Source: Candidatus Nanopelagicales bacterium (lineage in GTDB: Bacteria > Actinomycetota > Actinomycetes > S36-B12 > CAIYMF01). Taken from it: DNA of 40,061 nt. Each line of letters starts with the position of its first letter. Position 1 is the first letter of the stretch. The stretch is from the NCBI GenBank assembly GCA_017882705.1, contig JADGOZ010000124.1:1-40061 (forward strand), written 5' to 3'. This document shows positions 1 through 40,061 of this stretch, piece by piece. Below the pieces are notes generated by a model. That model saw nothing but the letters and a program-made list of their open reading frames with translations, had not been told where the DNA came from and did not search any database. The position numbers were made by a program, and so were the translations under genes.

Positions 1-541
1 CGGACCGGCCGGCGTCGGGGTGCTCGCCGTGCGCAACGGCGTGCGCTGGCGCTCCGGCGCACCCGAGGGCGCTCAGGAGCACGGCCGGGTCCCCGGGTTC
101 GTCGACGTGCCTGCGGTCGTCGCGGCCGCGGCCGCCCTCGAGGCGGTCGAGCGCGACCGCCTCGCCGAGTCCGCGCGGCTGTCCGCGCTCGTCGACCGGC
201 TGCGGTCCCGGGTGCCGGAGCTGGTCCCGGACACGGTCGTGCTCGGCGACCCGGTCGACCGGCTCCCCCACCTCGTGACCTTCTCCTTCCTCTACGTCGA
301 CGGCGAGGCGCTGCTCGGCGACCTCGACGCCGTCGGCTTCGCGGTGTCGTCGGGCTCGTCCTGCGTCTCGGACTCGCTGGCGCCCTCGCACGTCCTGGCC
401 GCCATGGGGGCGCTCACCCAGGGCAACCTGCGGGTGTCGCTGCCGCACGGTGCCGCCGTGGCCGACGTCGAGCGGCTCCTCGAGGTCCTGCCGGCCGTGG
501 TGGCCCGGGTCCGCGGCACGCTCGGGGCGGAGGGGCTGTGA
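1..541 (+). CDS. Cysteine desulfurase (class V aminotransferase), 3' part
   Basis: The reading frame is open from the left edge (frame of position 2) to the TGA at 539-541, so the 5' part, including the PLP-binding lysine, lies outside the window. The first visible residues (GPAGVGVLAVR) match the GPxGVG segment that follows the PLP lysine in NifS/IscS-type enzymes. The catalytic-cysteine loop is clear: SSGSSC, with Cys at 362-364, followed by PSHVLAAMG. These PLP enzymes remove sulfur from L-cysteine as an enzyme persulfide. The stop overlaps the GTG start of a TusA-like gene by four bases (GTGA), which suggests translational coupling and a sulfur-relay pair. The GTG at 20 is only an internal codon. 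Family assignment is firm; the subtype (IscS-like or NifS-like) is not resolved. Confidence 0.9.
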   Translation, partial: GPAGVGVLAVRNGVRWRSGAPEGAQEHGRVPGFVDVPAVVAAAAALEAVERDRLAESARLSALVDRLRSRVPELVPDTVVLGDPVDRLPHLVTFSFLYVDGEALLGDLDAVGFAVSSGSSCVSDSLAPSHVLAAMGALTQGNLRVSLPHGAAVADVERLLEVLPAVVARVRGTLGAEGL

Positions 542-792
542 CCGACGGGACGACACCACCGGCGCACGACCGCGTGCTCGACGAGCGGGGGACCGTGTGC
601 CCGCTGCCCGTGATCGCCCTCGCCCGCGCGAGCGCCGACGAGCCGACCGCCCGCCTCCTGCTGCTGGCCGACGACCCGGCGGCGGAGCACGACGTCCCGG
701 CGTGGTGCGGCCTGCGCGGCCGTGTCCTCGAGTGGGTCGGCGACGCTCCCGACGGAGCGGGCCGGGCCTACCTCGTCGCGCCTGTGCCCTGA
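538..792 (+). CDS. TusA-family sulfurtransferase
   Basis: An 84-residue protein with the TusA signature LDERGTVCPLPVIALAR; Cys21 is the predicted persulfide-carrying residue. A second cysteine (Cys57, in PAWCGLRG) lies where some TusA-like proteins carry one. TusA proteins receive sulfane sulfur from a cysteine desulfurase and pass it to acceptors in tRNA thiolation, molybdenum cofactor or other thio-cofactor pathways. The GTG start overlaps the stop of the desulfurase gene, so donor and carrier are probably made together. The acceptor cannot be read from this window. The gene converges on aat with a 14-bp gap. Confidence 0.85.
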   Translation: MTDGTTPPAHDRVLDERGTVCPLPVIALARASADEPTARLLLLADDPAAEHDVPAWCGLRGRVLEWVGDAPDGAGRAYLVAPVP

Positions 793-806
793 GGCGGGAC
801 GCGGGC

Positions 807-1478
807 TCAGAAGACCGGCGGCAGCGGCAACGCTGAGTCGAGCAGGCGCAGGTAGTCGAGCCGGTCCACGTCGACCACGCCGAGCGAGGCGAGGTGCTCG
901 GTCCGCCACTGGACGTCGAGCAGCCGACGCTCCGGCAGCTCGCTCGCGGCGAGGCGCTGCACGAGGGCGACCAGGGCGACCTTGGAGGCGTCCGTGGCCG
1001 TGCTGAACATCGACTCCCCCGCGAAGAGACCGCCGATCTCCACGCCGTAGAGACCCCCGACGAGGTCGCCCTCGGCCGTGCGCGTCTCCACCGAGTGCGC
1101 CCAGCCGAGCCGGTGCAGCTCGGTGTAGGCCTCGACCACGCCGGGCGTGATCCAGCCGTCCGGGCGACGCGGGTCGCCGCACGCGAGCACGACCTCGACG
1201 AACGCGGTGTCGACGGTCGTCGTGAACCGTCGGCAGGACCTGCGCAGCGAGCTCGTGACCCGCAGGCCGGCGAGCGGGAGCACGCCGCGGGGGTCGGGCG
1301 ACCACCACCCGATCGGGCCGTCCGCCTCGAGGGGCATCGGGAAGAGCCCGCAGCGGTACGCCGCCAGCAGCGTGCCCGGCGCCAGGTCGGCGCCGACTCC
1401 GAGCAGCTCGACCCCCGGCTCCGCCTCTCCCGGCTCGGGCAGCCCCCACGGTGTGGGCGCCGGCTCGATCCGGGTCAC
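807..1478 (-). CDS. aat: Leucyl/phenylalanyl-tRNA-protein transferase
   Basis: A 223-residue protein with the landmarks of Aat: AYRCGLFPM, WWSPDPRGVLPL, then YGVEIGGLFAGESMFS followed by ASKVAL, and LLDVQWRTEHLASLG near the C-terminus. Aat transfers Leu or Phe from aminoacyl-tRNA to proteins with N-terminal Arg or Lys, marking them for ClpS/ClpAP-type degradation (bacterial N-end rule). Length is usual for the family. It lies 13 bp downstream of the adoK stop on the same strand, so the two are probably co-transcribed. No ClpS or ClpA gene is visible nearby. The start places the AYRxGxFPM motif about 40 residues in, as expected. Confidence 0.95.
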   Translation of the reverse strand: MTRIEPAPTPWGLPEPGEAEPGVELLGVGADLAPGTLLAAYRCGLFPMPLEADGPIGWWSPDPRGVLPLAGLRVTSSLRRSCRRFTTTVDTAFVEVVLACGDPRRPDGWITPGVVEAYTELHRLGWAHSVETRTAEGDLVGGLYGVEIGGLFAGESMFSTATDASKVALVALVQRLAASELPERRLLDVQWRTEHLASLGVVDVDRLDYLRLLDSALPLPPVF

Positions 1479-1491
1479 GACCTGCCTCGGG

Positions 1492-2478
1492 TCAAGGGCG
1501 CGGGCAGCGGATGTGCTCCGCGACCTCCGCGGCGCCGGCGGCGCCGTAGGTGTCGGCGAAGCGGGCGAGGAAGTGCTGCTGGGCGAGGTCGTACTCCTGG
1601 GTGCCCACGGTCTCGATCACGTAGGTGGCCAGCAGCGAGCCGATCTGGGCGCACCGCTCGTGCGAGAGCTCCCAGGCGAGGCCGGCGAGGAAGCCGGCAC
1701 GGAACGCGTCGCCGACCCCGGTGGGGTCGGCCTTGAGCTCTTCGGGCGGGCAGCCGACCTCGACGGTCGGCTGGCCGGCCACCTCGATGCGGGCGCCGTC
1801 CTTGCCGAGCGTCGTGACGCGGACTCCGACGCGGGAGAGCACCTCCTCGGACGACCAGCCCGTCTTCTGCTCGATCATGGCGGCCTCGTAGTCGTTGCTG
1901 AACAGGTAGGCCGCACCGTCAACGAGCTGCTTGATGCCGTCGCCGTCGAGCCAGGCGAGCTGCTGGCTCGGGTCGGCCACGAAGGGGACGCCGCGGAAGC
2001 GACACTCGTCGGTGTGCCGGTTCATCGCCTCGGGGTCGTTCGCGCCGACGAGGACGAGGTCGAGGCCCCCGACCCGCTCCGCGATCGGTCCGAGCTCGAT
2101 CTCGCGCGCCTCGGTCATCGCACCGGGGTAGAACGACGCGATCTGGCACTGCTCGACATCGGTGGTGCAGACGAAGCGCGCGGTGTGGCGGACGTCCGAG
2201 ACCCTGACCGAGTGGGTGTCGACGCCGTGGCGGGCCAGCCACGAGCGGTAGTCGGCGAAGTCCTGACCGACCGAGCCGACGAGGATCGGGTTGAGGCCGA
2301 GGACGCCCATGCCGAAGGCGATGTTCGCCGCCACCCCGCCGCGCCGGACGTCGAGGTCGTCGACGAGGAACGACAGCGAGATCTTGTCGAGCTTGTCGGC
2401 GACCAGGGAGTCGGAGAACTTCCCCGGGAACGTCATGAGGTGGTCGGTCGCGATGGAGCCGGTGACGCACACGCGCAC
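1492..2478 (-). CDS. adoK: PfkB-family kinase, adenosine kinase type
   Basis: A 328-residue sugar/nucleoside kinase. The start chosen is the GTG at 2478, preceded by a purine-rich GAGAAGAGA element, and it gives the N-terminus VRVCVTGSIATDHLM; longer in-frame extensions read into non-conserved sequence. The two PfkB signatures are present: RRGGVAANIAFGMGVLG near the N-terminus and DPTGVGDAFRAGF, whose Asp257 is the predicted catalytic base. Wording such as HTARFVCTTD, IASFYPGAM and GANDPEAM closely recalls mycobacterial adenosine kinase (Rv2202c), which phosphorylates adenosine to AMP. Substrate is inferred from that likeness; another nucleoside or sugar is possible. It is divergent from the lipoprotein gene (155-bp gap) and precedes aat. 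Confidence 0.88.
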   Translation of the reverse strand: MRVCVTGSIATDHLMTFPGKFSDSLVADKLDKISLSFLVDDLDVRRGGVAANIAFGMGVLGLNPILVGSVGQDFADYRSWLARHGVDTHSVRVSDVRHTARFVCTTDVEQCQIASFYPGAMTEAREIELGPIAERVGGLDLVLVGANDPEAMNRHTDECRFRGVPFVADPSQQLAWLDGDGIKQLVDGAAYLFSNDYEAAMIEQKTGWSSEEVLSRVGVRVTTLGKDGARIEVAGQPTVEVGCPPEELKADPTGVGDAFRAGFLAGLAWELSHERCAQIGSLLATYVIETVGTQEYDLAQQHFLARFADTYGAAGAAEVAEHIRCPRP

Positions 2479-2633
2479 GGGATTCTCTTCTCGTCGGGGC
2501 GCCGCGAGGGGCTCGCTGGCCTGACGTCGCACGACCCTATCCGGCGACCCGACCGATCGAGGGAACCGGACGCCCACCGGAGGCGTCCGACCGGCAACGG
2601 GGGCCAGACTTCGCTCGGCGAGGGGACACCGAC

Positions 2634-4088
2634 ATGACCAGCACCAGCACGACGCGCGGCCGGGTCGTCGCGACCGCCGGGGCGCTCGCGACCGTGCTCG
2701 GCCTCGCGGCGTGCGGCTCCCAGGTCGCGGGCTCGGGCGCGTCCGGCTCGCTGCCGCTGCTCCGGATCGGCGCATCGTCCTACGGCGCCACCGACGCCGT
2801 GGCACGCGCGAGCGGCTCCGGCGCCACCGGCGCGAGCCAGGACCCCTACCCGCTGACCGGCACCCTCCCCAGCGGGCCGTCCTCGGCCGCGGTCTACCGC
2901 TTCTCCGCCGACGCCACGAGCAGGGACGACGTCGCTGCGCTCGCGTCGGCCCTCGGCGTCACGGGCACACCGGTCCGCCACCAGCACGGCTGGGAGGTCT
3001 CGGCGAAGTCCGGCGACGTCCGCGTGCACGACGGCGGCACGTCGTGGTCCTACTCGCGGGGCACGTCCGAGTGCCCGTCGTACGCCGTCGACATCGACAA
3101 CGCCGACGGCGCGATCTCCTCGAGCGGCTGCGCCGTCGCCGTGCCTCCGACGGCCACCGCCGCGACGCCGGCGCCGAGTGCCCCCACCGACTCGGTCGCC
3201 CTGTCCGCGGCCCAGCACGTGCTCTCGGCCGCCGGGCTGGACCCGGCACCGGCACGGGTCCTGGCCGGCGCGGACGGCTACCCGGTCCGCACAGTGGTCC
3301 TGGACCCGACGGTGGGCGGGCTCCGGACCTCGGGCGCACGCACCGTGGTCGACGTCGGTGCGGGCGGCGCGCTCGGAGCGATGGGCGTCCTCGCCACGCC
3401 GACCCCGGGTGACTCGTACCCGATCGTGAGCGCGGCAGCCGCGCTGGACCTGCTCCGCGCGATGCCGCGGCCGGAGATGGCCATCGCCTGCGTGCAGGGC
3501 AAGGCCTGCCCCGGCGTCGGCCCGCAGCCGGTCACCGGCGCGGTCCTCGGCCTGTCGATGGCCTACGACGCCGGCGCGCCGGTCCTCGTGCCCGCGTGGC
3601 TGTTCACGGTCGCGGGGTCCGACGAGCCGGTCCCGGTCGTCGCGGTGGAGCGCGCCTACCTCGCCGATCCCACCCAGAGCCCGAACCCCGTCGGGTCCGG
3701 CCCCGACGCCACATCCGCACCGAACCCGGGCACGTCCGACGGCGGATCCGGCTCGGTCCCCGGCAGCTCCGGCGGCAGCGGTCCGGCGACCCCGGTCCCC
3801 GTGACGGAACCGCCGGTCCCGGTGCTGGCCGCGCAGTGGGCGTCGCTCGGCAAGGACGGCCGCACGCTCGTCCTCGGCGGTATGGGCGGGGTCTGCGACG
3901 ACTACTCCGGCGTGGCCGCGGAGACGTCGACGACCATCACCGTGAGCATTCTCGCCACGCCCAAGACGCCCGGCGGCGTCTGCCCGGCCGTCGCGAAGGA
4001 GTTCACCGTGACCGTGGCACTGGCCGCGCCGTGGGACAACCGGATGATCGTGGACAAGGTCAGCGGGCACGCGCTCGCCGTGCGCTGA
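2634..4088 (+). CDS. Secreted lipoprotein of unknown function
   Basis: 484 residues with a type II signal peptide: positive N-terminus, hydrophobic stretch and lipobox LAAC with the lipidated cysteine at position 27. The start is ATG 2634, with AGGGGA at 2621-2626. After the signal comes a Ser/Gly/Ala-rich extracellular region with several Cys residues, then a Pro/Ser/Gly linker at about residues 345-395, then a C-terminal segment with two cysteines (GGVCDDYSG and GGVCPAV) that could form a disulfide. I recognise no enzymatic motif. Position between adoK and erpA parallels Rv2203 in mycobacteria, but I could not establish sequence homology. It is probably an envelope protein exposed outside the membrane. 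Confidence 0.8.
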   Translation: MTSTSTTRGRVVATAGALATVLGLAACGSQVAGSGASGSLPLLRIGASSYGATDAVARASGSGATGASQDPYPLTGTLPSGPSSAAVYRFSADATSRDDVAALASALGVTGTPVRHQHGWEVSAKSGDVRVHDGGTSWSYSRGTSECPSYAVDIDNADGAISSSGCAVAVPPTATAATPAPSAPTDSVALSAAQHVLSAAGLDPAPARVLAGADGYPVRTVVLDPTVGGLRTSGARTVVDVGAGGALGAMGVLATPTPGDSYPIVSAAAALDLLRAMPRPEMAIACVQGKACPGVGPQPVTGAVLGLSMAYDAGAPVLVPAWLFTVAGSDEPVPVVAVERAYLADPTQSPNPVGSGPDATSAPNPGTSDGGSGSVPGSSGGSGPATPVPVTEPPVPVLAAQWASLGKDGRTLVLGGMGGVCDDYSGVAAETSTTITVSILATPKTPGGVCPAVAKEFTVTVALAAPWDNRMIVDKVSGHALAVR

Positions 4089-4099
4089 CCGGCGTACGA

Positions 4100-4134
4100 C
4101 GAAGGCCCGCACCCGGGTCGGGTGCAGGCCTTCG
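4100..4134. terminator. Bidirectional terminator between lipoprotein gene and erpA
   Basis: A hairpin starting 11 bp after the lipoprotein stop: outer arms CGAAGGCC / GGCCTTCG, inner arms GCACCC / GGGTGC, one C-A mismatch between them and a five-base loop. It lies between two convergent genes, so it can serve both. There is no strong T tract, which is common in GC-rich actinobacteria. Confidence 0.7.
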
Positions 4135-4147
4135 TGACGAGGGGGGT

Positions 4148-4513
4148 CTAGCTGAACGAGTCGCCGCAGGCGCAGGAGCCCGTGGCGTTGGGGTTGTCGA
4201 TCGTGAACCCCTGCTTCTCGATGGTGTCGACGAAGTCGATGGTGGCGCCGCCGAGGTAGGGGGCGCTCATCCGGTCGGTGACGACCTTGACGGTGCCGAA
4301 CTCCTTGACGACGTCGCCGTCGAGCGAGCGGTCGTCGAAGAAGAGCTGGTAGCGCAGGCCCGAGCATCCGCCGGGCTGCACGGCGACGCGCAGCGCGAGG
4401 TCGTCGCGGCCCTCCTGGTCGAGGAGCGCGGCCACCTTCGCGGACGCCTCCTCGGTGAGCAGGACTCCGTCGGTGACGGGTGTCGAGGTCTCGATCGTGA
4501 CGTCGGCGGTCAT
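4148..4513 (-). CDS. erpA: A-type iron-sulfur cluster insertion protein (ErpA/HesB family)
   Basis: 121 residues from ATG 4513, which has a good GGGAGGA ribosome site 7 bases upstream. The three conserved cluster-binding cysteines of A-type carriers are present: Cys50 in QPGGCSGLRY and Cys114/Cys116 in the C-terminal GSCACGDSFS. These proteins hold a 2Fe-2S or 4Fe-4S cluster and deliver it to apo-enzymes; NadA and LipA, both encoded in this window, are 4Fe-4S proteins and are plausible clients. An in-frame extension upstream to 4660 lacks conservation and is rejected. The glycerate kinase gene ends 163 bp upstream on the same strand, a gap large enough for a promoter of its own. Confidence 0.93.
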   Translation of the reverse strand: MTADVTIETSTPVTDGVLLTEEASAKVAALLDQEGRDDLALRVAVQPGGCSGLRYQLFFDDRSLDGDVVKEFGTVKVVTDRMSAPYLGGATIDFVDTIEKQGFTIDNPNATGSCACGDSFS

Positions 4514-4676
4514 GCGGTGGTCCTCCCGGGCGGGCGTGCGGTGCGGTGCAGGTCTGTGATGCACAACAGGCCGCGGACCGGGACGTATTCCCGGGGCTGC
4601 GCCTGGTGCGCTGGTCCATGGTGCCACGCGTCCGACGGATCGACCCCAGGCGTGCCTCACCTCACACGGCGTGGCG

Positions 4677-5819
4677 TCAGTGCGACCAGGTGCGCGCGAC
4701 CCGCTCGGCGAGGTCGGCGAGGCAGGCGGCGGGCTCGCCGAACGCCGTCTCGGAGGGACGTCCGCGGTCGCGCAGGTCGTCGAGCACGGCGTACGCGCCG
4801 CTGACCCCGATGGCGAGGTACTCCCGCTTCCCGACGTCGACCCGGCCGGCGAGGACGACGCAGGCGCGGCCCTGGGACAGCGCCGCCGCAGCGACTCCGG
4901 ACACGACCTTGCCGCGCATGCTCTGCCAGTCGAACGCCCCCTCCCCCGTCAGCACGAGGTCGGCGCGGCCGATGTGCGCGGCGAGGTCGACGGTCTCGAG
5001 GACCGTGGAGATGCCGGGGACGCGGACGGCGCCGAGGTGCAGCAGGGCGTAGCCGAGACCACCCGCCGCGCCCGCACCCAGCGCCACCGCCGGGTCCTTG
5101 CCGTCCGAGCGGCGGCCGACCGCGCGGACGAGCGACTCGAGCGAGCCCTCGAGCTCCATCACCGCCACGTCGTCCGCGCCCTTCTGCCGGCCGAAGCCGT
5201 TGGTGGCGCCCCGCAGGCCGAGGAGCGGGTTGTCGACGTCGGAGGCCGCGACGAGCTCGAGGCCGGCCACCGCGTCGATCGCAGGGCCCAGCGCCACGGC
5301 ACCCACGCGGCCCAGGGCGCCGCCGCCCGCGGCCAGGAGCGCCGTGGCGTCGTGGCCGTCGACATCGACGGCCTCCGCACCCAGCGCCGCGAGCAGCCCG
5401 GCGCCCGCGTCGTTGGTCCCGGACCCGCCGAGGCCGAGGACGATCCGCCGGGCGCCGACGTCGCGCGCGGCGAGGACCAGTTCGCCGACGCCGTAGGTCG
5501 TCGTCGTGCGCGGGTCGCGCGGCTCGGGGACGAGGTGGAGGCCGCAGGCCTGCGCGGACTCGACGTAGGCGGTGTCGCCCACCAGGAGCACCGACGCGTC
5601 GACCGGCGAGCCCAGGGGGCCCGTGACGCGTCGCTGCACCAGCTCGCCGCCGAGCACCGCGTGCAGGACGTCGACGAACCCCGGGCCACCGTCCGCGAGC
5701 GGCACCTCGACGAGCTCGTCCCCCGGGGACGTACGCCGCCAGCCCGCGGCGATCGCCGCGGCCGCCTCGACGGCCGAGAGGGTCCCCGCGAACTTGTCCG
5801 GGGCGATGAGCACGCGCAC
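4677..5819 (-). CDS. glxK: Glycerate kinase (GarK/GlxK family)
   Basis: 380 residues with the family hallmarks APDKFAGTLSA at the N-terminus, PLADGGPG, and the glycine-rich GLGGSGTNDAGAGLLAALG. The enzyme phosphorylates D-glycerate (2-phosphoglycerate in characterised GarK-type enzymes), feeding glyoxylate or serine-derived carbon into glycolysis. The start is GTG 5819. No Shine-Dalgarno sequence precedes it, but TAGCGT ends exactly seven bases upstream, the arrangement expected of a leaderless transcript. It is divergent from nadA (58-bp gap) and precedes erpA; the same neighbour order occurs as Rv2205c-Rv2204c in M. tuberculosis. No glyoxylate pathway gene is adjacent, so its metabolic feed is unknown. 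Confidence 0.92.
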   Translation of the reverse strand: MRVLIAPDKFAGTLSAVEAAAAIAAGWRRTSPGDELVEVPLADGGPGFVDVLHAVLGGELVQRRVTGPLGSPVDASVLLVGDTAYVESAQACGLHLVPEPRDPRTTTTYGVGELVLAARDVGARRIVLGLGGSGTNDAGAGLLAALGAEAVDVDGHDATALLAAGGGALGRVGAVALGPAIDAVAGLELVAASDVDNPLLGLRGATNGFGRQKGADDVAVMELEGSLESLVRAVGRRSDGKDPAVALGAGAAGGLGYALLHLGAVRVPGISTVLETVDLAAHIGRADLVLTGEGAFDWQSMRGKVVSGVAAAALSQGRACVVLAGRVDVGKREYLAIGVSGAYAVLDDLRDRGRPSETAFGEPAACLADLAERVARTWSH

Positions 5820-5821
5820 GG

Positions 5822-5849
5822 CCCTGACGCTAGCGGTCAGCCGTCAGGG
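5822..5849. promoter_or_regulatory. Inverted repeat in the glxK/nadA divergent promoter region
   Basis: Perfect 8-bp arms CCCTGACG (5822-5829) and CGTCAGGG (5842-5849) with a 12-bp spacer. The repeat covers the presumed glxK -10 hexamer (TAGCGT on the minus strand, 5827-5832) and ends 28 bp before the nadA ATG. It is a good position for a repressor that senses one of the two pathways. No known operator was recognised. Confidence 0.4.
5827..5832 (-). promoter_or_regulatory. -10 hexamer TAGCGT for leaderless glxK
   Basis: TAGCGT on the minus strand is followed by 7 bases and the GTG start at 5819. No ribosome-binding site fits in between. Confidence 0.5.
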
Positions 5850-5877
5850 TGCTCGAGACGCGTGACATGATCGGCGT

Positions 5878-7074
5878 ATGGCGTCCGAGACCTTCGTCGA
5901 GCCCACCCCCACGCCCCTGGCGCTGCTGCTGCTCGGCCGGGGTGCGGATCCTGACTCCGAGCGCGGCGTCGAGTGCCCGGGCGACCTGCCCGCCGCGAGC
6001 GACCCCGGGCTCGTCGAGCGGGCCCGTGCGGCGAAGGCCGCGCTCGGTGACCGGGTGTTCGTGCTCGGCCACCACTACCAGCGCGACGAGGTCATCCAGT
6101 TCGCCGACGTCACGGGCGACTCGTTCAAGCTCGCGCGCGACGCCGCGGCCCGGCCCGACGCGGAGTACGTCGTCTTCTGCGGCGTGCACTTCATGGCCGA
6201 GAGCGCCGACATCCTCACCGGCCCGGACCAGGCCGTCGTCCTTCCCGACCTCGCCGCCGGCTGCTCGATGGCCGACATGGCCGGAATCGGCCAGGTCGAG
6301 GACGCATGGGACGTCCTCGCCGACGCCGGCATCACCGACGTGACGATCCCGATCACGTACATGAACTCGACCGCCGCGATCAAGGCGTTCACGGGGCGCA
6401 ACCACGGCGCGGTGTGCACGTCGTCGAACGCGAAGCAGGCGCTCGACTGGGCGTTCGAGCAGGGCGAGAAGGTCTTCTTCCTCCCGGACCAGCACCTCGG
6501 CCGCAACACCGCGGTGCTCGAGCTCGGGCTTTCGCTCGACGACTGCGTGCTCTACGACCCGCACAAGCCGCAGGGAGGCCTCACGGCCGACCAGCTGCGC
6601 GCCGCGAAGGTCATCCTGTGGAAGGGCCACTGCTCGGTGCACGGCCGCTTCTCGCTCGAGTCGGTCGTCGACGTCCGCGAGCGCATCCCGGGCGTCAACG
6701 TCCTGGTGCACCCCGAGTGCCAGCACGAGGTCGTCACGGCGGCCGACTACGTCGGGTCGACCGAGTACATCATCAAGACGCTCGCCGCGGCGCCTGCGGG
6801 CAGCGCCTGGGCGATCGGCACCGAGCTCAACCTCGTGAAGCGCCTCGCGCTCGCGCACCCGGACAAGCAGGTCGTCTTCCTCGACCGGACCGTGTGCTTC
6901 TGCGCGACGATGAACCGCATCGACCTGCCGCACCTGGTGTGGGCGCTGGAGAGCCTGGTCGCCGGCACCGTCGTGAACCGCATCGAGGTCGACCCGGACG
7001 TCGCGCGCTGGGCCCGCGTCGCCCTCGACCGCATGCTCGCCCTCCCCGGCGTCGGAGCCGCTCCGAAGGACTAG
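5878..7074 (+). CDS. nadA: Quinolinate synthase A
   Basis: 398 residues; condenses iminoaspartate with dihydroxyacetone phosphate to quinolinate in de novo NAD synthesis, using a 4Fe-4S cluster. Family motifs include LGHHYQRDEVIQFAD, PITYMNSTAAIKAF and CTSSNAKQAL. The expected cluster cysteines are Cys101 (FCGVHFMAE), Cys252 (KGHCSVHGRF) and Cys342 (FCATMNRIDL). It is the long form typical of actinobacteria. The partner genes nadB and nadC are not in the window. The start ATG 5878 lacks a Shine-Dalgarno sequence; CATGAT lies six bases upstream, so it may be leaderless. Its TAG stop shares the palindrome CTAG (7071-7074) with the stop of convergent pspAB, leaving no room for a terminator between them. 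Confidence 0.96.
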   Translation: MASETFVEPTPTPLALLLLGRGADPDSERGVECPGDLPAASDPGLVERARAAKAALGDRVFVLGHHYQRDEVIQFADVTGDSFKLARDAAARPDAEYVVFCGVHFMAESADILTGPDQAVVLPDLAAGCSMADMAGIGQVEDAWDVLADAGITDVTIPITYMNSTAAIKAFTGRNHGAVCTSSNAKQALDWAFEQGEKVFFLPDQHLGRNTAVLELGLSLDDCVLYDPHKPQGGLTADQLRAAKVILWKGHCSVHGRFSLESVVDVRERIPGVNVLVHPECQHEVVTAADYVGSTEYIIKTLAAAPAGSAWAIGTELNLVKRLALAHPDKQVVFLDRTVCFCATMNRIDLPHLVWALESLVAGTVVNRIEVDPDVARWARVALDRMLALPGVGAAPKD

Positions 7075-7667
7075 AGGCCGGGGGCGCCCCAGACGGCGAA
7101 CCAGCGGCTGATCTCCGGCTCGAGGCGCAGGTCGTCCCCCAGCAGGTCGCGCAGCTGGATCTCCAGGAGGTTGTCGCGACGCTGCGGCGCAGCGCCGTCG
7201 ATCGTCGTACCCGTGGCCACCGCGGGGGCGAAGGGGTAGAACGTGCCGCGCTTGAACAGGTAGACGAGGCCGAACGTGCGCGTGCCGTCGGTGAACGTCG
7301 CCAGCGAGCAGAGCAGCGTCGTGCCGAAGCCGGAGTCCTCCAGCGTGGTGTTGACCGCGTGCAGGTCGGTGACGAGCGCGGACAGGTCCGGCGGGTCGGT
7401 GCGGCAGACCAGCCAGGTGTAGCCGAACGAGTCGACCTGCACGTCGACCTTCGGGCCGCTGCCGGCGTCGAGCAGGGCCTGGACGTCGGCCTGCACGTCG
7501 GCGAACGCGCGGCCCTCGGGCGCCCGGAACGCGACCGACCCGGTGCCGGTGCTGCGGAAGCCCAGCGAGGCCTCGAGCGTGATGGCCGCCGAGGGCAGGC
7601 CGAACAGCTGGTCGAGGTCGGGCCGGGCGGGCTTGCTGCGGCCGAGGATCGAGTCGAAGAGTCCCAC
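7071..7667 (-). CDS. pspAB: PspA-associated protein PspAB
   Basis: 198 residues starting at GTG 7667 (VGLFDSILGRSKPARPDLDQ), preceded by a G-rich ribosome site. Sequence wording such as LFGLPSAAITLEASLGF, WLVCRTDPPDL, LVTDLHAVN, LVYLFKRGTFYPFAP and the terminal WFAVWGAPGL is characteristic of PspAB, an actinobacterial companion of PspA and HtpX of unknown biochemical role. It follows the M48 protease gene by 14 bp and is almost surely co-transcribed with it. It has no membrane segment, so it is predicted cytoplasmic. It ends inside the nadA stop codon. Assignment to the family is strong; function is inferred from association with membrane-stress genes. Confidence 0.88.
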   Translation of the reverse strand: MGLFDSILGRSKPARPDLDQLFGLPSAAITLEASLGFRSTGTGSVAFRAPEGRAFADVQADVQALLDAGSGPKVDVQVDSFGYTWLVCRTDPPDLSALVTDLHAVNTTLEDSGFGTTLLCSLATFTDGTRTFGLVYLFKRGTFYPFAPAVATGTTIDGAAPQRRDNLLEIQLRDLLGDDLRLEPEISRWFAVWGAPGL

Positions 7668-7681
7668 GCCCCCACCCTGCC

Positions 7682-8542
7682 TCACGTGCCGAGCGTGGTC
7701 GCCACCCGGGCGAGCACCTCGAGCCGCGCGTCGATGGTCGGGTGGGTGTCGTCGGGGCGGCCGAATCCCCGGTCGCCCGGCGGGACGAAGCCGACGGCGA
7801 TCGCACGTCGCAGGTCCTCGCTGCGGATCGGCGCGGTGGGCACGGAGCACGCCTCGATCGCCGCTGCCATGGACGACGGCCGACCGGTGAGCAGCGCGGC
7901 CGCCCGGTCGGCGGCGTGCTCGCGCTGGCGCAGGAGGGACCGCACCGAGCGCAGGACGTAGACCGACACGAACGCCGGTGCCTTGCGGTCCGCCGTGTCG
8001 GCGATCCGCTCGAGCACGCGCAGCAGCGCGGTGTCGCCGTGGGCGACGTGGAAGAGCTCGTGCGCGAGCACCGCCTCGAGCTGGTCGTCGGGCAGCTCGT
8101 ACGCCGCGTGCCGCGAGAGGTAGATCGTGACCGGCTGGCCCGGGCCCTCGCTGACGAACGCGTTGCGCATCGGCAGGTCGATGAGCGCGAGCCGCGGTCG
8201 CGGCACGTCGCCGAGCGAGCAGAGCCGGGTCAGCATCTGCACGAACCGGCTGTCGTCCGGGAGCAGCTCTGCGCCGTGGACCCGCCGTGCGACCACGCGC
8301 ACCCGCCGGAACGCCGTCACGGCGGCGAGCAGGCCGACCAGGACCAGCGCCCCGACCGCCCACCAGTGGCCCCACTCCCACGCGGCATGGAGCCCGACGG
8401 CGCCCTTGATCCCGACGAGCACGGCGTAGGAGACGAAGATCGCGCCGACCGTGGCGAGCACGGCGAAGCCGACCCGGAGCACGGCGACGCGCGTCGCGCG
8501 CGTCAGTGCCCGGTCGTCGCCGTAGCGGCTCTGCATCCCCAT
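7682..8542 (-). CDS. M48-family membrane metalloprotease (HtpX-like paralogue)
   Basis: 286 residues with two N-terminal membrane helices (about 20-45 and 60-78), the zinc motif HELFH (His161, Glu162, His165) and the third ligand in QREHAADR (Glu208). M48/HtpX proteases degrade damaged membrane proteins at the cytoplasmic face. Overall layout matches the HtpX gene at 9503-10402 but sequence identity is modest, so it is an old paralogue or a separate subfamily rather than a recent copy. ATG 8542 is preferred over ATG 8536 because TACCGT (8549-8554, minus strand) sits six bases before it, a leaderless-type promoter. Its downstream partner is pspAB (14 bp away), tying it to the PspA system. Confidence 0.9.
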   Translation of the reverse strand: MGMQSRYGDDRALTRATRVAVLRVGFAVLATVGAIFVSYAVLVGIKGAVGLHAAWEWGHWWAVGALVLVGLLAAVTAFRRVRVVARRVHGAELLPDDSRFVQMLTRLCSLGDVPRPRLALIDLPMRNAFVSEGPGQPVTIYLSRHAAYELPDDQLEAVLAHELFHVAHGDTALLRVLERIADTADRKAPAFVSVYVLRSVRSLLRQREHAADRAAALLTGRPSSMAAAIEACSVPTAPIRSEDLRRAIAVGFVPPGDRGFGRPDDTHPTIDARLEVLARVATTLGT

Positions 8543-8548
8543 GCGCCG

Positions 8549-8554
8549 ACGGTA
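8549..8554 (-). promoter_or_regulatory. -10 hexamer TACCGT for the M48 protease/pspAB operon
   Basis: On the minus strand TACCGT is followed by six bases (CGGCGC) and ATG 8542. This leaderless geometry decides the start. Confidence 0.5.
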
Positions 8555-8694
8555 CGCCGGGTCCGCCGACCCTCACGAGGTTCCGCTCGACGCGACACCA
8601 GGCGAGAGGCAGCAGAAGACTCGAGGCGAGGTCGGGCCCCGGGGTTCGGTTGCGGATCCTGCGGGCGTGCCCACGCTCGAAGGAGGCGTAGGTC

Positions 8695-9294
8695 ATGAAC
8701 CGGACGATCCGGCATCTCTCCCTCGTCACGCTCGCTGCTGCGGCGGTCCTGGTGCCCTCTGCTGCCGCGCTCGCCGCGGATGCGACAGGCTGCTCGGGGT
8801 CGGTGGTGTCGATGACGGCCGACGGCGCGAAGCTCGACGCGGCGACCGCTCCCGGCGCGGGCGGCACGGCCGACAACCCGCTGAAGCTCGACCCGGGCGG
8901 CACGGTCGCATGGACGGGCTCGAGCACGACGGCCATCACGGGCGGGACCTGGTCGGTGAGCGCGCTCGGCGTCACCCTGCTGTCGGGCGACGCGGCCAAC
9001 ACGGAGAAGAAGACGTCGGCCGACGGCACGACCGACCTCTCGACGATCCCCGCGCTGAAGGTCCTGCTCAGCGGGAGCACGAAGATCCCGGTGTCCGGGA
9101 CGATCACCGGGACGGGCGGCAGCTGCACCGCGAGCGGCTACGTCGCGGGCACCGGGTCGCTCACGTCGGCACCGCTGTTCTGGATCGGCTCGGTCCTGGC
9201 GCTGCTCGGCCTGCTGCTCGGGGTCTCGGTCCTCACCGGCACGAAGGCGGTCGCCACGACCGCCGCAGTCACGTCAGGAGGTGCGGCGTCATGA
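8695..9294 (+). CDS. Secreted or membrane-anchored protein of unknown function
   Basis: 199 residues with a signal peptide (hydrophobic stretch about 8-28, likely cleavage after ALA), an extracellular Thr/Ser/Gly/Ala-rich region of about 130 residues with cysteines in TGCSGS and GSCTAS that may pair, and one C-terminal membrane helix at about 162-182 followed by a short Thr/Ala-rich tail. The start ATG 8695 has a strong GGAGG at 8682-8686. The next gene starts inside its stop codon (ATGA). I recognise no domain. The pair lies between two M48 proteases and next to the psp genes, on the opposite strand, so a role in envelope maintenance is possible but unproven. Confidence 0.8.
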   Translation: MNRTIRHLSLVTLAAAAVLVPSAAALAADATGCSGSVVSMTADGAKLDAATAPGAGGTADNPLKLDPGGTVAWTGSSTTAITGGTWSVSALGVTLLSGDAANTEKKTSADGTTDLSTIPALKVLLSGSTKIPVSGTITGTGGSCTASGYVAGTGSLTSAPLFWIGSVLALLGLLLGVSVLTGTKAVATTAAVTSGGAAS

Positions 9295-9476
9295 CCGCGA
9301 AGCGTCACCACGTGCGCGGGTTCTTCGCCGGGCTGTTCCTCGGCCTCGGCGTCGCGCTGCTGCTCTTCGTCCTCGGCGTCCTGCCGATGACGGTGGCGTG
9401 GCTCGGCATCGTCACGCTCGTCGGGATCGTGCTCGGCGTCGTGCTGGCCTACGTCGCACCCGTGCGCGCCACGTAG
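9291..9476 (+). CDS. Small two-helix membrane protein
   Basis: 61 residues with a basic N-terminus (MTAKRHHVRGFF) and two hydrophobic helices, about 11-33 and 34-55, so almost the entire protein is membrane-embedded. ATG 9291 overlaps the upstream TGA (ATGA), and a perfect AGGAGG lies at 9276-9281 inside the upstream gene; both argue strongly for real, coupled translation. No family is recognised. Tiny membrane proteins beside stress proteases can act as substrates, adaptors or modulators, but nothing in the sequence decides this. It converges on htpX with a 26-bp gap. Confidence 0.75.
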   Translation: MTAKRHHVRGFFAGLFLGLGVALLLFVLGVLPMTVAWLGIVTLVGIVLGVVLAYVAPVRAT

Positions 9477-9502
9477 CCGTCGGCGTCGACTCGGCGCACG
9501 CG

Positions 9503-10402
9503 TCAGCGCTGGCCGAGCTGCGTGGCGATCTGCGCGAGCTGCTCGAGCCGCTTCTCCAGCGGCGGGTGGGTCTGGAACAGCGACGAGATCGACGTGCCGC
9601 TCGTCAGCGCCGGCGCGAAGGCGAACGCCGACACGGACTCGACCGAGCGCAGGTCGCGGTCGGGGATCCCGGCGATGTCGCCGGACACCTTCTGCAGCGC
9701 GGAGGCGAGCGCCGACGGATTGCCGGTGAGCAGCGCGCCCGAGCGGTCCGCGGACAGCTCGCGGTAGCGCGACAGCGCGCGCGTGAGCAGGAACGAGACC
9801 ACGTAGACGACCGCGCTCGCGAGCAGGACCGCCATGAACATGAGTGCGGCGTTCTGGTCGCGGTTGTTGCGCCCCATGCCGCCCCAGAGCGCCATGCGGG
9901 TCAGCAGTCCGGCCAGCACGCCGGCGAACGACGCGACGGTCATGACCGTGACGTCGCGGTGCGCGACGTGCGAGAGCTCGTGGGACAGCACGCCCTCGAG
10001 CTCCTTCTCGTCGAGGCGCCGCAGGATGCCGGTCGTGACGCACACGACCGCTCGGGCCGGCGTCCGGCCGGTGGCGAAGGCGTTGGGGATGTCGGTGTCG
10101 GAGACGGCGATCCGCGGCTTGGGCATGTCGGCGAGCGCGCACAGCCGATCGACCATGGCGTGCAGCTCCGGCGCCTCCTCCGGCGAGAGCACCCGGGCCC
10201 GCATGGCGGCGAGCGCCATCGTGTCGGAGAAGAACCACTGGGCCCAGAGCATCCCGGCGACGATGACGAGGGCCACGAGCGCCGAGCGGAGGAACGTGAT
10301 GAGGAGAGCCGCGATCACGACGTAGAGCAGTCCGAGGCCGAACCACGTCCCGAGCATGCGCCTGGTGAGGCCTCGGTCCTCGGCGTAGCGGGTGGTGGCC
10401 AC
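9503..10402 (-). CDS. htpX: Protease HtpX
   Basis: 299 residues, an M48 membrane zinc protease: HELSH at 141-145 with the third ligand Glu215 in YRELSADR, and four predicted membrane helices (two N-terminal near 18-58, two between the zinc motifs near 152-170 and 187-206). HtpX performs quality control of membrane proteins at the cytoplasmic face. Start is GTG 10402 with AAGGAG six bases upstream. It follows pspAA on the same strand, but a strong hairpin at 10464-10496 separates them, so expression probably relies on readthrough or on its own promoter. In related actinobacteria the order pspA-pspAA-htpX-pspAB is common; here it is interrupted after htpX. Confidence 0.94.
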   Translation of the reverse strand: MATTRYAEDRGLTRRMLGTWFGLGLLYVVIAALLITFLRSALVALVIVAGMLWAQWFFSDTMALAAMRARVLSPEEAPELHAMVDRLCALADMPKPRIAVSDTDIPNAFATGRTPARAVVCVTTGILRRLDEKELEGVLSHELSHVAHRDVTVMTVASFAGVLAGLLTRMALWGGMGRNNRDQNAALMFMAVLLASAVVYVVSFLLTRALSRYRELSADRSGALLTGNPSALASALQKVSGDIAGIPDRDLRSVESVSAFAFAPALTSGTSISSLFQTHPPLEKRLEQLAQIATQLGQR

Positions 10403-10463
10403 TGAGTGCTCCTTCCTGCGCGCCCGTCACCGTCCGGTGCGGGCGTCTCCCCCGTTCAACGCG

Positions 10464-10496
10464 CGAGGGCCGGGGAAGCGTTCCTCCCGGCCCTCG
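10464..10496 (-). terminator. Hairpin after the pspA-pspAA operon
   Basis: Perfect 11-bp arms CGAGGGCCGGG / CCCGGCCCTCG with an 11-base loop, beginning 15 bp downstream of the pspAA stop in the minus direction. No T run follows, so it may terminate fully or only partly before htpX. Confidence 0.7.
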
Positions 10497-10511
10497 GCTC
10501 ACAGCGAACGC

Positions 10512-10787
10512 TCAGTCCGGGACGAGCCCGCCCTCGGTCAGCATGTCGCGGATGTCCTCCTCGCTCGCGTCGGCGAACGGGAGGATGACCTGCGACTCCT
10601 CCATCTCGTGGTCCGGCGGGCGCACGCCCACCGTGCGGACCTTGTCGAGCAGCGCGTCGAGCGCCTGACGGAAGTTGTCCTCCGGGGACTTCAACGCGGC
10701 CTCGAGCTCCTGGTCGAGGCGGTTGATCTCGTCGAGCTCACTGTCGGGGACGACGAACTGGCCCTCGCCCAGGATCCGGATGAGCAT
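10512..10787 (-). CDS. pspAA: PspA-associated protein PspAA
   Basis: A 91-residue acidic protein (MLIRILGEGQFVVPDSELDE) matching the PspAA family that accompanies actinobacterial and cyanobacterial PspA. It is predicted cytoplasmic, with a central helix rich in charged residues and no membrane segment. ATG 10787 has GGAGGT at ideal distance, and the gene begins 9 bp after the pspA stop, so the two form an operon. The association with PspA is established; the molecular role is not known. The family's recurrent linkage to HtpX-type proteases is seen here as well. Confidence 0.88.
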   Translation of the reverse strand: MLIRILGEGQFVVPDSELDEINRLDQELEAALKSPEDNFRQALDALLDKVRTVGVRPPDHEMEESQVILPFADASEEDIRDMLTEGGLVPD

Positions 10788-10796
10788 GTCGACCTC

Positions 10797-11552
10797 CTAC
10801 GCGGGGTTCTGGTCGGACGTCGGGGCCGGCTCGATCGCCGGGGCGGCGTCCGCTCCCCCGATCTGCGCCTTCATCGCCGCGAGCTGGGCCTCGACGTCGT
10901 TGCCGCTGGCCATCCGCTCGAGCTCGAGGGTGATGTTGTCCTTCGACGTCCCGGTGGCGTCGTCGAGCGCTCCAGAGGCGAGCAGCTCGTCGATCGCCTG
11001 ACCGCGGGCCTGCAGCTGTGCCGTCTTGTCCTCGGCGCGCTGGACCGCGAGGCCGACGTCGCCGAGCTCCTCGGAGATGCCCGAGAAGGCCTCGTTGATC
11101 TTCGTCTGCGCCTCGGCGGCGGAGTACGTCGCCTTGATCGTCTCCTTCTTCGTGCGGAAGGCCTCGACCTTGGCCTGCAGCCGCTGGCTGGCCGCGACGA
11201 GCTTCTCCTCCTGGTCGGCGAGCTGCGCGTGCTGCACCTGCAGGTCGGAGATCTGGGTGGCGAGACCCGAGCGGCGGGTGAGCGCCTCACGGGCGAGGTC
11301 CTCCCGACCGCCGGCCAGCGCAGCCTTGGCCTGGCCCTCGAGCTTGTCGTTCTGCTGCTGCAGCTGGGTGATCTGCAGCTCGAGGCGCTTGCGGCTGGTG
11401 GCGACGTCGGCCACGCCGCGGCGCACCTTCTGCAGCAGCTCGAGCTGCTTCTCGTAGGAGTAGTCGAGCGTCTCGCGGGGGTCCTCGGCCTTGTCCAGGG
11501 CCTTGTTGGCCTTGGACTTGAAGATGAGGGTGAAGCGCTGCCAGAGGCCCAT
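10797..11552 (-). CDS. pspA: Phage shock protein A (PspA/IM30 family)
   Basis: 251 residues from ATG 11552 (MGLWQRFTLIFKSKANKALD), chosen over an upstream in-frame start at 11594 because the MGLWQRF amphipathic N-terminus is the conserved membrane-binding helix and GAAGGGGG precedes it. The body is a long coiled coil (heptad-rich, many Gln, Lys, Glu, about residues 25-215), followed by an Ala/Pro-rich C-terminal tail. PspA oligomers bind stressed membranes and help keep the proton gradient. A TAGGTT hexamer and an adjoining 13-bp palindrome lie about 50-70 bp upstream of the start. The operon continues into pspAA. Confidence 0.95.
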   Translation of the reverse strand: MGLWQRFTLIFKSKANKALDKAEDPRETLDYSYEKQLELLQKVRRGVADVATSRKRLELQITQLQQQNDKLEGQAKAALAGGREDLAREALTRRSGLATQISDLQVQHAQLADQEEKLVAASQRLQAKVEAFRTKKETIKATYSAAEAQTKINEAFSGISEELGDVGLAVQRAEDKTAQLQARGQAIDELLASGALDDATGTSKDNITLELERMASGNDVEAQLAAMKAQIGGADAAPAIEPAPTSDQNPA

Positions 11553-11597
11553 CGCGGGCGCCCCCTTCGATCGGTGCGTCGGTGGTGTCGGCATCGA

Positions 11598-11621
11598 GGT
11601 ACGCCGTACCCCACCAACCTA
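11598..11621 (-). promoter_or_regulatory. Candidate pspA promoter with overlapping palindrome
   Basis: On the minus strand TAGGTT (11621-11616) resembles an actinobacterial -10. Five bases downstream is the perfect palindrome GGTACG-C/G-CGTACC (11598-11610 on the plus strand), which would overlap the transcription start, a typical repressor position. The same 13-mer occurs once more, at 18514-18526 inside a transporter gene. Confidence 0.45.
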
Positions 11622-11701
11622 TCCGCCGCTCCGGCGGCTGTCGCCCACCTCCCCGACGATCGCGTGACCCGGCACCGGTCGGCGGCGCGCGGGGCGACCC
11701 G

Positions 11702-11707
11702 TAGGCT
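11702..11707 (+). promoter_or_regulatory. -10 hexamer TAGGCT for the DUF3043 gene
   Basis: TAGGCT is followed by six bases and GTG 11714. This is leaderless geometry, with no Shine-Dalgarno sequence. Confidence 0.5.
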
Positions 11708-11713
11708 GACGCC

Positions 11714-12370
11714 GTGTTCCGCCGCAAAAGCACCGACGACGCTGCCGTCCCGACGTCCGAGACCGACTCGTCCCCGCAGGGGAAGGGCCGGCCCACGCCG
11801 ACGCGCAAGGAGGCCGAGGCCGCCCGCAAGGCGGCGCTGGCCGGCACCACCGACCCCAAGGCGGCGAAGAAGGCCGAGCGCGACGTCGCTCGCCAGGCGC
11901 GCTACGAGGCGCAGCAGGGCCTGCGCAGCGGCGACCCCAAGAAGCTGCCGGCCCGTGACCAGGGCCCGGTCAAGGCGCGCGTGCGCGACCTCGTCGACGG
12001 CCGCATCAGCATGGGCGAGATCTTCATCCCGGTCGCGGTCCTGGTCCTCGTGCTCGGCTTCGTCCGGGTCCAGGTCGTCCAGGTGGTGCTGCTCTGGGTG
12101 TGGCTCTTCGTGCTCCTCGGCGTCCTGGTCGACTCCCTGTTCCTCGCCTGGCGCCTGCGCCGGCTCCTCCCCCAGGTGTTCCCGGACGCCGACCCGAAGC
12201 TCACCATCGGGCACGACGCCCGCGGCGGCATCGTCTACGGGCTCAAGGGCGCCACCCTCTACGCGGTCGTGCGCAGCCTGCAGATCCGGTTCCTCCGCCT
12301 GCCCAAGCCCCGGGTCCGCTGGAACGGCCAGCCCGTCGTGCCCAAGACACCGAAGGCCGCGAAGGGCTGA
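11714..12370 (+). CDS. DUF3043 family membrane protein
   Basis: 218 residues with the DUF3043 landmarks: GKGRPTPTRKEAEAARK near the N-terminus, a long charged Lys/Arg/Ala segment, two adjacent membrane helices at about 105-146, and a basic C-terminal domain. Mycobacteria carry the equivalent protein (Rv2206) directly upstream of cobT; here nadA, the psp module and the cobalamin operon have entered between the old neighbours. The function of the family is unknown. The start is GTG 11714, probably leaderless. The many basic residues suggest a cytoplasmic face that contacts lipid headgroups or nucleic acid, but this is only inference. Confidence 0.87.
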   Translation: MFRRKSTDDAAVPTSETDSSPQGKGRPTPTRKEAEAARKAALAGTTDPKAAKKAERDVARQARYEAQQGLRSGDPKKLPARDQGPVKARVRDLVDGRISMGEIFIPVAVLVLVLGFVRVQVVQVVLLWVWLFVLLGVLVDSLFLAWRLRRLLPQVFPDADPKLTIGHDARGGIVYGLKGATLYAVVRSLQIRFLRLPKPRVRWNGQPVVPKTPKAAKG

Positions 12371-12417
12371 GCCGCTCCATCACCCGACCAGCGATCGCCG
12401 CCGTCCGCGGCCGCGCA

Positions 12418-12423
12418 TAGGGT
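12418..12423 (+). promoter_or_regulatory. -10 hexamer TAGGGT for the aldo/keto reductase
   Basis: TAGGGT, then seven bases (CGGGACC), then ATG 12431. Leaderless geometry. Confidence 0.5.
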
Positions 12424-12430
12424 CGGGACC

Positions 12431-13429
12431 ATGCAGCACCGTTTCCTCGGCCGCAGCGGCCTCAAGGTCAGCGAGATCTCCTACGGCAACAGGAGCACCC
12501 ACGGGTCCCAGGTCGAGGAGGACGCCGCAGTCTCCTGCGTCAACGCGGCGCTCGACGTGGGCATCACCACCTTCGACACCGCGGACGTCTACGCCGGCAC
12601 CCGCGCCGAGGCCGTCCTCGGGCGTGCTCTCAAGGGGCTGCGCCGCGAGAGCCTGGAGATCTTCACCAAGGTCTACTGGCCGACCGGCGAGGGGCCCAAC
12701 GACCGCGGCCTGTCCCGCAAGCACATCCACGAGAGCATCGACGGCTCGCTGCGGCGCCTCGGCACCGACTACGTCGACCTCTACCAGGCGCACCGGTTCG
12801 ACCACCAGACACCGCTCGAGGAGACCCTGCGCGCGTTCGACGACCTCGTGCGTGCCGGCAAGGTGCTCTACGTCGGGGTCTCGGAGTGGGACGCCGGCCA
12901 GATCCGCCGCGCCGTCGAGATCGCGGACCGGATGGGCTTCGACCGGCTGATCTCCAACCAGCCGCAGTACTCCATGCTCTACCGCGTCATCGAGGCCGAG
13001 GTCGTGCCCACCAGCGTCGAGCTCGGACTGGGGCAGGTCGTGTGGAGCCCGATCGCCCAGGGAGTGCTGACCGGGAAGTACCTGCCCGGCCGGCCGCCGC
13101 CCGAGGGCTCGCGCGCCACCGACCCCACGAGCGGCCACTTCACCGAGCGGCTGCGCACCGAGCCGATCCTCACCGCCGTGCAGCGCCTCAAGCCGCTCGC
13201 GGAGCAGGCCGGCCTCACCATGGCCCAGCTCGCCGTGGCCTGGGTGCTGCAGCACGGCTTCATCTCCTCCGCCATCGTCGGCGCGAGCCGTCCCGCCCAG
13301 GTGCTCGACAACGCCGCCGCCAGCGGCATCACGCTCGGCGCCGACCTCATGGCCGAGATCGACACCGTGCTCGCCGGCGTCTACCTCACGGACCCACGGC
13401 TGACCGTCTCCCCGGAGACCCGTCCGTGA
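12431..13429 (+). CDS. Aldo/keto reductase (potassium-channel beta-subunit-like)
   Basis: 332 residues forming a TIM-barrel NADPH-dependent oxidoreductase. The catalytic tetrad is present: Asp49 and Tyr54 in TTFDTADVYAG, Lys80 in FTKVYWP, His121 in LYQAHRFD. The C-terminal NADPH-binding wording (AIVGASRPAQVLDN) is typical. Motifs such as SNQPQYSML and SPIAQGVLTGKYLPG resemble the AKR6/AKR14 groups (Kv-beta and YghZ-like), which reduce aldehydes such as methylglyoxal. The substrate cannot be told. Start ATG 12431 has no Shine-Dalgarno sequence and is likely leaderless. Its stop overlaps the GTG of a 71-residue gene (GTGA), so the two are co-translated. Confidence 0.92.
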   Translation: MQHRFLGRSGLKVSEISYGNRSTHGSQVEEDAAVSCVNAALDVGITTFDTADVYAGTRAEAVLGRALKGLRRESLEIFTKVYWPTGEGPNDRGLSRKHIHESIDGSLRRLGTDYVDLYQAHRFDHQTPLEETLRAFDDLVRAGKVLYVGVSEWDAGQIRRAVEIADRMGFDRLISNQPQYSMLYRVIEAEVVPTSVELGLGQVVWSPIAQGVLTGKYLPGRPPPEGSRATDPTSGHFTERLRTEPILTAVQRLKPLAEQAGLTMAQLAVAWVLQHGFISSAIVGASRPAQVLDNAAASGITLGADLMAEIDTVLAGVYLTDPRLTVSPETRP

Positions 13430-13641
13430 GCGGCTGGAGCTGGCGCTTTGAGCGGACCGACGGCAGCGTCGTCGCCGACGTGCCCGAGGGCGCCCCCGCG
13501 TCGTTCCCGGCGCAGGCCGACGCCGAGAGCTGGATCGGCGAGAGCTGGCCGTCGCTGCTCGAGGCCGGTGTCGACGCCGTGTCGCTGCTCGAGGACGAGC
13601 GGGTCGTCTACGGCCCGATGAGCCTGCACCCTCCGACGTAG
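13426..13641 (+). CDS. Small conserved-looking protein of unknown function
   Basis: 71 residues starting with VSGWSWRFERTDGSVV and ending VYGPMSLHPPT. It is acidic, has no membrane segment, and carries several tryptophans (WSWRF, ESWIGESWPSLL). The GTG start overlaps the reductase stop by four bases, and GGAGA lies eight bases before it. The composition (few Arg/Pro artefacts, acidic, helix-compatible) is that of a real actinobacterial protein rather than a frame shadow. Function unknown; the pairing with the reductase may be only transcriptional. Confidence 0.7.
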   Translation: MSGWSWRFERTDGSVVADVPEGAPASFPAQADAESWIGESWPSLLEAGVDAVSLLEDERVVYGPMSLHPPT

Positions 13642-13657
13642 CCCGAGGGCGGTCGGT

Positions 13658-15040
13658 TCAGGCGGACCTGGGCGCGGGTCCGGCGACGAGCGAGCCGGAG
13701 TACATCCCCATGACGCACGTGAAGGCGAAGGTCTGCCCGGCAGCGACGGCCGGCATGGTGATCGTGTTCTCGCCGGTCTTGAGGTTGAACTTCCAGTCCG
13801 AGCCCACCGCGCGCAGGTACGACGCGCAGGTGTACTCCGACTCGGAGCTGATCACCCAGGTGATCGGGACGCCGGCGTAGACCACGGTGGAGTCGGGCTG
13901 GTAGCCGCGCGCGGTCTGGTCCATCCGGACCACCTGCACACCGTTGCCCAGGGTCACGTTGGCCGAGACGCCGGTGGCCGTGACGGCCGCCGCCCTGGGG
14001 CTGGTGAGCCCGAGAAGGCCCGCGGCCGACGACAGGTTGACGACCGCGAACACCATGAGCGCGACGCCGACGACGGCGAGGACCTTGGTACGGCGCTCGC
14101 CGGAGGCGAACATCGGCAGTCCGGCCAGCGCGAGGAGCCCCGGCATGGTGCCGATCGCGAAGACGGCCATGACGGTGCCCGCGGCGAGCGGCGATCCGGT
14201 GGTCATCGCATAGAGCTGCACGATCTGGGTGAAGCCGCAGGGAAGGATGAAGGTGGCGGCACCGAGGGCCGCGGCCCGCCAGTCGGCGTACGGCTTCGAG
14301 GAGTCGGCGTGCACCGAGCGCGACCACGACTCCGGCAGCGCGAGCGACCACCCGGCCATCCGCGGCGAGAGCCCGGTGAGGCGCAGCCCGAGCAGCGCCA
14401 TGGCCACGCCGATGACGACGATGAACAGGGCCTGCACGGAGTCGGGCAGCGAGAACCGCGCGCCGATCGCGCCGAGGACGGCACCGAGCACGAAGAAGCC
14501 CACGACCCGTCCGGCATGGAACGCCAGGTGCGGGCGCCAGCGCCCGACCGCGGGCACGTCCCCCTCGACCTCACGGCTCGCGGACACCGCGAGGACCAGG
14601 CCCCCGACGAGGGCCATGCAGGTCGAGACGCCCGCGGTGAGACCGAGCACGAGCACGAGGAGCAGCCCGCCGGATCCGGGATCGCCGAGCCGCGAGCCGA
14701 GGTCGCCCACCCCGACGACGAAGAGCAGCCACGCGGCGACGCCGACGACGGCGGCCGCGATCAGCGCTGCGCGCCAGACCCTCGCGTCGCCGGTGAACCA
14801 CGGGGCACGGCCCACCGAGTAGCCGGCGCCCTCGACGGCCACCGTCAGCTCGGCCCAGGGCACGTCGCCCTCGACCGTGAGGGTGGCGAGCCCGGCGCGG
14901 GCCGACACGGACGCGGACTCGACGCCGTCGACCCCGGTGAGGGCCTTGGTGACGCGGCGCTCGCACGCGGCGCAGGTCATGCCGGTGATGGGCAGCCGCA
15001 CGCGCAGCAGGTCCGCGGTGCCGTTGTCGTGAGCGCTCAA
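13658..15040 (-). CDS. HMA domain - UreH/DsbD-like transporter - cupredoxin fusion
   Basis: 460 residues in three parts. Residues about 12-75 are a heavy-metal-associated domain with the metal motif MTCAAC (Cys23, Cys26). Residues about 90-345 are six or seven membrane helices of the sulfite exporter TauE / UreH_2 type, with a conserved Cys in FILPCGFTQIVQLYAM. Residues about 360-455 form a cupredoxin-like extracellular domain with possible copper ligands in SEYTCASYLR and FTCVMGMYSG (Cys, Met). The whole suggests movement or handling of copper across the membrane. Start is a TTG at 15040 in a G-rich context. It stands alone, convergent to the 71-aa gene and divergent from the cobalamin operon. 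Confidence 0.85.
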   Translation of the reverse strand: MSAHDNGTADLLRVRLPITGMTCAACERRVTKALTGVDGVESASVSARAGLATLTVEGDVPWAELTVAVEGAGYSVGRAPWFTGDARVWRAALIAAAVVGVAAWLLFVVGVGDLGSRLGDPGSGGLLLVLVLGLTAGVSTCMALVGGLVLAVSASREVEGDVPAVGRWRPHLAFHAGRVVGFFVLGAVLGAIGARFSLPDSVQALFIVVIGVAMALLGLRLTGLSPRMAGWSLALPESWSRSVHADSSKPYADWRAAALGAATFILPCGFTQIVQLYAMTTGSPLAAGTVMAVFAIGTMPGLLALAGLPMFASGERRTKVLAVVGVALMVFAVVNLSSAAGLLGLTSPRAAAVTATGVSANVTLGNGVQVVRMDQTARGYQPDSTVVYAGVPITWVISSESEYTCASYLRAVGSDWKFNLKTGENTITMPAVAAGQTFAFTCVMGMYSGSLVAGPAPRSA

Positions 15041-15227
15041 GCGTCCCCGCCCCGATCCCCGGACGGCTCGTCCGGATACCCCCCGACGGTACCCCCGTGC
15101 GGACCCGGAAGACCTGCCGGCGCAGCCGGCGTGACCGGACTCACGGTCCGTGGGAGGGGGGCCCGGACGACCGGCTCGCCCGGTCGGTGACGGGAGGGGA
15201 CCCGACCTGTGTACGGTGGGGCCACAA
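15041..15227. other. Intergenic stretch upstream of the riboswitch
   Basis: First part of the 461-bp gap between two divergent genes. It presumably holds the promoters of both, but I see no convincing -35/-10 pair, operator or small gene. The rest of the gap is the riboswitch and its expression platform. Confidence 0.5.
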
Positions 15228-15345
15228 CTTCACATCACGCGTCTGACGTCCAGGGGAAGCCGGTCCGATTCCGGCGCTGACCCGCAACCGTAGGCCGTTC
15301 CTCGGAACGGCGAGCCGGAGCACCTGGTGGGCGCGAGAGGCTCAC
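15228..15345 (+). promoter_or_regulatory. Cobalamin (B12) riboswitch aptamer
   Basis: Core elements in order: GGGGAAGCCGGT (15253-15264), a hairpin closing with ATTCCGGC, then CTGACCCGCAACCGTAGGC, matching the conserved GCxACTGTAxG-type segment in its actinobacterial variant, then the B12 box GAGCCGGAGCACCTGGTGG (15312-15330). The element faces a gene set for corrinoid transport and assembly, the classic target of such repression. Ends are approximate, since the P1 closing stem was not folded computationally. Binding of adenosylcobalamin would turn the operon off. Confidence 0.88.
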
Positions 15346-15397
15346 CCCGTCGAGGTCTACGGAACGAGCCCGGACCGTGCCCCGGTCCGCACTCTCG

Positions 15398-15439
15398 CCC
15401 CTCGGCCAGGTCCCCACGGACCACAGGTTCGAGGGGTTT
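15398..15439 (+). terminator. Riboswitch expression platform, terminator-like hairpin
   Basis: Arms CCCCTCG (15398-15404) and CGAGGGG (15430-15436) enclose an inner hairpin GGTCC-CCAC-GGACC (15409-15422), followed by TTT. A separate stem, GCGAGAG (15333-15339) with CTCTCGC (15392-15398), encloses the hairpin CGGACCG/CGGTCCG (15371-15389) and shares base 15398 with the terminator stem. The two could be mutually exclusive folds that link ligand binding to termination. Confidence 0.55.
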
Positions 15440-15501
15440 CGTCCGTCTCCGGGGAGCTGTCCGGCCACGTGGTCGGCAGACCGCTCCTCGAAAGGACCCC
15501 C

Positions 15502-16863
15502 GTGGTCTATCTCCACCGCCCGAGCTCCCGCCGTCGGCTCACCACCGCACTGACGGCGTCCTGCGCAGCCGCGCTCGCCGTCGGTGCCGCGATCGTCCCG
15601 TCGGGCGCGGCCTCGGCCGCCACGGCACCGGTGCAGGCCGGTCTGTTCGGAGCCCAGGACCCGACGTACGACGGCGTCTTCCGCCAGTCGCTCGCGCTGC
15701 TGGCCTACTCCGCCGCCGGCACCACGCCGCCACCCTCCGCCGTGACCTGGCTGCTCGACCAGCAGTGCGCCGACGGCGGCTTCCAGGCCTTCCGCGCCAG
15801 CACCGCGTCCGCCTGCCAGAAGTCCGACCCGGCGACCTACTCCGGCGAGGACACCAACTCCACAGGCATCGCCGAGGCCGCCCTGCGGGCGATCGGCCGG
15901 ACGGCTGCGGCCGACACGGCGCTGGCCTGGGTGCTCGCCGCGCAGCGCAGCGACGGCGGCTTCCCCTATTTCGTCGGCGGCGACTCCGACGCCAACTCGA
16001 CGGCCGTCGTCCTCCTCGGGACGAACACCGCCGGACGCACGCCCGACTCGGTCCAGAACGGTGGGGTCTCCGCGGCGCACTTCCTCGAGTCGCTGCTGAT
16101 CGGCTGCGAGGGTGCCGCGACAGGCGACGACGGCGGCTTCGCCTTCCAGAGCTACGGCGGACCGCTCGTCGACAGCGACGCGGCCGCCGTGCAGGCCACG
16201 CTGGCGCTCTCCGGCGTCGGTCTCCCGGTGACCGCTGGGACGGTCGCGACCGACGTGCCGCGGGCCACCTGCCCGTCGTCGACCGGCCCGGCCCTCACGC
16301 CCGCACAGCTCGGCGCGGGCCATCTCGCCCGGTTGATCGACGCGTTCGACGCCGTGCCGCAGTTCGACTTCGCCACCGGCAGCCGCGTCCCGCACAGCGT
16401 CTCCGCGGGCGACACCGCCTGGGCCGTCCTCTCGCTCGCCGCGGTCGGGGTCGGCCGCGCGCAGCTCGACACCGCGCTCGCGGCGGTCCGGGCGCAGCCG
16501 CTCAAGGCCGCCTCGGTCCACGCGACCGGCACCGCGAGCACGTCCGCGGCGAAGGCCACCGACCAGCCGGGGCTGCTCGCCCTCGCGGCGCTCGCCACGA
16601 GCGCGGCCGGAGGCGGCACCTCCGCCGTCAAGGCCTACGTCGCCCGCATCGGCGCGACGATCCGGGTCGCGCCCGCGCCCGCGTCGCCGACGCCGCCGGC
16701 CTCCGCGTCCCCCAGCGCGTCGGCGACGTCCGACAACGCCGCGCCGCTCGCGCAGTCCGGCCCGACGCCGCTCACGCCCGCGCTCGGCACCGTCGGCGGC
16801 CTCCTGGTGCTCCTCGGGATCGGCGCAGTCGCCGCCACCCGTCGGCGAGGTGCGCACGCATGA
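15502..16863 (+). CDS. Secreted prenyltransferase/squalene-cyclase-fold protein under B12 riboswitch
   Basis: 453 residues from GTG 15502, chosen because AAAGGA lies five bases before it. A signal peptide (RRRLTTALTASCAAALAVG, ending near ASAA) is followed by an alpha/alpha-toroid of the prenyltransferase/squalene oxidase repeat type: DGGF units near residues 92, 151 and 210, each followed by a D-x-x-STA or D-x-AAA helix segment (EDTNSTGIAEAAL, SDANSTAVVLL, VDSDAAAVQATLAL). Catalytic terpene-cyclase motifs are not seen. A Pro/Ala/Ser linker, then one membrane helix and RRRGAHA tail anchor it outside the cell; no LPXTG. It heads the cobalamin operon, so a role in binding a corrinoid outside the membrane is proposed. 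Its stop overlaps the next ATG. Confidence 0.85.
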   Translation: MVYLHRPSSRRRLTTALTASCAAALAVGAAIVPSGAASAATAPVQAGLFGAQDPTYDGVFRQSLALLAYSAAGTTPPPSAVTWLLDQQCADGGFQAFRASTASACQKSDPATYSGEDTNSTGIAEAALRAIGRTAAADTALAWVLAAQRSDGGFPYFVGGDSDANSTAVVLLGTNTAGRTPDSVQNGGVSAAHFLESLLIGCEGAATGDDGGFAFQSYGGPLVDSDAAAVQATLALSGVGLPVTAGTVATDVPRATCPSSTGPALTPAQLGAGHLARLIDAFDAVPQFDFATGSRVPHSVSAGDTAWAVLSLAAVGVGRAQLDTALAAVRAQPLKAASVHATGTASTSAAKATDQPGLLALAALATSAAGGGTSAVKAYVARIGATIRVAPAPASPTPPASASPSASATSDNAAPLAQSGPTPLTPALGTVGGLLVLLGIGAVAATRRRGAHA

Positions 16864-17807
16864 CGTCCCCACGCCGCACCTCGACCACCGCGCAGCGCGT
16901 CGCGGCGGTCGTCGTCGGCGTGCTCGTCTCCGTGCCGCTCGCACTCGTGGCCCTGCTCGCGACCGCCGCCCCTGCCCAGGCCTCGACGTACCGCTACTGG
17001 ACCTACTGGTGGGGCGCCGGCAGCGGGTCGAGCTCCACCGCGTGGACGTTCGCGAAGGTCGGCCCCGCCGGGCACGCCGTCGGCGACACCTGGGTGCTGG
17101 GCTGGCGGTTCGCGACGTCACGGTCGACGACGGGCTCGGCGCGACCCCGGCAGAGCCCCGACTTCGCCACCCTCTGCCCGCACCTGGCCCCGGTCGCCGG
17201 ATCGGTGCGCGTCGCGCTCGTGATCGACTACGGCACCGCCGCCGACGCCCCGCCCGGGCAGCAGCCGCCCATGACGACCTCGGTTCGGGTCGAGTGCGTG
17301 ACGATCGCCGGGCAGCCGCGCGGCTCGGACGTATTGCGCGACGTGTCGCCGCCGGTCTCCGTACGCAGCGAGAACGGGCTGATCTGCGCTCTCGACGGCT
17401 ACCCCCGCGGCGAGTGCGCCCCGGTCGTCCCCGACCCGACGCCGACGCCGACCCCTACCGCCGCGAAGCCACGCACGACGGCGACGGCCGGCGCCGCGGG
17501 CGCACCGACGGCGCGGGCGCTCGCGGGCCCGCTCGCGGCGCAGGCACCGTCGAGCCCGACCGCGCTCCCCCCGACCGGTGCCGCTGCCGCGTCGTCCTCG
17601 GCCGCGGCAGCCGCCCCGTCGCCCACGGCGTCGTCCGGATCGGCCTCCGCGGACCCGGGCGAGCCGGTCCTGCCCGCGGTCGCGGGCGCCCCGACCTCGG
17701 ACGCGCAGGGCAGCGGCAGTCCCGTCGGGCTCGTCGTCGGGGGCGCGGTCGTCGCGGCGATCGCCGGCTCGGCGTGGTGGACCTCGCGTCGCCGGAGGCT
17801 CGGATGA
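16860..17807 (+). CDS. SCO2322-like secreted anchored protein
   Basis: 315 residues. A signal peptide (membrane stretch about 14-38, cleavage near AQA) precedes a compact extracellular domain of about 150 residues beginning STYRYWTYWWGAG and containing TAWTFAKVGP, GDTWVLGWRFA and cysteines in ATLCPHL, RVECVTI, GLICAL and GECAPV (possible disulfides). Next come a long Pro/Thr/Ala linker (about 195-285), a membrane helix and a basic tail (SRRRRLG). The pattern fits the actinobacterial SCO2322 family, found beside the same ECF transporter in Streptomyces. ATG 16860 overlaps the preceding stop and its own stop overlaps the next ATG (ATGA both times). The family's function is not established. Confidence 0.82.
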   Translation: MTSPRRTSTTAQRVAAVVVGVLVSVPLALVALLATAAPAQASTYRYWTYWWGAGSGSSSTAWTFAKVGPAGHAVGDTWVLGWRFATSRSTTGSARPRQSPDFATLCPHLAPVAGSVRVALVIDYGTAADAPPGQQPPMTTSVRVECVTIAGQPRGSDVLRDVSPPVSVRSENGLICALDGYPRGECAPVVPDPTPTPTPTAAKPRTTATAGAAGAPTARALAGPLAAQAPSSPTALPPTGAAAASSSAAAAAPSPTASSGSASADPGEPVLPAVAGAPTSDAQGSGSPVGLVVGGAVVAAIAGSAWWTSRRRRLG

Positions 17808-18964
17808 GCCGGCGCACCGCGCACGCCCTCGGCGACGGCGCCATCCCCCGCTGGCTCCACCCCGGGGCGTGGTGGGTGTGGGCCCTCGGGCTCGCCACCG
17901 CGGCGAGCCGTACGACGTCGCCGATCGTCCTCGCGCTGATCGTCGCGGTCGCCGGCTGGGTCGTCTCGCGACGCCGGCCCGACGCGCCATGGTCGCGGTC
18001 GTACTCCGTCTTCCTGCGCGTCGGCCTCGTCGTCATCGCGATCCGCGTCGCGTTCACGGTGGTCCTCGGGGCGGGCATCGGCGCGCACGTGCTCGTCACG
18101 CTGCCCGAGATCCCGCTGCCCGAGTGGATGGCGGGCGTGAGCATCGGCGGCCCGGTCACCGCGGAGGAGCTCCTGCTCTCGGTCTACCTCGGCCTGGTGC
18201 TCGCCACGATGCTCGCCTGCATCGGTGCGGCCAACTCCCTCGCGAGCCCGGCACGGCTGCTGGCCAGCGTGCCCGCGGCGCTCTACGAGGTCGGCGTCGC
18301 CGTCGTCGTGGCGATGACCTTCGCCCCGCAGCTCGTCGGCGACGTCGCGCGCGTGCGCACCGCGCGACGGCTGCGCGGCCGCTCGGACCGCGGCGTGCGA
18401 GCGTTCGTCGGGTCCGTCATGCCCGTGCTCGAGGGTGCCCTCGAGCGGGCGGTCGACCTCGCGGCCGCGATGGACTCGCGCGGCTACGGACGGACCGGAC
18501 CGGTGGCCCCGCGGGTACGCCGTACCGGCTCGGCGCTCCTGCTGCTCGGCGTCGTCGGCACGTGCGTGGGCGTCTACGCGCTGCTCGACGGCGGGACGCC
18601 CGGGTCGGTCGCGCTGCCGCTCCTCGTGCTCGGGCTCGCCGCAGGTCTGCTGGGCATGCGGCTGGCCGGACGCCGCGCGATCCGCACCCGCTACCGCCCC
18701 GACCCGTGGGCGCTGCCCGAGTGGCTGGTCTCGCTGTCCGGCGTGGTGCCGGCGGTGACGCTCGTCGTCATGTCCGTGCTCGACCCCGACGTGCTGGTCG
18801 GCCAGACCGCGCCGCTGACGTGGCCGGGGCTGCCCGTGATCCCGGTGCTCGCGGTGGCGTTCGCCGCGCTGGCCGGTGTCGTGGCTCCCCGGCCGCCGGG
18901 GACCGCGGCGGTCCGGGACGTCGCACCCGCACGTCGTCGCGAGCTGGAGGAGGTGGCCGCGTGA
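17804..18964 (+). CDS. ECF transporter T component (CbiQ/EcfT family)
   Basis: 386 residues, a membrane protein with about five core helices plus extra C-terminal ones, longer than a typical EcfT (about 265). The cytoplasmic coupling motifs of T components are visible, notably the S-R-G element in AMDSRGYGR near residue 226, preceded by RTARRLRGRS; these helices contact the ATPases. The start ATG 17804 lies inside the preceding stop (ATGA) and its stop lies inside the GTG of the ATPase gene (GTGA). As part of an energy-coupling factor module it links ATP hydrolysis to the S subunit. Length and C-terminal extension (hydrophobic 290-370) are unusual. Confidence 0.88.
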   Translation: MSRRTAHALGDGAIPRWLHPGAWWVWALGLATAASRTTSPIVLALIVAVAGWVVSRRRPDAPWSRSYSVFLRVGLVVIAIRVAFTVVLGAGIGAHVLVTLPEIPLPEWMAGVSIGGPVTAEELLLSVYLGLVLATMLACIGAANSLASPARLLASVPAALYEVGVAVVVAMTFAPQLVGDVARVRTARRLRGRSDRGVRAFVGSVMPVLEGALERAVDLAAAMDSRGYGRTGPVAPRVRRTGSALLLLGVVGTCVGVYALLDGGTPGSVALPLLVLGLAAGLLGMRLAGRRAIRTRYRPDPWALPEWLVSLSGVVPAVTLVVMSVLDPDVLVGQTAPLTWPGLPVIPVLAVAFAALAGVVAPRPPGTAAVRDVAPARRRELEEVAA

Positions 18965-20592
18965 TCCGGTTCGAGGACGTCTCCGTCACCTACGACGGCG
19001 CCGTCGCACCCGTGCTGTCGCACGTCGACCTGCACGTGCCCGAGGGTGAGCTCGTGCTGGTCGTCGGTCGCACCGGCACCGGCAAGTCGACCCTGCTGCG
19101 CTGCGTCAACGGCCTCGTGCCGCACTTCACCGGGGGCACGCTCTCCGGACGCGTCACCGTCGCCGGACGCGACACGCGGTGGCATCCCCCGCGCGAGCTC
19201 GCCGACGTCGTCGGGATCGTGCCGCAGGACCCGCTGTCGGGGTTCGTCACCGACATGGTCGAGGACGAGCTGGCCTACGGCATGGAGTCGATCGGCCTCG
19301 CGCCCGACGTCATGCGCCGGCGGGTCGAGGAGACCCTCGACCTGCTCGGCCTCGCCGACCTGCGCCACCGCCCGCTCCTCTCGCTGTCCGGCGGCCAGCG
19401 CCAGCGCGTCGCGATCGGCGCCGTGCTCACGACGCACCCGAAGGTCCTCGTGCTCGACGAGCCGACCTCGGCGCTGGATCCCGGTGCGGCAGAAGAGGTT
19501 CTGGCCGCACTGCAGCGGCTCGTGCACGACCTCGGCGTGACCGTGCTGCTCGCCGAGCACCGGCTCGAGCGCGTCGTGCAGTACGCCGACCGGGTCGTCG
19601 TCGTGCCCGGCGACGGCGCGCCACTGGTCGTCGGCAGCCCGGCCGACGTCATGGTCTCGGCTCCCGTGGCTCCGCCCGTCGTGGAGCTCGGCCGCCTCGC
19701 GGGCTGGTCGCCGCTTCCTCTCACCGTGCGCGACGCGCGCCGGGCGGCCGGGCCGCTGCGCGAGCGTCTCGCGCCGCTCGTCGACGAGGCCGCACGACGC
19801 TCGCGTTCGACCCTGCACGTCGTCGACGGCGACCCCGCGCTGTCGACGAGCGACCTCGTCGTGCGCCACGGCTCGGTGCCGGCGCTGCGCGGCGTGACGC
19901 TCACCGCCGACCGGGGAGAGATCGTCGCCGTGATGGGACGCAACGGCGCCGGCAAGTCGACGCTGCTCTCCACGCTGATCGGGCTGCACGTGCCGCACAG
20001 CGGCTCGGCCGCCGTCGGAGGCGCCGTCCCTGCGACGCTGCGCGGCCGTGAGCTCGTGCGACGTGTCGGCCTCGTGCCTCAGGAGCCCACCGACCTGCTC
20101 GTCGCGGACCGGGTCGGCGAGGAGTGCGCGTCGAGCGATCGCGACTGCGGCGTCGCGGCGGGCACCACCCGGGCGATGCTGGACCGGCTCGCTCCGGGCA
20201 TCGACGACGGCACGCACCCGCGCGACCTGTCCGAGGGGCAGCGCCTCGCCCTCGCTCTCTCGGTCGTCCTGGCCGCCCGACCGCCCGTGCTGCTTCTCGA
20301 CGAGCCGACCCGCGGCCTGGACTACTCCGCCAAGCAGCGTCTCGTCACCACGCTGCGCGAGCTCGCCGCGACCGGGCACTGCGTGCTGCTGGCGACGCAC
20401 GACGTCGAGCTCGCGGCCGAGGTCGCGACCCGGGTCGTCGTCCTCGCCGACGGCGAGGTCGTCGCCGACGGCCCCGCCACCGACGTGGTGGTCGGCTCGC
20501 CGATGTTCGCGCCCCAGGTGAGCAAGGTGCTCTCGCCGCAGCCGTGGCTCACCGTGTCCGAGGTGGCCGCCGCCCTGGTCGCCGCGTCGTGA
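18961..20592 (+). CDS. ECF transporter fused A/A' double ATPase
   Basis: 543 residues holding two ABC ATPase domains in one chain. Domain 1 (about 1-240): Walker A GRTGTGKST (36-44), Q-loop VPQDP, signature LSGGQRQR, Walker B VLVLDEPTSALD, switch His in LAEHRLER. Domain 2 (about 290-525): Walker A GRNGAGKST (326-334), VPQEP, a degenerate signature LSEGQRLALALS, Walker B VLLLDEPTRGLD and switch His in ATHDVEL. The fusion replaces the separate EcfA and EcfA' subunits. GTG 18961 overlaps the T-component stop. The E in place of the second G of the LSGGQ signature is typical of many second domains and may make one ATP site less active. Confidence 0.92.
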   Translation: MIRFEDVSVTYDGAVAPVLSHVDLHVPEGELVLVVGRTGTGKSTLLRCVNGLVPHFTGGTLSGRVTVAGRDTRWHPPRELADVVGIVPQDPLSGFVTDMVEDELAYGMESIGLAPDVMRRRVEETLDLLGLADLRHRPLLSLSGGQRQRVAIGAVLTTHPKVLVLDEPTSALDPGAAEEVLAALQRLVHDLGVTVLLAEHRLERVVQYADRVVVVPGDGAPLVVGSPADVMVSAPVAPPVVELGRLAGWSPLPLTVRDARRAAGPLRERLAPLVDEAARRSRSTLHVVDGDPALSTSDLVVRHGSVPALRGVTLTADRGEIVAVMGRNGAGKSTLLSTLIGLHVPHSGSAAVGGAVPATLRGRELVRRVGLVPQEPTDLLVADRVGEECASSDRDCGVAAGTTRAMLDRLAPGIDDGTHPRDLSEGQRLALALSVVLAARPPVLLLDEPTRGLDYSAKQRLVTTLRELAATGHCVLLATHDVELAAEVATRVVVLADGEVVADGPATDVVVGSPMFAPQVSKVLSPQPWLTVSEVAAALVAAS

Positions 20593-20602
20593 GGGGCGCC
20601 TC

Positions 20603-21502
20603 GTGACCGCCGTCGTCGGCACGCACGCCACGATAGGCACGCCGGAGCCGCGGCCGGCCGCCGCGCGGCCGCGCACGGTCCGCCTCGGTCGTCGCACCGG
20701 CGCGCTCGTCGCGATCGCGAGCGCGATCGCCGTGATGGCGTTCCTGTGGCCCCTGCTTGCTGCGTCCGGGTCGGTCGTCGTCGCGCACTCCACGGACGCC
20801 CCCTGGCTGTTCGCCGTGGTGCTGCCGCTCGTGATCGCGGTCGTCCTGGCCGACGTCGCCGACGGCGGCCTCGACGCCAAGGGCGTCGCGCTGCTCGGCG
20901 TGCTGGCCGCCGCCGCCGCCGCGATGCGCCCGTTCGGGTCCGGGCACGCAGGATTCGAGCCGATGTGGATCGTGGTGATCCTCGGCGGACGCGCCCTCGG
21001 TCCGGGTTTCGGCTTCTGCCTCGGGTCGATCGGGATGTTCTCCTCGGCGCTCGTGACCGGCGGGGTCGGCCCCTGGCTGCCGTTCCAGATGATCGGCGCC
21101 GCGTGGATCGGCCTCGGCGCCGGGCTGCTCCCGAGGGCCTCCGGGCGTCGGGAGATCGGGCTGCTGGCGGCGTACTCCGCGGTGGTGTGCGTCGCTTACG
21201 GCTTCCTGCTCAACCTGTGGTTCTGGCCGTTCCTCACCGCCGACGAGGGCTTCCCGCCGGAACTGTCCTACGTGCCCGGTGCCCCGCTCACCACGAACCT
21301 GGCGCACTGGCTGCGCTTCGACGTCGCGACCTCGCTCGGCTTCGACCTCCCGCGCGCCGTCCTCACGGTCGTGCTCGTGCTGGTCGCCGGGCGGGCGGTG
21401 CTCGTCGCGCTACGTCGCGCGTCGCGGCGGGCGGCGTTCGAGACGCCGGTCGTGTTCGCTCCGAACAGCCTCTCCCCCACGGGATCCGACGGGTCGAGCT
21501 GA
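20603..21502 (+). CDS. ECF transporter S component, probable corrinoid type
   Basis: 299 residues: a cytoplasmic N-terminal tail of about 33 residues rich in Arg/Pro, then six predicted membrane helices between about 34 and 265 and a cytoplasmic tail. Wording in the middle (RPFGSGHAGFEPMWIVVILGG and RALGPGFGFCLGSIGMF) is that of actinobacterial substrate-binding S subunits. Start GTG 20603 with GAGGGG six bases upstream. Specificity is inferred from the riboswitch and the flanking CobU/T/S genes: cobalamin, cobinamide or a precursor such as dimethylbenzimidazole or cobalt. It is not of the CbiM type, which argues somewhat against cobalt. Its stop overlaps the next ATG (TGATG). Confidence 0.85.
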   Translation: MTAVVGTHATIGTPEPRPAAARPRTVRLGRRTGALVAIASAIAVMAFLWPLLAASGSVVVAHSTDAPWLFAVVLPLVIAVVLADVADGGLDAKGVALLGVLAAAAAAMRPFGSGHAGFEPMWIVVILGGRALGPGFGFCLGSIGMFSSALVTGGVGPWLPFQMIGAAWIGLGAGLLPRASGRREIGLLAAYSAVVCVAYGFLLNLWFWPFLTADEGFPPELSYVPGAPLTTNLAHWLRFDVATSLGFDLPRAVLTVVLVLVAGRAVLVALRRASRRAAFETPVVFAPNSLSPTGSDGSS

Positions 21503-22881
21503 TGGACGTCCTGCTGCTCGGTACCGGCTCGGCCGACGGCTGGCCGAACCCGTGGTGCCGCTGCGCGTCATGCACGTGGGCGCGGGAGAGCGGCACGCTG
21601 CGCTCCACGACGTCGGCCCTCGTCGACGGCGTCCTGCTGCTCGACTGCGGCCCGGACGCGCCGCGCCAGGCCGACCGCGCCGGCGTGAGCCTGGCCGACG
21701 TGAGCTGCCTGCTGCTCACCCACGCGCACCCCGACCACCTCGCGCCCGAGGCGCTGCTGTCCCGGTCGTGGGCAGGCGGCACGACGACGTTGCGCGTCCT
21801 CGGGCCTCGGTCGGCGATCGACGCGTGCCGCGACTGGGTCGGCCCGCACGACCCGATCACCCTCGAGGTCGTCGAGCCCGGTGACGTGGTCGACATCGAC
21901 GACGGGTATGTCGTGCGCCCGCTCGCAGCGGCGCACGACGTCGGTCGTGACGAGCTGACCCGGGACGCACTGCTCTACGACGTGACCGCGCCCGACGGCC
22001 GTCGCCTGCTGCACGCGACCGACACGGGGCCGATCGGCGCGGCCACCCTGACGGCCGTGAGCGGAGCGGCGTACGACGTGGTGCTGCTCGAGGAGTCGTT
22101 CGGCACCAAGGCCGACCACGGCACCGGGCACCTCGACCTCACGACGTTCCCCGTCCAGCTGGCCGCGTTGCGCGAGGTCGGCGCGGTCGTCGACGGCACC
22201 GACGTGGTGGCCGTGCACCTCAGCCACCACAACCCGCGGGAGCTCGCGCGGATCCTCGAGCCGTGGGGTGCCCGCGTCGTCGACGACCTCACGGTGCTCT
22301 CCACCGACGGTCCGCGCGTCCCCGCGTCGCGGCCGCGCCGGCAGCTCGTGCTCGGCGGCACACGGTCGGGCAAGTCGCACGAGGCGGAGAGCCGCCTGCT
22401 CGCGCACGCGTCCGTCACCTACGTCGCGACCGGGGGCGAGCGCGCTGACGACCCGGAGTGGCGGGCGCGCGTCGCCGCGCACCGCGACCGCCGGCCGTCA
22501 GCATGGCGCACGGTCGAGACCCTCGACGTCGCAAGCCTTCTCACCGCCACGACGAGCGACTGCGCGGTCCTCGTCGACTGCGTCGCGCTCTGGCTCGCCG
22601 GCCGCCTCGACACCGCGCGCACGTGGGCCGCCGAGCCCGGGACCCCCGCCTACGACGAGTCCCTCGCGGCCGTCGCCCGCGACTGCGACCGGCTCGTCGC
22701 CGCAGTGGCCTCCACGACCTCGCACGTGGTCCTCGTGAGCAACGAGGTCGGCAGCGGCGTGGTGCCCGAGCACGCGTCAGGGCGCCTCTACCGCGACCTG
22801 CTCGGCGTCCTCAACCGACGGCTCGCGGCGGTGTGCGACGACGTGGACCTCGTCGTCGCCGGCCGCGTGCTCCGCCTGTGA
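21502..22881 (+). CDS. cobU: Metallo-beta-lactamase domain fused to CobU
   Basis: 459 residues. Residues about 1-265 are a metallo-beta-lactamase-fold hydrolase: a possible structural zinc site Cys19-x-Cys21-x2-Cys24, the HAHPDH motif (His74, His76, Asp78, His79), then His in GTGHLDL and HLSHHNP. The opening recalls PhnP/PqqB-like phosphodiesterases. Residues about 280-459 are CobU, which phosphorylates adenosylcobinamide and attaches GMP: P-loop GGTRSGKS (285-292), VTYVATGG, DDPEWRARVAAHRDRRP and VLVSNEVGSGVVPE. ATG 21502 overlaps the S-component stop by one base, so transport and assembly are coupled. The fused hydrolase may act on a nucleotide-loop intermediate; this is inference. Confidence 0.9.
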   Translation: MDVLLLGTGSADGWPNPWCRCASCTWARESGTLRSTTSALVDGVLLLDCGPDAPRQADRAGVSLADVSCLLLTHAHPDHLAPEALLSRSWAGGTTTLRVLGPRSAIDACRDWVGPHDPITLEVVEPGDVVDIDDGYVVRPLAAAHDVGRDELTRDALLYDVTAPDGRRLLHATDTGPIGAATLTAVSGAAYDVVLLEESFGTKADHGTGHLDLTTFPVQLAALREVGAVVDGTDVVAVHLSHHNPRELARILEPWGARVVDDLTVLSTDGPRVPASRPRRQLVLGGTRSGKSHEAESRLLAHASVTYVATGGERADDPEWRARVAAHRDRRPSAWRTVETLDVASLLTATTSDCAVLVDCVALWLAGRLDTARTWAAEPGTPAYDESLAAVARDCDRLVAAVASTTSHVVLVSNEVGSGVVPEHASGRLYRDLLGVLNRRLAAVCDDVDLVVAGRVLRL

Positions 22882-22950
22882 GTCCGCCGCGGCGCTGAGC
22901 ACCGCCGAACCCGACCTGCCCGTGCACTCGCCGTACCAGGAGCCGCCGCC

Positions 22951-24039
22951 GTGACCGACGCCCTCGACCTCGCCGACCTCGTCGAGCGCATCGGGCTGCC
23001 CGACGCCGACGCGCACGCCGCGGGCGCCGCGCGCCAGGCCCGGCTCACCAAGCCCGCGGGCGCCCTCGGCCGGCTCGAGGAGCTCTCGCTGTGGCTCTGC
23101 TCGGTGCAGGGCGCCTGCCCGCCGAGGCCGCTCGACCGCGTGCGCGTCGTCCTGTTCGCGGGCGACCACGGCGTGGCGCGCACCGCGGCGACGAGCGCCT
23201 ACCCGCCCGAGGTCACCGCGCAGATGGTCCTCAACTTCCTCGCCGGCGGCGCCGCGGTGAACGTCCTCGCGAGGCAGAACGGTGCGAGCGTGCGCGTCGT
23301 CGACATGGCGGTCGACGCCGACTACGCCGAACTCGGCGCCGCCGTCCCCGACGACGTCACCCGCTATCGCGTACGCCGCTCCAGCGGGTCCATCGACCGC
23401 GAGGACGCGCTGACCCGCGAGCAGGCGGAGGAGGCGTTCCGCGCGGGGCTGCGCATCGCCGACGAGGAGGTCGACTCGGGCGCGGACCTCCTCATCCCGG
23501 GCGACATGGGGATCGGCAGCACGACGCCGTCGGCCGTGCTCGTCGGGCTGCTGTGCGGCATCGACCCCGCGCGCGTGGTCGGTCGCGGCACGGGCATCGA
23601 CGACGACACCTGGATGCGCAAGACGGCCGCGGTCCGTGACGCGATGCGCCGCGGCCGACCGCTGAAGGGCGACTCGATCGGGCTGCTCGCCGCCGTCGGC
23701 GGCGCGGACCTCGCGGCCACCACCGGGTTCCTCCTCGGTGCGGCCGCGCGGCGCACTCCGGTGCTGCTCGACGGCGTGGTCTCGTGCGCCGCCGCTCTGG
23801 TGGCGCACCGCATCGCGTTCCGGTCACGCGCGTGGTGGCTCGCCGGCACCCGCTCGACCGAGCCCGCCCAGCGCGCGGCGCTCGAGCGGCTCGACCTCGA
23901 CCCGATCGTCGACTACGGCCTCCGGCTCGGCGAGGGCACCGGGGCCCTCGTCGCGCTCCCGATCCTCGCCGCCGCCGGGTCGACCCTGCGCGAGATGGCG
24001 ACGTTCGACGAGGCCGGCGTCTCGGACCGCGAGAGCTGA
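22951..24039 (+). CDS. cobT: Nicotinate-nucleotide-dimethylbenzimidazole phosphoribosyltransferase
   Basis: 362 residues; makes alpha-ribazole 5'-phosphate from nicotinate mononucleotide and dimethylbenzimidazole, activating the lower ligand of B12. Motifs: [48 protein letters not shown], and near the C-terminus LGEGTGA with the catalytic Glu328. Start GTG 22951 with AGGAG eight bases upstream. It lies 69 bp after the CobU fusion, the only sizeable gap in the operon, and its stop overlaps the cobS start (TGATG). Normal length for the family. Confidence 0.96.
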
Positions 24040-24857
24040 TGCCCGACTCGCTGCGCCTCGCGCTCGGGACGCTCACGGCGGTCCGCGTGCCGGCGCCGCG
24101 CGTCGTCGACCGGAGGGTCGCCGGGCGCGCGATGCTGCTGGCGCCACTGGTCGGGGCACTGCTCGGCCTGGCCGCGGCGCTGGTGCTCGGCGTAGTCGGG
24201 CTGACGTCGGGCGAGGCGCGGACGCCCTCGGCGTTCGATCTGCTCGGCGCGCTGCTCGCGATCACGACGCTCGCGTGGCTCACCCGTGGCCTGCACCTCG
24301 ACGGGCTCGCCGACACCGTCGACGGGCTCGGGGTGAAGGGCCAGCACGACAGCGTGCGCGAGCGGCGGCTCGCGGTGATGCGCGAGCCCGAGGTCGGGGC
24401 CTTCGGGGTGGTCGCGATCGTGCTCGTGCTCGGGCTGCAGACCGTGGCGCTCACGGTGTGCGCGCTCGAGGGGTCCGGCACGGCGGGCGTCGTCGTGGCC
24501 GCCGCCGTCGGGCGGCTCGCGGCGACCTGGGCGTGCATCCCGGCGTACGCCTCGGCCCGCTCCGACGGGCTCGGCGCCGCGGTCGCCGGCAGCGTCGGGC
24601 GCACCGCCGCGGTGGCGATGACCCTCGCTGTGCTCGCCGGCACCGTGGTGCTCGGCGGCCTCGACGACGCGTCCCGGTCGCGGCAGGTCGTGCTCGTGGT
24701 CGGCGTGCTCGCGGGCCTGCTCGGCAGCACCGCCCTGCTGCGCCGCTGCGTCGCGCGGTTCGGCGGGATCACCGGCGACGTGCTCGGCGCGGTGGTCGAG
24801 GTGACGACGACGGTCGTGCTGGTCGTCGTCGCGCTGGGGCTCGGCCTGACCCGCTGA
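24039..24857 (+). CDS. cobS: Adenosylcobinamide-GDP ribazoletransferase (cobalamin synthase)
   Basis: 272 residues, an integral membrane enzyme that joins adenosylcobinamide-GDP with alpha-ribazole (phosphate) to complete the nucleotide loop. The metal-binding motif RGLHLDGLADTVDGLG is present around residues 84-100, followed by RRLAVMREPEVGAFGV, and GGITGDVLGA near the C-terminus. Several membrane helices fill the rest. ATG 24039 is read through TGATG from cobT. The product, cobalamin 5'-phosphate if alpha-ribazole phosphate is used, needs a phosphatase; no CobC is visible in the window. Confidence 0.94.
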   Translation: MPDSLRLALGTLTAVRVPAPRVVDRRVAGRAMLLAPLVGALLGLAAALVLGVVGLTSGEARTPSAFDLLGALLAITTLAWLTRGLHLDGLADTVDGLGVKGQHDSVRERRLAVMREPEVGAFGVVAIVLVLGLQTVALTVCALEGSGTAGVVVAAAVGRLAATWACIPAYASARSDGLGAAVAGSVGRTAAVAMTLAVLAGTVVLGGLDDASRSRQVVLVVGVLAGLLGSTALLRRCVARFGGITGDVLGAVVEVTTTVVLVVVALGLGLTR

Positions 24858-24858
24858 C

Positions 24859-24874
24859 CGCGGGCGGTCCCGCG
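24859..24874. terminator. Short hairpin between convergent cobS and gcvT
   Basis: Arms CGCGGG / CCCGCG with a four-base loop, one base after the cobS stop and eight bases before the gcvT stop. Short and without a T tract, so a weak candidate. Confidence 0.35.
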
Positions 24875-24881
24875 CCGGACG

Positions 24882-25994
24882 TCAGCGAGTGGAGCGGTCC
24901 ACGAACGGCGGTGTGGTCACGCCGAAGCGCGCCGGGCGACCGCGGACGTCGACCAGCACCTCGTCGCCGTCGTCCAGCCCGGCGGCCGTCGAGAGCAGCG
25001 CGAGCGCGATCCCGACCTTGAGCGTCGGCGAGAAGGTGCCGCTCGTGATCTCGCCCAGGGGCGCGCCGTCGGCGTCGGTGACCTGCATGTGCGCGCGCGG
25101 GATCGCACGCTCGAGCGACACGAGGCCGACCGAGCGCCGGGCCGGGCCGGCCTCCTTCTCCGCGACGAGCGCGTCGCGCCCGTGGAAAGCAGGCTTCTTC
25201 CAGCCCACGGCCCAGCCCGCGCGCGCCTGGACGGGTGTGATGTCGAGCGAGAGGTCCTGGCCGTGCAGCGGGTAGCCCATCTCGGTGCGCAGGGTGTCGC
25301 GTGCGCCGAGACCGCACGGCAGCACGCCGTACGCCGCGCCCCTGTCCATCAGCTCGTCCCACACGCCCTCGGCGCTCCCCCACGGCACGACGAGCTCGTA
25401 GCCGTGCTCGCCGGTGTAGCCGGTGCGGCAGACGGTGATCGGCTCGCCGCCGTGCTCGGTCGGCGCGAACGCCATGTAGTCGAGGTCCGTGGGCAGGCCG
25501 AGGTCAGCGAGGAGTGCGGCCGACTTCGGGCCCTGGACGGCGAGGACCGCGTAGTCGTGGTGCAGGTCGTCGACCGAGATCCCCTCCGGCGCGGCCGCGC
25601 GCAGGACGCGGACGACCTCCGGTGTGTTCGCGGCGTTGGGGATGAGGAACACGTCGTCGTCGCTGCGGAGGTAGGCGATGAGGTCGTCGACCACGCCGCC
25701 GGAGTCCGTGCAGAGCAGGGTGTACTGCGCCTTGCCGGGGGCGATGCGGTCCAGGGAGTTGGTGAGGACCGAGTCGAGGAACGCACGGGCGCCCGGTCCG
25801 GTGACCGAGGCCTTGCCGAGGTGCGAGACGTCGAAGACGCCGACCCGCTCGCGGACCGCCGTGTGCTCCGCGACGACCCCGCCGCCGGCGTACTCGAGCG
25901 GCATCGACCAGCCGCCGAAGTCGCCGAGCTTGGCGCCGAGCGCCTCGTGACGCGCGTGCAGCGGGGACAGGAGAGGGGTCTCGGAGTCGCTCAT
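24882..25994 (-). CDS. gcvT: Glycine cleavage system T protein (aminomethyltransferase)
   Basis: 370 residues from ATG 25994 ([20 protein letters not shown]). Motifs: [73 protein letters not shown]. It transfers the methylene of lipoyl-bound aminomethyl to tetrahydrofolate, releasing ammonia. An upstream in-frame extension to 26084 is rejected because TAGGTT (26002-26007, minus strand) ends seven bases before ATG 25994, a leaderless start. The P, H and L genes of the system are not in this window except a dihydrolipoyl dehydrogenase, which could serve as L protein. Divergent from pepA. Confidence 0.95.
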
Positions 25995-26001
25995 GTCGAG
26001 G

Positions 26002-26007
26002 AACCTA
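26002..26007 (-). promoter_or_regulatory. -10 hexamer TAGGTT for gcvT
   Basis: Minus-strand TAGGTT followed by CCTCGAC and ATG 25994. Leaderless geometry. Confidence 0.5.
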
Positions 26008-26058
26008 CCCAGTCGGACCGGTCGCTGCCTGCGGGCGGCAGCGACGAGTCGTGCGGGG

Positions 26059-26093
26059 TAGGTTGCTCGGGACATCCCGAGCACCCGAGGAGA
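26059..26093 (+). promoter_or_regulatory. pepA promoter and leader hairpin
   Basis: TAGGTT (26059-26064) as -10 is followed at once by a perfect 7-bp hairpin GCTCGGG-ACAT-CCCGAGC (26065-26082) and then the ribosome site GAGGAGA (26087-26093) and GTG 26100. The hairpin lies in the early leader or over the start of transcription and could be an operator or an RNA stabiliser. Confidence 0.45.
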
Positions 26094-26099
26094 TCCACC

Positions 26100-27614
26100 G
26101 TGACGACGCTCTCCCTGTCGTCGGCCGACGCCGCGACCCTGCCCACCGACGTCCTGGTCGTCGCCACCGCCCCGGCGGGTGGCCGCAAGAAGAGCGCCGT
26201 CCTCGTCGGGCCTGCGACCTCGTTGAAGGCCGCGCCCAAGCGCCGGCTCGAGGAGTCCCTCACCGCGCTCGGTGCCACGGGCAAGGTCGGCGACCTCGTC
26301 CGGGTCCCGGGGGCCGGCATCGCGGCCGCCCCTGTCGTGCTGGCCGTCGGCCTGGGCGACGGCCCGTGGACCGAGGAGGCACTCCGCCGTGCCGCGGCGG
26401 TGGCGCTCCGCTCGCTCGCCGGCAACCGCCGAGCCCTCGTCGCGCTACCCACCGAGACGTCCGCCGCACTCGAGGCCGTGGGTCAGGGCGCCCTGCTCGG
26501 TGCGTACGCCTTCCACACCTACCGCGTCGACAGCAGGTCCGCCCAGAAGTCGCCCGTCGACCGCATCGCGCTTCAGGTCGCCGACGCGAAGGACGCGGCC
26601 AGCGTCGCCGCCGTCGCCCGCGCCAAGGCCATCGCCGGCGCGGTCAACCTCGCCCGCGACCTCGTGAACACCCCCGCGGGCGACATGGTTCCGACCGACG
26701 TCGAGGCGGCGGCCATCGCCGCGGCGTACGGCCTGCCGATCGACATCGAGGTCCTCGACGAGAACCAGCTCGCTGAGGGCGGTTACGGCGGCATCCTGGG
26801 TGTCGGCAAGGGCTCGGCCAACCCGCCCCGCCTCGTGCGCCTCGCCTACCGCCCCGAGGGCGCCACCGCGCACGTCGCGCTCGTCGGGAAGGGCATCACG
26901 TTCGATACCGGCGGCATCTCGATCAAGCCCTCGCTCAACCTGCACGAGATGAAGAGCGACATGGGCGGCGCCGCCGCTGTCCTTGCGGCCACCGTCGCGG
27001 TGGCCAGGCTGGGCGTCCCGGTGAACGTCACGACGTACCTCTGCCTGGCCGAGAACATGCCGAGCGGCACGGCCCAGCGCCCCGGCGACGTGCTCACGAA
27101 CTACGGCGGCAAGACCGTCGAGGTCCTCGACACCGACGCCGAGGGCCGCCTCGTCCTCGGTGACGGTCTCGTCCGCGCACAGGAGGACAAGCCCGACGTC
27201 ATCATCGACGTCGCCACGCTCACCGGCGCCCAGGGCGTCGCGCTCGGCGCCCGCACCAGCGGCATCATGGCCAACGACGACGACCTGCGCTCGGCGATCC
27301 ACCGCGCGGCCGACCGGGTCGGCGAGCCGATGTGGCCGATGCCGCAGCCCGAGGAGGCCCGCGCCGGCTTCGACAGCACCGTCGCCGACCTCACCAACAT
27401 CCCCACGGTCAACCGTGCTCTCGGCGGCATGATGTCGGCCTCGGTCTTCCTCGGCGAGTACATCAAGAAGGGCCAGCGCTGGGCGCACCTCGACATCGCC
27501 CGCCCGGCGTTCAACACCGGCGGCGCGCACGGCTACACCCCCACCGGCGGCACCGGCCACTCGGTCCGGACCCTGGTCCAGGTCGCCGAGGACGCCGCCG
27601 CCGGCCCGATCTAG
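26100..27614 (+). CDS. pepA: Leucyl aminopeptidase (M17)
   Basis: 504 residues; a hexameric two-metal aminopeptidase that removes N-terminal residues from peptides. The C-terminal catalytic domain has [28 protein letters not shown], the signature [14 protein letters not shown] (Asn of the usual NTDAEGRL replaced by Asp) and DVATLTGAQ. The N-terminal domain (about 1-170) is the usual variable one. Start GTG 26100 with GAGGAGA upstream; the longer frame from 25089 is antisense to gcvT and rejected. Divergent from gcvT. A strong terminator follows. The mycobacterial counterpart is PepB (Rv2213) at the equivalent place. Confidence 0.95.
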
Positions 27615-27617
27615 GAC

Positions 27618-27659
27618 GACGGGCGCGAGGCCGTCCCTCCGGGCGGCCTCGCGCCCGTC
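27618..27659 (+). terminator. Strong terminator after pepA
   Basis: Perfect 16-bp arms, left 27618-27633 and right 27644-27659, with a ten-base loop; it begins three bases after the pepA TAG. It isolates pepA from lpdA. Confidence 0.85.
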
Positions 27660-27766
27660 GCTCACCCCTGGTCACGAACCTGTCACGGGGGTGAAAGACT
27701 GTCCCCCGCGTTCCGCATCCGGGGCGCGCTCGTCCGTCCGACCACCCGCACCCACGAGGAGCGCCC

Positions 27767-29146
27767 GTGTCCGGCACCCAGTTCGATCTCGTCATCCTCG
27801 GCGGCGGGAGCGGCGGCTACGCCGCTGCGCTGCGCGGCTCCCAGCTCGGCCTGTCGGTCGCTCTGGTGGAGAAGGACAAGCTCGGGGGCACCTGCCTGCA
27901 CTACGGCTGCATCCCGACCAAGGCGCTGCTGCACGCGGCCGAGGTCGCCGACTCCGCTCGCGAGTCGTCGCACATCGGGGTGAACGCGACGCTGGAGAGC
28001 ATCGACCTGGTGAAGGTCAACGCCTACCGCGAGGGCGTCGTCTCCCGCCTCTACAAGGGCCTCCAGGGTCTGGTGAAGTCCCGCGCGGTGACCCTGATCG
28101 AGGGCACCGGGCGTCTGACCTCGCCGACGACCGTGGATGTCGCGGGTACGACGTACACCGCCACCAAGGGCGTCATCCTGGCCACCGGCTCGTACGCCCG
28201 CAGCCTGCCCGGCCTCGAGATCGGCGGGCGGGTGATCACGTCCTACGAGGCGCTCGACCTCGAGACGGTCCCGGCGAAGGTGATCGTGCTCGGCGGCGGC
28301 GTCATCGGCGTGGAGTTCGCGTCGGTGTGGAAGTCCTTCGGCGCCGACGTCACCATCGTCGAGGCGCTCCCCCGGCTCGTGCCCAACGAGGACGAGGCGT
28401 GCTCGAAGGCGCTGGACCGTGCGTTCCGCAAGCGCGGCATCGCCGCGAAGGTCGGCGTGCGGTTCGCGGGCGTCACGCAGTCGGACACCGGCGTGGTCGT
28501 CTCCCTCGAGGACGGCACCACGCTCGAGGCCGACCTGCTGCTCGTCGCCGTCGGTCGCGGTCCGAACGCCGGGGGGATGGGCTTCGAGGAGGTCGGCGTC
28601 GCGATGGACCGCGGCTTCGTCCTGACCAACGACCGCCTGTCGACCAACGTGCCCGGCGTCTACGCCGTCGGCGACATCGTCCCCGGCCTGCAGCTCGCGC
28701 ACCGCGGGTTCGCCCAGGGCATCTTCGTCGCCGAGGAGATCGCCGGCCTCAACCCCCACGTCATCGACGAGGCGGGCATCCCGCGGGTCACCTACTGCGA
28801 GCCCGAGGTCGCGTCCGTCGGCCTCACCCAGGCCCAGGCCACCGAGAAGTACGGCGCCGAGCGCGTCGAGGCCTACGAGTACAACCTCGGCGGCAACGGC
28901 AAGTCGCAGATCCTCGGCACCACCGGGTTCATCAAGCTGGTGCGCGAGAAGGACGGCCCCGTCGTCGGTGTCCACATGGTCGGCGCCCGCGTCGGCGAGC
29001 TCATCGGCGAGGGCCAGCTCGTCGTCAACTGGGAGGCCTACCCCGAGGACGTCGCCACCCTCATCCACGCGCACCCCACCCAGAACGAGGCGTTCGGCGA
29101 GGCCTTCCTCGCCCTGGCCGGCAAGCCCCTGCACGCGCACAGCTGA
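27767..29146 (+). CDS. lpdA: Dihydrolipoyl dehydrogenase (E3)
   Basis: 459 residues; FAD flavoprotein that reoxidises dihydrolipoyl groups with NAD. FAD-binding [13 protein letters not shown] at the N-terminus, the redox disulfide in [13 protein letters not shown] (Cys43, Cys48), NAD-binding [17 protein letters not shown], the second FAD contact YAVGDI, and the catalytic [10 protein letters not shown] with its His near the C-terminus. Start GTG 27767 with GAGGAG five bases upstream. The E2 acyltransferase gene follows 70 bp later and is probably co-transcribed, so this E3 likely serves a 2-oxoacid dehydrogenase, perhaps glycine cleavage too. Confidence 0.97.
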
Positions 29147-29216
29147 CCCTGCTCGAAAGGCACGTCGCCCGTACGGCGACGAGCCTCGCGTCCGCCCGAT
29201 AGCGAAGGAAACGGCC

Positions 29217-30980
29217 ATGTCGACCTCCGTCACGATGCCCATGCTCGGCGAGAGCGTCACCGAGGGCACGGTCACCCGCTGGCTCAAGCAGGTCGGCGAC
29301 ACCGTCGCGGTCGACGAGCCGCTGCTCGAGGTCTCCACCGACAAGGTCGACACCGAGATCCCCTCGCCCGTCGCGGGCGTGCTGCTCTCCATCGCGGCAC
29401 CCGAGGACGCGGTCGTCCCGGTCGGCGGCGAGCTCGGCGTCATCGGTGCGGCCGACGAGTCCGTCGCTGCGCCCGCGCCCGCAACTCCGGCCGCCCCCGC
29501 CCCGGTCGTCGAGGCGCCCGCCGCCCCCGCCCCCTTCGTCGCCACGCCGCCTGCGCCCGCTGCCCCGGCACCCGTCGTCGAGGCACCCGTCGCCGCCGCG
29601 CCGGCCGCCCCCGCCACCGGTGGTGCCGCGACCGCGGTCGTCCTGCCGGCGCTCGGCGAGAGCGTCACCGAGGGCACGGTCACGCGCTGGCTCAAGGCCG
29701 TCGGCGACTCCGTCGCCGTCGACGAGCCGCTCGTGGAGATCTCCACCGACAAGGTCGACACCGAGCTCCCCTCCCCGGTGGCCGGCACCCTGCTCGAGAT
29801 CACCGTCGGGGAGGACCAGGTCGTCGCGGTCGGCGCCACCCTCGGCCGCATCGGCGCCGTCGGTGCCGCTGCCCCCGCCGCGCCGGCCGCTCCCGTCGCC
29901 CCCGCGGCCCCGACTGCTCCTACTCCTCCGGCCGCCCCGGTCGCCCCTGCCCCGGCACCGGTGCCCACCTCCGCTCCCGCGGCCGCACCCGCTCCGGCTG
30001 CGCCGGCAGCCGCCGCTCCCGCAGCCGCGGCTCCCGCAGCCGCGGCCGTCGCCGAGGCGTCGGACTCCTACGTCACGCCGCTCGTGCGCAAGCTCGCGGC
30101 GGACAACGGCGTCGACCTCGCGACGGTGACCGGCACCGGTGTCGGCGGTCGGATCCGCAAGTCCGACGTCCTCGCCGCCGCGGCGCAGGCCACCCCCGCC
30201 CCGGCTCCGGCCATCGCTGCCGCTGCCGCCCCGGCGGCTGCCGCCGCGGCCTCGCCGCTGCGCGGACGCACCGAGAAGATGACCCGCCTGCGCAAGGTCA
30301 TCGCCGAGCGCATGGTCGAGTCTCTGCAGACCTCCGCCCAGCTCACGACCGTGATCGAGGTCGACGTCACCCGCATCTCGATGCTGCGCCAGAAGGTGAA
30401 GAAGAACTTCGAGGCGACCGAGGGAGTGAAGCTCTCGTTCCTCCCGTTCTTCGCCAAGGCGTCCGTCGAGGCGCTCAAGCAGTTCCCGCAGCTCAACGCC
30501 TCGATCGACATGGCTGCGGGCACGGTGACCTACCACGAGGGCGAGCACCTCGGCATCGCCGTCGACACCGAGCGCGGTCTGCTCGTGCCGGTCATCCGCG
30601 ACGCGGGAGACCTCAACATCGGCGGCATCGCGCGCAAGGTGGCCGACCTCGCCGAGCGCACCCGCACGAACAAGGTCAGCCCGGACGAGCTCTCCGGCGG
30701 CACGTTCATGATCACCAACACCGGCAGCCGCGGTGCCCTGTTCGACACCCCGATCATCAACCAGCCGCAGGTCGCGATCCTGGGCACCGGCGCGGTCGTG
30801 AAGCGCCCCGTCGTCGTCACCGACGAGACCGGCTCGGACTCGATCGCGGTGCGCTCGATGGTCTACCTCGCGCTGTCCTACGACCACCGTCTCGTCGACG
30901 GCGCCGACGCCGCCCGCTTCCTGGTCGCCGTGAAGACCCGTCTCGAGGACGGCTCCTTCGACGGCGAGCTGGGAGTCTGA
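29217..30980 (+). CDS. sucB: 2-oxoacid dehydrogenase E2, dihydrolipoamide acyltransferase with two lipoyl domains
   Basis: 587 residues from ATG 29217 (GAAGGA seven bases upstream). Two lipoyl domains, about 1-78 and 138-215, each with the STDKVDTE loop: lipoylated lysines Lys43 and Lys179. Long Ala/Pro linkers separate them. A peripheral subunit-binding domain begins near residue 285 ([17 protein letters not shown], then [14 protein letters not shown]). The catalytic domain ends with SYDHRLVDG, His557 and Asp561 being the active residues. The layout equals mycobacterial DlaT (Rv2215), which serves pyruvate dehydrogenase; the common name sucB is used but the acyl group is not certain. No E1 gene is nearby. 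Confidence 0.95.
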
Positions 30981-31025
30981 CGTCGTCGTATGGCGGCGGG
31001 ACCTGACGACCGCCAGACTCGGGTC

Positions 31026-31931
31026 ATGACCGTCGTCGTCGCCGGCTCGTCCGGACTCATCGGCACCGCCCTGCTCGCCTCGCTCCGCGCGGACGGGCAC
31101 GAGGTCGTCCGACTCGTACGCCGCGAGACGGGGGACGCTCACGAGGTGACGTGGTCGCCCGAGCTCGGCGCTCGCGGAGCCACCCCCGAGCTGCGCGCCG
31201 CGCTCGAGGGCGCCGACGCCGTCATCAACCTCGCCGGCGCACCGGTGGCCGGTCGCCGCTGGAACGACGCCTACAAGCGCGAGATCCTCGACTCCCGCGT
31301 CGCCGCGACGACCTGCCTCGCGACTGCGATCGCCGAGACCACGGACCACCCGAAGGTCTTCGTGTCGGCGTCCGCGAGCGGCATCTACGGGGACACCGGC
31401 CCGGAGGCCGCCGGCGAGGACGCACCCTCGGGCCAGACGTTCCTCGCCCGGGTCTGCACCGCCTGGGAGCTCGCGGCCCAGCCGGCGCGCGACGCCGGCG
31501 TCCGCGTCGCCCACCCGCGCACCGGCCTCGTCGCCGACCGGCACGAGGGGGCGTTCGGCAAGCTGCTCCCCGTCGTGCGCGCCGGCATCGGCGGCCGCCT
31601 CGGCTCCGGCAAGCAGTGGTGGTCGGTCATCTCGCTGCGCGACGAGGTCGCCGGCATCCGCCACCTCGTCGACGACGGGTCGCTCGTGGGACCGTTCAAC
31701 TTCGCCGCGCCCGAGCAGGTCACCAACCGCGACCTCACCGACCGCCTCGGCTCCGCGCTGCACCGACCGACGCTGGCGATGGTCCCCGGCTTCGCGCTCA
31801 AGATCGTCCTCGGGGACTTCGCCGAGGAGCTGCTCATCGACCAGCGCATGTCACCGGCGCGGCTGCTCGCGAGCGGCTTCGAGTTCCACGACCCGACGGT
31901 CGACGCCGTCATCGCCGACCTCCTCGGATAG
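31026..31931 (+). CDS. TIGR01777-family epimerase (SDR superfamily)
   Basis: 301 residues from ATG 31026: nucleotide-binding GSSGLIGTALL, VINLAGAPVAGRRW, the active-site region SASASGIYGDTG, RTGLVADRHEGAFGKLLP and the SDR C-terminal domain with MSPARLLASGF. TIGR01777 proteins are NAD(P)-binding SDR relatives of unknown substrate. CAGACT ends six bases before the ATG (possible leaderless start); an alternative ATG at 30990 adds 12 unconserved residues. In mycobacteria the homologue (Rv2216) also lies between the E2 gene and lipB; here a block of five genes and a pseudogene has been set between this gene and lipB. Confidence 0.9.
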   Translation: MTVVVAGSSGLIGTALLASLRADGHEVVRLVRRETGDAHEVTWSPELGARGATPELRAALEGADAVINLAGAPVAGRRWNDAYKREILDSRVAATTCLATAIAETTDHPKVFVSASASGIYGDTGPEAAGEDAPSGQTFLARVCTAWELAAQPARDAGVRVAHPRTGLVADRHEGAFGKLLPVVRAGIGGRLGSGKQWWSVISLRDEVAGIRHLVDDGSLVGPFNFAAPEQVTNRDLTDRLGSALHRPTLAMVPGFALKIVLGDFAEELLIDQRMSPARLLASGFEFHDPTVDAVIADLLG

Positions 31932-31934
31932 CGC

Positions 31935-31995
31935 CGCTTCCCTGCCTGAATCCTCGGAAACGGTGAGGTTCTCCACGGATTCGGGCAGGGAAGCG
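31935..31995. repeat. Large inverted repeat between convergent genes
   Basis: Arms of 19 bp (31935-31953 and 31977-31995) pair at every position, one as a U-G wobble, with a 23-base loop that contains a small CCTC/GAGG option. It begins four bases after the epimerase stop and ends 22 bases before the pseudokinase stop. It could be a bidirectional terminator, but it is AT-richer and longer than the other terminators here and resembles an intergenic repeat element. Confidence 0.7.
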
Positions 31996-32017
31996 ACCCG
32001 GCCAGCGGCTGGACGGA

Positions 32018-33667
32018 TCAGCGGGCCGGCGCTGCGACGGGTGCCACGTCGCGAACCCGCCACACGGTCGCGCCGCCGGAGCCCGTCGTAGGCCGGAGCG
32101 TCACCTGCCACCAGCGCGGTGGCCGGGCCGGCACGGACGCCGTCCCCGTGGCTGTCGTCACGGTGTAGGGCTCGCGTCGGTCCTGGACGAGCAGGACGGC
32201 CTGGCCCGCCGTGACCTGGCGCGGCCGGACCGCGAGCACCACCAGAGCACCGCCGTCGATCTGCGCCCGCAGCGCGGACACGCGGGCGGCGAGGGCCGCG
32301 TCGGCCGGCCACGCAGAGCCGTCCGGATCGACCCAGGTCGCGAGCGCCGTCACGTCGCCGGCCGCGAGCGCGCTCGCGCGCCCGGCATCCGCGTCGGCGA
32401 GCAGCGCCGTCCAGTCCGGGGCGGTCGAGACCGCTCCACGGTCGAGGTCGACCGAGCCGCCCGGGGTCTCGGGTCCAACCGTCGCGTCGACGGACGGGTC
32501 GACCGATGCCGGGTCCGTCGAGGTGGGCGCCGTCGAGGTGGGCGCCGTCGTCGCGACCGGGGTGTCCGTCGGGATGTCCGTCGGCGTCACACCCGGCACC
32601 GCTGCACCCGCGGCCTCGGCTGCTGCGGCCTCCCCTGCCGGGCCGTCGGCCAGCGCCCGGGCACCGACGCGCACCGCGCCGAGCGCGAGCGCGGCGAGCA
32701 CCGACACCAGCACGATCACCCACGGCCCCCCACGTCGCCGCGGCCTACGCCGGTCCCGCGCCGCAGGTCGCCGCGGAGCGCCCGGCCGCCGTGCGGCAGA
32801 CGCCCGTGGCCGCCCTCTGTCCTCGGCGCGGACCTCCGGCTCGGCCCGCTCGAGCACGTCGTCCGGACCGGCGGCGTCGTGCGGGTCGGGCACCGTCCTC
32901 GGGTCGATCCGCAGCCGGGCGATGGGTGTCCGCGCCACCACGACCCGCGACGGGCCGAGTACCGACGCAGCTCCGCCGTCGGTCGGCTCGACCGTCGCCG
33001 TCGATCTCGACTCGCGCCCGCTCCCGCCCCAGAGCAGGTCGAGCAACGGGTCGGTCCGGCCGCAGCGGCGCAACAGCGCCGTCAGCTCGAGCGGGGACGG
33101 ACGCAGCGCCGGGTCGGGGTCGGCGGCGCGGAGCGCCGCCAAGACCAGGGAGGAGGGCGACGACCCGGCGCCCAGCAGGTCGCGCACCAGCTCGCCGAGG
33201 GCGGCGACGTCGTCGACCACGCGCGGCCCGTCGACGTCGCCGGGTGGTCGACGCCACGCAAGCCCGCACCCGGCCAGCAGGACGGATCCGTCCGGCCCGA
33301 CCACGACCTGGTCGGCCAGGATGCCCCCGTGCGCCAGCCCGTGCTGCTCGAGCTCGACGAGCGCCTCGGCCACCGTGAGCGCGACGGTCAGGACATGCCC
33401 GGCACGCAACGGCGCGGACGCACGGAGGTCGGCGAGGGTCACCGAGTCGAGCGGCAACCGATGCGTGAGCGCCACGCCGTCGGGCAACGGCGACATCCGC
33501 ACCAGCGGCGCGAGGGGGCCCGACTCCACGGACATCAGTCGCGCGAGGGCGTGCGAGCGGTGCTCCGGCGTGCTCGGCGGCGCGGCCGGATCGTCGGCGA
33601 GCACACCGGTGCGCTCGACGGTCGGCAGCTCGGGCTCGGGGTTCCCGCGGTCGGGGGTCTGCGTCAT
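32018..33667 (-). CDS. Membrane-anchored pseudokinase
   Basis: 549 residues. About 40-215 is a protein-kinase-like domain (VALTVAEALVELEQHGLAHGGILADQ, then VLLAGCGLAW) in which the HRD motif reads HGG, the DFG motif reads AGC and no glycine-rich loop is apparent, so catalysis is unlikely. A Pro/Arg-rich basic stretch (about 270-312) leads to one membrane helix (about 316-336), then an extracellular Thr/Pro/Asp-rich linker and a domain of about 150 residues ending WRVRDVAPVAAPAR. Topology matches Ser/Thr-kinase receptors of actinobacteria. ATG 33667 has GACCCT six bases upstream. It is divergent from the decayed oxidoreductase. Confidence 0.85.
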   Translation of the reverse strand: MTQTPDRGNPEPELPTVERTGVLADDPAAPPSTPEHRSHALARLMSVESGPLAPLVRMSPLPDGVALTHRLPLDSVTLADLRASAPLRAGHVLTVALTVAEALVELEQHGLAHGGILADQVVVGPDGSVLLAGCGLAWRRPPGDVDGPRVVDDVAALGELVRDLLGAGSSPSSLVLAALRAADPDPALRPSPLELTALLRRCGRTDPLLDLLWGGSGRESRSTATVEPTDGGAASVLGPSRVVVARTPIARLRIDPRTVPDPHDAAGPDDVLERAEPEVRAEDRGRPRASAARRPGAPRRPAARDRRRPRRRGGPWVIVLVSVLAALALGAVRVGARALADGPAGEAAAAEAAGAAVPGVTPTDIPTDTPVATTAPTSTAPTSTDPASVDPSVDATVGPETPGGSVDLDRGAVSTAPDWTALLADADAGRASALAAGDVTALATWVDPDGSAWPADAALAARVSALRAQIDGGALVVLAVRPRQVTAGQAVLLVQDRREPYTVTTATGTASVPARPPRWWQVTLRPTTGSGGATVWRVRDVAPVAAPAR

Positions 33668-33758
33668 CGGGCCAGGGTCGGGTCAGTCGGCGGGTGCCTG
33701 CTCGCACCGTCCACACCCCCGAGGTGCGACGCACCGGACGGACCGAGACGATCGGGTC

Positions 33759-34626
33759 GTGACACCGGAGCCGGAGCAGGACGTCGTCGTCGTGGGTGCG
33801 GGCCTCGCGGGGCTGGCCGCCGCGCGACGCCTCGTCGAGCACGGCCGCACGGTCGTGGTGCTCGAGGCATCCGACGGCGTCGGCGGGCGCATGCGCAGCG
33901 AGGTGGTCGACGGCGTCACGGTGGACCGCGGGTTCCAGCTGATCAACCCGGCGTATCCGCAAGCGGCTCGGGTGCTCGACCTCGGCGCGCTGCACCTGCG
34001 GTCGTTCGACGCGGGCGTGCTGCTCGCCGGGCGCGACGGCCGGCACGTGGTCGCCGACCCGCGGCGCCGCCCGGGCGCGCTCGTGTCCTCCGCGCTGAAC
34101 ACGCCCGGCTGCCGGCTCGACCAGGCCAGGTTCGCCGTCTACGCCGCGAGGCTCTCCCTCGGCGACGGTCATCGTCTGCTCGAGCGGGCGGACTCGGGCC
34201 GTGACGCCGAGGGGTGTCACGACCGACGACGGCGTGCTCACCTCTCGTGCCGTCGTCGTCGCGACCGACCCCGGCACGGCGGGGATGCTCCTGCCCGGGC
34301 TCGACGTGCCGGTGATGCGCAACGGAACGACCTGGTGGCCCCTCGCCGATGCGCCCGGCGCCGCGCTGGGCGGCGGCCGCCCGATCCTGGTCGTCGACCC
34401 CGACCGCCGCGGGCCGATCGTCAACAGCGTCGTCGTGAGCAACGCGGCACCTGCGTACTCACGGGACGGTCGGGCGCTCGTCGCGTCGACGGCGATCGGA
34501 ACGGACTCGCTCGACGAGCGCGACGCGCGCGACCACCTCACGCTGCTCCACGGCACCGACACGATCCAGGGCGCCCTCGTGAGCGGTCGCCGCATCGCCG
34601 ACGCGGTGCTGGCCGCGCTCGCGTAG
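33759..34626 (+). pseudogene. Decayed FAD-dependent amine-oxidase-type oxidoreductase
   Basis: The 5' part, from GTG 33759, encodes an intact dinucleotide-binding N-terminus (VVVVGAGLAGLAAARRLVEHG, then VLEASDGVGGRMRSE and VDRGFQLINPAYPQ) and runs to about 34190. The 3' part continues in another frame (+1) from about 34165: TPRGVTTDDGVLTSRAVVVATDPGTAG, WWPLADAPG, then LLHGTDT joined directly to IQGALVSGRRIADAVLAAL. Compared with the usual length (over 400 residues) the central substrate domain is missing at the frame change, and some 40 residues including the GD-x-x-D FAD motif are missing between GTDT and IQGAL. The remains total about 285 codons, so a working enzyme is unlikely. Confidence 0.75.
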
Positions 34627-34629
34627 GTT
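34624..34629 (+). promoter_or_regulatory. -10 hexamer TAGGTT for peptidase E
   Basis: TAGGTT overlaps the stop of the preceding pseudogene and ends seven bases before GTG 34637. Leaderless geometry. Confidence 0.5.
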
Positions 34630-34636
34630 CGTCGTC

Positions 34637-35368
34637 GTGACGACACGACGGATCCTGGCCACCAGCGGCGGCTTCATGGGCACCGACCGCTACGAGCAGC
34701 GCAAACCCGCCGGCCTCTTCCTCGAGGCCCTGCGGCTGTCGCGCAAGGACCGCCCGCGCGTGCTGTTCGTGATGACGGCCAGCGGCGACAACAACGGCTA
34801 CCTCGCGGCGAGCTACCAGGCGATGTCGGACCTCTCGGTCGACGCCGACCACTTGTCGCTGTTCAGCATGCCGAACCAGGACGTCGACGAGGCCCTCGGC
34901 CGCGCCGACGTCGTGTGGGTCGGCGGCGGCTCGGTCGCCAACCTGCTCGCGCTCTGGCGCCTGCACGGCGTGGACGACGCGGTGCGCGACGCGTGGGAGC
35001 GCGGCGTGGTGCTCGCCGGCGTGAGCGCCGGGTCGATCTGCTGGCACGTCGGAGGCCCCACGGACTCCTACGGTCCGACCCTGCGGGTCGAGACGCCGGC
35101 GCTCGGGCTGCTGCCCTTCGGCAACGGCGTGCACTACGACAGCGAGGAGCAGCGGCGTCCGCTGCTCCACTCCCTCGTGGCCGACGGCGCGCTGCCGACG
35201 TCGTACGCGACCGACGACCGCGTCGGGATCCTCTACGAGGGCACCGAGCCCGTGTCCGTCATGACGGACGAGGACGTCGACCCGGTGACGGGACCTGCGG
35301 CCTACCGCGTCGAGCTCACCGCCGACGGCGTCGTCGAGACGCGCCTCGCACCCGGCTCGCTCGCCTGA
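34637..35368 (+). CDS. Peptidase E (S51 family)
   Basis: 243 residues. Peptidase E cleaves dipeptides with N-terminal Asp using a Ser-His catalytic pair. The nucleophile elbow is GVSAGSICW (Ser130), preceded by the conserved WVGGGSVANLLALWR, and followed by the family's PALGLLPFGNGVHYDSEEQRRP segment. Start is GTG 34637, without a Shine-Dalgarno sequence but with TAGGTT seven bases upstream. The family also includes cyanophycinase-type hydrolases; the present length and motif order fit the dipeptidase-like actinobacterial members. It precedes an aldo/keto reductase gene by 38 bp. Confidence 0.9.
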   Translation: MTTRRILATSGGFMGTDRYEQRKPAGLFLEALRLSRKDRPRVLFVMTASGDNNGYLAASYQAMSDLSVDADHLSLFSMPNQDVDEALGRADVVWVGGGSVANLLALWRLHGVDDAVRDAWERGVVLAGVSAGSICWHVGGPTDSYGPTLRVETPALGLLPFGNGVHYDSEEQRRPLLHSLVADGALPTSYATDDRVGILYEGTEPVSVMTDEDVDPVTGPAAYRVELTADGVVETRLAPGSLA

Positions 35369-35406
35369 CCACCGACCCGCCCGAACGCCCGACCCGAGGA
35401 GACACC

Positions 35407-36354
35407 GTGCGCCATCTCGCGATCCCCCAGCTCACCGACAAGCCGGTGCCGGCGATCGGCGTGGGGGCGATGCCACTGTCCGACCGGCGCCCCGACGGTC
35501 AGGTGATCCCCCGCGACGAGGCGGTCGCGGTCCTGCACTCGGCGTTCGAGCTCGGCATGACGCTCGTCGACACGGCCGACATCTACGCCCCCGACGGGTT
35601 CGGCTACGGGCACAACGAGCTGCTCGTCGGCGACGCCGTGCGGACGTGGCGCGACGGGCGCGACTCCCTGGTCGTGGTCACCAAGATCGGGATCACCCGA
35701 CGCGTCGAGCACGAGCACGACGTCTGGGGGCGTGACGGCTCGCGCGAGCACCTGCTGCGTGCGGCCGAGGCGAGCGTCGAGCGGCTCGGCTTCGAGCCCG
35801 ACGTCATCCTCCTGCACCGGGTGAACCGCGAGCAGCAGCCGTTCGCCACGACCGTCGAGAACATGCTGGCCGTGCGCGAGGCGGGGTTCGCGCCGAGGAT
35901 CGGCATCGGGAACGTGCACCTGCACGAGTGCGACATCGCCTGGGACGTGAGCGGCGGGACGATCGCCGCGGTCGAGAACGAGCGGAGCCCGCGCTACCGC
36001 GACGACGTCGCGGTGCTGCACTGGGCGACGCAGCACGGCGTCGCGTACTTCCCCTGGTCGCCGCTCGGCGGCGGGGACGACGCCCGTCTCCTCGGCGAGC
36101 TCTACCCGGACTTCGCCGACGTGGGGCACGAGCTCGCCACCACCACCGGTCGGTCGGTGACACCGCAGGAGGTCGCGCTCGCATGGCTCGCCGCGTCCGG
36201 TACGACGGTCGTGCCGATCCCCGGATTCAGCCGCGCGGCCACCGCGCGCACGAGCGCGCACGCCGCCCACCTCGAGCTCTCGGCGGACCAGCTCGCGCGC
36301 CTCGACGACTCCCCCGTCGGACGCGGGTCGGTCTTCCCCGACGACGAGGACTGA
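35407..36354 (+). CDS. Aldo/keto reductase
   Basis: 315 residues from GTG 35407 with GAGGAG five bases upstream. The tetrad is present: Asp55 and Tyr60 in [10 protein letters not shown], Lys93 in VVVTKIGI, His137 in VILLHRVN. Distinct from the reductase at 12431: the sequence [24 protein letters not shown] and the ending [16 protein letters not shown] place it with bacterial reductases of unknown substrate that resemble pyridoxal reductase types. The longer upstream frame from 34915 overlaps peptidase E antisense to codon use and is rejected. The YbaK gene begins three bases after its stop. Confidence 0.9.
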
Positions 36355-36357
36355 GCG

Positions 36358-36873
36358 ATGAGCGGGACGATCCTCGACCCCGTCGTGCACGCCACGCTGC
36401 TCGCGGGCGGCATCGTGCACGAGGTGCTGCCGTGCGACCCCGAGCTGGCCGACACGGCGGCGTTCTGCGAGCACTACGGCGTACCGATCGAGCAGGCGGC
36501 GAACACGATCCTGGTGGCGTCGAAGAAGGTCGACCCGCCGCGCTACGCCATCTGCGTGGTGCTCGGCACGACGCGGCTCGACGTGAACAGGAAGGTCAGC
36601 GAGCTGCTCGGCGTCAAGCGGCTGTCGTTCGCCGACGCGGAGACCACCGTCGCGCTCACGGGGATGATGATCGGCGGCGTGACCGCCTTCGGCATCGAGG
36701 GACTCCCGGTCTACGTCGACAGCGCGGTGCTCGCGCAGCCGCAGGTCGTCATGGGCGGTGGGAACCGCTCGAGCAAGCTGCTCCTCGACCCGCGCGAGCT
36801 GACGAGGCTGCCGAACGCCGAGGTGGTGGAGGGGCTCGCGCTGCCGCGCGACCTCGAGCCCGGTACGCCCTGA
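36358..36873 (+). CDS. YbaK/EbsC-family aminoacyl-tRNA deacylase
   Basis: 171 residues of the INS/YbaK fold: [17 protein letters not shown] with the conserved lysine pair, then [39 protein letters not shown] and VYVDSAVL. Relatives hydrolyse mischarged tRNA such as Cys-tRNA(Pro) or Ala-tRNA(Pro), improving translation fidelity; some members act on other substrates. It lies three bases after the aldo/keto reductase gene and 47 bp before lipB. The ATG 36358 is favoured by the operon spacing and by GAGGA upstream. Specificity is not predictable from sequence alone. Confidence 0.88.
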
Positions 36874-36907
36874 GCGCACGCGTTCTGCCGGGCAGCGGGG
36901 CCGGGCT

Positions 36908-36913
36908 TACCCT
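36908..36913 (+). promoter_or_regulatory. -10 hexamer TACCCT for lipB-lipA
   Basis: TACCCT is followed by TGACCCC and GTG 36921. Leaderless geometry. Confidence 0.5.
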
Positions 36914-36920
36914 TGACCCC

Positions 36921-37616
36921 GTGACCGTCACGCGCACGCCCGACACCGACGTACGCCGTCCCGCTCTCCGCCGTCTCGGCTTCGGCCCGGACGCCGTCGC
37001 GTACGAGACGGCGTGGGACGAGCAGCGCCGGGTGCTCGGCGGGGTGGTCGACGGCTCGCTCCCCGACACCGTGCTGCTGCTCGAGCACCCACCGACGTAC
37101 ACCGCGGGCAAGCGGACCAAGCCGAAGGACCGCCCGCAGGACGGCACTCCGGTGGTCGACGTCGACCGCGGCGGCGAGATCACCTGGCACGGCCCGGGCC
37201 AGCTCGTCGGCTACCCGATCGTGAAGCTGGCCGAGCCGATCGACGTCGTGGAGCACGTGCGCAGGCTCGAGGCGCTGCTCATGGACGTGTGCGCCGAGCT
37301 CGGGCTCGCGACGATGCGCGTCGAGGGCCGCACCGGGGTGTGGGTGCCGGCCGACGCGCCGCTCGTCGGCACGCGCCCCGAGCGCAAGGTCGCCGCGATC
37401 GGCGTGCGCGTCTCGCGCGGCGTCACGATGCACGGCTTCGCCCTCAACTGCGACTGCGACCTGACGTGGTTCGACCGGATCGTGCCCTGCGGCATCTCCG
37501 ACGCCGGCGTCACGTCGCTGTCGGCCGAGCTCGGTCACGACATCACCGTGCTCGACGTCCTCCCGCTCGTCGAGGCGCGCCTCGCCGACGGCCTCGACCC
37601 GTGGGGAGCACGATGA
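36921..37616 (+). CDS. lipB: Octanoyltransferase LipB
   Basis: 231 residues; transfers octanoyl from acyl carrier protein to lipoyl-domain lysines. The family motif [18 protein letters not shown] is present, the catalytic lysine is Lys156 in [11 protein letters not shown] and the acyl-thioester cysteine is Cys190 in [12 protein letters not shown]. Start GTG 36921 is most likely leaderless (TACCCT seven bases before). Its stop overlaps the lipA start (ATGA), so lipB and lipA are translated together. The targets are the two lipoyl domains of the E2 at 29217 and the glycine cleavage H protein, which is not in the window. Confidence 0.96.
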
Positions 37617-38626
37617 CCGACACGACCGGCACGACAGACCGGACCGACGCCGGCGACCCCGTCGTGGCGACGGCTCCCGACGGGCGCCGGATGCTCCGCA
37701 TCGAGGCGCGCAACGCCGAGGTGCCGATCGAGCGCAAGCCCTCGTGGATCAAGACGACCCTGCGGACCGGCCCGGAGTTCCGGCGTATCTCGGACATGGT
37801 CAAGGGCGAGGGCCTGCACACGGTGTGCCAGGAGGCCGGCTGCCCGAACATCTACGAGTGCTGGGAGGACGCCGAGGCGACCTTCCTCATCGGCGGGTCG
37901 CAGTGCTCGCGGCGCTGCGACTTCTGCCAGATCGACACCGGTCGCCCGGACCCGCTCGACCGTGACGAGCCGCGTCGCGTGGCCGAGTCGGTCGCGACGA
38001 TGGGCCTGAAGTACGCGACCGTCACCGGGGTCGCGCGCGACGACCTGCCCGACGAGGGCGCCTGGCTCTACGCCGAGACCGTGCGCCTGATCCACGAGCT
38101 CAACCCCGGCACGGGCGTCGAGGTCCTCATCCCCGACTTCTCCGGGACTCCCGCGCTGCTGCAGCAGGTCTTCGACGCCGCACCCGAGGTGCTCGCCCAC
38201 AACGTCGAGACGGTGCCGCGGATCTTCAAGCGGATCCGCCCGGCGTTCCGCTACGACCGCTCCCTCGACGTGCTCACCCAGGCCCGCGCGGCCGGCATGG
38301 TGACCAAGTCGAACCTCATCCTCGGCATGGGCGAGGAGATCCCCGAGGTCGTGCAGGCGCTGCACGACCTGCACGACGCCGGCTGCGACCTGGTCACGAT
38401 CACCCAGTACCTGCGACCCTCGCCCAGGCACCACCCGGTCACCCGCTGGGTCAAGCCCGAGGAGTTCGTCGAGCTCGCCGCCGAGGCCACCCGGATCGGG
38501 TTCGCCGGCGTCATGAGCGGCCCCCTGGTGCGATCCAGCTACCGCGCCGGCCGCCTCCACCGCCAGGCCCTCGAGGCCAGGGCCGCCGGCACCGGCACCG
38601 CCACCATCGTCACCGGCGGCGCCTGA
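37613..38626 (+). CDS. lipA: Lipoyl synthase (radical SAM)
   Basis: 337 residues; inserts two sulfur atoms into protein-bound octanoyl chains. The auxiliary 4Fe-4S cluster motif is Cys72, Cys77, Cys83 ([13 protein letters not shown]), the radical-SAM motif Cys98-x3-Cys102-x2-Cys105 (CSRRCDFC), and the C-terminal RSSYRAG carries the conserved serine. Start ATG 37613 has GGGGAG four bases upstream and overlaps the lipB stop. Length is normal for actinobacteria. As a double 4Fe-4S enzyme it may depend on the ErpA and desulfurase products encoded at the start of the window. Confidence 0.97.
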
Positions 38627-38652
38627 CCCCCACCCCGACGCCCCCTCCCCCG

Positions 38653-38740
38653 CGACTTCACGTTCTGTCCCTTAGGGACGATCAAGGGCAGTTTCCTTCA
38701 CGACCGCGTCCGCAATTCGTGATCTTGGAGCGGTTCACGG
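38653..38740. other. Low-GC intergenic stretch with hairpin after lipA
   Basis: Between lipA and the DUF4191 gene the base composition drops visibly. A short hairpin GTCCC-TTA-GGGAC (38667-38679) lies 40 bp after the lipA stop, and TTCACG occurs twice (near 38657 and 38697) and again, as GTTCACGG, near 38736. It may hold the lipA terminator and the next promoter, or be a repeat element. Confidence 0.4.
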
Positions 38741-38814
38741 CACCGGTTGGGCCCCGCAGCCCCCGGGGACCTACCCTGGGACCTCACCCGAGACCGACCC
38801 CGGAGCGCACACCC

Positions 38815-39489
38815 GTGAGCAGCAACGCACCCGAGGCAGCCCCCCAGGGCCGCATCGCCCAGATCCGCGCCACCTACACGATGACGCGCAAGGCGGACCC
38901 GGTCCTGCCGTGGGTCCTCCTCGGCATCTTCGTCGGCGTCGTCGCGGTCTTCGTCCTGCTCGGCGTGCTGCTCAAGATGACCGCGTTCATGGTGATCATC
39001 GGCGTCCCGTTCGCCACGCTCGCCGCGGTCTACGTCTTCGGGCGTCGCGCCGAGACGGCGGCGTACGCCGGGGTCGAGGGTCAGCCGGGTGCCGCCGCCT
39101 CGGTCCTCGGCGCCCTGCGCAAGGGCTGGTTCGTCACGCCCGCGGTCGGCTTCAACAAGCAGCAGGACTTCGTGCACCGGGTGCTCGGACGTCCCGGCGT
39201 GATCCTCGTGTCCGAGGGTCCGTCGTCGCGTGCCAGCCAGCTTCTCGCGAACGAGAAGAAGCGCCACGCCCGCTTCGTCGGCGAGACGCCGATCTTCGAG
39301 ATCCAGTGCGGCGACGGCGAGGGACAGGTGCCGCTGCGCAAGCTGCAGCGCACGGTCATGAAGCTGCCCAACAACCTCAAGCCCGCCGAGGTCACCGCCC
39401 TGCGCAAGCGCCTCGACGCGCTCACCGCCACGCCGCTGCCGATCCCCAAGGGCCCGCTGCCCAAGGGGACGAAGATGCCCCGCGCCTGA
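38815..39489 (+). CDS. DUF4191 family membrane protein
   Basis: 224 residues from GTG 38815, with two adjacent membrane helices at about 32-80 after a short cytoplasmic tail (RIAQIRATYTMTRKADPVLPW). The cytoplasmic C-terminal domain includes ALRKGWFVTPAVGFNKQQDF, HRVLGRPGVILVSEG and NEKKRHARFVG. Its place directly after lipA equals Rv2219 in mycobacteria. Function unknown. An in-frame ATG at 38719 would add 32 Pro/Arg-rich residues and is less likely. TACCCT (38772-38777) could be its -10, giving a leader of some 30 bases. Confidence 0.87.
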   Translation: MSSNAPEAAPQGRIAQIRATYTMTRKADPVLPWVLLGIFVGVVAVFVLLGVLLKMTAFMVIIGVPFATLAAVYVFGRRAETAAYAGVEGQPGAAASVLGALRKGWFVTPAVGFNKQQDFVHRVLGRPGVILVSEGPSSRASQLLANEKKRHARFVGETPIFEIQCGDGEGQVPLRKLQRTVMKLPNNLKPAEVTALRKRLDALTATPLPIPKGPLPKGTKMPRA

Positions 39490-39510
39490 TGTCATGACGC
39501 GGCTGACTCC

Positions 39511-39696
39511 ATGACGGCGCTGCCCAGGACGTCGGCTCCCGCGAAGCGCGCTCTCCTCGCCGCCGGCTACGACACGCTCGAGTCGCTCGCCGGCGTCGCG
39601 ATCGCGGACCTGCTGCCGCTGCACGGGTTCGGCCCGCTCGCGATCGACCGCATCCAGGCCGCTCTCGCCGCCGCGGGGCTCGACCCGCTCGTCTGA
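39511..39696 (+). CDS. Small helix-hairpin-helix protein
   Basis: 61 residues consisting almost entirely of one helix-hairpin-helix pair of the RNA polymerase alpha C-terminal type: SAPAKRALLAAGYDTLESLAG, then LLPLHGFGPLAIDRIQAAL. Such modules bind DNA without sequence specificity or mediate protein contacts. The start ATG 39511 has no good Shine-Dalgarno sequence. It follows the DUF4191 gene by 21 bp. Free-standing proteins of this size exist in many actinobacteria; the role is unknown. Confidence 0.75.
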   Translation: MTALPRTSAPAKRALLAAGYDTLESLAGVAIADLLPLHGFGPLAIDRIQAALAAAGLDPLV

Positions 39697-39832
39697 CCCG
39701 CTCGTCCGACCGCTCGTGACATGCGCGGCGGCATGGGGCCGTACGCCGCACTGCCGCCGGATCCCACGACGCACCACCCGTCCTTGACTCTCGAGCTACC
39801 CGAGACCTCAGAGTCCTCGACGTGGAGAATCC

Positions 39833-40061
39833 GTGTCCGTGGCCCGCGACGACCTGCTGAGCATCGGCCGCGTCACCCGCCTCCACCGCGTGATCCACCA
39901 CCTCGGCCATCTGATCGACCCGGCCGCCCCCACTGAGGAGACCGTCATGACCGACACCGCCCCCACCTCCGAGCTCGACCCCGCCACGCAGCGCGCGCTC
40001 GCGGTCTCGCTGTTCAACCGCGTCTGGCAGCTGCTCGAGAAGGGCGACCGCACGGCCGCCG
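39833..40061 (+). CDS. Unidentified gene, 5' part only
   Basis: An open frame runs off the right edge. Two starts are possible: ATG 39947, with GAGGAG six bases upstream, giving MTDTAPTSELDPATQRALAV and then a Trp/Leu-rich helix (SLFNRVWQLLEKGDRTAA), or GTG 39833 in the same frame, adding 38 residues (VSVARDDLLSIGRVTRLHRV and onward). The strong ribosome site favours 39947. Nothing in the visible part fixes a family. A nested inverted repeat (GACTCT/AGAGTC with TCTCG/CGAGA inside, about 39785-39815) lies upstream. Confidence 0.6.
   Translation, partial: MSVARDDLLSIGRVTRLHRVIHHLGHLIDPAAPTEETVMTDTAPTSELDPATQRALAVSLFNRVWQLLEKGDRTAA

Follow-up and report, generated by a model that had tools for sequence, protein, structure and literature searches.

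We analysed a window of 40,061 nucleotides, contig JADGOZ010000124.1 of a Candidatus Nanopelagicales bacterium (assembly GCA_017882705.1), whose forward strand carries a cobalamin (B12) riboswitch aptamer (positions 15227-15345) followed by genes for two exported proteins, a transporter and corrinoid salvage enzymes. The aptamer scores 33.1 bits with Rfam RF00174, above the gathering threshold of 31.5 bits, and is the sole gathering-level match within the window; the riboswitch core, with up to three mismatches permitted, gives 1 match where 0.01 is expected. Downstream, all on the + strand, lie the genes for protein A, a predicted secreted alpha/alpha toroid protein resembling SCO2321 (15502-16863; NCBIfam, Pfam and hydropathy), and protein B, a secreted, membrane-anchored protein of the SCO2322 family and an apparent DUF4430 homologue (16860-17807; NCBIfam NF040672 and hhalign). 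They are followed by the genes for an EcfT transmembrane subunit of the CbiQ family (17804-18964; PF02361, 32.3 bits against 25), a double EcfA ATPase with two ABC domains in one chain (18961-20592; two PF00005 stretches, E 1.3e-51) and an ECF S subunit predicted to be corrinoid-specific (20603-21502; PF12822, 36.4 bits against 30.7). EcfT, EcfA/A' and S are encoded together, each of these matches lying above its cut-off.

The A/B, B/EcfT and EcfT/double EcfA genes overlap by 4, 4 and 4 bases, and 10 bases separate double EcfA from S, in agreement with the spacing given in a preliminary description of this DNA. That description had placed the operon at 15228..21502; the genes in this interval are as it listed them, but the operon runs on beyond its end. 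Indeed, the S gene overlaps by 1 base a gene encoding an MBL-fold domain fused to CobU (cobinamide kinase/guanylyltransferase; 21502-22881, PF12706 and PF02283), which is followed by CobT (phosphoribosyltransferase, DBI_PRT; 22951-24039, PF02277, E 8.6e-125) and CobS (cobalamin-5-phosphate synthase; 24039-24857, with an ATG at 24039 and a PF02654 match of E 2.3e-42 on 24036-24854).

The same arrangement recurs in relatives. Of 77 loci, 65 have the riboswitch core no more than 700 nt upstream of A, compared to 9 other matches in 2.42 Mb with both strands counted, and matches to the Rfam cobalamin clan were obtained in 10/17, 9/13 and 10/16 members of three locus sets. The gene order of the window, A-B-T-EE-S, is found in 48 of the 50 loci with at least 6 kb downstream, window included (43 were scored by script and 5 added by reading rows); with start codons picked by rule, 47 of 68 A-B pairs show an overlap of 1 or 4 bases between the two genes. 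Given the recurrence of the core upstream of A and the conservation of the gene order, the arrangement is not due to chance, and computation confirms that the locus is a riboswitch-controlled operon with ECF transporter genes. The riboswitch leading the operon and the succession of a second secreted protein and ECF T, double A and S subunits had been correctly recognized in the preliminary description.

According to a hydropathy rule, A and B each possess an N-terminal hydrophobic stretch and a C-terminal transmembrane-like stretch, in line with the earlier view that the first protein is secreted and membrane-anchored. The C-terminal anchor is present in 41 of 73 complete A proteins versus 66 of 67 complete B proteins. 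None of 63 A-B pairs lacks a C-terminal transmembrane stretch in both proteins, and 24 of them have it in B only.

As judged from its sequence, A appears to be an alpha/alpha toroid. The window protein weakly matches Pfam Prenyltrans (16 bits, under the 26.5 cut-off). In the set of 57 aligned A members, to which the window protein belongs, every one matches Prenyltrans and SQHop_cyclase_C at E <= 1 (best 2.6e-11), which bears out the prenyltransferase/squalene-cyclase toroid repeats reported beforehand. In addition, A aligns with a toroid relative as six repeat segments. Its score against NCBIfam SCO2321_fam (NF053823) is 191.4 bits, under the 300-bit cut-off. Pfam Cobalamin_bind (PF01122) is not listed for window A, and matches one of the 57 aligned members, at E 0.037. 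With one peptide pattern, A relatives were found at 533 places of the GTDB collection, Streptomyces being among the records listed.

B scores 130.1 bits against NCBIfam SCO2322_fam (NF040672), above the cut-off of 85, and profile comparisons indicate homology with DUF4430, the domain found at the C-terminus of transcobalamin; in TCN proteins this region bears the name DUF4430 (PMC4350170). In hhalign, the C-terminal part of B aligned with DUF4430 with a score of 40.8, which was reached by 0 of 150 shuffles (largest 16.2), and the alignment of the N-terminal part was not significant. Twelve naturally unswapped B relatives aligned with DUF4430 over 103 columns, and 0 of 100 shuffles reached their score. 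A Pfam search with window B returned no family at E <= 10, so there is no direct match to DUF4430 (PF14478). The AF2 model of B displays a ten-residue mean pLDDT of 77-98 across residues 41-200; Foldseek comparison of this model with the PDB gave a best E of 3.7, and a VIA search likewise gave nothing useful. As a permuted domain is expected to suit sequential aligners poorly, these null results are evidence neither for nor against the homology. Searches of Pfam and the PDB with hand-swapped B sequences retrieved no DUF4430 and no transcobalamin. The antibody domains found in the PDB with hand-swapped B (best E 0.03) and the uracil-DNA glycosylases found with the B profile (E 0.16) were taken as chance matches. 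When the PDB was searched with a profile of the DUF4430 domain (A7), the seven rows returned included 3u7z (E 1.3e-4), transcobalamin-1 (E 0.01) and transcobalamin-2 (E 0.81); a profile of full DUF4430 proteins (A6) returned five rows, all unrelated, with a best E of 0.094.

Sequence comparison further shows that A and B are both circular permutants relative to their own relatives. In Actinomycetota, the two halves of A, searched for with HMMER, occur in the window order in 80 loci and in the swapped order in 25, and those of B in the window order in 73 loci and in the swapped order in 5; no locus is mixed in either case. The permutation of B is settled because its relatives carry both halves in swapped order. 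A is permuted by two repeats with respect to other actinobacterial toroids: in a 6x6 repeat matrix of A against a toroid relative, a shift of two scores 222.9, compared to 104.2 for the unshifted register and 167.9 for the next cyclic shift. Toroid repeats are mutually alike, with the N-terminal half of A also scoring 75 against that of the relative, and 4 of the 720 free repeat assignments score above the cyclic shift (best 234.6), so that the permutation of A could be only apparent, a register artefact of similar repeats. This is very unlikely, however. The repeat pairs A1-T3 (36.0, against 19.0 for the next in the row and 26.6 in the column) and A6-T2 (45.6, against 16.7 and 18.3) fix the shift and are retained in all four higher-scoring assignments; besides, both A halves are found swapped in the 25 loci mentioned above, and B is swapped too, though it is not a repeat protein. 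We rejected a single tandem duplication and deletion spanning A and B as the origin of both permutations, since it would not yield the observed gene order; two permutation events are therefore assumed. Note that the permutations, the DUF4430 homology of B and the corrinoid salvage enzymes of the operon do not figure in the preliminary description.

In the window, the toroid and the beta domain are encoded by two genes (15502-16863 and 16860-17807) and not as one chain. By contrast, one relative (locus L219) has the toroid and DUF4430 within a single chain, in the order toroid then beta domain, which is that of transcobalamin, and in three others (L179-L181) toroid and S subunit are joined in a fusion protein, with Pfam confirmation for L180 and L181. 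In most of the variant operons examined, toroid and beta domain lie on the same stretch; for L212, L213 and L224 the toroid lies outside the stretch examined, and all three genomes contain A matches elsewhere. Overall, an A match is present in 12 of the 13 genomes with B above cut-off. These fusions and this co-occurrence support a joint action of A and B. Conversely, one genome (G062) contains the riboswitch core, B, T, EE, S and CobU but no A, which counts against a strict two-chain clamp and against a central role of the toroid.

The genome from which the window comes contains seven B12-binding places, six of them above cut-off. It gave no match to the BtuF family or to PF05992 and none above cut-off to CobI/CbiL, and S is its only PF12822 match at E <= 0.001. 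B12-binding proteins without a BtuF-family or above-cut-off CobI/CbiL match, together with the riboswitch, CobU, CobT and CobS and the toroid-S fusions, favor the proposal, made beforehand, of a corrinoid-uptake operon whose transcobalamin-like toroid probably hands its ligand to the ECF transporter; the central role which that proposal gave to the toroid is weakened by the genome lacking A.

At the sequence level, A and B resemble a transcobalamin divided into two chains that works for an ECF transporter, and the locus is probably a corrinoid uptake and salvage operon in which an A-B clamp captures the corrinoid and delivers it to S. A, as the alpha/alpha toroid, and B, as the DUF4430-type beta domain, would be exported and then retained at the membrane, where they would form a two-chain clamp sandwiching the corrinoid in the manner of the two domains of transcobalamin. 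The corrinoid would then be handed to the S subunit, import would be powered by EcfT and the double ATPase, and CobU, CobT and CobS would complete or remake the nucleotide loop. In this scheme, the binding of a corrinoid, the contact between A and B, the transfer to S and the substrate range are inferred. More tentatively, part of the Actinomycetota may use with the ECF transporter a two-chain extracellular transcobalamin, both halves of which are permuted in the same lineage, the moved chain ends and anchors perhaps letting the clamp dock on S. If this is true, ECF uptake in these bacteria is receptor-assisted and the SCO2321 and SCO2322 families are the bacterial counterpart of transcobalamin.

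Within the clamp model, the ligand may be mainly cobinamide or another incomplete corrinoid and not cobalamin, as the nucleotide-loop genes CobU, CobT and CobS downstream in the operon could suggest; yet ECF-CbrT and BtuF accept cobalamin as well as cobinamide (PMC5997447), and we regard this variant, compatible with the model as it is, as possible but rather unlikely. Alternatively, A and B could bind no corrinoid and act as scaffolds or regulators that position or stabilize S at the cell surface. ECF S subunits bind substrates themselves (PMC6072759), and the toroid-S fusions are also compatible with such a role. We nevertheless find a scaffolding role improbable, because B is homologous to the domain that in animals sandwiches B12 with the toroid (PMC1796856), because toroid and beta domain stay on one stretch in most of the variant operons examined, and because the three genomes with no toroid in the examined stretch still have A matches.

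It is also doubtful that B alone is the corrinoid-binding receptor and A an accessory instead of half of a clamp. The core-B-T-EE-S-CobU locus without A and the near-constant anchoring of B compared to A would fit such a division of labor, but A accompanies B in all but one of the 13 genomes mentioned above, comes first in the operon and, in relatives, forms fusions with the beta domain or with S. Cobalt ECF systems are sometimes under cobalamin riboswitches, and EcfT belongs to the CbiQ family; a cobalt transporter is still very improbable here, since S matches PF12822 with no CbiM family listed for it, no CobI/CbiL above cut-off is present to put cobalt to ring synthesis, and the same operon encodes nucleotide-loop enzymes. 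Finally, although a PDB sequence search with the A profile ranks squalene-hopene cyclases highest, it is hardly credible that A is a terpene-cyclase-like enzyme lying in the operon by chance. DxDD, the catalytic motif of squalene-hopene/terpene cyclases, is missing from window A and occurs in only 1 of 76 relatives, in the linker; the preliminary description had likewise seen no catalytic terpene motifs. Moreover, A is an exported protein whose gene frequently overlaps that of B, and relatives have it fused to DUF4430 or to S.

The clamp model gives a testable function to two families known in NCBIfam by locus tag alone, and carries the idea of transcobalamin-like B12 scavengers in bacteria, put forward in 2007, over to high-GC actinobacteria. 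The relatives constitute a natural experiment, with unpermuted separate chains, permuted separate chains, a toroid-beta fusion, toroid-S fusions and, in one genome, a beta domain without toroid. This offers a way to study how a receptor outside the cell supplies an ECF transporter; it also raises the question of why both halves of the clamp are permuted within one lineage. With its transcobalamin domain order, the L219 chain may bear on the origin of the animal B12 carriers.

The preliminary description considered corrinoid capture of this kind to be outside the standard ECF picture for Gram-positive bacteria, but toroid/transcobalamin-like B12 scavenging beside CbiO/CbiQ in other bacteria was proposed by Burroughs et al. 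in 2007 (PMC1796856), the only source found for this idea among the open-access PMC papers searched. The SLBB systems they describe share with the window CbiQ/CbiO genes and, going by the predictions for A and B, an extracellular toroid and a transcobalamin-type beta-grasp domain, and B12 scavenging was proposed for bacteria usually without key synthesis enzymes. However, their clade comprises low-GC Gram-positives, planctomycetes and, less often, euryarchaea, whereas the window belongs to a high-GC actinobacterium; their toroid-SLBB fusions contrast with two genes, both permuted; and the window operon has a cobalamin riboswitch and an identified S subunit. The main text of that article contains no mention of circular permutation.

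Animal transcobalamin, intrinsic factor and haptocorrin consist of an alpha6/alpha6 toroid and a DUF4430-type domain, the two parts to which A and B appear to correspond, but on a single chain, whereas the window has two permuted chains with putative corrinoid binding; the likeness is weak and detected only through DUF4430 intermediates. ECF-CbrT of Lactobacillus delbrueckii is also an ECF-type corrinoid transporter, active in proteoliposomes once purified, with no extracellular capture protein described in the accessible part of the report (PMC5997447); the window operon differs from it by two capture-type proteins and a double ATPase on one chain. Of the NCBIfam families, SCO2321_fam is similar to A and SCO2322_fam includes B, and neither description assigns a function. 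The accessible text of PMC9237094 refers to SCO2321 as a hypothetical protein, the signal sequence of which served as inspiration for a delivery peptide, and does not mention B12. The rearranged two-gene version appears to be undescribed, and what is likely new is this high-GC actinobacterial form, with its double permutation and the function it suggests for SCO2321 and SCO2322.

In the window, the sole Rfam match at the gathering level is a cobalamin riboswitch (15227-15345, plus strand; 33.1 bits, gathering score 31.5). Downstream of it, in the same orientation, come genes for the secreted protein A (15502-16863; by sequence a toroid, similar to the NCBIfam SCO2321 family), the secreted protein B (16860-17807; NCBIfam SCO2322 family), EcfT (T, 17804-18964; Pfam CbiQ, over the cut-off), a double EcfA ATPase (EE, 18961-20592; two ABC stretches over the Pfam cut-off) and an ECF S subunit (S, 20603-21502; Pfam ECF_trnsprt, over the cut-off). 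The A/B, B/T and T/EE overlaps are of 4 bases each and the EE-S gap is 10 bases, so that the tightly packed order given in the preliminary description was borne out by Rfam, Pfam and the coordinates. An MBL-fold/CobU fusion (21502-22881; Pfam), CobT (22951-24039) and CobS (24039-24857; both by domain matches) come next on the plus strand, and their presence within the operon argues that corrinoid uptake is coupled to nucleotide loop assembly. The MBL-fold domain of the CobU fusion shows a weak likeness to PhnP. On the minus strand, the operon is flanked by an upstream gene with HMA and DsbD_2 domain matches (13658-15040) and a downstream GcvT gene.

Window A scores 191 bits with the SCO2321 family, under the 300-bit cut-off, and toroid Pfam families match all 57 aligned A members at E <= 1. 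The cyclase motif DxDD is missing from window A, in agreement with the earlier observation that A carries no catalytic terpene motif; it was found in 1 of 76 relatives, within a linker. Cysteines 89, 105, 202 and 257 are conserved in 56 or 57 of the 57 members, a pattern consistent with A being exported and disulphide-bonded. A PDB sequence search gave 38 rows, with squalene-hopene cyclases as the nearest solved proteins; transcobalamin does not appear in them.

Relatives of A were sought with one peptide pattern in the GTDB collection (84,980 species): 533 places encode one, and the best 80 of the 533 were kept (L061-L140). Their titles are mostly actinobacterial (Streptomyces, Kitasatospora, Nanopelagicales and others), and the titles of two metagenome-assembled records, L066 and L075, read Acidobacteria and Rubrivirga. 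At least 6 kb is available downstream in 50 of the 81 loci (the window included), and 48 of these 50 show the order A-B-T-EE-S (43 by script and 5, in which the stop-to-stop ORF of B started ahead of that of A, by reading the rows). With start codons picked by a fixed rule, 47 of 68 A-B pairs overlap by 1 or 4 bases. In 65 of 77 loci, a riboswitch core, searched for with up to 2 substitutions, precedes A by no more than 700 nt, lying 95-250 nt ahead of the start (2 of the 77 have less than 450 nt upstream; 4 of the 81 were excluded because the A start was not placed by the motif); elsewhere, it was matched 9 times in 2.42 Mb, both strands counted. Of 17 loci searched with Rfam, 10 have a cobalamin-clan riboswitch at gathering level directly 5' of A. 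Within the window's order, 88 of 148 genomes encode a relative of A (E <= 1e-10). In a draw of 396 genomes from the whole phylum, 125 have a match to SCO2321_fam at E <= 0.001 (11 over the cut-off; some of the weaker hits may be other toroids) and 54 have one to SCO2322_fam (13 over the cut-off). In many Streptomycetaceae loci (e.g. L081, L083, L096, L111, L118 and L139) the A profile also weakly matches (35-53 bits) a second place, which lies on the strand opposite to A and some 2-9 kb ahead of it.

Window B scores 130 bits with the SCO2322 family (cut-off 85), and its AlphaFold2 model contains a confident domain (residues 41-200, ten-residue mean pLDDT 77-98) with strands at 43-52, 78-87, 115-123 and 142-150, a helix at 155-161 and a hairpin at 168-178. 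The part of B after residue ~110 aligned with the first half of DUF4430, the domain that in animal transcobalamins makes up the C-terminal half (PMC4350170; PMC1796856), with an hhalign score of 40.8 (30 DUF4430 sequences), reached by none of 150 column shuffles (largest, 16.2). As judged from this profile comparison, the two are homologous. The same region scored lower with other DUF4430 sets: 30.9 with 17 sequences, 32.9 with 12 full proteins (24% probability) and 34.6 with 20 domains (66% probability). A profile of 20 actinobacterial DUF4430 domains, run against 177,635 PDB sequences, listed seven rows, including 3u7z (E 1.3e-4), transcobalamin-1 (0.01), ThiS (0.33), transcobalamin-2 (0.81) and two others; on its own, this points weakly to transcobalamin. 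A SUI1 homologue (E 0.0092) in these rows was taken as a chance match.

Relative to homologues elsewhere, both A and B bear the marks of circular permutation. Aligned with the toroids of DUF4430 operons, A scored 150.6 (160 columns) unrotated and 209.7 (267 columns) after a rotation by 210 columns. When segments delimited by eye were compared in a 6 x 6 matrix, a shift of two scored 222.9, the next cyclic shift 167.9 and the unshifted order 104.2; 4 of 720 free assignments outscore the shift of two (best, 234.6), all four retaining the telling pairs A1-T3 and A6-T2. For the N-terminal part of B, the scores were not significant against whole DUF4430 (reached by 49 of 150 shuffles) or its second half (24 of 150), nor in a further test (22 of 200), and joining the N- and C-terminal parts gave no clear gain over shuffles (11/150; 53/200). 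The permutation of B was settled by relatives in which the two halves of B, searched for as separate HMMs, occur within one ORF in the order opposite to that of the window, i.e. swapped: L210 (7e-12/3e-10), L211 (1e-9/1e-12), L212 (2e-13/5e-15), L213 (2e-9/3e-14) and L224 (3e-6/2e-11). Twelve naturally unpermuted B sequences (from 11 loci, hand-trimmed, some with one half only at E < 0.001) aligned with DUF4430 over 103 columns, a result reached by none of 100 shuffles. It thus seems that the transcobalamin beta-domain elements are present in B, strands 3-4-5 coming first and strands 1-2, the helix and the hairpin following (numbering after PMC1796856, its assignment to B being ours). The halves of A are swapped in 25 loci and in window order in 80, a proportion that is uninformative since the 80 were selected for window likeness; those of B are in window order in 73. 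Among the loci in which both are readable, A and B share the window order in 73 and the swapped order in 2, and none is mixed; this absence of mixtures carries a little weight, though only 2 swapped loci contain both.

Other operons combine the same parts differently. In other Actinomycetota (L171-L178 and L182) the order is DUF4430-T-EE-S-toroid, itself rotated relative to that of the window. Cobalamin riboswitches (Rfam) occur in 9 of 13 DUF4430-operon loci searched. Beside DUF4430 and such riboswitches, S and the toroid form one open frame on the minus strand of L179 (2917-4953), L180 (2919-4871) and L181 (3553-5109), both domains being recognised by Pfam in the latter two. A third group has the window-like order A-B-T-EE-S (L210, L211, L216, L223, whose S falls outside the fetched stretch, and others), and 10 out of 16 loci have a cobalamin riboswitch. 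L219 encodes a 758-residue chain (2608-4881, plus strand) comprising the C-terminal half of A (34-140), its N-terminal half (154-319), DUF4430 (341-450) and a repetitive C-terminal part, which we take to resemble cell-wall-binding repeats. The fusions in L179-L181 and L219 speak for joint action of the toroid, the beta domain and the S subunit. The toroid-DUF4430 order of L219 is that of transcobalamin, a one-chain bacterial version of its layout. L212, L213 and L224 hold a B-T-EE-S group with no toroid in the fetched stretch, and their genomes (G134, G284 and G102) have A matches elsewhere. L216 (G204:C1:672500-684500) packs two toroid genes, both swapped, two B-like genes and three cobalamin riboswitches into 12 kb. 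L188, L189 and L190 encode proteins of 1,537-1,846 aa with several DUF4430 domains, next to an EcfA-like gene and one for a small DUF4430 protein.

In transcobalamin, one B12 is sandwiched between the toroid and the beta-grasp domain (PMC1796856); by analogy, A and B should jointly do likewise. Both would be exported, and their complex, retained at the membrane, would clamp a corrinoid and pass it to S, through which ECF transporters carry their substrate across (PMC6072759); CobU, CobT and CobS would then act inside the cell. By a hydropathy rule, a C-terminal transmembrane stretch is found in 66 of 67 complete B proteins and 41 of 73 A proteins, and, among 63 A-B pairs, in both partners in 38, in B only in 24, in A only in 1 and in neither in 0, a pattern that fits a complex tethered through B in those cases in which A has no anchor of its own. 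Seven B12-binding places, 6 of them over the cut-off, were found in the window genome. Searches of this genome gave no CobI/CbiL over the cut-off (two weak matches), no BtuF-family protein, no further PF12822 S subunit and no match to PF05992, a model that picked up 2 of 14 controls and that BacA of the mycobacterial type may escape. Because the genome is 91% complete with 4% contamination, the absences can be taken only provisionally, but they fit a B12 user dependent on this operon.

Several observations speak against a clamp made of A and B. L071 and L080 hold an A-B pair after a riboswitch core with no EcfT, EcfA or S match within 9 kb. The toroids of DUF4430 operons have no Cobalamin_bind match. 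Structure searches found no solved relative of the B model, and Pfam is silent on window B at E <= 10, with no DUF4430 assignment for 10 natural-order B relatives either (for the other B proteins, 25 of 35 families were covered). Purified ECF-CbrT imports cobalamin and cobinamide in proteoliposomes (PMC5997447). Of the 13 genomes with B over the cut-off, 12 have an A match (the window's own A being under the A cut-off), and G062 (one contig) is the only A-less case: its riboswitch core is followed consecutively by window-order B (L226, G062:C1:1919000-1936000, 7691-8560, plus strand), T, EE, S and CobU, and A is missing both from the 17 kb read and from the genome search at E <= 0.001. B can thus stand without A: either B alone suffices, or A was lost, or a diverged toroid was missed.

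That bacteria scavenge B12 by means of transcobalamin-like domains and toroids encoded in CbiO/CbiQ operons had been proposed by Burroughs et al. 2007 (PMC1796856), who listed the transcobalamin clade in low-GC Gram-positives, planctomycetes and, less often, euryarchaea; permutation is nowhere mentioned in its main text. In the open-access literature we found nothing on the function of SCO2321 or SCO2322 or on this operon type, and, where PMC9237094 names SCO2321, it does so solely as a signal sequence source. Compared with transcobalamin, A and B appear, from their sequences, to be built from homologous halves and probably work alike, whereas their chain architecture lies outside the family.
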